From NCBI GenBank assembly GCA_035772405.1, contig JAYKKM010000339.1, positions 1,424,001 through 1,488,000 on the forward strand: DNA of 64,000 bases, read 5' to 3'. The stretch comes from Chrysogorgia sp. JL179-B06. Its lineage: Eukaryota > Cnidaria > Anthozoa > Scleralcyonacea > Chrysogorgiidae. Both the position numbers and the translations under genes were made by a program. Below are positions 1 through 64,000 of the stretch, in pieces. Under the pieces are notes generated by a model. It did not search any database and had not been told where the DNA came from. It was given only the letters and a program-made list of their open reading frames with translations. The stretch's first letter is position 1. Every line of letters begins with the position of its first letter.

Positions 1-35
1 TGGACGAAATGAGAAATTGTTATGATCGGACATGT

Positions 36-180
36 CTGTATGATGAAATACATCATGGAACTGCTAACCCCAAAACAACTTAGATCCTAACCATAACCCC
101 CCGCCTAATGGATTTTTTAACCTCCCGCCTAATGGTTTTCTAATACTAACCTTAATACTAATTACTAATAAAAGGATCGT
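36..180 (-). repeat. Dispersed TTAGG-rich element, inverted partner of 2714-2850
   Basis: This ~145-bp unit contains AACCCCAAAACAACTTAGAT and two copies of CCCGCCTAATGG. It reads as the reverse complement of 2714-2850, so the pair brackets the first two exons of the C1orf131-like gene. Related copies occur at 12050-12135, 22678-22940 (as a foldback), 32411-32845 (as a foldback) and 60900-61018. Confidence 0.7.
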
Positions 181-964
181 CCAAACAACGACTCAGAGTC
201 AGACCTAGTACCCGCTCACGGTCACCTCAACTGTGAGTGTACCATCAGCCAAGACCCTTCAATATTGCCATTTTGGTTGAATACCGTATTACCATGAGAT
301 TTTTTAGATCTGCCGCCGAGACCTGGAGGTTTATAGTGCAAAATCCTGGAAACTCACGGGGAAACCGTGAGACTTGGCAGCTCTGCTATAAACGTGTTTG
401 TGTGGTATATATATTATATTATATTATATTATATATTAATATATATTACTAAGAAAAGTTGACAACATATAAATACATTCAGCAGTCACTGAAGGTGGAA
501 GCCATTGGCTAAAGTTTTAAGTCAAATCTTTACCATTACAACTGAAGAACTCATCTTACCTTGTAGAAAAATCTATAATGAAGTTTCAGTTTTAAAATCC
601 AAAACTTGATTGCAATAATTAAGAGAAAAAGCAAAAGAAACAACACTATAAACACAGACACACTTTCAAATATCCACATTTTGAAATCCAAGATGCTCGT
701 ATGTTGTCGTAACAAGTCGGCCAAGACCGGAGCATCACAAACATAGACAAATCTTTCATGAACTTTGCTTCAAAATTATAAATTGCGAGATATAACAAGC
801 GAAACACGCTTGCAGTTTAATTGTAAATACATGTGTCGATTATTACTTGAAAATATATCGTCAGAGAGCAGCTTAAATCTTTTAAAAAATCCAATTTTAG
901 CCCTTTTCCGAAGAGATCCGGTTCTACTCCCGGTGTATGGTAAATAAGAGCTTGGAAGGAAACC

Positions 965-994
965 AAGATGGCGGATGATTTGGATGAGATTTAG
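965..994 (+). promoter_or_regulatory. YY1-like motif overlapping a short uORF upstream of C1orf131
   Basis: AAGATGGCGG (965-974) matches the core of the YY1 consensus, which in mammals often lies just downstream of the start site of housekeeping genes in gene orientation. Its ATG opens an eight-codon uORF (M-A-D-D-L-D-E-I) closed by TAG at 992-994, about 50 bp before the main ATG at 1047. The transcription start is unknown, so both roles are inferred. Confidence 0.35.
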
Positions 995-1046
995 TAGTTC
1001 TTTCGCTTAAAAATTAAAAAGCTTGGGCTTGGCTTACGATATCAAG

Positions 1047-3877
1047 ATGAAACGAGCGAGAAAGAGTGAACCAACTGTTGTTGTGTTTGAGGAACCGAGG
1101 AAAAAACAGAGGAAGGAATACTCAGTAAGCAAAGTATGTACTATCATCATGGCTTTGGAACTACTGTATAGTATAAAATATCATAAAACCGTGGCGATTG
1201 GCACATTATAACACTAGCGTAAATCGGCACATATATTTCGTGATATTTACTTCAAATTTACGCATTAAATAGACATCTGGTGAAATACAGAAAATATTGC
1301 CCCCCCCTGATTTTAGTGATTTTGGCTCTATTTTCTGATGATGAAATTTTTGAAATGATTTAGAGAAAACAAAATGTTGCAGAAGGAAGTAATTCTTATC
1401 AAAAAAGGTAAACCATATCCATATAGGTATATTACCATTTATAACATAAATGTGTTATATGTCTTGGCTTATGAGTAGTATTAACGTCGCATTTCTGGGT
1501 TGCCACCTAATATACCACCTTACAGTACTGTAGGAACGATTTTCTCACCTGGGGGGCAAACTAACTGTTACGACCCCCCTTTTAAGCGGGTGCAGGGGTA
1601 TTCTCCCTGGGAAATTTTTCATTTCTGAGACCTCTGAAAGGTCATTTCCTGCATTTTGGAGAGCAGAAGTTAACAAAATTTAAAGGCCGAAATAGGGAGT
1701 GCAGGCGCGGATTTAGAAGTTAGTCGCATAAATTAGATTTAGAATTTGCAATTCAAAATACCTGTGAATAACGATCCTATTGGATAGGTTGTTGTTCTGA
1801 ATTATTCTTAAGAAAAGCATAACCAATAGGGTTGTTCATGGAGTGTCTAATTTATGCGACTAACTTCTAAATCCGCGCCTGGAGTGTTTATAGTGACATT
1901 TTTTCTCGAAATTGTGACAAATCTACAATGGGTTGACCGCAAGCTTGTTGGTAATCGTTGCGATACTTGTTATATCAACAAGCATTTTTGGATTGTTTCA
2001 ACGATGTCCTACGGTTCTGCACCTATATCAAGTTGCAACAAACTTACTGGCTGCAAGCTTGTTAAACCTTGACAAAATAAACAGTTTACTACAAACTGTT
2101 AGCAGATTTAATTTACTGCAAGCCTGCAGCAAACACATCCCCCCAACAAAGCTTGTGTAGCCACGAATGATTATTTGGGCATGGCTGCAAGACTATTTGT
2201 TTCTTAAATTGAAATACATTTACATATACACTAATAACTTTTTCAAAGTACTTTAAATATTCTAAAATAAAATATTTGGGAAAAAAACAGCCCCCGCCAT
2301 GCCTAATCCTAGGCCCCTTGTGTGAGAAAAACTTAGATCTAGCTACTCAGGATAATTTTGCTGTGAAGGGACATCTTTTGCTCGGTCAACACGAGTCTTT
2401 AAGTATTACCAGTAATTGATTATTTTCTTGTTTTAACTAACTCATTAGATCTGGTGTTGATCATGAAGTCGATGAAGTAAACTTTAGACAAATTGCTCAG
2501 GAAGTTAGAGAATTTGGTAAAAACCTTTTAAAAATATTTCTTATAGTACCAGTTGGGAGAAGTTGTTGTTTATCTTTGGTGATCATTTCCTTAATATTAT
2601 TCTCATATTTACCAGAGTTACTCTTGGTTAAACATTTATTTTATTAGAAGAAGTTAGGGTTTTACTGTACCACAGGTATTCTTTGTCAGTGCCCCTAAGC
2701 AATCATCTTCTGCACGATCCTTTTGTTAGTATTAAGGTTAATAAGAAAACCATTAGGTAGGGTGTTAAAAAACCCATTAGGTGGGGGGGGGGGGGGTTAG
2801 GATCTAAGTTGTTTTGGGGTTAGCAGTTCCATGATGTATTTCATCATACAAGTACGTCCACGGAGATGAGATCCTGGGTACAAGGTTGCTATTAATCCAA
2901 TTTAATATATAATTCTTTCCTTTAATTGTAAATACCTATAAAATGTATTTGAATTTGTTTGACTGTATATAGAAAACAATACATTCAACATTTTAACTAG
3001 GGGTCTTAAATAAAAGCCTGTCCAGGTTTCTGGTAGGCCCCTAGCCATATCATTAATTAAAAATAATAATGTAAACATTTTATAATTTATAATATATGGG
3101 CAAACTTTAAAAAATCATGATAGCAATACAATCGCTCATTTCATCCCACCTCTCGCAGATACTAAAAACAATCGTCCAGAAGATGATTCCTTGCGGGCAC
3201 TGACAAAGAACGCCCGGGATGTAGTAAAACCAGAGAAGTTAGATGCTGATCCATTAACGCCCTGGCACATACCAGATAACTTTCTTTGCTTTAGGTGTAA
3301 CTGGTTTTACCAAAAGAGACCAAAGAAAGTTCCAACAACAAAAGTCCCAATCATTAGGAGCAAAGGTAAAAAGCAATTAGATAATAATATAATAAAATTA
3401 TAATTTATAATCAACTTACAAGTGGATTAATTGGTCTTTCATCAGGCGCCAAAAAAACAGAAAGTTCCTTACCCAATCCTCATGCGTGCTAAAAAGATTC
3501 GTGACCAGCGGCAGACAGAGCAGAAGGAATTGGTAAGTTTTCTGAATCTAAACTGATAACCCACCTTAGTACAATGTCTAACAGTTTGTATCTTTCTAGG
3601 AAATGGCTATGGGAGTTTTCAAAAAGGAAACAAAATCCCAAAAGACCGATCTTCCAAGAGGGTAAGTTGAACAGTTGATGTGAAACAAAAATTGCCAAAG
3701 ACACTTATCCTTTAGAATACGTTTGAGATCCAATCATGTGGTTGATACTCTCTCTCTGTTTTCAGGTTTGGACGATGGGTAGACCATAGTAAAGGTTTAG
3801 ATACGGGCAAATACAAGAAAGGAATCAGGAAACTTCATCAGAAAGACATTGCCAAGTTTAAAAAAAGAAAATCATAA
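1047..3877 (+). CDS. C1orf131: C1orf131-like DUF4602 protein, seven exons, 173 aa
   Basis: I joined exons 1047-1124, 1364-1407, 2449-2516, 3295-3365, 3446-3532, 3600-3661 and 3766-3877. All junctions are GT-AG, the phases agree, and the total is 174 codons including TAA. The diagnostic part is residues about 52-90: an EVREFG segment is followed across an intron by VTGFTKRDQRK and then SLGAKAPKK, matching the E-V-x-x-F-G-[IV]-T-G and LGAKPPK core of the C1orf131 family. The basic C-terminus has G-K-Y-K-K-G followed by DIAKFKKRK, which resembles the family tail. The protein is very Lys/Arg-rich. Human C1orf131 is a small-subunit processome factor, so a nucleolar 40S assembly role is inferred by homology. 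Exon 1 could instead end at 1133 (second donor, three more residues), and the 44-bp second exon rests only on splice signals and phase. Human C1orf131 is longer at the N-terminus. Confidence 0.72.
1703..1880. mobile_element. Short foldback MITE with ~33-bp inverted arms
   Basis: The left arm starts AGGCGCGGATTTAGAAGTTA and its exact reverse complement ends at 1880. The interior is non-coding. It lies in intron 2 of the C1orf131-like gene. Confidence 0.75.
2535..2656 (+). repeat. Dispersed repeat family (copy 1 of 4)
   Basis: The shared core is TTCTTATAGTA followed by AGTTGGGAGAAGTTG, then TTTGGTGATCATTTCC and a TATTATTAGAAGAAG-like end. Related copies are at 6689-6800, 14676-14846 and 28996-29180, all in the same orientation. 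The even length and shared tail suggest a SINE or MITE fragment. Confidence 0.65.
2714..2850 (+). repeat. Dispersed TTAGG-rich element, inverted partner of 36-180
   Basis: Reverse-complement copy of the unit at 36-180. It carries a run of 15 G residues at 2786-2800 followed by TTAGGATCTAAGTTG. It lies in the C1orf131-like intron before exon 4. Confidence 0.7.
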
Positions 3878-4664
3878 AGCTAAAGCCTATACAATATGGG
3901 TATTAACTGCCAAACAGCTAGTATTGAAAGACTGGTGTTTCGAGCACAAGTTACTTTTTTGTAGTTTATTACCCATTGATCTCTTAAACCCCAAAAAACT
4001 ATACCGGTATGTAAAGAAAAGTCTATGCTGCAAAGCACTTATACATTGATGAATGATAAGGCCGCTTTCTGTAAAGTGTGTAAATCATGAAGAAAGATGA
4101 TGTGGATAGATTATGTAAGAGAACGAGGGATGTATGCTATATACAGCCGCAAGGTTGTACGCATCCTTCCGAGGGCTGTATATCGTTTACATCCCGACGT
4201 TCGAGGGATTTATCTGACTTATTTCATGATTGACGAGGTTTTCCAACAATGTTTTGTCTATTTTTCCACCTTGGACAAAGATTTTCCTAGTTTTTCTTCA
4301 TTTCTTATCTAATTAGTATTCATAGGGTTGTATGCTGTATACAGCCCACGGTACATCAAAGAAAACCAACTCAATCATGAAATAACATGCCGTTAAAAAC
4401 ATGTGTCGATATTGTACTCACCCGACATCGTGACAATACTGGATAACAGCTCCTCTCACTTTGCACTTTCACACTTACCTGTTTGGTTTGTTTGGTAGCA
4501 GGTGTGGTTATCAGGTTTCGTGATTGGAGTTGGATCAGGGGACCAGCGTTGTTCCTGATCCGACCTCCATCAATCACACACCTTCACATCAGTTGGGGAC
4601 AATGATGGATGACTAGGCAGAGATACAAATTTTATCTTTGAGTTTTGGTGGTTAATATCACTCA

Positions 4665-4768
4665 AGGGATGACTCAAAAGGACCTTCACATTTTCAAAAA
4701 CTAACCCTACCCTACCTTAAAATAAAGAACAGACAAAAACAGAATGGTCCTATCGAGTCATCCTTTAG
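4665..4768. mobile_element. Small MITE, GGGATGACTCAAAAGGACC family (copy 1)
   Basis: Starts AGGGATGACTCAAAAGGACC and ends with a degenerate inverted version (GGTCCTATCGAGTCATCC). A second, longer copy is at 35841-36029, just upstream of the cupin gene. Confidence 0.65.
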
Positions 4769-5818
4769 CCATTTCTAAAATATTATCAACACAAGAAAAG
4801 AAAATTTGCATTTCCAAGCACAGCCATGTAAGGTTTTGTTTATTATATTGAAATTGATGAAATCGCCATGAAAACTTCACATTAAAGATATAATTTTTTT
4901 CTGAGTGCCACAGAAGAAAACCTAGTATCTCATCAATATCTACCTACGGTATTGCCTATACCGATTGCCTACGCTGCTGATAAATTTCCCCTGTTGCCTG
5001 TCATTATTTTTACAGCTGCATTGCTAAGAAACCAAAGACAAAAATAATTGCCATTTTGATTTCTTGTTCGCCTGTCATTCTGGATTGTAGAGTCTGCACA
5101 CAGGCTAATTTCTTGTATGTGTCATAATAAACTCTAAAAGGGAAAACGCTAGGGAGTTCTTAAGCTGCAGAAAAGACAAATTATATAGCATAAATCATAG
5201 TTAATGATAAACGAGGTTGTTAAATTCAAAAACTCATTACCACGGGACAGGTTTCTATAATTAAAATACAGATGTTGTCAGCTGTTAATATATTGACTTA
5301 AAACCTTTTGCTGTTTTAATGATTTTCAGTTAAGTTTAACAACAGGCCTCACCGCACGGCAACTACAGGTAGCACTCATTCGTGTCACCTTTTCATTGGC
5401 TGTTTAACAAGTTCGGACACGCGTGTTGCCATTTGATTGGCTGTTAAATGAGTTCGGACAACAAACAGTCAATCAAAAGGAGATGCACATGAGTGGTAGC
5501 TGTCATGTGGAAAGGTCCTGCCCTGCATGTTTTGAAGTAATTTGTTCCTCAATTTATGTGTTAGTAAAAACAAAAAGAAAATGTAACGTGTTTGATGCTT
5601 ATATTTTGGCAATCACTTTACAGACTGTCTTTAACACCAATTTTTTAATTATTTACAAGGGAAATAGTTAAACAATGAAATATTTCTTCTATTTCATCTT
5701 TCTTTCAATACTTGATACAGGTTTGTTTTTAAAATACTAATGTAACGTCGACCCAGGAAAGAAAGCAAAATTCTGGAGATAATGTCCATTACCGTTTTAA
5801 AAACATATACAGTGCCTG

Positions 5819-5994
5819 TATAAAGCAAAGTCAAAAGGTGGTAAACTGCCAATATTTTTAGTGACGAAATACTGACGTTTCGAGCAGAGCCCTTCATCAG
5901 AGTAAGACCCCACCTGATGAAAGGCTCCGCTCGAAACGTCAGTATTTCTTCATTAAAAATCTTGGCAGTTTACAACATTTTCACTTTGCTATAT
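5819..5994. mobile_element. Foldback MITE with ~80-bp arms
   Basis: The arms include GAAATACTGACGTTTCGAGC and GCTCGAAACGTCAGTATTTC around a short loop, extended outwards by matching GGCAGTTTAC and GCAAAGT segments. The CTCGAAACGT core with flanking TGATGAAGGGC-type sequence resembles the foldback at 20655-20805. Confidence 0.75.
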
Positions 5995-6312
5995 ATCCAA
6001 AACACTGTCTACGCAGCACTCTACTTTTTTACCTGTATGAAGTATGGATCAAATCAAAGAAGCATTTCACTGTTTAACTATTTGCTTTATGTAGAATTTT
6101 TAAATTATAAAACATTGGGGCTGTAGACAGCTTGACAAGCAATGTACAATTTTCCATATTTTGACTAAAATCACTAATTTTGATATTGTGTAGTCTACTT
6201 TGCTGCCAATTCTGGAGACAACTAATACTGGTTTAATATTTATAACTGGATTTTTACAAATTCATTTCAGATGTCAAATTGAAAATAATTCTGAAGGAGA
6301 AAGTTATGGGCG

Positions 6313-6547
6313 AATAAGCCAGCTTGTAATGTTGACTGCGCATCAAATGACGTGTTCTGCGTTGGGATAAAACTTATTTCAATTCATAACATCAGGCTGG
6401 AGAATTCAGTATAACAAATTAAAGCAAGTATAAATAGAAATACAAATGTCTATTGTGGTTTTAGCCTGATGTTATGAATTGAAATAAGTTTTATCCCAAT
6501 GCAGAACACGTCATTTTGATGCGCAGTCAACATGACGAACTGGCTTA
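6313..6547. mobile_element. MITE with ~88-bp near-perfect terminal inverted repeats
   Basis: The left arm runs AATAAGCCAGCTTG to about 6402. The right arm from about 6460 is its reverse complement, with a single-base insertion and a few substitutions. Both arms contain TTGACTGCGCATCAAA and ATAAAACTTATTTCAATTC. No coding capacity. Confidence 0.8.
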
Positions 6548-6845
6548 TGATGTCAAAGCATAGATATCAAAAGTATATTATTCGACACATGTAATTTATC
6601 ATAACTTTACTTCATCTGATTCACCATCTGTAAATGCCAAACATTATCTGAATAGAGTTCTTACTCGGAAAAACTAGGATAACACAGCATTTCTTATAAT
6701 TCTAGTTGGGAAACGTTGGTTTTAAAAACACCAGTTTACCTTCGGTCATCATTTCTTTTATTTTCATTACTTCTATGCTTTAACTATTACAATAATTAAC
6801 TTTTTATTTATACTGGATAACCGTATCAGTCATTAAACTGTTCTC

Positions 6846-7072
6846 CCTAGAGATCCAGTAAGGGTCACCCTCATTGGCCCAGTGTTATTAAATACAGGAG
6901 GAAACCAGAGTACCCAGAGAAAACTGCAGTGTTTGGTAGAGTGAAACTGGAAGCACTCTTCTCACTTGTGCCCAAGGCGAAATATTTAATCTGATAACTG
7001 CACTAACCAGGAATCGAACCCCGGTTGCAGAGGTGAAAGAGGCGTGTGCTACCCACTGTGCCACCAACACCC
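6846..7072 (-). mobile_element. tRNA-derived SINE
   Basis: Read on the minus strand, 7072 to about 7003 is a tRNA-like head with a box A (TGGCACAGTGGG) and a box B (GGGTTCGATTCC). A non-tRNA body follows with a TTTTCTCTGGGTACTCTGG motif of a kind common in animal SINEs. The tail runs to about 6846. It is the best preserved SINE in the window. Confidence 0.7.
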
Positions 7073-8230
7073 CATAAATCTATTTATATTATTAAAGAAT
7101 AACACCTTTAACAAATAGCTTTAACTTTTATCCAGGTTTATTGTTAATCAACGTGTACAAACAGGCTATGAAATCAAATAATTCGAGTGAAGGCCTTTTG
7201 TTAGAGAATGAATTAAAAACTAAAAAGAATTTAGCTTTTGTTTAAAATGCCATAGCCTGTTACTAAATTATTCCTGTCACAAATGCTAATAGTGTTAATT
7301 CTATAAACACCTGTGGCGACCATCAGCATTAAATATAGCAATGTGGGACATATGCCAGCATGAAGCCACAAGTCCAACAATTGGGAAAAGTTTTAGTTGG
7401 ATTTTAGTAGTTTAGAGACGTTAATTGCCATTAGAGACGCCTCACAAAGCATTGGCAAGTTCATTTTGCCATTATTTCAAGTTTTCAAACCGAAAACAAT
7501 CTGTTTACGGAAATAGTTAGCTTGTACATGATAACAAACCCGTGACGATATAATAATCACATACATGGCCATAAACTCTGTCTCAGGATATATACGACCC
7601 TTTTAATGCAAACGAAATGACAAACGTCATCCTAAAAGCACAGCTGTTTAGACAACATAACTTTTTGACCTGAGCGTGATCTCAAGGGGAAATAGACACG
7701 CGTTCTTAATATATCATGTGATATTTCTCTCTGACACATGTCAAAAACTATCGCATTTTCAAGTCGCTTTGCAGTTTGCTACGTATCTTCTGACTTTATA
7801 AAGGCTTCCAAAGTACAAATAAAAACACTTTAATATTACGAATATCATGAGCGAACTAAACTGTCATAAAGTCAAATATTTAAATATCAAACTACAAAGA
7901 TGGTAATAGCAAAGCTGTAATATAAACATCAAAAAAACCCGAACGGCGAACCGATAAATTCATGGTCAAAGCCGTTCGGAATTCCAGAGAAGCCAAAAAA
8001 GCGTTCGAGAATTTAGAACGCCTTTGTTTAGGCCGTTGTATTTTACAACAGATACAAATGGACCTAAAGTGTATTTTTATTGACTTGTAATCAGTTTCTC
8101 TGTGTTTGTGATAGCAAGTATAATATCTCTTATTGAATTTCAACCTAATCACAGTCTACAGGGGAATATCAGTCTAGAGTATTAAGCAAGGCGTGTTTTA
8201 CCTAAGTTCTTTATGCGAAGTTCCAAATAT

Positions 8231-9070
8231 TCAAAGTTTGTTGAAGTCTTCATATTTCTGCTTCCAGTTCTGCGTGGCGCGTTTCACTTCGTGACGTTTT
8301 GGCTTCGGCCTTGCTGCAGCCATGTCGGATTTCGAAGGTTCGTCTTTGACTGGTTCGGAGGGAGCTACTACAGGTAGACTATCGTCTGGCGTCGTTGAAT
8401 CGGGTGCAACGAAGGGTTCTTGTTGCAAGTTCGATGGTGGTACTTCTTCGTGAGGGACAGTAGGTGACGCTTCCACCGGATTGGCGACCGCTTCGTTCGA
8501 GGATTTCGGTATTACTTCCTCATATTCATTCCCATCTTCTGTGTCCACCACCGTCTCGTTTACGCTGACTCCTTCGCTTTGTAATTCCTTCTCTTCTGTC
8601 GCGGCATCATCAAGACGTGATTCCAATACCTCGCCATTAGCATTTGGTACCTCTATTTCCTCAGGCTCAGCGCTATTTGTATTAACCTGGTGTTCTGCCA
8701 CAGCTGCTGCAGTCCCACTCGAAGTTTCGAATTTATCTTGTGGTATTTTAACCCCAATATTCTTATAAAATTCATCACACTCCCGATCAACGACGAGCAA
8801 GATGACTTTGTTGCCACCCGAACGGATCCGATCTACAACTTTAGCATGAGGTAAATCTTCCACGTCTTCATCATTAACAGCGATAACCCTATCCCCAACA
8901 CGAACGTTGGCTATACAAGCAGGACTATCGGGGTCGACAGCGCTTATAAATTGCCCGTGAACACCTTTTTCGCCGTGTAAGTTAAACCCGTAGCCTTCAG
9001 TTCCTCGCTCGAGAGATATCTTCCGTGGCACTGAAGGCGGTTCTTCGCTGTGCTCAACGTCCCCGTTCAT
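8231..9070 (-). CDS. NHERF-like scaffold with one PDZ domain and a C-terminal ezrin-binding motif, 279 aa
   Basis: A single open frame. From the ATG at 9070 residues about 16-98 form a PDZ domain: the carboxylate-binding loop is G-Y-G-F-N-L at 26-31, followed by G-x-F-I-x-x-V-x-x-x-S-P-A and a VGDRVIAVND strand. The middle (about 105-255) is acidic, Pro/Glu/Ser-rich and low in structure. The last residues, N-W-K-Q-K-Y-E-D-F-N-K-L, keep the W-x6-F-x2-L spacing of the NHERF1/2 C-terminal ezrin/radixin/moesin-binding peptide and end exactly at the stop. The inferred role is tethering membrane-protein tails to cortical actin through ERM proteins. Vertebrate NHERF1/2 have two PDZ domains, so this is a one-PDZ version. 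The frame stays open to an ATG at 9250, but those extra 60 residues do not look like the family. A possible acceptor (GTTACTAG) lies just before the 9070 ATG. Confidence 0.75.
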   Translation of the reverse strand: MNGDVEHSEEPPSVPRKISLERGTEGYGFNLHGEKGVHGQFISAVDPDSPACIANVRVGDRVIAVNDEDVEDLPHAKVVDRIRSGGNKVILLVVDRECDEFYKNIGVKIPQDKFETSSGTAAAVAEHQVNTNSAEPEEIEVPNANGEVLESRLDDAATEEKELQSEGVSVNETVVDTEDGNEYEEVIPKSSNEAVANPVEASPTVPHEEVPPSNLQQEPFVAPDSTTPDDSLPVVAPSEPVKDEPSKSDMAAARPKPKRHEVKRATQNWKQKYEDFNKL

Positions 9071-10834
9071 GTTAAAACAGCCGCTAGTAACACAACGTTT
9101 TGTCCTAGAGACTAAGGCACGTTCCTCGAATTTGATTTTAAAAGAAGTATGAAATTGAACGTGAAACGAGACACACTCAAATATCTCCTCCCATATATGG
9201 GAGCCCCTTGTCGGTATGATGCTTTGCGCGACGTGGGCGTTATGTAGCATCGCCCGAAGTAGGATAGCGTAAAAATATACTTTGCTAAAAGCTAAAACAT
9301 AAGTCTCTAGTTCAGCTGTGGTGATGATCTAGTTTTTTCTTCCAGAAATACCATAAAAACTTTCAACAAATAAACGCTGGCGTAAAACTACCTTACATGG
9401 AAAATTGCCTCGGATGATGTTGAACCACTTCAACCGTCGCCTGCAGACAAACATACCGGAAGTACACAAAGCAAGAACAATAATATTCACAAACATTGGC
9501 CAACTCGATAGATAGAGAACTTCACAAATAATTTGCATAACTCATTCCCAATTACTCTTGGAATTAGAAAACACGGTCCATGGACAGTCGACCTTTCTAT
9601 GACCGCTTTGTAATTCATTAGATCGCTTGTAATCTTCATCAATGTAGCTTTACATTCAGGCAAAAATTTATCATGCTTATTGAAAATTCATTGTGTACCG
9701 ATTTGTATTCATTGAGGCGTTTACCACGCGTGGGAAAGTCTAGAAGTATTTAGAATATTTAGCCTGGTAGTCAAGGACGCCTTCGGAAGCTATAACAATG
9801 CCCTTTAGGAATTGGGTAGGAATTGAATAATGCAAGCGGAATCCCCGTTGGGTAGAGACAGATCCCGTGCATTCATTCGGGATTTTCAGTGCCAGAGAAT
9901 CGATAGTTTTAATATAGGGATTAGTCATTTCTATTTTTACCACACAAATGTCTTGCTGCAGCCTACAGCAGTGTCTCTACAGCCTCTATCCTCTGCTGAC
10001 GAAGTTTTTTGGGGGTTATCTATTCTCCTCATAAACAGTGCAGTGTGTATCAACACAGAAGGAAGAATAGTTAGAAATCGGCGAATCGTTATATCAATAA
10101 CGCCATCTTTGATTGGCTCCCTCCCTTCCGGAACCGACATTTATTTTTAAATTTACTTAAAGACAATGGCAACAAGCTAGTACCTTTTATAACAAATAAT
10201 GCGACTTATATAGCCACAGAATAAAATAGTCTAAGGTTGTAATGAAGCGAAAATAAGTTACTAGAAACTAAATTGAAAGAATTTTTAAAGATTAGCCTTT
10301 GCCCTTTATAGGTTTTTCGTATCTCTCTTCGCTCGCGAGATATTCCGAATTGTTTGCAATGTAAATAATAACACGGCATATATATATATCTCACATTGTA
10401 TAAGGACTTAAGGGGAATGCTGTTTATTTTTTAGATTAATTAACGAAACAACTCGAAATTTCGCCTGTTTACTGTCAAGGGATACATTCCCCGGACATGA
10501 TGCACAGTTTCAATCGACTCAGAAGTCATTATGTAGTCATGACAGATGTAAGCAGGTGTCGTCAAATATATTGCAAACAAACCACTATATCTCAAGCGAG
10601 TTATAGAAAGGCTATAAATGCCAATATCTATAAAATGGTTACGAACATTTTTCATAAACGCCAATTCCGACTAGCTAAGGTATATACTTCGATAAAAAAA
10701 TAGTTATTTATAATCTTCTTTTCTCGATGTATGTGTAAAGATAATCTTTGTAATTTTGATCTTGAAGGATCCAGGAATTTTGTTATTGCACATTTTTTGT
10801 TATTGATTATTAACCGCATTAAAGTGGCTATTTT

Positions 10835-11612
10835 TCCCATAAAACGTTTTGTAATGCAGATCTGAGCTTTATTTTGGTTCATTGCATAGCTCTAGCGGTG
10901 GTCTTGATTATTGAAACGTTTCACACTTGTAGCATTTGTATATCTAGAGAAATTGTGTTTATGATAAGGCCAATTAAAAAAATAATTCTGTTTTTCATCG
11001 CCGCCCGCCCCTGGAAAATTGGCCGCCCGGAAATTAATTATTTTTAATATTAAATCGGTAATTGGTCGGAAGACATCGGAAACCGAACATTGGCGGCCAT
11101 GTTTTGTAAATAGGCATGATTTAGCCAACAATGCCCTTCGTTACTCATGTTATTTCGCAACGTCGTGCCAGCAGAGTACCGATCTATCAATATAAAAGAG
11201 CTTTGATAGATCTTTGATAGATTGCTGTGACTATTTCGTTCACAAAGGGACCACAAACGAAGTGTATGAATTTCATACTATGAAATGGAAAACAGCCTTT
11301 AACGCGCTTTTTTAATAAAAGCGAAATAGGCTACTTACGCTATTAATAAAAAAATAAAAAATAAAATAAAAAACCGCCCGCCCGCCCCACTTTTTTCAAA
11401 AAAAATGATGAAAAACAGAAATATTTTTTTAATTGGCCTAAGCGGTAGATTTTATGCAAATTAGTTTTCTGGATTTATTGGAAACACGATTTCTCCACTC
11501 AGGTAAACTTTGAGGGTATAAAACTTTTCAATAAACAAGACCACCACTAGAGCTATGCAATGAACCACGATGAAGCTCAGATCTGCATTACAAACATTTT
11601 TATGCGGAAAAA
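10835..11612. mobile_element. Foldback element, ~775 bp
   Basis: The segment containing GCAGATCTGAGC and TTCATTGCATAGCTCTAG (10855-10905) reappears as its reverse complement at 11535-11595. A second pair of inner arms matches (GCCAATTAAAAAA and TTTTTTTAATTGGC), with CCGCCCGCCC-type tracts on both sides. Confidence 0.75.
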
Positions 11613-11627
11613 TGCAATTTCTCATGA

Positions 11628-12752
11628 TTTAGACTATCGAGCCAATTTAATATCTCATGTTCTTGAGATATTTAGACTTATGTGATATGCAAATGATGAA
11701 ATAACCTATGACGTAAAGAGCTTTACACATTTTTAGGAAATCAAGAAATAAGAAATAGTAAATTGATTTGGCATCACTATTTCGGTGAAATAATGTTAGG
11801 TTTCACGAAGAGTCGTAATGTGCAAAGTTTCAAGTGATTTTGAAAAAATGTGTATTATCGATTTCGGAAACCAACGTTGGAGGTCAATTTGAATGTACCA
11901 CGTGTATGAAAATAATGCATCATGTGATTCAAAGATTCCTCCGCAGAGGTTCTTCAGAGATATTTCGGAGGTCGTCCGAGAGATTGGATAACCTTTCATG
12001 TTACTCCATCACCAATATAAACATCACTGGATAACATCATGGGAATCGAGGTGGGAGTTAGGGTTAGAAAACTCATTAGGTGGGGGGTTAGGGTTAGGAT
12101 CTAAGTTGTTTTGGGGTTAGCTGTTATTTCATGACGATTATATACCTTGATTCATTTGGTGATGGAGTAACATGAAAGGTTAACCGAGAGATTAGTGGAT
12201 CGCGGGCGGAAAAAGGCAAGAGAAAGGGGAAAAAGAACCTCTGCCAGATTCTGTCTCAATATGGCGGCATCAGGGGGGTTACTAAAATATTTCCAAACTG
12301 GGATTACGAATTACGGGGTTCGGTAGTTACATTTCAAATTTTGCAGTGCAATGTATCTTTGAATCACATGATGCATTATTTCCATATCACGTGGTACATT
12401 CAAATTGACCCCAACGTTGGTTTCCAATAGTGATGGGCGATATCGATATTGCCCTTTTTTTTCGATATCGATATTTTATGCGACGTAACTTTCTATTAAA
12501 CGGACATGTAAACAAAGTATCATAGGTCAGTAGGTCACTCTTTAGACAATGGAGGAAATGAATATCTAATTAAGGAGATTAAAATTGCAAATGAATCGTC
12601 ATTACCTTCGTTTCGATAGAGTTGACCCTGCGAAGCAGGCTACCCATCCCTAGTTTCCAATAAAGCTTTAACGTCATAGTTTATTTCATTTGCATATCAC
12701 ACAAGTCTAGATATCTCAAGAACGACGTGAGATATGAGAGAGCTCTAAATCA
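11628..12752. mobile_element. Nested foldback, ~1.1 kb
   Basis: Outer arms: TGATATGCAAATGA with GAGATATTTAGACTT on the left, and the complementary TCATTTGCATATCACACAAG on the right. Inner arms: AACCAACGTTGGAGGTCAAT (from 11869) and the reverse complement near 12400. Innermost arms flank a copy of the TTAGG-rich dispersed element (12050-12135). The inner arm is shared with 16345-17620, so one family has inserted into another. Confidence 0.7.
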
Positions 12753-13136
12753 CCATTCCTAATAATTTTCGGAGTTCATTTAAAATAAGAAAAACTTAAT
12801 TTTCGTTTCATAAGCACTTTAACGCAAAAACCCCCAAAAATGTTGCGCGTTCTTATACTTATGATGGACAATAAAACCAACAATGTTTCTCGCAAAGTAG
12901 CTTTAATTTTTAATTAGTGTCTAGCTATGCAACTATTATTACAATAGTTGTGACAAAAAAAAATACAATTAATATTAACAATATTATTCCACATCATCTT
13001 TCAGAAACTTACAAACTTTCAAATCAACGTTTGTGTAGGTAATTCTTAAATTATTTTCTGATACAAAAACGGACTGTATCATAAAAAATATAGTTTGTAC
13101 TTTGTATCAGTTATAATGCCATTGTGTAATCATGCA

Positions 13137-13543
13137 ACTCCAGCCAAAATACAAACGTAGTTCATTTGAAAGATCTTACTGACTTTAGTTTATTTCCAAA
13201 GTTTCAGCATTCCTATCAATTTAGTTAACAAGATATGGCTAGTTGAAGTTGAAAATTTTGACGCCATATTGGTTTTGAAAATATGATATCATTCGGCAGT
13301 GGAGTTGTTTTGATGGCGATCACATAGTGATAGCTGTTGTGAATGCTCTTTGGACGAAAATTAGTCGAAATAAACTATTTAGTTCCTCATGCAGGAAAGT
13401 AGAGGAGCTTCTTAGGCATAATACGAGATAGAATGAAACTCTCCAACTTCAACTAGTCATATCTTCTTAACTAAATTGATTTTGAAATAAACTAAAGTCA
13501 GTAAGATCTTTCGTATGAACTACATTTGTATTTTGGCTGGAGT
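13137..13543. mobile_element. Foldback MITE, ~405 bp
   Basis: The left arm, from ACTCCAGCCAAAATACAAA through AAAGATCTTACTGACTTTAG, is matched by its reverse complement ending at 13543. Arms are about 110 bp with scattered mismatches. The interior is unrelated. Confidence 0.75.
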
Positions 13544-14277
13544 ATCCCTTTAGGAAATTTTTAAATTCATTGGTACGAAGGTAAAAAGGCATTTCTTTGC
13601 TATGGTAAAAAGAAACGACTGCTCTTTACTTGTCGAAGTCCAACTAGGTTTTCAACAGAAGTTGTTTGAAAACCACTAGAACTGAAAACGAAGATGAAAG
13701 TTGATAAGAATTGTAACTTAGGTTCTCATTTTACTGCCAACATCTACTCTCATGTCTCTACTTTGAATTGGTTCAAATTTTGAGGAAAGTCGATGTGAGT
13801 TGGAGAGAGGTTGCAAAGGTGAACGTTTTAATGTACTTTGTTGTCGTCGTCGTCGTTGTCGTTGTTCTTGTTGTTCTCGTTCTCACTGTTGTTGTTGTTG
13901 TTGTTCTCGTTCTCTCATCTTTGTTTGACCAGGAGTAATGAGAGTCAAGATAACTCTCAGACAAACTCTTGTCTATCAAGACAAACTCTTGTCTATCAAC
14001 TCTCATCTTAGTTCTCCAGGAGCATTGAGAGTGGAGATCAATCTTATACAAACTCTTGTCTACCAACTCTCATTTTCGTTTCATCTACACCTTACGATAC
14101 CCTCGACATAACCTCAGGTTTTAGCAAGTAGACCGGAAGTTGATTGTATTGTGAGAGATCAGTCCTCGCATTTCTCTAAATATTATATTAGCATCGCGTG
14201 AATAAAATGGCATTTAAAACATTTGCCGGTCCACGCATCGGACGATTCATAGATATCGTCAAGCTCAAATCCTCAGA

Positions 14278-14580
14278 AAGCATTTCGAACATGTAACCTT
14301 CTGATTGCTGGTGAGACGCTCTAACCATTGAGCTACCAACACTAAGATGGAGAGCGAAGGTTACAATGATGTACTGGTTCGATTGATATATGTATACTGC
14401 CTATGCGGCAGTCACTATATATTAGCAAGGCTTGTATAAAAGTAATTAACTACAGCAATGTATAATAAATAACTTATAATAGTGACTTCCGCATAGGCAG
14501 TACATATATCAATTGAACCAGTACATCATTGTAACCTTCGCTCTCCATCTGAGTCTTGGTAGCTCAATGGTATAGAGCTA
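14278..14580. mobile_element. Head-to-head pair of leader + tRNA-like units
   Basis: Reading outward from the centre on both sides, a ~75-bp leader (from AGTGACTTCCGCATAGGCAG to CTTCGCTCTCCATCT) is followed by a tRNA-like sequence with box A GGTAGCTCAATGG. The left tRNA-like part (14342-14278, minus strand) is nearly complete. The right one (14551-14580) is cut short by a (TA)n tract. A single leader + tRNA-like unit occurs at 47745-47883. Confidence 0.65.
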
Positions 14581-14587
14581 CATCCGT

Positions 14588-14612
14588 ATATATATATATA
14601 TATATATATATA
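14588..14612. repeat. (TA)n microsatellite
   Basis: About 12 TA dinucleotides follow the truncated tRNA-like sequence. Confidence 0.9.
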
Positions 14613-14675
14613 CGCAATCAATATTCGTTTCACACGTCGAACCATCCATGATGTACCTAACCTTTAAGCCCCAGC

Positions 14676-14846
14676 TGTATCAACATATAAATTCTCCTTA
14701 CTGGTCTCCAAACATTTCTTATAGTACTAGTTGGGAGAAGTTGTTTTAAAAAGATGTCAGTTTGTCTTCAGTGATCATTTTCTATATTCTCATTACCTCT
14801 ATACTTGGTTAACCATTAATATTATTAGGAGAAGATAGATACTGAT
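14676..14846 (+). repeat. Dispersed repeat family (copy 3 of 4)
   Basis: Matches the copies at 2535, 6689 and 28996. It shares with the 28996 copy a longer 5' part (GTATCAACATA, TTCTCCTTA, TGGTCTCCAAACATTTC), so that is probably nearer full length. Confidence 0.65.
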
Positions 14847-15268
14847 CACTTCTGGGGCACAAAGGGTTAAAGTTGACGTAGAGTCCGTTCTGCGCATGTC
14901 TGAGATTTCGTTTACATCGTTTGTTTATAAGACAGTATAGTTAAACTTACATGAAGTAGCATTACAACGATTAATCTGCGTGATAACTTAAATAATAAAT
15001 ACGTCATTCAAGGTATAAACAAAAACAAGACAAAATTGAACAGGCAACTCAAATACCAAGCACGCCTGCCAATAGACACTCCTTATATTTAGTAATTTAC
15101 TTCAATGGACATAAACAATGGCTTGAGAATAGAGACGAGATATGAAAGATAATAAACAATTATTGGATGAGACCCTGTGCATTGAGCAGGATTAAGGTGA
15201 GGACAGATGAGACGGATGGGACGGCAGCTCCAGGCCTTGGAGAAAAATAGGCCCTTTTGTTACCAGAC

Positions 15269-15819
15269 TTAAAGTGCCCCTGTGATCAAATTTTTGGTAT
15301 CCCGAATTTTTACATATTTGTAAAGAGCATGGTGTTCTTACTTAACTTGCCAAATTTCAAGCAATTGCGAGCATGGGAAGTCGCCTTTTCAGACTGTTTT
15401 TATACGAGATTATACGGCCACCATTACTCGAACATGTTCCGGACGCTTAGGTTGCGATTAGAGGAAGTGACGTCAAAGACTCAACACGTGGCTAGTTATA
15501 TACGAATATAAAGCTACTTGGGGAAAACTTTCTATTGTAACTTGTCGTATAATTCGTATAATTTCCATAAAGCTTTGTCACGTGTTGAGTCTTTGACGTC
15601 ATAATCACCTACTCTGCTGTGGAATCGCGGGCTCGACTGGAACAAGTTTTGAGCAATGGCGGCCAAAATTTGGGCGACTTTGGAGGTTAAATTTCTTGTG
15701 ATAGAATGTTTGTTGTTCAATTTTTTGGCAAATGCGAACATTTATTAACCTAAAAGGATGTTCTGTAACAAAAAATACAAGGAAACGTAATGTGATATTT
15801 CGTCGCAGGGGCACTTTAA
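15269..15819. mobile_element. Foldback MITE, TTAAAGTGCCCCTG termini, ~550 bp
   Basis: Ends CTTAAAGTGCCCCTG and CAGGGGCACTTTAA are inverted. A second inverted pair inside is TGACGTCAAAGACTCAACACG against its complement near 15580-15600. Several apparent open frames here are translations of the element. Confidence 0.75.
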
Positions 15820-16344
15820 AAAACAAGGTTTTAGCGAGTAAGGATACTTTCATAAACGTCTTGTATCGATTGCAATTTTCGATAGAGGTTTACAACACTG
15901 ATCTGTGAAACATAAAGACAGCTTTATATATATTATAACGATCAAAAACGATCTCGATAGGCGCTAATGTCTCTGCCAGCTCCAGGCCTAACATATCCTT
16001 ATTCCAGCTCTGGCTATGCGTGATATCAATAATTATCCAGACCGAGATCAATGTTATCTGCCAAAGCCTGATAACATTGACAGAGGTCTGTATAATTCTT
16101 GATGTCATGTGTAAGCCGAATCCAACAATTGTTTTATTATACAATTATAAATATAGAAGCCTTTAGGGACAATCCTGGCCAAAATTATTGGGACACATGG
16201 CTGTTTTTGAGGATTTGCACCTAAGGACTTTTGGCGAGGATTTTCGGTCGAGAAATACTTTTTTGTAAACATGTGGCGCAATAAGCGACTGTCTTTGAGA
16301 ATGCGAGCAAGCTTACATTCTTTATAATCCTTATTATCGAAATC

Positions 16345-17620
16345 ACTAGAGGTGGTTAATTGTCCTTTCGGACACCAACGTTGGAGGTCAATTCGAATGT
16401 ACCACGTGATATGAAGTTAATGCATCATGTGATTCAAAGATACGTTGCACTGCACGAATTGTAATTTTATAACAAAAATCTTGTTTCTCGAAAGATGGAA
16501 GTAAAGACGAAGCTACAACCAAAATATGGCTTCGAAAAATTAATTTGGATTATTTGGCTGATGTTTTCGAGACAAATGGATTTGCAACTGCAGGATCCGC
16601 ATAACATCAATGTTATTTTTCAGCCAAACGGTCGCGCGTAAATCAGCTTCCGAACAATCCATCACTTCAACGCTAGCGTTTAAATCATCAACAAATGCGC
16701 AGAAAAGAGCTTACCTATACTGACTGAAAAGATACTGTTAGCCACCTTCAATCCTATATTTTACATCAGAGGAGAATGATCGAAGAACAAGAAGGTAAAG
16801 TGCGCAGTACGGAAGCAGATTAACATTGATGTCATCGCGAAGCTTTACTTCCATCTTCGGAGAAGCAAGACTTCTTGTTATGAAATTGTGACTCGTGCAG
16901 GGCAAAATCCGCAAATATATCTTTGAATCACATGATGCATTATAATTTCCCAACGCAACCAGGTGATAAATCAGACATTGACGCTACTCTGGCTTTAAAA
17001 AGTTTTTTGAACGTTAATTAAAAGTTACTGTCCATGACCCAACGTTGTCTGGTGGCTTGGCATATCAATAGTGCCCACGTCCCATTGAATCGCGATGATG
17101 GTGGTTTATTACCAGAAGCTTATTTGCATCTTGTTAATAGATAACGTCATCATCGGTTCTATGAGGGTATAAATAGGGATCCTAACTTTACAACGATCAC
17201 CCCTGATGAAGACACTAGATTGGAGTGTCGAAACATTGGGTCATGGACAGTAACTTTTAAGTTACATTCAAAAAACTTTTTAAAGCCAGAGTAGCGTTAA
17301 ACTGTCTGATGATGCATTATTTTCATATCACGTGATGCATTATTTTCATATCACGTGATGCACTATTTCATATCACGTGATGCATTATTTTCATATCACG
17401 TGATGCATTATTTTCATATCACGTGATGCATTATTTTCGTATCACGTGATGCATTATTTTCATATCACGTGATGCATTATTTTCGTATCACGTGATGCAT
17501 TATTTTCATATCACGTGATCCATTATTTTCGTATCACGTGATGCATTATTTTCATATCACGTGGTACATTCCAATTGACCTCCAACGTTGGTTTCCGAAA
17601 CAACAATTAACCACTCTAGT
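16345..17620. mobile_element. Composite foldback carrying an E-box satellite and an internal element
   Basis: Terminal inverted repeats run inward from ACTAGAGGTGGTTAATTG through ACCAACGTTGGAGGTCAATT, with the reverse complement ending at 17620. Inside are a foldback (about 16440-16950, arms with GAAGCTTTACTTCCATC), a second one (about 16973-17308, arms ACTCTGGCTTTAAAAAG and AAAAGTTACTGTCCATGACC), and the 23-bp satellite at 17311-17575. About 215 bp of the second foldback recurs inverted at 24361-24575. Confidence 0.7.
17311..17575. repeat. 23-bp satellite, one palindromic CACGTG E-box per unit
   Basis: About 11 units of ATCACGTGATGCATTATTTT plus CAT or CGT. Every unit contains the palindrome ATCACGTGAT, which holds a CACGTG E-box core. 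One unit carries GATCCATT instead of GATGCATT, and one is a base shorter. It abuts the right terminal repeat of the composite foldback. Confidence 0.9.
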
Positions 17621-17791
17621 AATTTAGATAGTAGTGGAGTCCCAATGCGCAAAACGGACTATACATCGCTTTTAATATGAAGTATTATGAATGTTCGACA
17701 TCAGGCCACTTTATACATTAGAATCAATGATTAGATCATATAGCCAAGTTACATAGCTATATTATTAGAATACTCTTAATTACCTCACAGC

Positions 17792-20700
17792 CTAACTCGT
17801 TCCATTTGCGTCAGGTTTAGACTCTGATGGTGCTACCTCCGCACTGCTGGGAGGTGGGCCTAGAACTATGGGTGTGCTAGCATCATGGTTGTCGGGGGGA
17901 GGGGAGGATAGTGGCTGCGATGTGATCGTGTCGTCGTCGTCGTCATCCGGGAAAGCTTCGAAGTCTTCATCGGGCGGTACCGGCTTGCATTTCCCACAAC
18001 AACACCCGCAGCAACAACATAGACAACAACAGAAATAACAGCCAGTGATGAGACCACAACAAAGGAACAACGCCTGAAAGTGAAATGATTGACGTATGGA
18101 TTAATAAAACTTCAGAGACGAGTATTTAAAAAATAATAATAATAATAATAATAATACTACTATTGAACAAAAGTCCTTGAAACTTTGCACAAGTATACAG
18201 GTCACTAAATTGAATAACTCACGTAAACTTTATCGTTGTCATGGTAACAGATTAGTTCCCAGACTCCTTTATTCCTCTCATAAACTTGTTTATATTCTGC
18301 CTTTTCTAAACCAATATTTAACTGTTGATCAGTGAGGTATATTTTCAATAGTATTGCCAACAAAACAGCAACTTCGAGTCAAAATCTTTGTAGGGCATGG
18401 TGGAAAATAGAAAATTCTTGCTGCAGGATGAAAGGTCTGGGAACTAATATATATTGCTATGGTAATGATAAAGTTGACGTGGGGATATTCAATTTAGTGA
18501 CCTGTATACTTGTGTAAAGTTTCAAAAATTTTGCTCAATAGTTTTGAAGATATGCTTCATTTTCTGATTTATCATAATGGTGGGTACAACTAGTGACGTC
18601 ATAGGTCCTATTACACAATCTTGAATAACTCGAGAACGAGATAAGATATTAAAGAACTACAAACGCCATTCTTTATCATTTGAGAAGTTCTCTCAAATAA
18701 ATCAATAAAAAGTCACCGCAATTTTCGTTTTTGGAACACAATTAAATTCAACGTATAAAAACGAGAATTCTGTAAATTCTTGCCCCAAAATGCAGGAAAT
18801 GGCATTTCAGAGATTCTAGATTTCAAAATTTTCCGGGGTAATGCCACCGGACGCCCTATAAATTCCACGGGGGGTGTTCTCCCTTTATACAATCACTCCA
18901 TGTTTATCACTTACCTTACACCAAACACTATTCAAACGGAAATACAACTTGACGTTCTAAAAAGATAAAAGAACATTAAAAAAAACACTGGGTTGTAGGG
19001 ATAGATGAATATTTCTAGCTTCGATTTCCGCTTCAAGCAACGATCAATGGTGGTGGCTATTTCAGATACGGTAGAGCACCTAGTCACCAGGAATTTGGTG
19101 ATTGTTTATATAACATATATGCTTCGCGCTTCAAAAACCCCGCTTTAAATTTCTGTTTCGATTCAGAAAAGCAGGGTTGTTAAAAGCAGGGTTATTACTG
19201 AATCGAAACAGAAATTTAAAGCGGGGTTTTTAAAGTGCCGCTAACCTCAAAATGTTTTATTGTCTTATTTGGAAGAACTTTTAAAATGATAAAGTAACTT
19301 AATTTGAAGATTTTCACTTCTTCGCTTTCTTTTCGAGATATATCAGTTTGTTTGATATGCAAATATCTCGAATTTCGTCACATATGCATAATCAGTTATC
19401 AGAGAATGTTATATATCTTTGCGTTCATGAAATAAAAACACTAAAGTGTGAATAACACGTATGTGCGTTTCTCCCACAACACCAAACTTCTTGATTTTAA
19501 AGGATTTCGTTCGAGAATGAAAGAGATATACACATTTCTCCAATAAGTCATCATGCATGTGTGACAAGATTCCAGACATTTCAGCATATCAAACAAACTG
19601 ATATATCTCAAAAAGAAAGCAAAGAAACGAAAATCTTCAAAAGAAGTTACTTTATCATTTTAAAAGTTCTTCCAAACAAGACAATAAAACATTTTGAGGT
19701 TATGGGCACTTTAAAGAACGAAGCAAAAATGTTATATAAACAATCACCAAAGTCCTGAAATAGCCTCCACCAGATCAATAAGACAGATTATAAAAAAATC
19801 TGTAATGCCATTTTTTTCAGAAACAAAAATTCATTAAACTAAATTTAGATGAAAGAGATTGTGTATTTACAAGTTTCGGTTGCCAGATTACAGTCTTCAA
19901 CTGCTAAATAATGAATAATAATAATAATAATAGACGTATTAGGAGCATTATACAATAGTCTCAATGCTCTTACAACAATTTACTTATAAAACTTATTACA
20001 GTTTCATTATAAGATAAAGCCTACTACATACATTAACACTATGAACAAAAAAACAAACTATTAATTTTAAAAAAGAAAAATCTTAACTGCTGACTTAAAA
20101 TTACCCAACATATCAAAGCTTCTAATTTCCTGTGGTAATGAATTCCACAGAATGAAAGTACTAATACAATACTGGACAATAATATATACGAAACATGATA
20201 AAAGTAGGAATGATCATTTTGTTTGCCAGTAAACTTAAAGAAAATAAATCCTGGGCTTATACTTGTTCAAAGGACTTTGGGGGGGGGGCTTATATTCGGA
20301 GGGTTTATATTCGGAGGGTTTATATTCGGTGGGTTTATATTCGGTGGGTTTATATTCGGGGGGTTTATATTCGGCGGCTTATATTCGAGGGGCTTATATT
20401 CGGAGGGTTTATATTCGAAGGGTTTATATTGGGAGGACTTATATTTGGAAGGTTTATATTCCGAGGGCTTAGATTCCGAGGGCTTATATTTGGGGGTGCT
20501 TATTAATGGTCAGAATGTTGCGTTTCAAAATAGCTTGGGCTTATTATTGAATGGGATTTTCCGCAAAATAACAGTCATGCCAGCCAATTTATTTAGTACA
20601 CCAATGACACTGTAATTTTTATACTATAAGCTACAGTATTCTTATGGGTACAAATCAAATCTATAAAAAGGTTGGTGTACTGCTGAAATAGCGTGTAAGT

Positions 20701-23700
20701 AGTCTAACGTTTCGAGCGAAGGCCCTTCGTCAGAGAGTGAAACGTGGAAGTACACGCTATTTCGGTAGTACACCAACCTTTTTAGATATTTGATTTGCAT
20801 TTCTAGGTCTATCCCTTATGGAAGAATGCTTGGAGGCTAATTTTTAAAAAATTTTAAAGTCACTTATATCTAGAATTCGTTCTTCTTCGAAACGTGGCGT
20901 CGACTACACCACCAACCACACAAAATCCAGTGATTTGAAAAGTCGAGTTATCCAGCTGTATTCTCTTGTACATTGTCGTAAACTCGTTCTCAACCAACGT
21001 TCCATTCAAATCCAACAGTCTGAGCTTGCTCGACACGCCACTCCGCACGCTTCTCACCAAGACACAAGCCCCTGCATTTCGGAGAAAATTCTGCCCCATT
21101 CTAAGAACTTCCAAGCTGCAATTCTCACGCAAGCTATACGCAAGATGCTGCGCTCCGATGACGGTAACAAAATTCCCATTAAGAGAAATCTCTTTCAGAG
21201 AAACAACTTTTAGCAGGATCTCGGCGACGTACACCATGCCGTTGTCCATGAGAGCGTTCCAAGAAATATCAAGTCGTTCGAGGGTGGCGTTCTCTTGTAA
21301 CCCCACCGCCATACTCCGCACTCCTTCCGCCCCAAGTTCATTGTGGCTAAGATCAAGACATCGTAGTGATACGTTCCGCGGCAAATACTCAGTTAAAACT
21401 CCCCCAGCTAATACACCAAGTAAATTATGACTTAAATCCAACTCTCTTAGCACCTCCGTCTCCGACATAACTTCCATGAGATCTCCCATATCTTTATCAC
21501 CCAAGCCATTACGAGCCAAGCCCAAAACCCGAATATTACAAAACTGCAACATCTTTCGAACCCAATCGACGCCAAACTCCTGCCCGACTTTATTCCCCGA
21601 TACTTTTAGTTCTCTGATGTTCTTGTTAGCCTCGAGTATCTTGTAGATCACGCTCATCCCTCTGCCATCCAAGTTACAATCGGTGAAATCTAATTTTGAA
21701 AGGTTTGTGGAGTTGAAGGGTAGCGTTAGTATAAGACTCGCGATTCCTTCGTAGCCCAAACCACGGCCACTGAAATTAAACTCCGCTTGTAAACCACTGC
21801 CGTACTTCTCTGTTGCTTCGAGAATAGTGTCCCGTTGTTGCTCAGAAAGATACTTTACGACTCCCTGATAATTCGTAACAGCCGTGTCGTTCAGTGCTAC
21901 CTCTTTAAGATTCGTAGTTTCTGTATTAGCAAGAGATGTCTCCGAGGATACTATAGTGTCCTTTTCATCAGATTTCTCCATCGCTAACTTCTCTTGAAGA
22001 TCTACCTTGCTCTGAGCAGCAAGCATTACTCTTTCTCGAAAAGATACAGCTTTAACATCCGAAGCAGATTTTGAGAAATGGCCAACACCGTGTCTTATAT
22101 AACTCATCGTACAACAATGGCTTAAAAACTATTTACAAGTTAGACCAATATCCTCCAACTGCCCAAATAAACATTTTAAACTTTATATATATATTTGAAT
22201 CTTCTTCGAATATCCAAGGAGACGACACAAACTTTTATCGGGACATCTTTTTAAGACACCTTCGGCGAAAACTTCTACGCCAACCAATCCACCGACGAAA
22301 ACCAACGCGTATAATTCCGGTGAAACTCACGCCAATGCGACTAATTGAGACTGAAGAGAACCGCAGTGAAAAGTCTAACCATTTTATGTAAAAGTTAACG
22401 CAGCTAACTTAGCGATTAATATTTTAGCGAGCAGCTGTTAAAATAAGATTTATTTCCTCCACGTAATTGGTTTCCGATTAAAAACAAAGCGAATACGGGT
22501 TGATAGGGATAATTTATGCATTAAGCGACAGGTTCAATATTGAATATTATTATAATCTAACTTTGTTTTGACGGGCCCACGCGATATAACTCTTCCACGG
22601 ACGTTGAGGGAGGCCGAGTCAGCGATATATCAGCGGTTTCGCATAAAAATATTCATCAGATACTTCACCAGGACAGCTGTAAGCCACAAATTACTGGACT
22701 TGTTAAGGCATTGTAAGCAGTGAATTATTGGTTGTAACCGACCCCAAAACAACAAAGATCCTAACCTAACACCCGCCTAACGAGTTTTCTAACCCACCGC
22801 CTAACGAGTTTTCTAACCGGAGAATTAAAACTCGTTAGGCGGGGGAGTAGGGTTAGGATCTTTGTTGTTTTGGGGTCGGTTACAATCCAATAATTTACTG
22901 CTTACAATGCCTTAACAAGTCCAGTAATTTGTGGCTTACAACGTGAGGGACGGCTGGTTTATCATATGTAAGTCTAAACATCATCAACGATCCTTTATAG
23001 TTCCAGTTTTCGTACTAAATTTGTACTTATACGGCAATTTAAATTCTCTGACGAAAGGCCTTCTTAAAAACCTGTTCGAAACCGGTTTTTTCCCGCTCTT
23101 TTCTTCTGAGGGCCGAAGAGAAATGGATTTGGTGTTGAAAAAATGTTTACCCAACCAAATTAAGATCAGAAATTTAACCGTCCCAACTATTTATGAGTAA
23201 AGAAAATCTTTTACGCAACCCAAGAAGAAAAAAGTTAAACAAAGCCCAATTCCCGCCATATCGTCGATATAAGTTTTAATAACAAACCCAAATAGACATA
23301 CAGATAGATCCTACTGTAACTTTCAGATTATTATCTCCCTACACAGAGTAGGAAATCAAGGAAAACAAGGAGAGGAATACAATAATATTAGGAGTTCTTA
23401 TCAGAAGTGAAATGCTGCCTCGGAACATACACAGGAGCAGTGGGTATATTAGAAGGGTATTCCCGTTCGTTTGTTTGATTTGAAATATGACCGCTCGACC
23501 GCCAGATAAGTCGTTCAATTCAGAAATATTACAAACGTAAACGTGAAGTTCGATTTGGCAAAAGTGTCGCTTGAATAGAAAATTTATAACTTCGCGAGGC
23601 TTGCTCGTTTCGACTAAATATTGTGGTAGAAGTGTATTACCGTTCGTTTGTTCGATTTGAAATATGACCGCCAGATAACTCGTTCAATATACAGACAGAT

Positions 23701-26700
23701 CCTATACTGTAACTTTCAGATGATCTCCCTATACAGAGCAGGAATCCAAGGAAAACAAGGAGAGGAATACAATAACAAAACCTAATGTGCAATGATGACT
23801 AAGGAGAACTAATGATGAGATTCCAATTTTAAATGACGAACTCTTAATTTTTTTAAGTAAATAGTCATGAAAATTTTTCTACCCAACCCTTCAGAGAAGT
23901 GATTTTTTACCCAACCATTTAGGTCTTAGAATTTTCAGTTGCCCAACCATTTTCTCTTCTTCCCATATCAAAAGTAATCGAAGAAAACAAATATTTATAA
24001 CATAGCAATTGATATACGCTAATGCTATGTAAGGCGAAGAAATATGCATATCACACCCAAAGAAAAGTTGTTTTGAGAACCCCTTGCCCCCAGAAATTAT
24101 GTACATGTATATATAGTTTGGATTTCAGTGGTTCGAGACTAAGAGTTCAGGAATGCGAAAACCTGGCTGAAAACAAAGTTGATTGTTTTCCTTGCTCTAT
24201 ATGGCAGACTACCCTCAGTTCCCAGCACTTCTGTGTTGTCGGTATGAATGAAAATTGAAGATGTGCTGGGCCACGAAACTAAAACAAAATGTATAGTTGG
24301 GTCATGAAACCATCCAGGGAAATTTGGTTGGGTCACGAAAGGTAGTCTGAGGGTAGTTTAAAAGTTACTGTCCTGCATGACCCAACATTTCAACACTGCA
24401 ATCTAGTGTCTTCATCAGGGGTGATCGTTGTAAAGTTAGGATCCCTATTTATACCCTCATAGAACCGATGATGACGTTATCTATTAACAAGATGCAAATA
24501 AGCTTATGGTAATAAACCACCGTCATCGCGATTCAATGGGGCGTGGGCGCTATTGATATGCCAGACAACATCTCTGATGGTACCGCGGATTAATGGTAAT
24601 AATTTTCCCACGCAATGTCATGGTAGGTTACGCACGCGTGCTCCGACAAATCAGAAATCTCGGTTGATACAACATCACATACGTGTTAATTTGAAAATGG
24701 CTGGACATTCAATAAATCGCAGAAACACTGCTCTACAATTGTTTACTGAGAGTATTATTACAAGAATTAATGGCATGAATAATTGTTCTTGTTCGCTTTA
24801 CAATTTTTTATATTCTAAGGTTTATTTTTACTCCAGTAACCACCTGTTATCTTCCTTAATTATTAACGACAGCGTGTGTGTAAAATAATACAGTAATATT
24901 AAGTACTGTACAAGCCTGGAAATAATTATTTTCACTGTAACTGTCAGAATGACCAGCACAAATGAATTTGTAACGGACATACAAAAATTTGTGCCTGTCA
25001 CGGTACAACTTAGTGTAACGTCTCAAAACTTAGTGTAACGTCTCAAACTTAGTGTAACGTCTCAAACTTAGCGTAACGTCTCCAAACTTAGCGTAACGTC
25101 TCCAAACTTAGCGTAACGTCTCCAAACTTAGCGTAACGTCTCCAAACTTAGCGTAACGTCTCCAAACTTAGCGTAACGTCTCCAAACTTAGCGTAACGTC
25201 TCCAAACTTAGCGTAACGTCTCCAAACTTAGCGTAACGTCTCCAAACTTAGCGTAACGTCTCCAAACTTAGCGTAACGTCTCCAAACTTAGCGTAACGTC
25301 TCCAAACTTAGCGTAACGTCTCCAAACTTAGCGTAACGTCTCCAAACTTAGCGTAACGTCTCCAAACTTAGCGTAACGTCTCCAAACTTAGCGTAACGTC
25401 TCCAAACTTAGCGTAACGTCTCCAAACTTAGCGTAACGTCTCAAATTTAGCGTAACGTCTCAAACTTAGCGTAACGTCTCAAACTTAGCGTAACGTCTCA
25501 AACTTAGCGTAACGTCTCAAACTTAGCGTAACGTCTCAAACTTAGCGTAACGTCTCAAACTTAGCGTAACGTCTCAAACTTAGCGTAACGTCTCAAACTT
25601 AGCGTAACGTCTCCAAACTTAGTGTAACGTCTCATAACGTAGCGCAATATCTCCAAACTTAGCCTTACGTCTCATAACTTAGCGCAATGTCTTAAAACTT
25701 AGCATAACGTCTCATAACATAACACAATATCTCCAAACTTAGCGTAACGTCTCATAACTTAGCGCAATGTCTCCAAAGCTTAATGTCTCCAAATTTAGCA
25801 TAATCAGGTATCTAAACTTAGCATAATCAGGTCTCCAAATAACTTTATTTCAGTGAAAACGTGAAATACAACTGAAAAACAATTAACAATATTACACCAC
25901 TAACTAGTTAGTGACTAGTGACTACACTAGTACTGTAGTACACTACTACAGACTACAGAGTACACTTACACTCTACAGTATATGCAGTATGCCCAGTCAA
26001 CACCAGTTGCAGCGCTATCCCACAGCTCCATCTATCTTTGTTTGACTTGGCGAAGCTTGCCAAAACGAAAGCAATGCGCGTGACTTCCGGTTTTAAAGGA
26101 AGTAAAATTGTCTGAAAATCTTACATGCAAATCAAGAGGCTTCGTTGTTTTACTTATTATAAATGAGAAAAAATCAAATACAGGTATGAATTGAGTAATT
26201 GACCGGGGCTAGTAGTGGCTACATCATTTTCTTATTAAAACGTTTCCGTATCGTACCGCGATGCAGTTCTGCGTGCACCGTATCGTATCGTGGGCTAACG
26301 TATCGCAATATATCGGTGTATCGTTATACCTCTATTTTAAATGTGATAAAAAAATTATACTGATTTACATAAACTTTATCTTTGATTTTCTCAGCTTAGA
26401 TAACATTGATTTACAAAGTTACTACGCCAATGAACTTATCAAATGGGTCGTTTTTGAAGCTGTTTAATAAACTCACAGCACGTGTTTTATCAGATCTAAA
26501 ACACTCGGGCTACGCCCTCGTGTTTTAAATTTGATAAAACACTGCTGCTCGTTTATTAATAAAGTAATTATGCAATTACAAATTCAGTTGTAAAATAACT
26601 CTTTTGTTTGAAAGAAATTCTTGAAACTATAAAGACTAACCATTTACAACTTTTTCATATCTCACTTCACTCTCGAGATATTAAGATTTGTTTAATATGT

Positions 26701-28400
26701 AAATGATCATACTTATGACATCACAATGCATAATAACTTATTGAAAAAATCTGCATAGCTTTACCATTATCACATAGAATCGTTTGATGATTTGCATATT
26801 TGATGTCATTGGATACATCCACGCACATGCACCTGCATTTCAAGTGATTTCATTACATAATCTCAAGGATATATAAGCGTTTTCAATAAGTTATTATGCA
26901 GTGTGATGTCATAAGTATTATCATTTACATATCAAACAAATCTTAGTATCTCAAGAGTGAAGTGAGATACGAAAAAGTTGCAAATGGTTAGTCTTTATAG
27001 TTTCAAGAGTTCTTTCAAACAAAAGAGTTATTTTAAAACTGAATTTTTCATTGCATAGGTACTTTAAGTAGTACATAATAGTTACCCCTGCTGAAATTCC
27101 AAACCCTCGACTTAAAACGAAATAAAAATTAAAAACAATATAATTAAAAACCTCGTCTCCAAATTGCTCAGCTATATACAGTCCCATATTTCCATATTCG
27201 TCATAAATCTGTTTTTTGGTTGGATTTGAAAGAATTGTATTTGCATGGCTTATGACTTTAAACTGGAACAAAAAAGAGCATTCCCTTTTTCAATTATACA
27301 ATTACAAAGTTTTGAAAAGTGAAACAATAATAAAAAATAAACGTTTAAAGGGCAGGTATTCAGATCCTGGGGGTGAATTGTCATCCCAAAATGATGGTGT
27401 ATGATTGAGAATGGAAATTATATTGTATTCTTTGTTATTTTAAAATGATATTGCTGTATTTTTAATCTACTGAGTTTAGGATTAGGATTAGTGTTGAAGA
27501 TAGATTGGATTATGTTCAGGAATATGATTGGGTTGGGATTAGGGTTGGTTGGGATTAGGGTTGGTTGGGATTAGGGTTGGAATAAGGTTGAGGTATAGCG
27601 TTGGGTGAGGATTAGGGTTGGGTTAGGATGACTTTGAGGTTAGAGTTTGTATTGGAATTACACTTAGGATTATGGTTAGGAATGAGAATATGTTTAGGAT
27701 GAGGGTTATGGTTAGGATTATGTTTTGGATTTGGATTACGGTTAGGGATAGGATTGTGGTTATAGGATTGAGATTATGTTTGGGATCGGGGTTATGTTAA
27801 GGATTACGGTTACGAGTAGCACTGTGGTTATGAAAATGGTTATGTTATGGTTATTATGGTTATGGTTATATGATTGCAGAAAGCAACTTCAACAAAACGA
27901 CAGTAATAACAGTGAAGTTGACATCAACATTTGCTTCACAAAACGAAATGAGACGAACAATAATGAATTTAGAAGTACAATACACATAGCTCTTGTACTT
28001 GTTTTATGTACCTTTTTGTGGAAGACAACTTAGATAACTATAAATACATCAATTAAAGCTTCTTGTATTTTTTAATACATTCTGTAATATTTGGGTCTTC
28101 CTGAGCAAAATTATAATCATCTGCATGGAGTTTTTCGTTATCTGATTTCGTTACTGGATGTGATGTCACAAGAGGCATTCTGAACCACTTTTCTTTTGTT
28201 ACTTGCCACAAAAATGCCTCTTGAGACATCACATCCGATAACTTTAACAGCAAAAAAAACTCCATGAAGATGAAATTTTCGGCTGACAAGATATATTATG
28301 ATTTTGCTGAGGAAGACCCAAATATTACGAATATGTAAAATACCCAAACAGTTAAAAAATAAAAAATATTAAAAAAAAATATAAAAAAAAAAAAATAAAT

Positions 28401-28440
<40 letters not shown>

Positions 28441-31400
28441 TAAAAAATATATAAAAATAAAAATATAAAAAATATATAATAAAAATATAAAATATATAAT
28501 AAAAATATAAAATATATAATAAAAATATATAAAAATAGATTATTTAAATTATCAGCTAATTGATCAGCTTACTCTGTCGGCAGCAGTAGGATCATTGGGA
28601 TTCTTGTCTGGATGATGGAGGAGGGCCATCTGCAAAAAAATTCAATATTATGTTAAAAATAAAACAAGGCACGGTACCAAGTAGGCTTGGTCAACAAAAG
28701 AAGTTGATGTAACCACCCTCTAACAAGCGTCCTATTGAAATGAATTATTTCATCAAATACATATGTATACATTACCCTTCTGTAAGCCTTCTTAATTTCT
28801 TCAGGTGTTGCATTTCTATCTATTCCTAATGTTTCATACAAATCTTTCTGCCTAAATAAAATCGTAGAAACTATCAGGTTAGAAATACATTTAAAATTTT
28901 CAATTAGACAATATCTCATTTAATATTAACAGTATATAATGCTCCTACATTGACAGAGTATAATGCTTCACGGTAAGAAGTATTTAGCCCTAGTAGTATC
29001 AACATACATATTCTCCTTATTGGTCTCCAAACATTTCTTATAGTACTAGTTGGGAGAAGTTGTTTTAAAAACATGTCAGTTTATCTTTGGTGATCATTTC
29101 CTTTATTCTCATTACCTCTATACTTGGTTAACATTATTTTTACCATTGATATTATTATTAGAAGTTAGACATTGATCATGAGTTAGTCAAACTTCTTGAA
29201 ATCTAAATTCAATTCCTAGATTCTAGCACATTTTCAATTTCATTATCAAAATGCATCTTACAGTGACATTTTGGTTGATACCAGAGACCCTTTTGTAATA
29301 ATTATTAGCATCTAAACATAATTCTTCACAAAAATATCATTAATTATAACAGCTCTACTACCAGTCAATGGTGCATTGCTTATGAACCAATGGTATTGTA
29401 CTTTCCAATTTAATAATAAATAAATAATGCTTGTTTCTTCTGTGTGGAAGATTTAAACTGCCTATATATTCTGATAAAAGTTCCATAATATTATTATCAA
29501 CAGCTATGCACATTCTCATTGGTTGCTAACCATGATCTATTTAACAATTAGACAACGAGTCCGAGTTGTCTATGAGCGAATAGTGAACGAAGGCGAAGCC
29601 TGAGTTGACTATTCGCTCATAGACGAGGACGAGTTGTCTAATTGTTTTATTAGAAACAAATTAGTGGACTATTACAAATCATGCATTCTCCAAAAAATTA
29701 TCCAAAAACTCATGTGAAACCTCCCCAAAACGAGAGTTTTCTGCCATTGTTTTGAACGCGTTTCCCAAACGTTGTCTATCACGAATAGACAACGGTTGAG
29801 TAGCCAATCAGAATGCAGTATTTGTAATAGACCATGGTCAGTTTCTATAGAGGACAGATGCACAGCTCATGCCAGATGACTGCTTTTGTCTTCGATTTTT
29901 ATTATATAAAACAAATAGATTTCATTTTGTTGTTGTCTGTTCAATTATAAATACACAGATGTCAGAACGTGGTAAGAACATCAGTGACCCACTCAACTAT
30001 CGTCTTGTGTGCCACTTTTTTGTTCTTACCACGTTCTGATGTCATCTGTGTATCTATAACTGAACAGAGAACGACAAAATAGAGTCTATTTTTTTAAATC
30101 TTCATGCCTTTATTCCTAGTTAGTTTACTTTACTATTAATAATAATAATGCTCTTATTAACAGAAACAACAGACGTGTGTCTTTACAAATTGTTTTAGCT
30201 CGAACGTGGCTGAGTCAAAGGTATGTCAAAGGTGCCGCGTGCTTGCCACCATACGACCCATGTCTGACCACGGAGCACAGCTAAGATCTAAGTGTTGATT
30301 TTACTGAAGGAGGAAAACCAGAGACCCCGGAGGAAAACCCTCAAAGCGTGGGAGAGATCAACTTCAAATAAAGTTGGGAACACAAATGGTTTGGACAGTA
30401 TTCAACAGTGAAATATAAAGATAATTTCTTCTGAATTTTAAACAGAATACAATTTCCAAACTTTCTTCACATTGCACTGTTGAGTACTGTCCAAGGTCTT
30501 TGTGTATCCATGCGTTGATGTCACTTCCTGCGATACTAAACAAACTTTGGCAGGGGAAAGACATGAACTTCTTTATCTATCAGAAAGTGTCAAAGATATT
30601 TATAAATATATAAAAGATATGCAAAATCCTTTGTCCCCCCAAACATAATTGTGGTACACCAATCAGGTCTTGTGAATCTATAAATTTCCATGATAATACA
30701 ATTTACGCACGACAAGCGCCAAAGAGGGAATATTATTCAGTTTACATAGTATTTAGCTGGTCAAGGGGATGACATGACATTATGTAAACAAATTACCAAA
30801 TCGAAATCAATGATTTTACACAAGGAATACAGTAAGTCCGTGTAGTTTGGGCAGTAATCTTGGGTTTCAATAATGTAGGTATTTAATATTATACACCGGA
30901 GAAGAACCATTCATCCAATTACAACTAATTAATATTCGTTTATATTTAAACTACAAACATAATACATTTTGAAACGATCGAAGACTGAGCGAAGATAAAA
31001 CAGGGCTGTTTAATGTCATTAATAATGTCCATAAAGTTGGAAATGCACTTGAGGATGGACAACGATGACGGCTTTACGGTCTACTGTTTTTGTATTGTCC
31101 AGATGCACACGATCGATTAAATGAAATAGATATGCATGTAATCATGTAAATAGTGTTAGCAATGTCTGTGATTTTAAAACCAGGTTATTCAAGTAAACAC
31201 GAGCAGAACGATTGTTTACAACTGCAATAAAACACAATTTCTGCGCAGCAATCATCGAATAAAACCTGCTTGATGGATCTGGGGAGGCACACAAGACAAC
31301 GAAGTCTGCTCGACTGTCATCAAAGGGTGTACGATTTGCTGGTCGAGCGACAGGCTTTCGCGAATGTTTTCGTTGCAAAATACAAGCTTAAAACTTACAT

Positions 31401-33483
31401 GCTCTCGTTGCCATTCTTCGTGTCATCAACGAAGGGTCCACACTCACCCTTGACTTGCGGCATTGCGAATGAAACGCTGAAAAAACGACTATTTTCCCAT
31501 CTCAAGTCTCAAACCACAAGCACCGCCATTTCTGTAGAGACTTGTCATGCATGACATCACCCCCGGCTCTACGAAGGTCATTCCGGCCACTTGTTCACAT
31601 CCGCCACAGGTAACTCCATTTCACGGAAATCATATTATTATTACACAGTCGCCCAAGCTCGTTGTGTGGCAATCTGTGTGATCTGTATATTGGAATTTAT
31701 TCGATTTGTCAAAATTTGAGGTTATTTTCATCTATTATTTGCAGTTTATTATTACAATATTTTGAAATAATTTATATCTACCATAAGGTGTATGTGTGAC
31801 CAGTGTCTGTTCGGTAATATTTAGGACATTTACCGTGCGAAAATATAATGGCTGCATATACTGTATAACCATATATTAAATTTCTTTATATATATTCAAC
31901 AAAATAAACATTTATAAACCATGCATGTTTATTGTATTGCTATATTTATTGTATCGGTATATCGTTTATTGTATTGGCACAAATGGGTTTGAAGTACAAT
32001 GAACAGAATGGTGCCAAGTTTTGCAAGGACGAACATACTGATACAATAAACATGTAGGTAGAAAGAACAAGGTTTATAAAGGTTTATTTTGTTGAATATT
32101 CTTAGTATGTTCAATATAAACAAATTTAATATATGGTTATATATTATATGGCCATTAGATTTTCGCACTGTAAATGACCTAAATATTACCAGACACTGAT
32201 CATTCACCTTATGGTAGATATAACTAGACATTATTTCATTATATTGTAACAATAAACTGCAAATAATAGATGAAAATATCCTCTAATTTTGATAAATCGA
32301 ATAAATTCCAATATAAACACAGATTGCCACACAACGAGCTTGAGCAACTGTGATTATTACGGATATTTAATATTGATTTGGTTCCGCACAAATATCAATG
32401 TATCATAATTGGCATGTTGTAAAACATGGACTGGACTGTACTGGACTGGACTGATAAAACATGGACTGATAAAACATGGACTGGTAAAACATGGAGGGTT
32501 AGGATCTTTGTTGTTTTGGGGTTAGCGATTATTTGTTATAAAACATGAACTGGTAAAACATGTAACGTGTAGCTGTGAATGTATGTCTACTTAAAAAACT
32601 CATTAATAATTCATGAGGAAAACACAAAGGAAAATCACCACCGTGTCGTATCTTTATATGTGATAAAGATTCATCCTAATTTACATAAACTTTAGCTTTC
32701 AACACTGCTGCTCGTGTTTTAAACATTACATTAACAAATAATTGCTATACCCCAAAACAACAAAGATCCTAACCCTCCATGTTTTACCAGTCCATGTTTT
32801 ATCAGTCCATGTTTTATCAGTCCAGTCCATGTTTTACAACATGCCATCATAATTAATATTAAATAATACGGTATAACCTTATGACAAACAGTTGCTAGTC
32901 ACGTTACTAGTACCATCGAAAATCAGATATAAAATAAATAGATTATTAAATAGACTCAGACTTCAAATTTGAACCTGCACTGCTGCAGACCAGAAAATAT
33001 TTCAATTCAAGTGCTAAAATATAGTTGCTTTTCTTGGTCGTTGTCGCCCATTTCGCTGCTATGCCCAAATGGCGTAAATAGTTGTATTATTTGGATGCAG
33101 TTCTGGACGAAAACTACGTTATTTGAAGATGAATATTATCGATAAAGAATGGCAACTGTGCACACACACGTTAACACCCTCATTCAACACACAATAGACC
33201 ATGAAATATCTAATATATTTCTTCATCCGTTTTGGATTAAAAAAGATATTAATCGATAATACGAAGAACATGGCGAACGGCATACAATAACATAACACAA
33301 TATACAAGCAGCAAGTTGGGTACAGCGTTTGTCCAAATACAGACTTGATCTATCAACCACAAGGACTATTAGGAGCAATATAGCGCTCGTCAGTCGTGGC
33401 ACAAGCATCATGTTTTTCTTTGATTTTATAAACAATATAAACACTCACCCTCCTTCAGATTGCATAGTATTATAGCCTGGCAT
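17792..33483 (-). CDS. DNAJC5: Cysteine string protein (DNAJC5/CSP), six exons, 200 aa
   Basis: Exons in transcript order: 33449-33483, 28776-28851, 28573-28629, 27152-27262, 18915-18956 and 17792-18073. All junctions are GT-AG, phases agree and the total is 201 codons. A J domain (about 14-80) starts DLYETLGID and keeps the HPD triad at 43-45, the Hsc70-stimulating motif. The linker [19 protein letters not shown] is nearly identical to vertebrate CSP. A 14-codon exon (NVKLYF...WCK) corresponds to the NVNTYF...WWAK segment. The cysteine string has 14 Cys between residues 112 and 136 and is the palmitoylation site that anchors CSP to synaptic or secretory vesicles. The tail is acidic (six Asp) and Pro/Ser-rich. 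Human CSP has 198 residues. CSP is an Hsc70 co-chaperone in SNARE handling. Exon 1 encodes only 11 residues and rests on a strong GTGAGT donor, the phase and an ATG. Exon 5 rests on phase and family similarity. Confidence 0.85.
18159..18542. mobile_element. Foldback MITE in DNAJC5 intron 5
   Basis: The left arm runs CTATTGAACAAAAGTCCTTG, AAACTTTGCACAAGTATACAGG, and continues to a CAGACTCC-like end. The right arm is its reverse complement ending at 18542. Its edge is 86 bp upstream of the terminal DNAJC5 exon, so the unspliced transcript could form a hairpin beside that acceptor. Confidence 0.75.
19085..19757. mobile_element. Nested foldbacks including MITE 19230-19714
   Basis: The outer arms (TTTGGTGATTGTTTATATAAC and complement near 19745) enclose a perfect ~50-bp palindromic pair (19126-19236, arm AAACCCCGCTTTAAATTTC) and a ~485-bp MITE. 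The MITE has ends TAAAGTGCC.CTAACCTCAAA and is the same family as 41191-41672. Confidence 0.7.
20278..20500 (+). repeat. 15-bp satellite GTTTATATTCGGAGG
   Basis: About 14-15 units of GTTTATATTCGGAGG/GCTTATATTCGGGGG with increasing divergence to the right. The unit length is a multiple of three, so all frames stay open and give false Gly/Phe/Tyr-rich open frames. Confidence 0.9.
20655..20805. mobile_element. Foldback MITE, ~150 bp
   Basis: Arms contain AAAAAGGTTGGTGTACTGC and GTAGTACACCAACCTTTTTAG. The centre GTTTCGAGCGAAGGCCCTTCG is itself palindromic and related to 5819-5994. Confidence 0.75.
20860..22107 (-). CDS. LRRC74-like leucine-rich repeat protein, 415 aa, intronless
   Basis: A single uninterrupted frame from an ATG at 22107. 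Residues 1-105 are charged and low-complexity. From about residue 108 to 375 there are roughly eight ribonuclease-inhibitor-type leucine-rich repeats of 28-29 residues, each with an LxxLDLSxNxLGxxG-like start; the clearest are [27 protein letters not shown] and [15 protein letters not shown]. The starting repeat ([12 protein letters not shown]) and the end ([13 protein letters not shown]) resemble LRRC74A/B. No NACHT, death-fold or membrane segment is present, so this is not an NLR. Molecular function is not known; LRR proteins of this type are usually binding scaffolds. It lies within DNAJC5 intron 5 on the same strand. The lack of introns would fit retrocopy origin, but I see no poly-A tract or flanking repeat that proves it. 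Confidence 0.7.
   Translation of the reverse strand: MSYIRHGVGHFSKSASDVKAVSFRERVMLAAQSKVDLQEKLAMEKSDEKDTIVSSETSLANTETTNLKEVALNDTAVTNYQGVVKYLSEQQRDTILEATEKYGSGLQAEFNFSGRGLGYEGIASLILTLPFNSTNLSKLDFTDCNLDGRGMSVIYKILEANKNIRELKVSGNKVGQEFGVDWVRKMLQFCNIRVLGLARNGLGDKDMGDLMEVMSETEVLRELDLSHNLLGVLAGGVLTEYLPRNVSLRCLDLSHNELGAEGVRSMAVGLQENATLERLDISWNALMDNGMVYVAEILLKVVSLKEISLNGNFVTVIGAQHLAYSLRENCSLEVLRMGQNFLRNAGACVLVRSVRSGVSSKLRLLDLNGTLVENEFTTMYKRIQLDNSTFQITGFCVVGGVVDATFRRRTNSRYK
22678..22940. mobile_element. Near-perfect foldback with TTAGG-rich arms
   Basis: Arms of about 115 bp start TGTAAGCCACAAATTACTGG and contain CCCCAAAACAACAAAGATCC with CCGCCTAACGAG. They meet around a short loop near 22815-22830. 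The inner sequence belongs to the dispersed family seen at 36-180. Confidence 0.85.
22941..24360. other. Intronic interval with a degenerate duplication
   Basis: Within DNAJC5 intron 5. About 23300-23530 and 23635-23780 share several blocks (CAGATAGATCCTA, AACTTTCAGAT, AGGAAAACAAGGAGAGGAAT, GTTTGATTTGAAATATGACCG), so they are an old shuffled duplication. No gene recognised. Confidence 0.5.
24361..24575 (-). repeat. Inverted copy of part of the 16345-17620 composite
   Basis: From AAAAGTTACTGTCC to GCTATTGATATGCCA this is the reverse complement of about 17045-17265, including TATAAATAGGGATCC and ACCCCTGATGAAGACACTAG. Only the single-copy inner portion is present. Confidence 0.75.
24910..25810. 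repeat. 20-bp satellite with leader (copy A)
   Basis: A ~100-bp leader (CAAGCCTGGAAATAATTATT ... TGTCAGAATGACCAGCACAAAT) is followed by about 38 units of 19-20 bp, GCGTAACGTCTC(C)AAACTTA. The middle is homogeneous and both ends are diverged. A homologous leader + array occurs at 39692-40240. Both are intronic or beside exons (DNAJC5 intron 5 here, GBE1 there). Confidence 0.9.
26475..27067. mobile_element. Two adjacent foldbacks in DNAJC5 intron 4-5 region
   Basis: 26475-26565 is a small palindrome (AGATCTAAAACACTCGGGC with CTCGTGTTTTAAAT). 26570-27067 has ~130-bp arms including CTCTTTTGTTTGAAAG, GTTAGTCTTTATAGTTTC and CACTCTCGAGATATTAAG-type sequence. Its right end lies 84 bp from DNAJC5 exon 4. 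Confidence 0.7.
27480..27880 (+). repeat. Degenerate GGTTAGGATTA-type tract
   Basis: G- and T-rich, telomere-like but irregular: GGGATTAGGGTTGGTT units at 27530-27590, decaying to GGTTATG repeats. It is in DNAJC5 intron 3 and is not a telomere. Confidence 0.8.
28055..28335. mobile_element. Foldback MITE, ~280 bp
   Basis: Arms pair TAATATTTGGGTCTTCCTGA with TGAGGAAGACCCAAATATTA, and GATGTGATGTCACAAGAGGC with a diverged complement. It is followed by an A/T-only tract (28340-28545) with (TA)n and AAAAATATA repeats. Confidence 0.75.
28340..28545. repeat. A/T-only low-complexity tract
   Basis: (TA)n at about 28404-28434 and AAAATATAT repeats, directly upstream of the DNAJC5 exon 3 donor side. 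Confidence 0.9.
28996..29180 (+). repeat. Dispersed repeat family (copy 4 of 4)
   Basis: The longest and best match to the 14676 copy, including ACTTGGTTAACATTA and the terminal TTATTAGAAGTTAGA. Confidence 0.65.
29541..29860. mobile_element. MITE with CAATTAGACAACGAG palindrome (copy 1)
   Basis: A palindromic core (AACAATTAGACAACGAG...CGAGTTGTCTAATTG) is followed by ~200 bp that includes ATTACAAATC near the start and TATTTGTAATAG near the end. A second copy is inside the GBE1 3' region at 40430-40735. The short MAENSRFGE open frame on the minus strand is part of the element. Confidence 0.7.
29935..30070. mobile_element. Foldback MITE, ~135 bp
   Basis: Arms CACAGATGTCAGAACGTGGT and ACCACGTTCTGATGTCATCTG, extended by GTCTGTTCA/TGAACAGA. 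It lies in DNAJC5 intron 1. Confidence 0.75.
30200..30400. repeat. SINE-like fragment
   Basis: Contains GGAGGAAAACCAGAGACCCC and GGAGGAAAACCC, related to the body of the SINE at 6846-7072, without a clear tRNA head. Confidence 0.4.
31629..32362. mobile_element. Large foldback with ~300-bp arms
   Basis: The left arm starts TTATTATTACACAGTCGCCC and contains AGCTCGTTGTGTGGCAATC. The right arm is the reverse complement, ending near 32362, with some 15-20% differences. The centre (31925-32050) is rich in TTTATTGTAT repeats. Confidence 0.8.
32411..32845. mobile_element. Foldback with TGGACTGATAAAACA tandem arms
   Basis: Each arm holds two to three units of ACATGGACTG(A/G)TAAA plus GGAGGGTTAGGATCTTTG and TTGTTTTGGGGT, then an inner spacer. 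The arms are near identical over about 120 bp. It is in DNAJC5 intron 1. Confidence 0.8.
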
Positions 33484-34495
33484 CTTGGTTACTACAAACC
33501 GCGAAGGTTATACCGTAAATTACAGCAAGGACATCCTAGTTTCTTCGTATTTCTTAAGAGGCTTCGTGTCAGATATCACGCCGGCAAGTAAACTCGAATT
33601 CCCTGAGACAACAAACCCTTTGAACTGCTCATGGTAATTTATGTAAATTTCAAAAAAAAATGCTCATTCAGTTGATGCAAAGGAGGTCTGGGAATAGAAT
33701 AACAGACCAAACCTTGACAGGCCTTCTTGCGAAAGCAGGTTCTTCTGTCTCGCATGCATAGCATACTCCACCAGAGTCTGCTTTCTCAAGTATTGGTCAT
33801 GTCAATCTGATAGAAGAGAAAATCAAATTCACCTCAAAAAACGTAGTGTTTCATTGATAATTATATACAAGAATTTTGAAGATACAACGTAACAATAAAT
33901 GAATAAAGTAAGAATGTAACAGCAAATGTATCAATAAAGATAAAGCGAATAATCGATGATAAAGTGATAGAAAAGTACTGTAAAAGCAACAATAAAGCTA
34001 TGAAATTACTGTAATATAAAGTAACACTAAAGTAACAATAAAGTAGCAAGAAAGTTACAAAGTAACAAGAAAGTAACAAAGTAACAATAGAGTAACAATA
34101 AAGTTACAAGAAAGTAGCAATAAAGTTACAATAAAGTAGCAATTAATAAAGTTACAAGAAAGTAGCAATAAAGTTACAAGAAAGTTACAACTTTACAAGA
34201 AAGTAGCAATAAAGTAACAAAGTAACAATAAATTATTATATGGCAAGTGTTTCTGAGCGGTCCATCTACCAAAATAGAGCATTTTGATTGGTTCCTGAGC
34301 GGTCGGAAACGCTCAGGTTTGGCGGGAAATTTTGGATTTTAAATTTTTGACAAGTTTTTAAATATTTTTTTTAAAATTCTGTTTTGTGAAACGATTTAAG
34401 TTTGAAATGTCTGAGAGTGAGGAGGACCCAGTCGCTGTTAGCCATTTACCGGCTTTATTGAAAATGTTGAATGTTTGTAAACAAATTCTGTTTTA

Positions 34496-35077
34496 TTAAG
34501 GTGGCTCCCTACTGTTTCTTGAATGGTGGCAAAAATGCAAATTTCAATCTCGAAAAGTGCCCATGGATATTTCGGAAAAGATTGAAACTAAAGCTATGCA
34601 TAGAATAACTTTCAGGGCATCAAATACTATAAATGGCTAAAGTGTTTCATCTGTTGCTATGACAACAGTGATTCAAAATGGCCGAAAATGAACATTTAAT
34701 CTAATTTATTTCGCAAACGAGTCGGTGACCCCCGATTTTTTTTGCATTTAAACATTTCTTTTAGTTTAATTAATGAATAGGCAAATTAAAAAAAATTCTG
34801 TGGATCCAATTTTTAAAAAAACTAAAAAACATGATTTTTTTTGTGTAAAATAATTGGATCCACAGAATTTTTTTTTAATTTGCCTATTTTGAAACGTTTC
34901 GGCCATTTTGAAACGTCATTGTTGTCATAGCAACAGATGAAACACTTTAGCCATTAATAGTATTTGATGCCCTGAAAGTTATTCTATGCATAGCTTTAGT
35001 TTCAATATTTTCCGAAATATCCATGGACACATTTCGATTTTTGCCACCTTTCAAGAAACAGTAGGGAGCCACCTTAA
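34496..35077. mobile_element. TTAA-flanked foldback MITE, ~580 bp
   Basis: Ends TTAAGGTGGCTCCCTACTG and CAGTAGGGAGCCACCTTAA. The arms are long (about 200 bp, with AAAGCTATGCATAGAATAAC paired). The terminal TTAA is the target of piggyBac- and Kolobok-type transposases, so a non-autonomous member of one of these is inferred. Confidence 0.75.
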
Positions 35078-35128
35078 ATATCATTTAAGAACCAATTTGC
35101 TTTTGCCATATAATAAATAGCTTATTGA

Positions 35129-35225
35129 CTGAGCTTGTTCGGTCCGTACAGGAGGATACTGCAGGTCTAAAAAGAACTCGACCGTGCAGTATCCTCCTGT
35201 ACGGACCTCTCGCTTAGTCAATACC
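35129..35225. mobile_element. Short foldback
   Basis: Arms CAGGAGGATACTGCA and TGCAGTATCCTCCTG with TATTGACTGAGC/GCTTAGTCAATA outside them. Confidence 0.75.
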
Positions 35226-35840
35226 ATATATGTAACAACTAACAAAGTAACAAGAAAGTAGCGATAGTTACACTTAGTTACAAAGTAACAATAAAGTAGC
35301 AATAAAGCAACAAGAAAGTAGCACTAAATATAAAACGGTTGAATTTCCATATAAAATCCCGAAATGACGACATATGACGTCACATAGACTATCGGTAGTA
35401 AAAGTCGAAATTAAAATCAGCTGTTATTTCTAAAATAAAACATTATCGTAAGAGTTAGGGTTAGTATATATTAGGTGGAGGGTTAGGGTTAGGATAAGGT
35501 TTGGGTTAGCCACTATGTTTTAAATTTGGGGATATTTATATGGAAATCGAGCCAAATAAACGATTACAAAGTAACAATTAATAAAGTAACAATAAAGTTA
35601 CAAAGAACAAAGTAGCAATAAAGTTACAAAGTAACAATAAAATAATAAAGTAGCATTTAGTTTATTCATGCGTCGTTTATCTTTGATATGCTGACCTTGC
35701 ATATTAAATCACCTACTAAATCGCTCTAAAACTACATGTAGAAGAGTAAATTTTTGATAAATAACGACGAGGTTAGTTACCGAAACCTCGGTTACTACGC
35801 TAGCCTAAATATCACGGAATCACTTGGTTTCGGGGTGAAG

Positions 35841-36029
35841 GCTAAAAGGGATGACTCAAAAGGACCTTCACATATTTTTTAGAACTACTAATGATCCTAA
35901 CCCTAATCTCAATCCAGATCCTAACCCTAACCATAACCTTAAACCTAGCCCTAACCGTAGCTATCCATAACCTAATGAAAAATAAAAACAAAAAAACCCA
36001 GAAATGTCCTTTTGAGTCACCCTTTTAGT
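35841..36029. mobile_element. MITE, GGGATGACTCAAAAGGACC family (copy 2)
   Basis: Ends GCTAAAAGGGATGACTCAAAAG and CTTTTGAGTCACCCTTTTAG are inverted. The interior holds CCCTAACCCTAACC-like repeats. It ends 112 bp before the cupin ATG, in its likely promoter or 5' UTR. Confidence 0.75.
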
Positions 36030-36141
36030 CTTCCCCTGGTTTCGGTGACTTGACACCTCACACGTGGTGTATGGCCGGTCGTGACGTTCCGTTCTCAGTA
36101 GATTTAATAATTTTTATGGTTTAAAACTATTTCATATTTAT

Positions 36142-36663
36142 ATGGCTGATAAACTTATCGAAAAGCTGGGATTAATTCCATACCCAGGAAAACCAGGATA
36201 TTTTTATTGCGAGACGTATCAGTCTCTATCAGCAGTGAAGCCATTGGCATTGGTAGACAAGAAAATTGAGAAACGACGTGCTTTCTCGACTATTTACCTA
36301 CTTCTGGATATAAATAAATATGGGATTTGGCATCGTTTGAAATCTGATGAAACTTTCTTTTATCATCGGGGAAACTCGGCCAGGATTGCGACCATCAGCT
36401 CAGATGGGAAGAAGCTGGATGTAGTGACTGTGGGGGATGTTTTAATTGAAGAGAGAGCACGCTATCACCACACTGTGCCTGCTAATTCTTGGTTCAACTT
36501 TCAGTTAAATGACGGAGGGAGCGACGACTATGGTTTGTTTGGTATTGGTGTAGCGCCTGGGTTTGAAATTGAAGACCGTATTATGAAAGAATCTGAGCTA
36601 CTAGCTGAAGAATTTCCACAACATAAGCTGGCTATTGAGGCATTCACTGCCACAAAAAAATGA
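36142..36663 (+). CDS. Cupin_5 / DUF985 family protein, 173 aa, intronless
   Basis: One exon with an ATG at 36142 and stop at 36661. The whole protein fits the DUF985 cupin: LGLIPYPGKPGYFYCETYQS near the start (family form L-x-P-x-P-E-G-G-Y-Y-x-E-T-Y), STIYLLLD (about 53-60), WHRLKSDETFFYHRG (about 67-81) and the C-terminal GIGVAPGFEIEDR then FPQH. Length is normal for the family. WHR and YHR keep His candidates for the cupin metal site, but in several bacterial members the second motif is WHFHxG rather than FFYHRG. The fold is a double-stranded beta-helix. Biochemical activity in animals is unknown, and I infer none. No signal peptide is seen. Its 3' end faces that of GBE1, 1.8 kb away. Confidence 0.8.
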   Translation: MADKLIEKLGLIPYPGKPGYFYCETYQSLSAVKPLALVDKKIEKRRAFSTIYLLLDINKYGIWHRLKSDETFFYHRGNSARIATISSDGKKLDVVTVGDVLIEERARYHHTVPANSWFNFQLNDGGSDDYGLFGIGVAPGFEIEDRIMKESELLAEEFPQHKLAIEAFTATKK

Positions 36664-36894
36664 AGTCTTGCTGATGGGGTTTTGGAAGAATTTAACTGGT
36701 GAATTAACCAATGCCCACACCGTCAAACAAAATATTCATTAGAAATTATACAAAACTGCTGCACTTGAACATGATTCTTGACAATAATGTAACATTACAT
36801 TGTTTCAGTGATTTTGTTGCAATGCAGCATATAGACCCTTTCAATTTGCAGCTAGAGAGAGGAATCCAGTCCAGACTGTGATTGATCACACACA

Positions 36895-37035
36895 CCTGGG
36901 TTAGAAACACACTTTAGGTGGGGGTTAGGATGACACTTTAGGTGGTTAGGACGACACTTTAGGTGGGAGTTAGGATGACACTTTAGGTGGGGGTTAGGAT
37001 GACACTTTAGGTGGGGATTAGGATGACACCTAAGG
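36895..37035 (+). repeat. ~24-bp satellite GGGGTTAGGATGACACTTTA
   Basis: About five to six units, one shortened. Read on the minus strand it is an open frame of repeated CHPNPHLK, which is not a gene. Confidence 0.85.
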
Positions 37036-37687
37036 CAGGGAATTAAGGGTTGGATGAGGGTGTCTATTTTGCAAACACTCTGATATGGATTTCGTTCTTG
37101 CTTTTTCCAATCTGATCCGATGGCAATGCCGACCAATCACAATCCAGACTGGATTTCTCTATCTAGCTGCAAGTTCTCTTTCATAATGCTGCCATTTTAA
37201 ATATTCTTTTATGCACATATAAATTATCCCTTTACAACCTTTTAGGAAGCAAAGATTATTTTGAATTGCTTACACAAATGACAAATGACAGGAATATTTC
37301 CAATTGGTCGGCATTATGAAAGAGGTCTTTATGGTTGTGAAAATTTTGTCACCAAAAACTTTCAGATATGGTAATCAACAAATGTCAGATTAAAAATTAC
37401 ATTATTAAAAATAATGAAGCTTTAATTTTTTATTAGCTTCATGTTTCATCAATCAAACCTAAAATTTACATACATGCATGCAAAGGTTTTTCCAAAATTT
37501 CCATTAATTACTGTACATGATGTCACAGTACCTATATATGTCAACAATTATGAGTTTGAGTGTTTTGTCAAGGGATCCAAACACAAGAAAACATAATGAA
37601 AACACAATACCAAGTGTTTTTATTGTTTTCAAGTGTTTGGATTCCACTGATAAACAAGTTGTTGATATGGTATCAGTGTGTAAAATC

Positions 37688-38270
37688 CAGTGTTGTGAAA
37701 ATTACTCAAAAAAAGTAAGGAGTAAAAATTATAATTACTTCTCTGAAAAAATAATTATTACAATTACAAATTACTTTTTTCCAAAAGTAATTAATTACTA
37801 ATTACCTGTAAAAAAGTAATTAATTACCAATTACTTTTAAAATTACTTTTTATGTACACACTTTGAACTTCGCTACGCGGGAAACAGGAAATACGTCCAT
37901 AATACACTAATACATGAAGTATTGCATCTGGTCGTTCGCTCACGTCGCTTATTGGCAACATTACAGGCTCATTTTAACGAAATAAAATATTCATCACTGT
38001 TTTTAAAGTTCAGACTACGAGGAATTTGAAAATGACAAAATGTTTTACAAAATATATGCGAAATAATGTTGTAGACTGGCTGAAATAAAAGTGAGAACAC
38101 TGAGAAGTAACGTAACGTTACTTTAGGAGAATTTTACTCGTTACCTACAAAATGTAATTAATTACATTACAAATTACTTTGGCAGAGCAGGTAATTAATT
38201 AATTACCATAAAAATTACTCAAAAAGTAATTAGTAATGCGTTACTTTAGTAACGAGTATTTACAACACTG
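37688..38270. mobile_element. hAT-type MITE with perfect 8-bp target duplication
   Basis: Ends CAGTGTTGTGAAAATTACTC and CGAGTATTTACAACACTG. GTAAAATC is duplicated exactly at 37680-37687 and 38271-38278. CAGTGTTG-type ends and 8-bp duplications are typical of hAT elements. The interior is AAGTAATTAATTAC repeats and has no transposase. Confidence 0.85.
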
Positions 38271-38502
38271 GTAAAATCTCAGTAATAAGATGAAAACCAG
38301 TTTTCATCTATGATCTACTGGTAATATCTGTGATGCTACGGTATATGATTTTAGCATATTTTACTAGTATAGCTGTATCCAACTACGAGTGATGAAATGA
38401 GTGGTGTGATTCATTAGTTTATTATCTCATGCATTATTAATGATTTGAGATATTTGTATGCGACAATGACAATTTCCCAGTTAGAAAAACTTGTATACAC
38501 AT

Positions 38503-41500
38503 TTATCCAACGTGTGCGAGGACCAAGGCTGTTCGGCAAGGGATGTAAACCTAAAACCAAATGAAAAATATAATTTCCCCGTCAAATGTAATCCTCATCA
38601 TCCTTGTTTCAATAATTCATAGTTTTATTGGTTATACAGGTACATGTAGTTCTGAATTTTATAATGAAATGTAATTAGTTTTGTAAGTAACTTATTAAGT
38701 AATTTTGTAAAATTCATTAATAATTCATGAAGAAAATTTAAAAGAAATTAATATTTAATCAGCATCTTTAACACAGGATAAAACATTGATTAATAAAACA
38801 TCGATGTTTTATCAAAGTTAACTTGCTCAAATTGAGCTTTTTCGGAGTTAAAATAATTTGTTTGTACCGTTTCTACAACTTCCAAACAAAGTATGTATTA
38901 TACATTCTACTCATTTTACAAGTTCGTTAAAACATTCGCAGTCGATGTTTATGGACAGTTACAACGGCTCGCCTGCAGCTAGCCATTGTAACTGCCCATA
39001 AACATCGGCCACTCGTGTTTAAACTACTACTTAAAAATGTATTGTAAGAGCTGCCATTGAGACTATTGGATAATGCTCCTTTATCATCTTTATAAAATTA
39101 TCATATACAACAAAAAATAAATATTTAAACAAATCCAATACTAACAACAACCTCTTACCATGACTGAATAAGGTCTTCCATTGTAGCTGATATTTTCAAC
39201 AGTGTATTCAGACCCTGACTGAACCCGTACATGCCCACCAAATTCCTTAGCATCTGAATCTAACACAAGTTTATACCTAATATACCGGTAGTTAAGAAAT
39301 GATGATACACTAAATATATTATTAAAATTACATTTATGTGACTGTGTTTTTTCGTTATTTTCAATGACCGAAACTAGATTATTTTGGCAAAAGGATACTT
39401 TCCCATTGCGGGGACGGCAATCCTGTAGTCAGGGAAGCTTTTTGTGGTATGAAAGTTAAAAATGAACACCACACCAGCCCTATCAAATACCATAACTTTA
39501 TCCCCTTGATGCTTCGTGCTGACATAACCCTAAAATGAGAATAAATTTAGTTTATTTTAGTTTATTAGATTTATCACTCTTTTAGGTGAACGGAATACCC
39601 CAACATGCTAGAAGCCCAATTGATAGGGGTTCCGAGGGGCTACGATTTAAGGTCGTTATCCGAGAAGACCCGAAAGTCTTACCATTTGCTGCAAGCCTGG
39701 AAATAATTATTTTCGCTGTACCTGTCAGAATGACCAGCACAAATAAATTTGTACCAGACAAACAAAAAATTGTACCTGTCAACGTACAACTTAGCGTAAC
39801 GTCTTACAACTTAGCGTAATGTCTCACAACTTAGCGCAATGTCTCACAACTTAGCGCAATGTCTCACAACTTAGCGTAACGTCTTACAACTTAGCGTAAC
39901 GTCTTACAACTTAGCGTAACGTCTTACAACTTAGCGCAACGTCTCACAACTTAGCGTAACGTCTCACAACTTAGCGTAACGTCTCACAACTTAGCGTAAT
40001 GTCTCACAACTTAGCGCAATGTCTCACAACGTCTCACAACTTAGCGCAATGTCTCACAACTTAGCCCAATGTCTCACAACTTAGCGTAATGTCTCACAAC
40101 TTAGTGTAATGTCTCCAAACTTAGTGCAACGTCTCGTAACATAGCACGTTTTCAAACTTAGCATAATGTCTCAATTAATAACGCAAGCTCTCCAAACTTA
40201 GTGCAATATGTCTCAAAACTTAGCGTAATGTCTCTCAACTGAGGATGTAGTAAATACGAAATCTAAACATAGTCCATTCAACACAAAAATGTTTTACTTT
40301 CACAAAAAGTTGAATATAATATATAATGTTCGGACAAGATGAGCTTCGGACAAGATGAGCATTGGACAAAATGACAGACACAATTAATCTTGTAACTTCA
40401 AATCTCTAGAAATAGGATATCTAATATATATTTAACAATTAGACAACGAGCCCGCGTTTTCTATGAGCAGATAGTCAAAGGTTGATAGTCAACGAGGCGG
40501 AGCCGAGTTGACTATCGATGATAGAAAACAAGGGCGAGTTGTCTAATTGTTTTAGTATAAATTTACAACTTTCTAACCCAAGAAATAACTTTTATTTCGC
40601 ATTTTTCCTGGCAAAAAAGTAAATATTCTTTCAAAATCAGGCGACTTTTTCCGCAGAGGTTTATATCAGCGGATAGTAACTCCTGCGATAGCCAATCAAA
40701 ATTGAGGATTTGTGATTTATACTAAATATAGATATAATCTCTAGAAATAGGATATGTCCGTGACCGGCCGCTAATATCCAGGGTTTTATTTGCTGGTATT
40801 ATTGCAAAGGCAGCACTTCGCCTCAATTGGTCTGACCTAAGTCTACAAAAACATTTGTATTGTAAATCTGCATTTAATTATACTGAGTACCTGTGGAGCA
40901 TGCAGCCATCCATATTTTTCTTCCAAATGGTTCATCCTTTTGTCAAAGTTATTGAGAAATTTATAACGTAGCAGCTCATCATCAGCCAAGTAAAATAACC
41001 TCCTTGCGTAGTGATAACTAGAATTATTACCTTGTCTTGGAAAGTCTAACCATTCAGGATGGCCAAACTCATTGCCTATGAAGTTCATGTAAGCTTCTCC
41101 GCCTAGCCCATGAGTAAGCAACCTAGTGGAAGGTTAGAGAGAAACGTGCTACGATAATGAATGTTGTAAAATGTTATAAAAGAAGTTTGTTTAAAGTGCC
41201 CATAACCTCAAAATATTTTATTGTCTTGTTTGGAAGAACTTTTAAAATGATAAAGTAACTTCTTTTGAAGATTTTCGTTTCTTTGCTTTCTTTTTGAGAT
41301 ATATCAGTTTGTTTGATATGCAAAATGTCTGGAATTTCGTCACACATGCATAATGACTTATTGGAGAAATGTGTATATCTCTTTCAATCTCGAACGAAAT
41401 CCTTTAAAATCGAGAGGTTTGGTGTTGTGGGAGAAACACGCACACGTGTTATTCACACTTTAGTGTTTTTATTTCATGAACGCAAAGATATATAACATTC

Positions 41501-44500
41501 TCTGATAACTCATTATGCATGTGTGACGAAATTCCAGATATTTGCGTATCAAACAAAGTGATATATCTCAAAAAGAAAGCGAAGAAGTGAAAATCTTCAA
41601 AGAAGTTACTTTATCATTTTAAAAGTTCTTCCAAATAAAACAATAAAACAATTTGAGGTGATGGCACTTTAAGCAATTAAGGTTTACGGTTTGATTACTC
41701 AGTTTTGCAGCTGTGGCGAAGGTTAGTTGATGGTCAATTTGAACCCTGAAGATGACATTGTAGTTGAAAATTACATTTGGTAGTTTTTAAACGACGACAA
41801 CATAAGAAAATTTGTCTCTCTGAGAAGGTCCAATATGGCTGCCAGCCGACAACTTATTTATCAAAGTAACACATTGTAAATTGAATATCTTAATGACCTT
41901 ATCTGATAGCAATATGGCGATTCTCCAGTCACACATGTGACATTGCTATTCCTTTGGGCTTCACACTAAGTGTGAAGCAGTGAAGCCCAAAGGAATAGCA
42001 ATGTCACATGTGTGACGGGAGAATCGCCCAATAGCTCTTCTGCACTAACGTGCAGCCGAGTTAAAAATACGACCTTATAAATAGGTGGTCCGAGCACAGG
42101 TAAAATAGGTGCAGTTATCATTTTTATCCGCACCATACCAAAAATTTGAGTGTAGTGTAAATGGGGCTTCAATCTACCTTATCATTTTATGCAATGCCAA
42201 TCCTCTGTCAATAATTGGAGTAAGGACAGAGTTTGTCGACATAAAGTCGTACATTTCTTTATCCATCAACCAAAATGCAATTGTTTTGTCCCCAACAAGA
42301 GCTTGGTCGTGACTTTCTGCATAAGCAATCGTCTTCTCCATGTAACGACGGTTGGTCATAGTTTGAAAAAGGTCATGAAAATCCCAGTCTTCATCTTTGC
42401 ATTTCTTGAGAAGCTAAATTAATGCAGTGAGCTTAGAAAAACTGTGATATTTGTTATTTTTAATTAATTTCTACGAGAAATTTTTAATTTATAATTTTAT
42501 AATTTTTTTAATTTTTAATTTTTTTAATTTTAATTTTTAAAATTTTTTTATTTTTAAAATATTTTTTTTATAATTTATGTTTTTTAATTTATGACAGAAA
42601 GTGCGATTTTCTAGAGGTAAGGGCCCCCAGAAAAAGGTCAGAGTGAGGGCCCTCGCTGTTATGGACCTTGCTCTCATGTCGCAGCCGGGCCATTCCCAGT
42701 GGTGAAGTGACCGAGAGATGCGAAGATCAGGGAGGGCCCTCACATTGGATTGAACTACTGGACCGGTATACATTTCGATATTAGGAAAGGAGAAGAAACC
42801 AAAATTAATACATTAGTGTATAGTTATTTCCAGAAATCCTGTGTTATTTTTCCCATTAAAAAGAAAGCAAAATCATCATAAAAATAATTTTAGGTTTTTA
42901 ATATAAGGTTTAGCATGTAGGCATTACCATGGTCAAATATCACCAAAAACCACCAACTCAGACAGCTAATCAAATAGCAAGAAAGTCTACTATTCTGCCC
43001 ACTTACACTTAATAAAGCAATAAAAAGGATACAGTCTGGTAATTGCATAATCATTAATATGTTTATTACCTCAATCCATTTGTCAGGTATGGCCATACCA
43101 AGGCGGTAGTCAAAGCCAATCCCACCCTCATCAATAGGTCGACAGAGGGCAGGCATGCCAGAGACATCCTGTAAAACATCAAGAATGTATCCACAGTTTT
43201 GTCAACAGTAGGTGCACCAGAATTAAGCTACTTGAGGGGCAACAAGGGCACTATAGGGCAGTCGTTCAAAAAGGGGCACTAATTGCCACCATGTAATCAT
43301 CCAGCCCTTAGTATTAGCTACTAGTTGCTTGTTGAGCATCGAAGGTGTGAGAAGTGAGAACCCTCTAGGGGTCCCCTGAAAAGTTTTGATTTTCTTACTC
43401 TCTGAAACACGATTTCCTGCATTTTGAGGTCAGTTTTACAACAAAATAATATGATCATAAACAGCATAATTTTAGTATTTTCAATATCTGACTAGTTTCT
43501 GGAAACTAGTTGAACTGGTCTGTGTTTGAAACTTGTGTGCGAGCAAGTGCCACCCGGTCCCGCAATTTTTTTGAAATCTATATGCTTCAAGGTTAATTCT
43601 GGTGCAATCTGAGGCATCAGCAGTAATTGCTTATTTGATTATCTAGCTATGGAATTGTAGAGAAGAAAATACTACTGGTAGGTTGGATGTAAAGATCGTA
43701 TATTCCTCTGCGCCACACGTCTGTCTTAACTGGCAGCAGAAAACTTGTGCTTTGACATCAAATTTTTAGGGGGCTCGGCCCCCTGCTTCCAGAGAATAGG
43801 GGCGCCAGCCCCCCTGCTTCTTATGGCCATGTGTCATACTCACCTCAGCAATACATATAGTATCTGGATGAACACTGTGCAGCATATAGTTAGCAAGTTG
43901 AAGGTAGGTAATAGACTCAGTGTCAACTCCCATGTCAAAAAAGTTAGGATAATCCCCACCAAAACCATGTCCAAGTCCGTGATCATGATAGAGCATTGAC
44001 GTAATACCATCAAATCTGAACCCATCGAACTTGTATTCATCAAGGTACCATCGGAGATTGGACAAAAGAAATCGTAACACTTCCCACCTATTTGTAAAAT
44101 GAAAAATTATTACGGTACCGATAATGCAATCAGTCTGTCCGTCCATCTGACCCACCCACATTTCATTCATTAGTTCATCAGTCCATAAGTCAATTATCAT
44201 GTCCAGTCAAGTCCATGTCCAGTCCAGTCCAGTCCATCAAGTCAGTCAGTCTTTTTCCATCTTTGTTTTGAGGGAATTAACAAGTCAGTCAGTCAGTCGG
44301 TCGGTCGGTCCGTCAGTCCGTCAATCTGTCCGTCTGTCAGCCAGTCAAACTTACTTGGTGTAATCAAACAGTCTACTGTCCCATAAGTCATGGAAGCCCC
44401 GAGGATTATTGTGAAAATAACACCCTTGTGTACCATCGAATTCATTCAATCCATCCATCGTGTTCTTACTGGCATGACTATGAACTACATCAAGTATCAC

Positions 44501-47500
44501 AAGAATACCGTGATCATGAGCCGTGTCAATTAATTCTTTTAGCTCATCTGGAGTACCGTAACGACTAAAAGTGTGTAAAAACATTATTACGTGTTAGCAC
44601 TTAACTGCTGGAAATCAAGCTATTCTACCTGGTTTCCAAGCCATTTTGCCTGGTTTCCAAGCCACTGCATCTATCCACCAACTCACCCACCCACCTCTCT
44701 TTCTCCCTTGAACTAATCCTTTACAAAAACCCACCTTGAAACAGCAAAGTAGTTAGTAACTTGATATCCAAAAGATGCATAATACGCATGTTCCATTACG
44801 GCCATAAGCTCAACGCAATTGTATCCAAGGTCTTTGACTCGTGGGATTACATTTTGTGTGAAATGTTTATACGTTGCAACTTCTTCTTTAGCTGATGCAA
44901 TGCCAACGTGGGACTCATAAATTCGTAGACTTTTTGGTCTGGCTGGCCGAGCGTGTTGCCATGCATAGGGTTGTGGGGGGTCCCAATGGACTCCTTCGTA
45001 CAAATCTGAACTTTCGTGAGGTATGGCGTATTTAATCCAAGGGGAGATGCGATCAATTTGACTACCATCGTGTTTTGTAATGGTCACCTAGAATAAACAA
45101 ATGTCACTGGAGTCATTGTAGCCCTCGCGCGCGTTTCCCCTTGCACGCGTTTTTCGCTCTTCCTCCCTCCCTCCCCCCCCCCCCCCCCTTCGAGAGTCGC
45201 TACGCAGGCTAGAGTCATTGGAGATTAAAGATAGGTTGATAAAGATAGATAAAAAATAGGTTGTTTGTGTAAAGAATAAATAAAATGATAAATGGACAAT
45301 TGGTGTGCATGTGTGAACAACTGCAAGCAAGTGAATGCATGGAGAAATAAAGGGAAAATGAATTGATGGACAAATGAATGAATGGGTGATGAATAGATTA
45401 ATGTATGGATGGATAGATGAGTGGATAGATGGATGCACAGTATATGCATGCATGAAGAGATGATATTATACAGTACCATACCTTAACTTTAGATTTATGT
45501 TTAATTGGTGGTGATCCATCTAAATTGTTGGGGATATTTAGTTCCCACACTCCAAATTCATTGACAGTACATGGATGGGAGGTACGATCCCAGTTGTCTA
45601 AACAGGGGGAACAAAGGAGCATACTAGCAAATAAAACTAGAGTTAAGAATAAAGAAAGTTACAGTGGAGCCTCGCTATAGCGCGCATCGTTATAACGCGC
45701 GTCTCGGTATAACGCGGTTTATCCTTGGACACCAAAAATTTCACTTTGCCCGGTTATTATCATTAGAGACAATTTGAATGATCTTAACAATTGGCAATTG
45801 CTGAACATCCTGAATGATCGCGATTTTCAATGCTGATAGTCTGATACATGTATTCACTAGGTAATATAACAAGATGAATAACATAACAGAAAATGTGTGT
45901 TAATTTTATTACAGACATAAGTTTCTGGCAGTATCCAAGCTTGTTCCCAGTACTCTACTGGCAACGAGATTTGCCCAATAACATCGGTCTCCAGTATGAA
46001 CCCAACTACCATGCTATATAGCAAGGCTCCACTGTATATATATGGTAATTTCAAATGCAGCCAAGTTATTATCGTGTAGGGTAGTTATGTGTACAGTATT
46101 ACTGTAATAGTAAAACTCTACAATACAATTAACAACTAGGCTACATTTGCAATCAAAACATTGTTTATTACCCATTCTTAAACATTGTTTATTACCCATT
46201 GTTTAGGAAACAACTTACTAGCTTGTAGAAATGAAAAGAACTTACTGAAATCGCCAATCAAATGAACAGCTTTAGCCCCAGGAGCCCATTCCCTGTACAC
46301 TATGCCATGCGGTTCTTGATTCAGGCCATATCTTTCGTAACCTTTGGCAAACTGTTCAATGCCACCTTCATTTTCGTTAATCTTTTTAAGAAGGTCTTTA
46401 AAAAGCTTGTACCTTACAGAGAAAGAAAGTCGATGAAGGAATATTATATCATGTCTCCCTCAGAAGTACCTGTACAGACTGTCATTGTCTCTTTTTCAGC
46501 GTTTTCACGCTTTTTGTTAACCCATTTGGCTGGAAAGTTTGCAATCTACAGTAGTGTTTAGTTTATTATCTAAATGTTTAGTTTATTAGATTTATCACTC
46601 TTTTAGGTGAATGGAATATCCCAACAGGCTAGAAGCCCAGTTATAGGGGTTCCAATTAGGGCTTACAATTTAAGGTCGTTATCCGAGAAGACCCGAAAGT
46701 CTTCCATTTGCTGAATGATATTATTACAAAGGCAGCACTTTCTCCTCAATTATTTTTAAGACCCTGAGTGGTGGTCCAACCCCAGTTCATAGCTCGCTTT
46801 TATGTATATATGTATTATTGCCCCTTTCATGTATTTTTATGATGTATGTTTTCCTACCGTAGGGCTGCGCCTCGCATGGGACCATGTCCCGTTCGCGCAA
46901 ACCCTGTTCGGCCCGTCTTTTATTTTTTCTTGTATCTATGTATTTTTATTAGTATGTCACATAGACGTGTCCAATAAAGCTGTTAAACAAACATAGACAT
47001 TTGTGGTAACCACTAAACAGTCTAGTACTACCAAAGTGCTTCTATTAATAATAATTTGTATTAATACTAGTACTACTAATAATACTACTACATGTACTAA
47101 AGTGCTTTTACTAATAATAATTACTATTAATATCACTACTAATAACCTTATTAACACTAACAGTAAGTGACCTATATATTAATATTTTCCAGGGGGGCTG
47201 GATAAAAATTATTTCCAGGGGGGGAGAGTTAAAAAAAAACATGTCTGACATTTCAAAGTCTTCAGCATATAATTTTGAAGAAATTAAGCTTAATATTTAT
47301 CATGCACCTTCGTTCTATTTCATGACCATACGGATGAAGATATGCATCTCTCTGCAACAAGTGAGATAGCCTCGGGACAACACTATCCATGTTCGCCTAT
47401 TAACAAAATACAGCAAATCATTTTATAACATTCAGAATTTGATCCCAAGTTCAGCTAAAGGGACAATATAGCTACTTTAGAAAATTCAAAAAGAGAGACT

Positions 47501-48136
47501 CACTCTTTCAACCATTCCCATGAATGTATTAATACCTACATCAGCAAATCACCTTTAATATTCACAAAAACCACACAGTAACAGGGCCGCCAAGATACTG
47601 TAGGCCCAGGGGAAGGTGGGGTTATGGTCTTTCACAGGCCCCTAAATGCCCTAGAAGCTTTATCGTCCATCTGTCTTCTCCGAGCTCTCCCACATTCACT
47701 ACAACATTGTGTATATTAATGCATCCAAGCATTCAATACCGACACATAGTGACTGCCGCATAGGCAGTACATATATCAATTGAACCAGTACATCATTGTA
47801 ACCTTCGCTCTCCATCTGAGTCTCGGTAGCTCAATGGTTAGAGTGTCTCACCGGCAATCAGGTTCAATTCCTGTACGGGACTCAGAATCATTTTTCTGAC
47901 ACGAGCTTAACGATCGTCCACGTATCGTCAAGCTTTATTCTATGTGTAGGATTTGCATGATGGTTATCATTTCAGGCCCCTTATTTGGCCCAGGTCCTGG
48001 GGCAGTTACCCTGGCTACCCCAGTCTCTCAGCAGGGCTGACAAGGCCCCAACAATGATATAGTTATGTACATTACCAGATACCTGTTCAAGAACTTTCAC
48101 AAATAAGTTATCTCTTATTTTCGTTGTTCGTTTCAT
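38503..48136 (-). CDS. GBE1: 1,4-alpha-glucan (glycogen) branching enzyme, 13 exons, 698 aa
   Basis: Exons in transcript order: 48083-48136, 47308-47396, 46246-46412, 45482-45597, 44735-45087, 44355-44564, 43844-44087, 43070-43168, 42178-42413, 40891-41122, 39399-39529, 39159-39276, 38503-38550. Phases agree throughout; length is 698 residues against 702 in human GBE1. It transfers alpha-1,4 glucan segments to alpha-1,6 positions in cytosolic glycogen synthesis. An N-terminal helical segment and CBM48 ([18 protein letters not shown]) precede the GH13_8 barrel. Catalytic residues are present: Asp356 in FDGFRFDG, Glu411 in the IAE|DVSG motif, and Asp480 in [11 protein letters not shown]. Each is one less than the human number. 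The beta-sandwich C-terminus ends [15 protein letters not shown]. An intron directly follows the Glu411 codon. Exon 1 (18 codons) is supported only by phase, donor and weak similarity; the 48-bp last exon is supported by phase, acceptor and VYIP similarity. Confidence 0.92.
38937..39015. repeat. Short palindrome in GBE1 intron
   Basis: CGATGTTTATGGACAGTTAC and its near complement GTAACTGCCCATAAACATCG flank a ~30-bp loop. Confidence 0.75.
39560..40835. mobile_element. Satellite-bearing element in GBE1 intron (array copy B)
   Basis: The 5' part (39560-39690, TTATCACTCTTTTAGGTGAA to GAAGACCCGAAAGTCTT) and 3' part (40795-40835, TTATTGCAAAGGCAGCACTT) match the element at 46570-46745. Between them lie the leader (39692-39788), about 22 units of the 20-bp CACAACTTAGCGTAACGTCT satellite (39789-40240), and other sequence including the MITE at 40430-40735. 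Confidence 0.75.
40430..40735. mobile_element. MITE with CAATTAGACAACGAG palindrome (copy 2)
   Basis: Same family as 29541-29860. It lies between two copies of ATCTCTAGAAATAGGATAT (about 40403-40421 and 40738-40756). Confidence 0.7.
41191..41672. mobile_element. Foldback MITE, TTAAAGTGCC family (copy 2)
   Basis: ~480 bp with long arms (CATAACCTCAAAAT, GTTTGGAAGAACTTTTAAAA). Nearly identical in structure to 19230-19714. It is in a GBE1 intron. Confidence 0.8.
41914..42028. mobile_element. Near-perfect palindrome in GBE1 intron
   Basis: Arms CACATGTGACATTGCTATTC and complement, with GGCGATTCTCC/GGAGAATCGCC outside and a loop of about 10 bp. Confidence 0.85.
42470..42600. repeat. TTTTTAATTT low-complexity tract
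   Basis: Almost pure A/T in the GBE1 intron between exons 42178-42413 and 43070-43168. Confidence 0.85.
44216..44345 (+). repeat. GTCAGTCAGTCC/GTCCAGTCCA microsatellite
   Basis: Tetra- and pentanucleotide repeats in the GBE1 intron, adjacent to the donor of exon 44355-44564. Confidence 0.85.
45662..46034. mobile_element. pogo/Tigger-type MITE
   Basis: Ends CAGTGGAGCCTCGCTATA and TATAGCAAGGCTCCACTG with TA on each side (45660-45661, 46035-46036). The interior has ATAACGCGCGTCTCGGTATAAC. These ends and the TA target are typical of Tigger-like Tc1/mariner elements. No transposase. Confidence 0.8.
46570..46745 (+). mobile_element. Array-free copy of the satellite-bearing element
   Basis: Matches 39560-39690, then passes directly to the TTATTACAAAGGCAGCACTT part found at 40795, without leader or satellite. 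Confidence 0.75.
47745..47883 (+). mobile_element. Leader + tRNA-like unit (SINE-like)
   Basis: The leader is homologous to the arms at 14344-14550. It is followed at 47818-47883 by a tRNA-like fold: GAGTCTC pairs with GGGACTC, box A is TAGCTCAATGG, box B is GGTTCAATTCC. The anticodon arm is several bases short, so it is not a functional tRNA. 47925-48005 continues with a second repeat also found inverted at 61620-61695. Confidence 0.65.
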
Positions 48137-48815
48137 GAAGCATCACAGGGCTGTGCCATTGATTAATAAAACATCTGTAGCCAGAGACTTGTACCTAACA
48201 CAATAAATGAAAGGTCTTATTCACTGTGATGTTTAACTAGTTTGATTTCAAAATAGTGTGTAGAGCAAAGGCCCTTTGTCAGAAAACTTTAACGGGGAGC
48301 AAGCAGGGGATGTGGGGGAGAGGTATGTTTACTCAGGGGGGGCATCCCAAAATATGTGATTATTTTACACCTGCTCCCACTTGTGATACTTTGTGACAGT
48401 TGTCATTACCTCTCACCCAAAGCATCAAATATTTTGTAAACCTCCCTGATATTAAATATTATATTAAAATGTTAAATATACTACTAGGTATGTTGATTTT
48501 TTGCAAGTCCGATATTATGACATTGATCCAAATACTAAGCAAACCACATCTCGCATTCTATAGACTGCAGCAAGTATTTCAAAGGCCAATTCATTACATT
48601 GATACATTCATTACAATACATAAGAATGGATAAACTTTAGAAATGTAGAACAAAGCACATTGTGTGAAAGATATGAATTAATTTCCATAGAGAGAATTTT
48701 AGAGAGGTTAAATATCACAGAACACGTACCTTATAAAAAGTAACTAAATAAGCTATTTACTAATAAGAATCATGATATCCATTCACCACGTTGCAAAATT
48801 GCATGATTATTCAAA
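48137..48815. other. GBE1 upstream region (left of the giant foldback)
   Basis: 679 bp between the proposed GBE1 ATG and the left target duplication. No exon, TATA box or CpG-rich stretch is obvious. It should hold GBE1 5' UTR and proximal promoter. Confidence 0.4.
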
Positions 48816-48929
48816 TATTTCTTGGTAAGTACTTCATGTATGCCTATTATTATGTCCCAAGGCGTGTTAGGGGGGAGGGGTAGTATGTAGTATGTAGCAT
48901 ATAGTATGGTGAAGTACGCTGCAATAAGG

Positions 48930-51900
48930 TGCAGTATAGGGTGCAGTAGAGTGCAGTAGCCTGTATTAGGGTGCAGTAGACTGTATTAGGGTGCAGTAGA
49001 CTGCAGTAGAGTGCATTAGGGTGCAGTAGACTGTATTACGGTGCAGTAGAGTGCATTAGGGTGCAGTAGAGTGCATTAGGGTGCAGTAGACTCATGCATT
49101 AGGGTGCAGTAGACTGTATTAGGGTGCAGTAGAGTGCATTAGGGTGCAGTAGACTGTATTAGGGTGCAGTAGACTGTATTAGAGTGCAGTATAGTGTATT
49201 AGGGTGCAGTAGACTGTATTAGAGTGCATTAGGGTGCAGTAGACTGCAGTAGAGTGCATTAGGGTGCAGTAGACTGTATTACGGTGCAGTAGAGTGCATT
49301 AGGGTGCAGTAGAGTGCATTAGGGTGCAGTAGACTGCATTAGGGTGCAGTAGACTGTATTAGGGTGCAGTAGAGTGCATTAGGGTGCAGTAGACTGTATT
49401 AGGGTGCAGTAGACTGTATTAGAGTGCAGTAGAGTGTATTAGGGTGCAGTAGACTGTATTAGAGTGCATTAGGGTGCAGTAGACTGCAGTAGAGTGCATT
49501 AGGGTGCAGTAGACTGTATTACGGTGCATTAGGGTGCAGTAGACTGTATTACGGTGCAGTAGAGTGCATTAGGGTGCAGTAGAGTGCATTAGGGTGCAGT
49601 AGACTGCATTAGGGTGCAGTAGACTGTATTAGGGTGCAGTAGAGTGCATTAGGGTGCAGTAGAGTGCATTAGGGTGCAGTAGACTGTATTAGAGTGCAGT
49701 AGAGTGCATTAGGGTGCAGTAGAGTGCATTAGGGTGCAGTAGACTGTATTAGAGTGCATTAGGGTGCAGTAGACTGCAGTAGAGTGCATTAGGGTGCAGT
49801 AGACTGTATTAGGGTGCAGTAGACTGCATTAGGGTGCAGTAGACTGTATTAGGGTGCAGTAGACTGTATTAGGGTGCAGTAGAGTGCATTAGGGTGCAGT
49901 AGAGTGCATTAGGGTGCAGTAGACTGTATTAGAGTGCATTAGGGTGCAGTGGACTGCAGTAGACTGTATTAGAGTGCATTAGGGTGCAGTAGACTGTATT
50001 ACGGTGCAGTAGAGTGCATTAGGGTGCAGTAGACTGTATTAGAGTGCATTAGGGTGCAGTGGACTGCAGTAGACTGTATTAGAGTGCATTAGGGTGCAGT
50101 AGACTGCAGTAGACTGCAGTAGAGTGCATTAGGGTGCAGTAGACTGTATTACGGTGCAGTAGAGTGCATTAGGGTGCAGTAGAGTGCATTAGGGTGCAGT
50201 AGAGTGCATTAGGGTGCAGTAGACTGTATTAGAGTGCATTAGGGTGCAGTAGACTGCAGTAGAGTGCATTAGGGTGCAGTAGACTGTATTACGGTGCAGT
50301 AGCGTGCATTAGGGTGCAGAGTGCATTAGGGGGCAGTAGACTGCATTAAGGTGCAGTAGACTGTATTAGAGTGCAGTAGACTGCAGTAGAGTGCATTAGG
50401 GTGCAGTAGACTGTATTAGGGTTCAGTAGAGTGTATTAGGGTGCAGTAGACTGCATTAGGGTGCAGTAGACTGTATTAGGGTGCAGCAGAGTGCATTAGG
50501 GTGCAGTAGACTGTATTAGGGTGCAGTAGAGTGCATTAAGGTGCAATAGACTGCAGTAGACCGCATTAGGGTGCAGTAGACTGTAGTAGGGAGCATTAGG
50601 GTGCAGTAGACTGTATTAGAGTGCATTAGGGTGCAGTAGATTGCATTAGGGTGCAGTAGACTGTATTAGGGTGCCGTAGAGTGCATTAGGGTGCAGTAGA
50701 GTGCATTAGGGTGCAGTAGACTGTATTAGAGTGCATTAGGGTGCAGTAGACTGCATTAGCATGCAGTAGACTGTATTATGGTGCAGTAGAGTGCATTAGG
50801 GTGCAGTAGAGTGCATTAGGGTGCAGTAGACTGTATTAGAGTGCATTAGGGTGCAGTGAGTGCATTAGGGTGCAGTAGACTGTATTAGGGTGCAGTAGAG
50901 TGTATTAGGGTGCAGTAGAGTGCATTAGGGTGCAGTAGACTGCATTAGGGTGCAGTAGAGTGTATTAGGGTGCAGTAGAGTGCATTAGGGTGCAGTAGAC
51001 TGCATTAGGGTGCAGTAGAGTGCAGTAGACTGTAGTAGAGTGCAGTAGACTGCATTAGGGTGCAGTAGAGTGCAGTAGACTGTAGTAGAGTGCATTAGGG
51101 TGCAGTAGAGTGCATTAGGGTGCAGTAGACTGTATTAGGGTGCAGTAGACTGCAGTAGACCGCATTAGCGTGCAGTAGACTGCATTAGGGTGCAGTAGAG
51201 TGCATTAGGGTGCAGTAGACTGTATTAGGGTGCAGTAGAGTGCAGTAGACCGCATTAGGGTGCAGTAGACTGCATTAGGGTGCAGTAGAGTGCAGTAGAC
51301 TGTATTAGGGTGCAGTAGGGTGCAGCAGACTGTATTAGAGTGCATTAGGGTGCAGTAGACTGCAGTAGAGTGCATTAGGGTGCAGTAGACTGTATTACGG
51401 TGCAGTAGAGTGCATTAGGGTGCAGTAGAGTGCATTAGGGTGCAGTAGACTGCATTAGGGTGCAGTAGACTGTATTAGGGTGCAGTAGAGTGCATTAGGG
51501 TACAGTAGAGTGCATTAGGGTGCAGTAGACTGTATTAGAGTGCAGTAGAGTGCATTAGGGTGCAGTAGAGTGCATTAGGGTGCAGTAGACTGAATTAGAG
51601 TGTATTAGGGTGCAGTAGACTGCAGTAGAGTGCATTAGGGTGCAGTAGACTGTATTACGGTGCAGTAGGGTGCAGTAGAGTGCATTAGGGTGCAGTAGAC
51701 TGCATTAGGGTGCAGTAGACTGTATTAGGGTGCAGTAGAGTGCATTAGAGTGCATTAGGGTGCATTAGGGTGCAGTAGACTGTATTAGGGTGCAGTAGAG
51801 TGCATTAGGGTGCATTAGAGTGCATTAGGGTGCAGTAGACTGTATTAGAGTGTATTAGGGTGCAGTAGACTGCAGTAGAGTGCATTAGGGTGCAGTAGAC

Positions 51901-54330
51901 TGCATTAGGGTGCAGTAGACTGTATTAGGGTGCAGTAGAGTGCATTAGGGTGCAGTAGAGTGCAGTAGACTGTAGTAGGGTGCATTAGGGTGCAGTAGAG
52001 TGCATTAGGGTGCAGTAGAGTGCATTAGGGTGCAGTAGACTGCAGTAGACTGCATTAGGGTGCAGTAGAGTGCAGTAGACTGTAGTAGAGTGCATTAGGG
52101 TGCAGTAGAGTGCATTAGGGTGCAGTAGACTGTATTAGGGTGCAGTAGACTGCAGTAGAGTGCATTAGGGTGCAGTAGACTGCAGTAGACTGCATTAGGG
52201 TGCAGTAGAGTGCAGTAGACTGTAGTAGACTATATTAGAGTGCATTAGGGTGCAGTAGACTGTATTAGGGTGCAGTAGAGTGCATTAGGGTGCATTAGAG
52301 TGCATTAGGGTGCAGTAGACTGTATTAGAGTGCATTAGGGTGCAGTAGACTGCAGTAGAGTGCATTAGGGTGCAGTAGACTGCATTAGGGTGCAGTAGAC
52401 TGTATTATGGTGCAGTAGACTGTATTAGGGTGCAGTAGAGTGCAGTAGACCGCATTAGGGTGCAGTAGACTGCATTAGGGTGCAGTAGAGTGCAGTAGAC
52501 TGTATTAGGGTGCAGTAGGGTGCAGTAGACTGTATTAGAGTGCATTAGGGTGCAGTAGACTGTATTAGAGTGCATTAGGGTGCAGTAGACTGCAGTAGAG
52601 TGCATTAGGGTGCAGTAGACTGTATTACGGTGCAGTAGACTGCATTAGGGTGCAGTAGACTGTATTAGGGTGCAGTAGAGTGCATTAGGGTGCAGTAGAG
52701 TGCAGTAGACTGTAGTAGGGTGCATTAGGGTGCAGTAGAGTGCATTAGGGTGCAGTAGAGTGCATTAGGGTGCAGTAGACTGCAGTAGACTGCATTAGGG
52801 TGCAGTAGAGTGCAGTAGACTGTAGTAGAGTGCATTAGGGTGCAGTAGAGTGCATTAGGGTGCAGTAGACTGTATTAGGGTGCAGTAGACTGCAGTAGAG
52901 TGCATTAGGGTGCAGTAGACTGCAGTAGACTGCATTAGGGTGCAGTAGAGTGCAGTAGACTGTAGTAGACTATATTAGAGTGCATTAGGGTGCAGTAGAC
53001 TGTATTAGGGTGCAGTAGAGTGCATTAGGGTGCATTAGAGTGCATTAGGGTGCAGTAGACTGTATTAGAGTGCATTAGGGTGCAGTAGACTGCAGTAGAG
53101 TGCATTAGGGTGCAGTAGACTGCATTAGGGTGCAGTAGACTGTATTATGGTGCAGTAGACTGTATTAGGGTGCAGTAGAGTGCAGTAGACCGCATTAGGG
53201 TGCAGTAGGGTGCATTAGGGTGCAGTAGGGTGCATTAGGGTGCAGTAGACTGCAGTAGAGTGCATTAGGGTGCAGTAGACTGTATTACGGTGCAGTATAG
53301 TGCATTAGGGTGCAGTAGAGTGCATTAGGGTGCAGTAGACTGCATTAGGGTGCAGTAGACTGTATTAGGGTGCAGTAGAGTGCATTAGGGTACAGTAGAG
53401 TGCATTAGGGTGCAGTAGACTGTATTAGAGTGCAGTAGAGTGCATTAGGGTGCAGTAGAGTGCATTAGGGTGCAGTAGACTGAATTAGAGTGTATTAGGG
53501 TGCAGTAGACTGCAGTAGAGTGCATTAGGGTGCAGTAGACTGTATTACGGTGCAGTAGAGTGCATTAGGGTGCAGTAGAGTGCATTAGGGTGCAGTACAC
53601 TGCATTAGGGTGCAGTAGAGTGCATTAGGGTGCAGTAGACCTGTATTAGAGTGCATTAGGGTGCAGTAGACTGCAGTAGAGTGCATTAGGGTGCAGTAGA
53701 CTGCATTAGGGTGCAGTAGACTGTATTAGGGTGCAGTAGAGTGCATTAGGGTGCAGTAGAGTGCAGTAGACTGTAGTAGGGTGCATTAGGGTGCATTAGG
53801 GTGCAGTAGAGTGCATTAGGGTGCAGTAGAGTGCATTAGGGTGCAGTAGACTGCAGTAGAGTGCATTAGGGTGCAGTAGACTGTATTAGGGTGCAGTAGA
53901 CTGTATTAGGGTGCAGTAGAGTGTATTAGAGTGCATTAGGGTGCAGTAGACTGCAGTAGAGTGCATTAGGGTGCAGTAGACTGCATTAGGGTGCAGTAGA
54001 CTGTATTAGGGTGCAGTAGAGTGCATTAGGGTGCAGTAGAGTGCATTATGGTGCAATAGACTGCAGTAGAGTGCATTAGGGTGCAGTAGACTGTATTAGG
54101 GTGCAGTAGACTGTATTAGGGTGCAGTAGACTGCATTAGGGTGCAGTAGACTGTATTAGGGTGCAGTAGACTGTATTAGGGTGCAGTAGAGTGCATTAGG
54201 GTGCAGTAGACTGCAGTAGAGTGCATTAGGGTGCAGTAGACTGTATTAGGGTGCAGTAGAGTGCATTAGGGTGCAGTAGAGTGCACTATGGTGTATTGGG
54301 GTGCAGTAGACTGCGGTAGAGTGCAGTATA
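48930..54330 (+). repeat. Left-arm 10/20-bp satellite
   Basis: Built from 10-bp words TGCAGTAGAG, TGCAGTAGAC, TGCATTAGGG, TGTATTAGGG and minor variants, joined with almost no length errors. Longer blocks recur, for example with a 240-bp shift between 49141 and 49381 and about 740 bp between the 52021 and 52761 regions. Confidence 0.95.
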
Positions 54331-54456
54331 CTGTATGTGTGTGTGTGTGTGATATTGTCACTCGGTAATATGATGAGATGAAATGTTCTCAAGTAAATGA
54401 GCAAAACCGTGTAAGCAGAAAATATATATATAAATCATGAATCCCATCGAACTTGA

Positions 54457-54540
54457 CCGTGTAGCTCAGATGGTTAGAGAGATGGTTAGAGCGTTGAACT
54501 AGTGAATCAAAGGTTTCGGATTCGACACCCAGCCACGGCA
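54457..54540 (+). other. tRNA-like sequence in left inner arm
   Basis: CCGTG and CACGG bracket a box A (TAGCTCAGATGG) and a box B-like GGATTCGACACC. A 12-bp duplication (AGATGGTTAGAG) interrupts the D/anticodon region. The mirror copy is at about 56083-56163. A pseudo-tRNA or SINE head. Confidence 0.5.
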
Positions 54541-55221
54541 AGCAGTTTTCTGCTTACGGGGTTTGGGCTCATTCACTCGAGAACATCTCACCGTTCATTT
54601 CATATATATATTACGCAAAAATAACACATGTGATTTCTAAAATATTTATTTAGAGACGATCTTCTGTTTTATTATCTTATAAACAAACAAGTAGACATTT
54701 TAAGTCGCTTTGAGAAATTTTTTCATTTTCACGTAAAATATCAATTAACGAGAGTGAATTTTATAGTCGATTGAAACAATAACTCAAGATAAAATTTTGA
54801 AGGAAAAATGACAGATCGTGAAGACTGATACGTAAATATATCCCAGTCCTTATCTGTTGGTAGAACAATAATGGTGAATCAATGTGATTGACTATGAAGC
54901 TCAATTTTTTAGGTCTTGAGAACTATATAAACGCATGTTTTATACCCACAAATTTGGTCTTAATCATGCGAATGCTCTCGTGTGGAGTTATTGTTCCATT
55001 CTACTATCGAGTTCACTGGTAAAACCACGCTGTTCTATACGTTATACTGAAAAATTATGTTAAACAGTTTTTGTTAATATAAAATATTGGTCAATTACTG
55101 TATTAACATAACAGGTTGTGCAAATACCGTTATGACGTCCAAGATGGTTTGATTAGGTTTTTTAGGAAAAAAAGGAAACAAACGCTCTGTCTTTACACTC
55201 TCCTCCGCAGAGGCTTCTTGA

Positions 55222-55383
55222 GTTCTATCGGGCGTGCGCGTTCTGGGAGGGCGCGCGGAGAGAGATGGGATCCCTTCTCTCCCGCGTGCTCAAAATTCCG
55301 CGTCGCCATTAGTCTCCGAAACACCCTGTAGCCAGAGAAATATAAAACAGCTCAACAAATATAAAACTCCGTTTGCCCTTTCA
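55222..55383. other. Central spacer of the giant foldback
   Basis: 162 bp, not inverted, with a GC-rich left half (GGGAGGGCGCGCGGAGAG). It contains GGGATCCCTTCTCTCCCGCG and no open frame of note. Confidence 0.8.
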
Positions 55384-56274
55384 AGCCCGATAGAACTCAA
55401 GAAGCCTCTGCGGAGGAGAGTGTAAAGACAGAGCGTTTGTTTCCTTTTTTTCCTAAAAAACCTAATCAAACCATCTTTGACGTCATAACGGTATTTGCAC
55501 AACCTGTTATGTTAATACAGTAATTGACCAATATTTTATATTAACAAAAACTGTTTAACATAATTTTTCAGTATAACGTATAGAACAGCGTGGTTTTACC
55601 AGTGAACTCGATAGTAGAATGGAACAATAACTCCACACGATAGCATTCGCATGATTAAGACCAAATTTGTGGGTATAAAACATGCGTTTATATAGTTCTC
55701 AAGACCTAAAAAATTGAGCTTCATAGTCAATCACATTGATTCACCATTATTGTTCTACCAACAGATAAGGACTGGGGTATATTTACGTATCAGTCTTCAC
55801 GATCTGTCATTTTTCCTTCAAAATTTTATCTTGAGTTATTGTTTCAATCGACTATAAAATTCACTCTCGTTAATTGATATTTTACGTGAAAATGAAAAAA
55901 TTTCTCAAAGCGACTTAAAATGTCTACTTGTTTGTTTATAAGATAATAAAACAGAAGATCGTCTCTAAATAAATATTTTAGAAATCACATGTGTTATTTT
56001 TGCGTAATATATATATGAAATGAATGGTGAGATGTTCTCGAGTGAATGAGCCCAAACCCCGTAAGCAGAAAACTGCTTGCCGTGGCTGGGTGTCGAATCC
56101 GAAACCTTTGATTCACTAGTTCAACGCTCTAATCATCTCTCTAACCATCTGAGCTACACGGTCAAGTTCGATGGGATTCATGATTTATATATATATTTTC
56201 TGCTTACACGGTTTTGCTCATTTACTTGAGAACATTTCATCTCATCATATTACCGAGTGACAATATCACACACA

Positions 56275-59200
56275 CACACACATACAGTATACTGCACTCT
56301 ACCGCAGTCTACTGCACCCCAATACACCATAGTGCACTCTACTGCGCCCTAATGCACTCTAATACAGTCTACTGCAGTCCACTGCACCCTAATGCACTCT
56401 AATACAGTCTACTGCACCCTAATGCACTCTACTGCACCCTAATGCACTCTACTGCACGCTAATGCACGCTACTGCACCGTAATACAGTCTACTGCACCCT
56501 AATGCACTCTACTGCACCCTAATGCACTCTACTGCACTCTAATACAGTCTACTGCACCCTAATACAGTCTACTGCACCCTAATGCACTCTACTGCACCCT
56601 AATACAGTCTACTGCACCCTAATGCACTCTACTGCACCCTAATGCACTCTACTGCACCCTAATGCACTCTACTGCACCGTAATACAGTCTACTGCACCCT
56701 AATGCACCGTAATACAGTCTACTGCACCCTAATGCACTCTACTGCAGTCTACTGCACCCTAATGCACTCTAATACAGTCTACTGCACCCTAATACACTCT
56801 ACTGCACTCTAATACAGTCTACTGCACCCTAATACAGTCTACTGCACCCTAATGCACTCTACTGCACCCTAATGCACTCTACTGCACCCTAATGCACTCT
56901 ACTGCACCATAATACAGTCTACTGCACCCGAATGCACTCTGCTGCTGTCTACTGCAGTCTACTGCACCCTAATGCACTCTAATACAGTCTACTGCAGTCC
57001 ACTGCACCCTAATGCACTCTAATACAGTCTACTGCACCCTAATGCACTCTACTGCACCCTAATGCACTCTACTGCACCCTAATACAGTCTACTGCACCCT
57101 AATACAGTCTACTGCACCCTAATGCAGTCTACTGCACCCTAATACAGTCTACTGCACCCTAATACAGTCTACTGCACCCTAATGCACTCTACTGCAGTCT
57201 ACTGCACCCTAATGCACTCTAATACAGTCTACTGCACCCTAATGCACTCTACTGCACCCTAATGCACTCTACTGCACCCTAATGCACTCTACTGCACCAT
57301 AATACAGTCTACTGCACCCGAATGCACTCTGCTGCTGTCTACTGCAGTCTACTGCACCCTAATGCACTCTAATACAGTCTACTGCAGTCCACTGCACCCT
57401 AATGCACTCTAATACAGTCTACTGCACCCTAATGCACTCTACTGCACCCTAATGCACTCTACTGCACCCTAATACAGTCTACTGCACCCTAATACAGTCT
57501 ACTGCACCCTAATGCAGTCTACTGCACCCTAATACAGTCTACTGCACCCTAATACAGTCTACTGCACCCTAATGCACTCTACTGCAGTCTACTGCACCCT
57601 AATGCACTCTAATACAGTCTACTGCACCCTAATGCACTCTAATACAGTCTACTGCAGTCCACTGCACCCTAATGCACTCTAATACAGTCTACTGCACCCT
57701 AATGCACTCTACTGCACCCTAATGCACTCTACTGCACGCTAATGCACGCTACTGCACCGTAATACAGTCTACTGCACCCTAATGCACTCTACTGCACCCT
57801 AATGCACTCTACTGCACCCTAATACAGTCTACTGCACCCTAATACAGTCTACTGCACCCTAATGCAGTCTACTGCACCCTAATACAGTCTACTGCACCCT
57901 AATACAGTCTACTGCACCCTAATGCACTCTACTGCAGTCTACTGCACCCTAATGCACTCTAATACAGTCTACTGCACCCTAATGCACTCTAATACAGTCT
58001 ACTGCAGTCCACTGCACCCTAATGCACTCTAATACAGTCTACTGCACCCTAATGCACTCTACTGCACCCTAATGCACTCTACTGCACGCTAATGCACGCT
58101 ACTGCACCGTAATACAGTCTACTGCACCCTAATGCACTCTACTGCACCCTAATGCACTCTACTGCACTCTAATACAGTCTACTGCACCCTAATACAGTCT
58201 ACTGCACCCTAATGCACTCTACTGCACCCTAATACAGTCTACTGCACCCTAATGCACTCTACTGCACCCTAATGCACTCTACTGCACCCTAATGCACTCT
58301 ACTGCACCATAATACAGTCTACTGCACCCGAATGCACTCTGCTGCTGTCTACTGCAGTCTACTGCACCCTAATGCACTCTAATACAGTCTACTGCAGTCC
58401 ACTGCACCCTAATGCACTCTAATACAGTCTACTGCACCCTAATGCACTCTACTGCACCCTAATGCACTCTACTGCACCCTAATACAGTCTACTGCACCCT
58501 AATACAGTCTACTGCACCCTAATGCAGTCTACTGCACCCTAATACAGTCTACTGCACCCTAATACAGTCTACTGCACCCTAATGCACTCTACTGCAGTCT
58601 ACTGCACCCTAATGCACTCTAATACAGTCTACTGCACCCTAATGCACTCTACTGCACCCTAATGCACTCTACTGCACTCTAATACAGTCTACTGCACCCT
58701 AATGCACTCTACTGCACCCTAATGCACTCTACTGCACCCTAATACAGTCTACTGCACCCTAATGCAGTCTACTGCACTCTACTGCACTCTACTGCACCGT
58801 AATACAGTCTACTGCACCCTAATGCACTCTACTGCAGTCTACTGCACCCTAATGCACTCTAATACAGTCTACTGCAGTCCACTGCACCCTAATGCACTCT
58901 AATACAGTCTACTGCACTCTAATACAGTCTACTGCACACTAATACAGTCTACTGCACCCTAATGCACTCTACTGCACCCTAATGCACTCTACTGCACCGT
59001 AATACAGTCTACTGCACCCTAATGCACTCTACTGCAGTCTACTGCACCCTACTGCACCCTAATACAGTCTACTGCACCCATGCAGTCTACTGCACCCTAA
59101 TGCACTCTACTGCACCCTAATGCACTCTACTGCACCATAATACAGTCTACTGCACCCGAATGCACTCTGCTGCTGTCTACTGCAGTCTACTGCACCCTAA

Positions 59201-60050
59201 TGCACTCTAATACAGTCTACTGCAGTCCACTGCACCCTAATGCACTCTAATACAGTCTACTGCACCCTAATGCACTCTACTGCACCCTAATGCACTCTAC
59301 TGCACCCTAATACAGTCTACTGCACCCTAATACAGTCTACTGCACCCTAATGCAGTCTACTGCACCCTAATACAGTCTACTGCACCCTAATACAGTCTAC
59401 TGCACCCTAATGCACTCTACTGCAGTCTACTGCACCCTAATGCACTCTAATACAGTCTACTGCACCCTAATGCACTCTACTGCACCCTAATGCACTCTAC
59501 TGCACTCTAATACACTCTACTGCACCCTAATACAGTCTACTGCACCCTAATGCAGTCTACTGCACCCTAATACAGTCTACTGCACCCTAATGCAGTCTAC
59601 TGCACGCTAATGCACTCTACTGCACCCTAATGCACTCTACTGCACCGTAATACAGTCTACTGCACCCTAATGCACTCTACTGCAGTCTACTGCACCCTAA
59701 TGCACTCTAATACAGTCTACTGCACCCTAATGCACTCTACTGCACCCTAATGCACTCTACTGCACTCTAATACAGTCTACTACACACTAATACAGTCTAC
59801 TGCGCCCTAATGCACTCTACTGCACCCTAATACAGTCTACTGCACCCTAATGCAGTCTACTGCACCCTAATGCACTCTACTGCACCCTAATGCACTCTAC
59901 TGCACCGTAATACAGTCTACTGCACCCTAATGCACTCTACTGCAGTCTACTGCACCCTAATGCACTCTAATACAGTCTACTGCACCCTACTGCACCCTAA
60001 TACAGGCTACTGCACTCTACTGCACCTTATACTGCACCTTATTGCAGCGT
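56275..60050 (-). repeat. Right-arm 10/20-bp satellite
   Basis: Reverse orientation of the left satellite (ACTGCACCCT, AATGCACTCT, AATACAGTCT). Marker words such as CACCCGAATGCACTCTGCTG recur at about 56930, 57313, 58323 and 59153, showing higher-order duplication. It is about 1.6 kb shorter than the left array. Confidence 0.95.
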
Positions 60051-60159
60051 ACTTCACCATACTATATGCTACATACTACATACTACCCCTCCCCCCTAAC
60101 ACGCCTTGGGACATAATAATAGGCATACATGAAGTACTTACCTATTTCTTCGTTCTTTA

Positions 60160-60655
60160 CTAAGGATAACTAGGAGAACTAAGATAACGAAGATAACTAG
60201 GGTTATTAAGGATATCAAGGATAACTAGGTTTATTAAGGATAACTAAGATTACTAAGGATAACTAGATTAACTAAGGATAACAAAGATAACTAGGGTTAC
60301 TAAGGAATACTAGGATAAGTAAGATTACTGTGGATAACTAGGATAACGAAGATAACTAAGGTTATTAAGGATATCTAGGATATCTAAGATAACTACTAGG
60401 TTTATTAAGGATAACTAAGATTACTAAGGGTAACTAGATTAACTAAGGATAACGAAGATAACAAGGGTTACTAAGGAATACTAGGATAAGTAAGATTACT
60501 GTGGATAACTAGGATAACTAAGGGTAACTAGAAATACTGGGATAACTAAGATAACGAAGATAACTAGGGTTACTAAGGAATACTAGGATAACTAAGATTG
60601 CTATGGATAACTAGAATATCTAAGGATAACTAAGAGTACTAGGGGTAACTAACCT
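60160..60655 (+). repeat. AAGGATAACTAG tandem repeat
   Basis: Loose 11-13-bp units (ACTAAGGATAACTAGG, GATAACTAAGATTACT), with a larger duplication of about 170 bp (60280-60340 resembles 60450-60510). It begins about 10 bp outside the right target duplication and ends about 120 bp before the TGFBRAP1 ATG. Confidence 0.85.
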
Positions 60656-60696
60656 GCTGAACGAGTTCTTCGTGGGCGCTTTTTTGGGATGTTTAC

Positions 60697-60759
60697 AAAA
60701 TGGCGGATCGCCGAAGAAAATCGAGAAGACGGATTTTTAACGAAAACCAAGCAATGTAG
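60697..60759 (+). promoter_or_regulatory. YY1-like motif overlapping a uORF upstream of TGFBRAP1
   Basis: AAAATGGCGG (60697-60706) matches the YY1 core in gene orientation. Its ATG at 60700 opens a 19-codon uORF ending TAG at 60757-60759, 18 bp before the main ATG at 60778. A parallel arrangement exists upstream of the C1orf131-like gene. Confidence 0.35.
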
Positions 60760-60777
60760 CTTAGGAACGACATCATA

Positions 60778-62070
60778 ATGAGTTTTAACGCATTTGAGTT
60801 GGTGCCAGTGATAGATCGGGTGCAATTGATGGGTGATAAACCTAAAACTACGGTATATGCCATATCTCTTGATAGTTAATAAAATGAGTATTTTTTAGAG
60901 TTAGAAAACCCACTGGGAGGGGGATTAAGGGTAGGATCTAAGTTGTTTCGGGGTTAGCAGTTGTGTCAATCTTCATACAAGCATGTCCGATAGTGTGATG
61001 TATCATCATACAGAATGAGTGAATGTATTGAAATTTTAGCCACTGATCCACTTTACCCTTTTTCTATTTCAAGATACAATGCTTGGACTGTGCTGCACAG
61101 AACTTATTCATTGGAACTGGCGACTGGTAAATGTATAATTGAAATGAATTTTAACTAGAAATTAACACTCGGTACACATAGATGCAATGAAACAACTTAC
61201 ATTACTCTGTGGCTTTTTGTGGGTAGTATTACCAGCCCTACGTACCTACCAAGCAGTGGCGTCAGCAAATAGGTTTGGTTGGAACTCTGGGGGGGGGTCG
61301 GAAATTTTTTGAAATCTAAAGTCTCTGAAATTCATAATACTTCTGGTCAGCAGTCATCAACAACTAATGGACAAAGTACTTCATGAAATAAGTATCGAAC
61401 TATCACTCGACACGATTTTCCCTTACGATTGCCATCCTGCAATGATATGGGATTTAAAAACTGCCTGATATCGAAGATGCACAAATATTCAATGTATAAT
61501 ATGGTCAAATAACTCTCACTTTCGGCACCAAAACTGGGGGGTGCGGCCCCCCTTTTTTCCACTTTTACAAAGTTGAGGGGGCTTTAGCCCCCCGCCCGCT
61601 GCCTATGATACCAAGAGGCGGGGGCAACTGCCACAGGGCCTGGGCCAAATAAGGGGCCTGAAATGATAACCATCATGCAAATCCTACGCATAGGAAGGTG
61701 AAATGCCCTAGAAGATTCATTCTCTGGACCTACTGTACATATCTTGCCTCTCGGCAGACCGGAGGATAATTTTGGGGTTTCTACACTGACAGACCCTCTA
61801 TTTTTACTCTTGCACAGTTTTGTAATCCATTATATTGTTGCTGATGATGAATCACCATCTGGAAAAGCCGTCTTTCAATACAGCTTACAGGGTTATAAAC
61901 AACTTGGCTTGGTAAGTCAAAAACTGATTCATTGAATGCTGCCTTGAAATTCCAGAACTAGTTTCTTATTCATCAATTTTTCATCCTGCACATCATTGTG
62001 TTTCAGAGAAAACCAATTCAACAACTTATCACAGCTGCTTCCATCAACCGGTTGATTGTTTTGTGCGATG
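60778..62070 (+). CDS. TGFBRAP1: TGFBRAP1 (CORVET/Vps3-like) N-terminus, four exons, continues off the window
   Basis: Exons 60778-60852, 61074-61126, 61818-61911, 62007-62070, all GT-AG and in phase, give 95 codons plus one base. The start, MSFNAF then LMGDK, aligns with human TGFBRAP1. Exon 2 has IQCLDCAAQNLFIGTGDC, and a Cys codon split by intron 2 is followed by FVIHYIVADD. Exon 4 encodes RKPIQQL then SINRLIVLCD, against KPVNEL...SALNRLLVLCD in human. This is the beginning of the CNH/beta-propeller domain. TGFBRAP1 is the Vps3-like subunit of the CORVET complex, a Rab5 effector tethering early endosomes; it was first described as a TGF-beta receptor-associated protein. The next exon must begin in phase 1 and was not found before 64000. 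Intron 1 carries a copy of the TTAGG-rich repeat (60900-61018). Confidence 0.9.
60900..61018 (+). repeat. Dispersed TTAGG-rich element in TGFBRAP1 intron 1
   Basis: GGATCTAAGTTGTTTCGGGG and the TGATGTATCATCATACA end match the units at 36-180 and 2714-2850. Confidence 0.65.
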
Positions 62071-62442
62071 GTGAGTGTTAAATTCTAGCATGTACTACAG
62101 ATTTAAATGCCCCAGGAATGATCAACATCTAACTTCTTCTACTAATATCAATGATTAACCAAGCATAGAGGTAATGAGAAGACAGACAGACATACAAACA
62201 GACAGACACAGACAGACAATTGGAGCAATTATAGAATAGCCGTCCACTTTTGAATCCGCATTTAAAGGCAGAAATACAAATCAGGTTGCTCCAAAATATC
62301 TTTAAATATAATGTAGAAAGTTTACACTGTATTGTGTGTGTAGTTGTCAATTGTTATCAAATTGAAAGGTTTTTTTAAAGAACGAAGCAATTGTATATGA
62401 TGAACTTTCCGTAATATGACACTTAATATATATGCAAATAGT

Positions 62443-63128
62443 AAAGTGGACTTTCCAAGCACATCACAAGGAAATGAACCACTACCTTCAGCAACTTGGC
62501 CAGTATTGTTCCTGTTATCCTTACACCATTTAAGCTGTCTACAGTTTCCAACCTAGCTGATCTCTAAAATGTTTTAACACACCTGAAGTCCAAATTGAGA
62601 AGTGATGGTCCCTTTGAAGCTGCTCTTGGGTGTCCACCAATACCTGTACCTATTATCTAATTTTAAATATTCTTATGTTATTCTGCATGCAAGATTTCCT
62701 CAGTTTGCCGACTGCTTCCTAAATTAAATCATGCAGCAACCTAAGTTTGCAATCAGTGTCTCGATAGTAGCAGCTGACTGTAAAGTAAAGAATCCTATGA
62801 TAAGCTTCTCCCGAATAGCTCTTTTTTGCAAGTGCTTTACTGCTTATCCAAGTCAGTTGCACAGAAAACAAATCCTTAAAATAACTGGCCTACTAAACTC
62901 ATCTTATTTTTAGCTATAAAAATAATTTATCTTTAAACCAGTTCTCACCTGTTGCCTTCCACCAGAAAGACAATTGAAATGGAAAGATGATTTCCACCAC
63001 GTCCACCCATTGGTTTCCGTTGGGTACAATAATACCCAGTTAACTATCCCAAGAAAAGATATATCAAGGATTGATATTTTCTTGTCCTTCCTAACTGATC
63101 TACCTAGCTTCTCTACAAACACAACCAT
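62443..63128 (-). pseudogene. Decayed atlastin/GBP-family GTPase fragment
   Basis: Read on the minus strand, with frame shifts and stops, pieces line up in order with the region after the GTPase motifs of atlastins: a VEKLGR...FLGIVNW piece (family: TEYGR...FLVRDW), a CLSGGRQQVRTGL piece (family: YGxxGGxxxLxxxL), TEEILHAE, then HPRAA 23 residues after the EE (atlastin has LPHPG at that distance), and SLNGVRITGTILAKLLK (family: INGxKVTCRxLxEYFK). At least four in-frame stops are present, so it is not functional. The 5' side is cut by the foldback at 63133-63434. It is antisense inside a TGFBRAP1 intron. The match is from memory of family motifs and is moderate. Confidence 0.45.
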
Positions 63129-63132
63129 CTAA

Positions 63133-63434
63133 CTTAAAGTGTCTATGAAGTGAAAAATTCGCTAGCATTTTTTTACTTTTACGGACAAAGTAGCACGGCA
63201 GGAGCGTACACTGAAAATTTCAAGTGAATCTGCTGCATAGTCTTCGTGCTATCAACTCTCAAAGTTTGGCATGGCTAAATGTTTTTGGTGAAATCTGAAA
63301 TGCGCGGTTCATTGTCTTGTGACGTATGTAGGTGTACTTACTATGCATAAGAACAATGGATTTGAACATTAATGATCCACCTGCATACGTCATAAAAAAA
63401 TGCTAGCGATTTTTTCACTTCATAGACACTTTAG
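63133..63434. mobile_element. Foldback MITE, ~300 bp
   Basis: Arms TAAAGTGTCTATGAAGTGAA and complement ending at 63434, with GCTAGCATTTTTT/AAAAAATGCTAGC and GACGTATG/CATACGTC inside. Confidence 0.8.
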
Positions 63435-63507
63435 CCACCAGGATTGTAACTGTAACTTCACTCCAGTAGAGTATTCCATTAGCAACATGTATTGATTTGA
63501 ATCCAAT

Positions 63508-63865
63508 AGTAATCCATAATATCCCAGTGTTGTCTAGTAGTAATCCATAATATCCCAGTGTTGTCTAGTAGTAATCCATAATATCCCAGTGTTGTCTAGT
63601 AGTAATCCATAATATCCCAGTGTTGTCTAGTACATGTAGTAATCCATAATATCCCAGTGTTGTCTAGTAGTGATCCATAATATCCCAGTGTTGTCTAGTA
63701 GTGATCCATAATATCCCAGTGTTGTCTAGTAGTAATCCATAATATCCCAGTGTTATCTAGTAGTAATCCATAATATCCCAGTGTTGTCTAGTAGTAATCC
63801 ATAATATCCCAGTGTTGTGTAGTAATCCATAATATCCCAGTGTTGTCTAGTAGTAATCCATAATA
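63508..63865 (+). repeat. 28-bp satellite TAGTAATCCATAATATCCCA + GTGTTGTC
   Basis: About 13 units with few differences; one has an inserted TACATG and one is shortened. The minus strand is open across part of it, which is an artefact of the repeat. Confidence 0.95.
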
Positions 63866-64000
63866 TCCCAGTGTACTCCATAATTATTATGCAGGGCTCT
63901 CCCATTTGACATATAATTCCACCAGCTGATTTAATGCTCAAAGCAACAGTCTGGAGTTAAAGATTTCATAATTTCTGTTAATGAAGCGAATATTGTTATA

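Follow-up and report, generated by a model that had tools for sequence, protein, structure and literature searches.

A satellite-armed foldback element of Chrysogorgia and its probable parent, a 35.5-kb element with a candidate OTU-domain transposase

The window analyzed here, a stretch of 64,000 nucleotides from Chrysogorgia sp. JL179-B06, contains a foldback element which is probably a non-autonomous derivative of a transposon family with a 35.5-kb copy on contig C36, moved by a transposase of the type carried by that copy. Both elements have common ends and are bounded by 8-bp duplications, and the long copy contains a transposase frame. The inner arms of the window element correspond to the right end of the long copy, and the centre of its palindrome lies on a repeat of undoubled copies.

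The element is composed, in this order, of a terminal block, 5.4 kb of satellite, a 909-bp inner arm, a 145-bp spacer, the second inner arm, 3.7 kb of satellite and a terminal block (Table 1). The inverted ends, 8-bp flanks and opposed satellite arrays described in the earlier note were all borne out by the sequence; the inner arms and the spacer, given there as 0.88 kb and 162 bp, measured about 909 bp and about 145 bp, respectively. Both inner arms are 99.3-99.4% identical over about 909 bp. The satellite arms are oppositely orientated, unequal in length and align at about 86-88%. Their 20-bp period consists mainly of the 10-bp words TAGGGTGCAG, TAGAGTGCAT and TAGACTGTAT, and a self-complementary word with complementary ends, TGCAGTAGACTGCA, occurs 52 times in the left and 24 times in the right arm. 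Within the window the terminal sequence GGTAAGTACTTCATG was found once per strand, at 48824 (+) and 60128-60142 (-), and TATTTCTT five further times besides both flanks of the element. An exact 8-bp flank match has a chance of about 2.4e-5 at the base composition of the window. The element thus combines long inverted arms with tandem repeats and little between them, as in foldback elements, with a target-site duplication around the whole unit.

Comparison of the window with Rfam gave no match at gathering scores. With regard to an empty allele, the 40 of 3169 candidates scored in the assembly contained no further copy of the left flank (47935-48823). Positions 54427-54611 of the inner arm and their mirror image are a dispersed repeat, mostly 77-84% alike, found on many contigs; since it is so dispersed, a small element may be nested here in the right end of the parent.

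Table 1. Features of the window element and bounded or paired copies elsewhere in the genome
Feature	Position	Strand	Remarks
Complete window element	48824..60142		11,319 bp; duplication TATTTCTT exact
Left 8-bp target-site duplication TATTTCTT	48816..48823		adjoins left terminus
Left terminal inverted block, starts GGTAAGTACTTCATG	48824..48936	+	113 bp identical to right block
Left satellite arm	48937..54325	+	period 20, 273 copies
Left inner arm	54328..55236	-	C36 839606-840447 (right-end inner region of the 35.5-kb copy), order inverted
Left stem copy at palindrome centre	55196..55236	+	letters inner-type, flank outer-type
Spacer	55237..55381		loop of parental inverted repeat, C36 839457-839605
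Right stem copy at palindrome centre	55382..55422	-	inverted-repeat stem
Right inner arm	55382..56290	+	matches C36 up to 840447
Right satellite arm	56290..60026	-	period 20, 190 copies; units as in left arm, shorter (3.7 vs 5.4 kb)
Right terminal inverted block	60027..60142	-	GGTAAGTACTTCATG at 60128-60142
Right 8-bp target-site duplication TATTTCTT	60143..60150		adjoins right terminus
C36 copy	C36:806727-842255		35.5 kb; duplication GATCACTT exact
C439 copy			8.1 kb; duplication CCCAGCGT exact
C348 copy			626 bp; duplication 7 of 8
C477 pair			1,062 bp; one end cut to 14 bp; no duplication

In the genome containing the window (781 Mb) the 21-bp terminus was present at 163 places with up to 1 mismatch, and its reversed control at none; the ends read come from the 100 places listed. 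Both ends were read for 42 pairs: four bounded by an 8-bp duplication (exact in the window, C36 and C439, 7 of 8 in C348), the C477 pair, and 37 inside other arms. Insertion of the foldback as one unit, as the earlier note had claimed, is therefore supported by three further copies with the same ends and different 8-bp duplications, two of them exact; both the further copies and the coding element with the same ends for which it had proposed to search were found, the latter being the 35.5-kb copy with its strong transposase candidate.

In the 37 nested pairs, which stem from two locus sets (19 and 18) and are not all independent (locus L021 is a 97-98% copy of locus L015), the ends are followed outward, left and right, by satellite arms that are inverted or match. 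In twelve of the 18 pairs of the second set the two flanks mirrored each other at 18 or more of 20 bases; the other six had the same outer satellite on both sides without base-by-base symmetry. Additionally, 21 ends at 20 places were read singly, 18 with outer-satellite flanks and three without (C267, and the ends at C348 and C477 already counted above); for the C267 end no partner was found inside the 8 kb examined. Ends read without a partner comprised six plus-strand ends on C58 and one on C43. That most of the end pairs read are nested in other elements counts against a simple family reading. The expectation that homology stops at 48824 and 60142, whose failure in other copies the earlier note would have taken as a refutation, held for the window, C36, C439 and C348 but not for the 37 pairs which run on outward. 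For these four copies the terminus is upheld, because the outward arms, where their outer ends were reached, belong to a second kind of element.

This second kind carries the outer termini TACGGTGGCCCAGAA, found at both ends of eight elements (L015 twice, L016, L017, L020, L021, L023 and L025). Matching 6-bp flanks were present in all eight complete elements, of which at most six are independent, since the two in L015 mirror each other and L021 is a duplicate of that locus. The counts cover loci with enough flank; elsewhere the sequence read stopped short of an outer end or showed none. The outer satellites of these elements differ, and their centre contains the terminal block and satellite of the first kind. 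The whole L015 locus (C231:933855-941890) is a larger palindrome of two mirror-image elements of this kind, with arms 94.7% alike over 2.4 kb and a 97-98% copy at C399.

The 35.5-kb copy contains a transposase frame (L037:1646-4207, minus strand) followed by a CXC frame. On the basis of its fold and of weak profile matches, the encoded protein of 853 residues is a strong candidate for a DDE transposase of the IS256/MULE-like type that is fused to an OTU cysteine-protease domain, and a catalytic core of the IS256/MULE DDE type was recognized in the element. Its DUF6729, OTU and CXC matches score below Pfam's curated scores, the Pfam MULE domain matched 5 of 47 rows at E up to 1 (best 0.017), and NCBIfam gave no match; in the fold comparison, chains among Foldseek's best 1000 were considered. 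A relative in Paramuricea clavata shows 77% identity over 21% of the query. The 8-bp duplication, which three copies show exactly and one in 7 of 8 bases and which C477 lacks, fits the Mutator/MULE range; 8-11 bp are given for the Mutator superfamily in PMC6446971.

The interior of the C439 copy matches C36 812674-815294 at 99.3% and 838640-839405 and 839446-840212 at 97-99%. What remains is the final 250 bp of the transposase frame together with the CXC frame and the right inner region; the middle is missing. C439 is a separate insertion and an internally deleted sibling of C36. As two insertions with different duplications have this gene part in an equivalent position with respect to their ends, the gene is part of the element. 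The two satellite arms of C36 are built of common units that run in opposite directions. Other repeats are present in its interior, and the copy itself may be inactive.

Two further observations concern these frames. The transposase and several of its relatives (12 rows, inspected by eye) have an N-terminal hydrophobic stretch resembling a signal peptide, which is odd for a nuclear enzyme. Furthermore, an exon-like frame without Pfam match (L036:5661-5978, plus strand) lies inside the 35.5-kb copy; it contains GQPVSGKST, which we take to be a Walker-A-like motif, and may represent a second or captured gene.

The core of the window element aligns once in either direction with C36 839416-840447, the inner portion of the right end, and no part of C36 812690-839400 matched the window element. 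An imperfect inverted repeat lies in this region of C36 (839416-839462 versus 839600-839646, 91%, loop of 137 bp), and the window palindrome turns at this repeat. Only three inverted repeats were found in the C36 interior (at least 38 bp, 90% identity, loop up to 400 bp; 27,771 bases), in a scan that took four stretches separately, so that repeats crossing their borders were invisible, and masked simple sequence. In both window arms the stem has the inner-side letters at the two sites where the sides of C36 differ, and the adjoining sequence is of the outer side. Such a mixture could be what a strand switch inside the stem would leave.

The stems are 83-91% alike in the undoubled copies on C36, C248, C405, C404 and C56, compared to 98.5% in the window, so that the repeat seems to be older than the palindrome; C405 and C404 may not be independent, as they resemble two versions of a single locus. 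C36, C248 and C405 have the same sequence inside the stem, and C439 lost the inner stem by a small deletion. The same palindrome centre is present at three places on contig C58 in the opposite orientation, with stems 97.1% alike. In L087, the C58 copy that was aligned, the stem letters differ from the window at one site, which may reflect either one founder with a later change or a second birth. In C58:202000-265000 repeated copies of the element have closely similar left flanks, which suggests that this locus was tandemly duplicated after insertion.

We propose the following order of events. A break would have occurred inside a C36-type element, and the broken strand would have folded back at the inverted repeat, or switched template there. 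Copying of the right end outward would then have produced two right ends head to head, and the transposase would have moved the doubled product in trans, leaving the 8-bp duplication. Slippage or unequal exchange may have lengthened the satellite arms, which may hold extra putative transposase binding sites.

The best of the alternatives is aberrant gap repair in situ, which we regard as unlikely. Here, a C36-type element would have excised or broken at this very site; its left satellite end would have entered the homologous right satellite in the inverted sense and been extended inward by copying, and annealing of both new strands at the inverted repeat would have closed the gap, with TATTTCTT dating from the insertion of the parent. 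The shared, oppositely orientated units of the C36 satellite arms would make an inverted invasion possible, and annealing at the repeat would yield the same junction. For Galileo, PMC3573991 describes ends extended by recruited internal sequence, a post-excision break being one possible cause. The window element lacks the parental left inner region, which fits transposition and gap repair in situ alike. The presence of the same centre at the C58 locus speaks against the repair in situ, as either the palindrome moved or the event recurred.

Far less probable is that the doubled form was ancestral and that one arm was largely deleted in C36, C439, C248, C405, C404 and C56, with the short repeat left as its remnant. 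Both sides of the repeat are indeed kept in five of these six single-arm copies, C439 being without the inner side. However, the identities of the stems make the palindrome the younger-looking structure, independent deletions would not give C36, C248 and C405 the same sequence inside the stem, and C36 has a distinct left inner region with a gene. That the structure is a locally inverted duplication or an error of assembly, with 8-bp flanks that match by chance, was rejected as barely credible: palindromes are hard to assemble, but three different exact duplications adjoin the same terminus, each with a chance of about 2.4e-5, and a second contig, C58, carries the same centre in the other orientation.

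The fold-back route proposed for the window element, if it started in an element inside another transposon, would also yield the kind with TACGGTGGCCCAGAA termini. It is conceivable, though doubtful, that this route recurs: giant OTU-transposase elements would spawn mobile palindromes when internal breaks heal by folding back, either at an inverted repeat or at the satellite words that form hairpins. Everything outward of the fold would be included in such a palindrome, which would accordingly be moved by the transposase of its own family (window, C58) or, for a parent inside another transposon, by the enzyme of that transposon, resulting in layered foldbacks with 6-bp duplications, and window and C58 would be independent births at the same hairpin.

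The window contains further repeats and a gene-like frame. A small foldback-like structure with 15-bp tandem units is located at 32410-32846; its inverted arms are 98% alike over 98 bp, plus 29 identical bp, and no duplication was obvious in the flanks examined. Separate arrays of closely similar 20-bp units lie at 25007-25782 (AACTTAGCGTAACGTCTCCA) and 39786-40240 (ACAACTTAGCGTAATGTCTC). On the minus strand, 8231-9250 has a frame for an NHERF1-like PDZ protein; among its named matches those in the octocorals Dendronephthya, Paramuricea and Xenia rank highest, with unnamed matches scoring better still. Like the transposase relative in Paramuricea clavata, these matches point to an octocoral as the likely host.

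Several known systems share features with the family. FB-NOF of Drosophila resembles it in that rare copies have a coding middle between satellite-like arms, and differs in its 9-bp duplications and NOF protein. Duplications of 8 bp also occur in KDZ/Zisupton; this superfamily was tentatively dropped, as no such domain was among the Pfam matches listed.

Among the foldbacks compared, Tm1 of Meloidogyne is the closest with an IS256/MULE-type enzyme. Its inverted ends are likewise composite, vary in length and contain short internal repeats; its duplications measure 8-10 bp, and few of its copies encode a transposase while many are non-coding (PMC3169594). It differs in a transposase with FLYWCH and MULE domains and in units of about 14 bp, whereas the family described here has DUF6729-like and OTU regions in the enzyme and a 35.5-kb parent. 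Tetris of Drosophila virilis (PMC4079207) shares the terminal block and tandem repeats in the arms, 8-10 bp duplications and satellite growth in the arms, and its units are about 220 bp.

Galileo, of the P superfamily, has long, internally repetitive ends lengthened by tandem repeats and recruited internal sequence, but 7-bp duplications and a P-superfamily transposase (PMC3573991); membership was rejected on the 8-bp duplication, and no THAP-type P transposase was among the Pfam matches listed (one scan covering 25 of 38 families). Rehavkus shares a Mutator-related enzyme and a minisatellite beside an end; it was rejected because its duplications are 9 bp, and it also differs by a PHD finger and the position of the minisatellite before the 3' end (PMC6446971). 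In Ginger1, a C-terminal OTU domain occurs in the transposases of some families, and Hydra is among the hosts. Its catalytic core is of the Gypsy-integrase type, and membership was rejected as neither its 4-bp CCGG/CCGT duplications nor its TGTNR ends are present here (PMC2836005).

In the open-licence literature we found neither the combination of an IS256-like core with OTU, a 35-kb parent and a readable birth junction nor DUF6729 and OTU + CXC transposases, and octocoral foldback elements were absent from the matches listed. From these searches of the open-licence literature we claim the family as undescribed.

The occurrence of an IS256-like core and an OTU domain in one transposase, carried by a 35-kb element, merits description. 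Foldbacks with IS256/MULE-type enzymes (Tm1, PMC3169594) and OTU in a transposase (Ginger1, PMC2836005) are already known. The origin and the mobilizer of foldbacks are hard to settle without a coding parent, as in Tetris, for which none was found (PMC4079207); here, a likely one was found. One genome holds a likely parent, an internally deleted sibling and a doubled derivative, and the join retains letters from both sides of the parental hairpin. Because these three coexist and the join keeps the letters of both sides, the origin of a foldback becomes directly testable.
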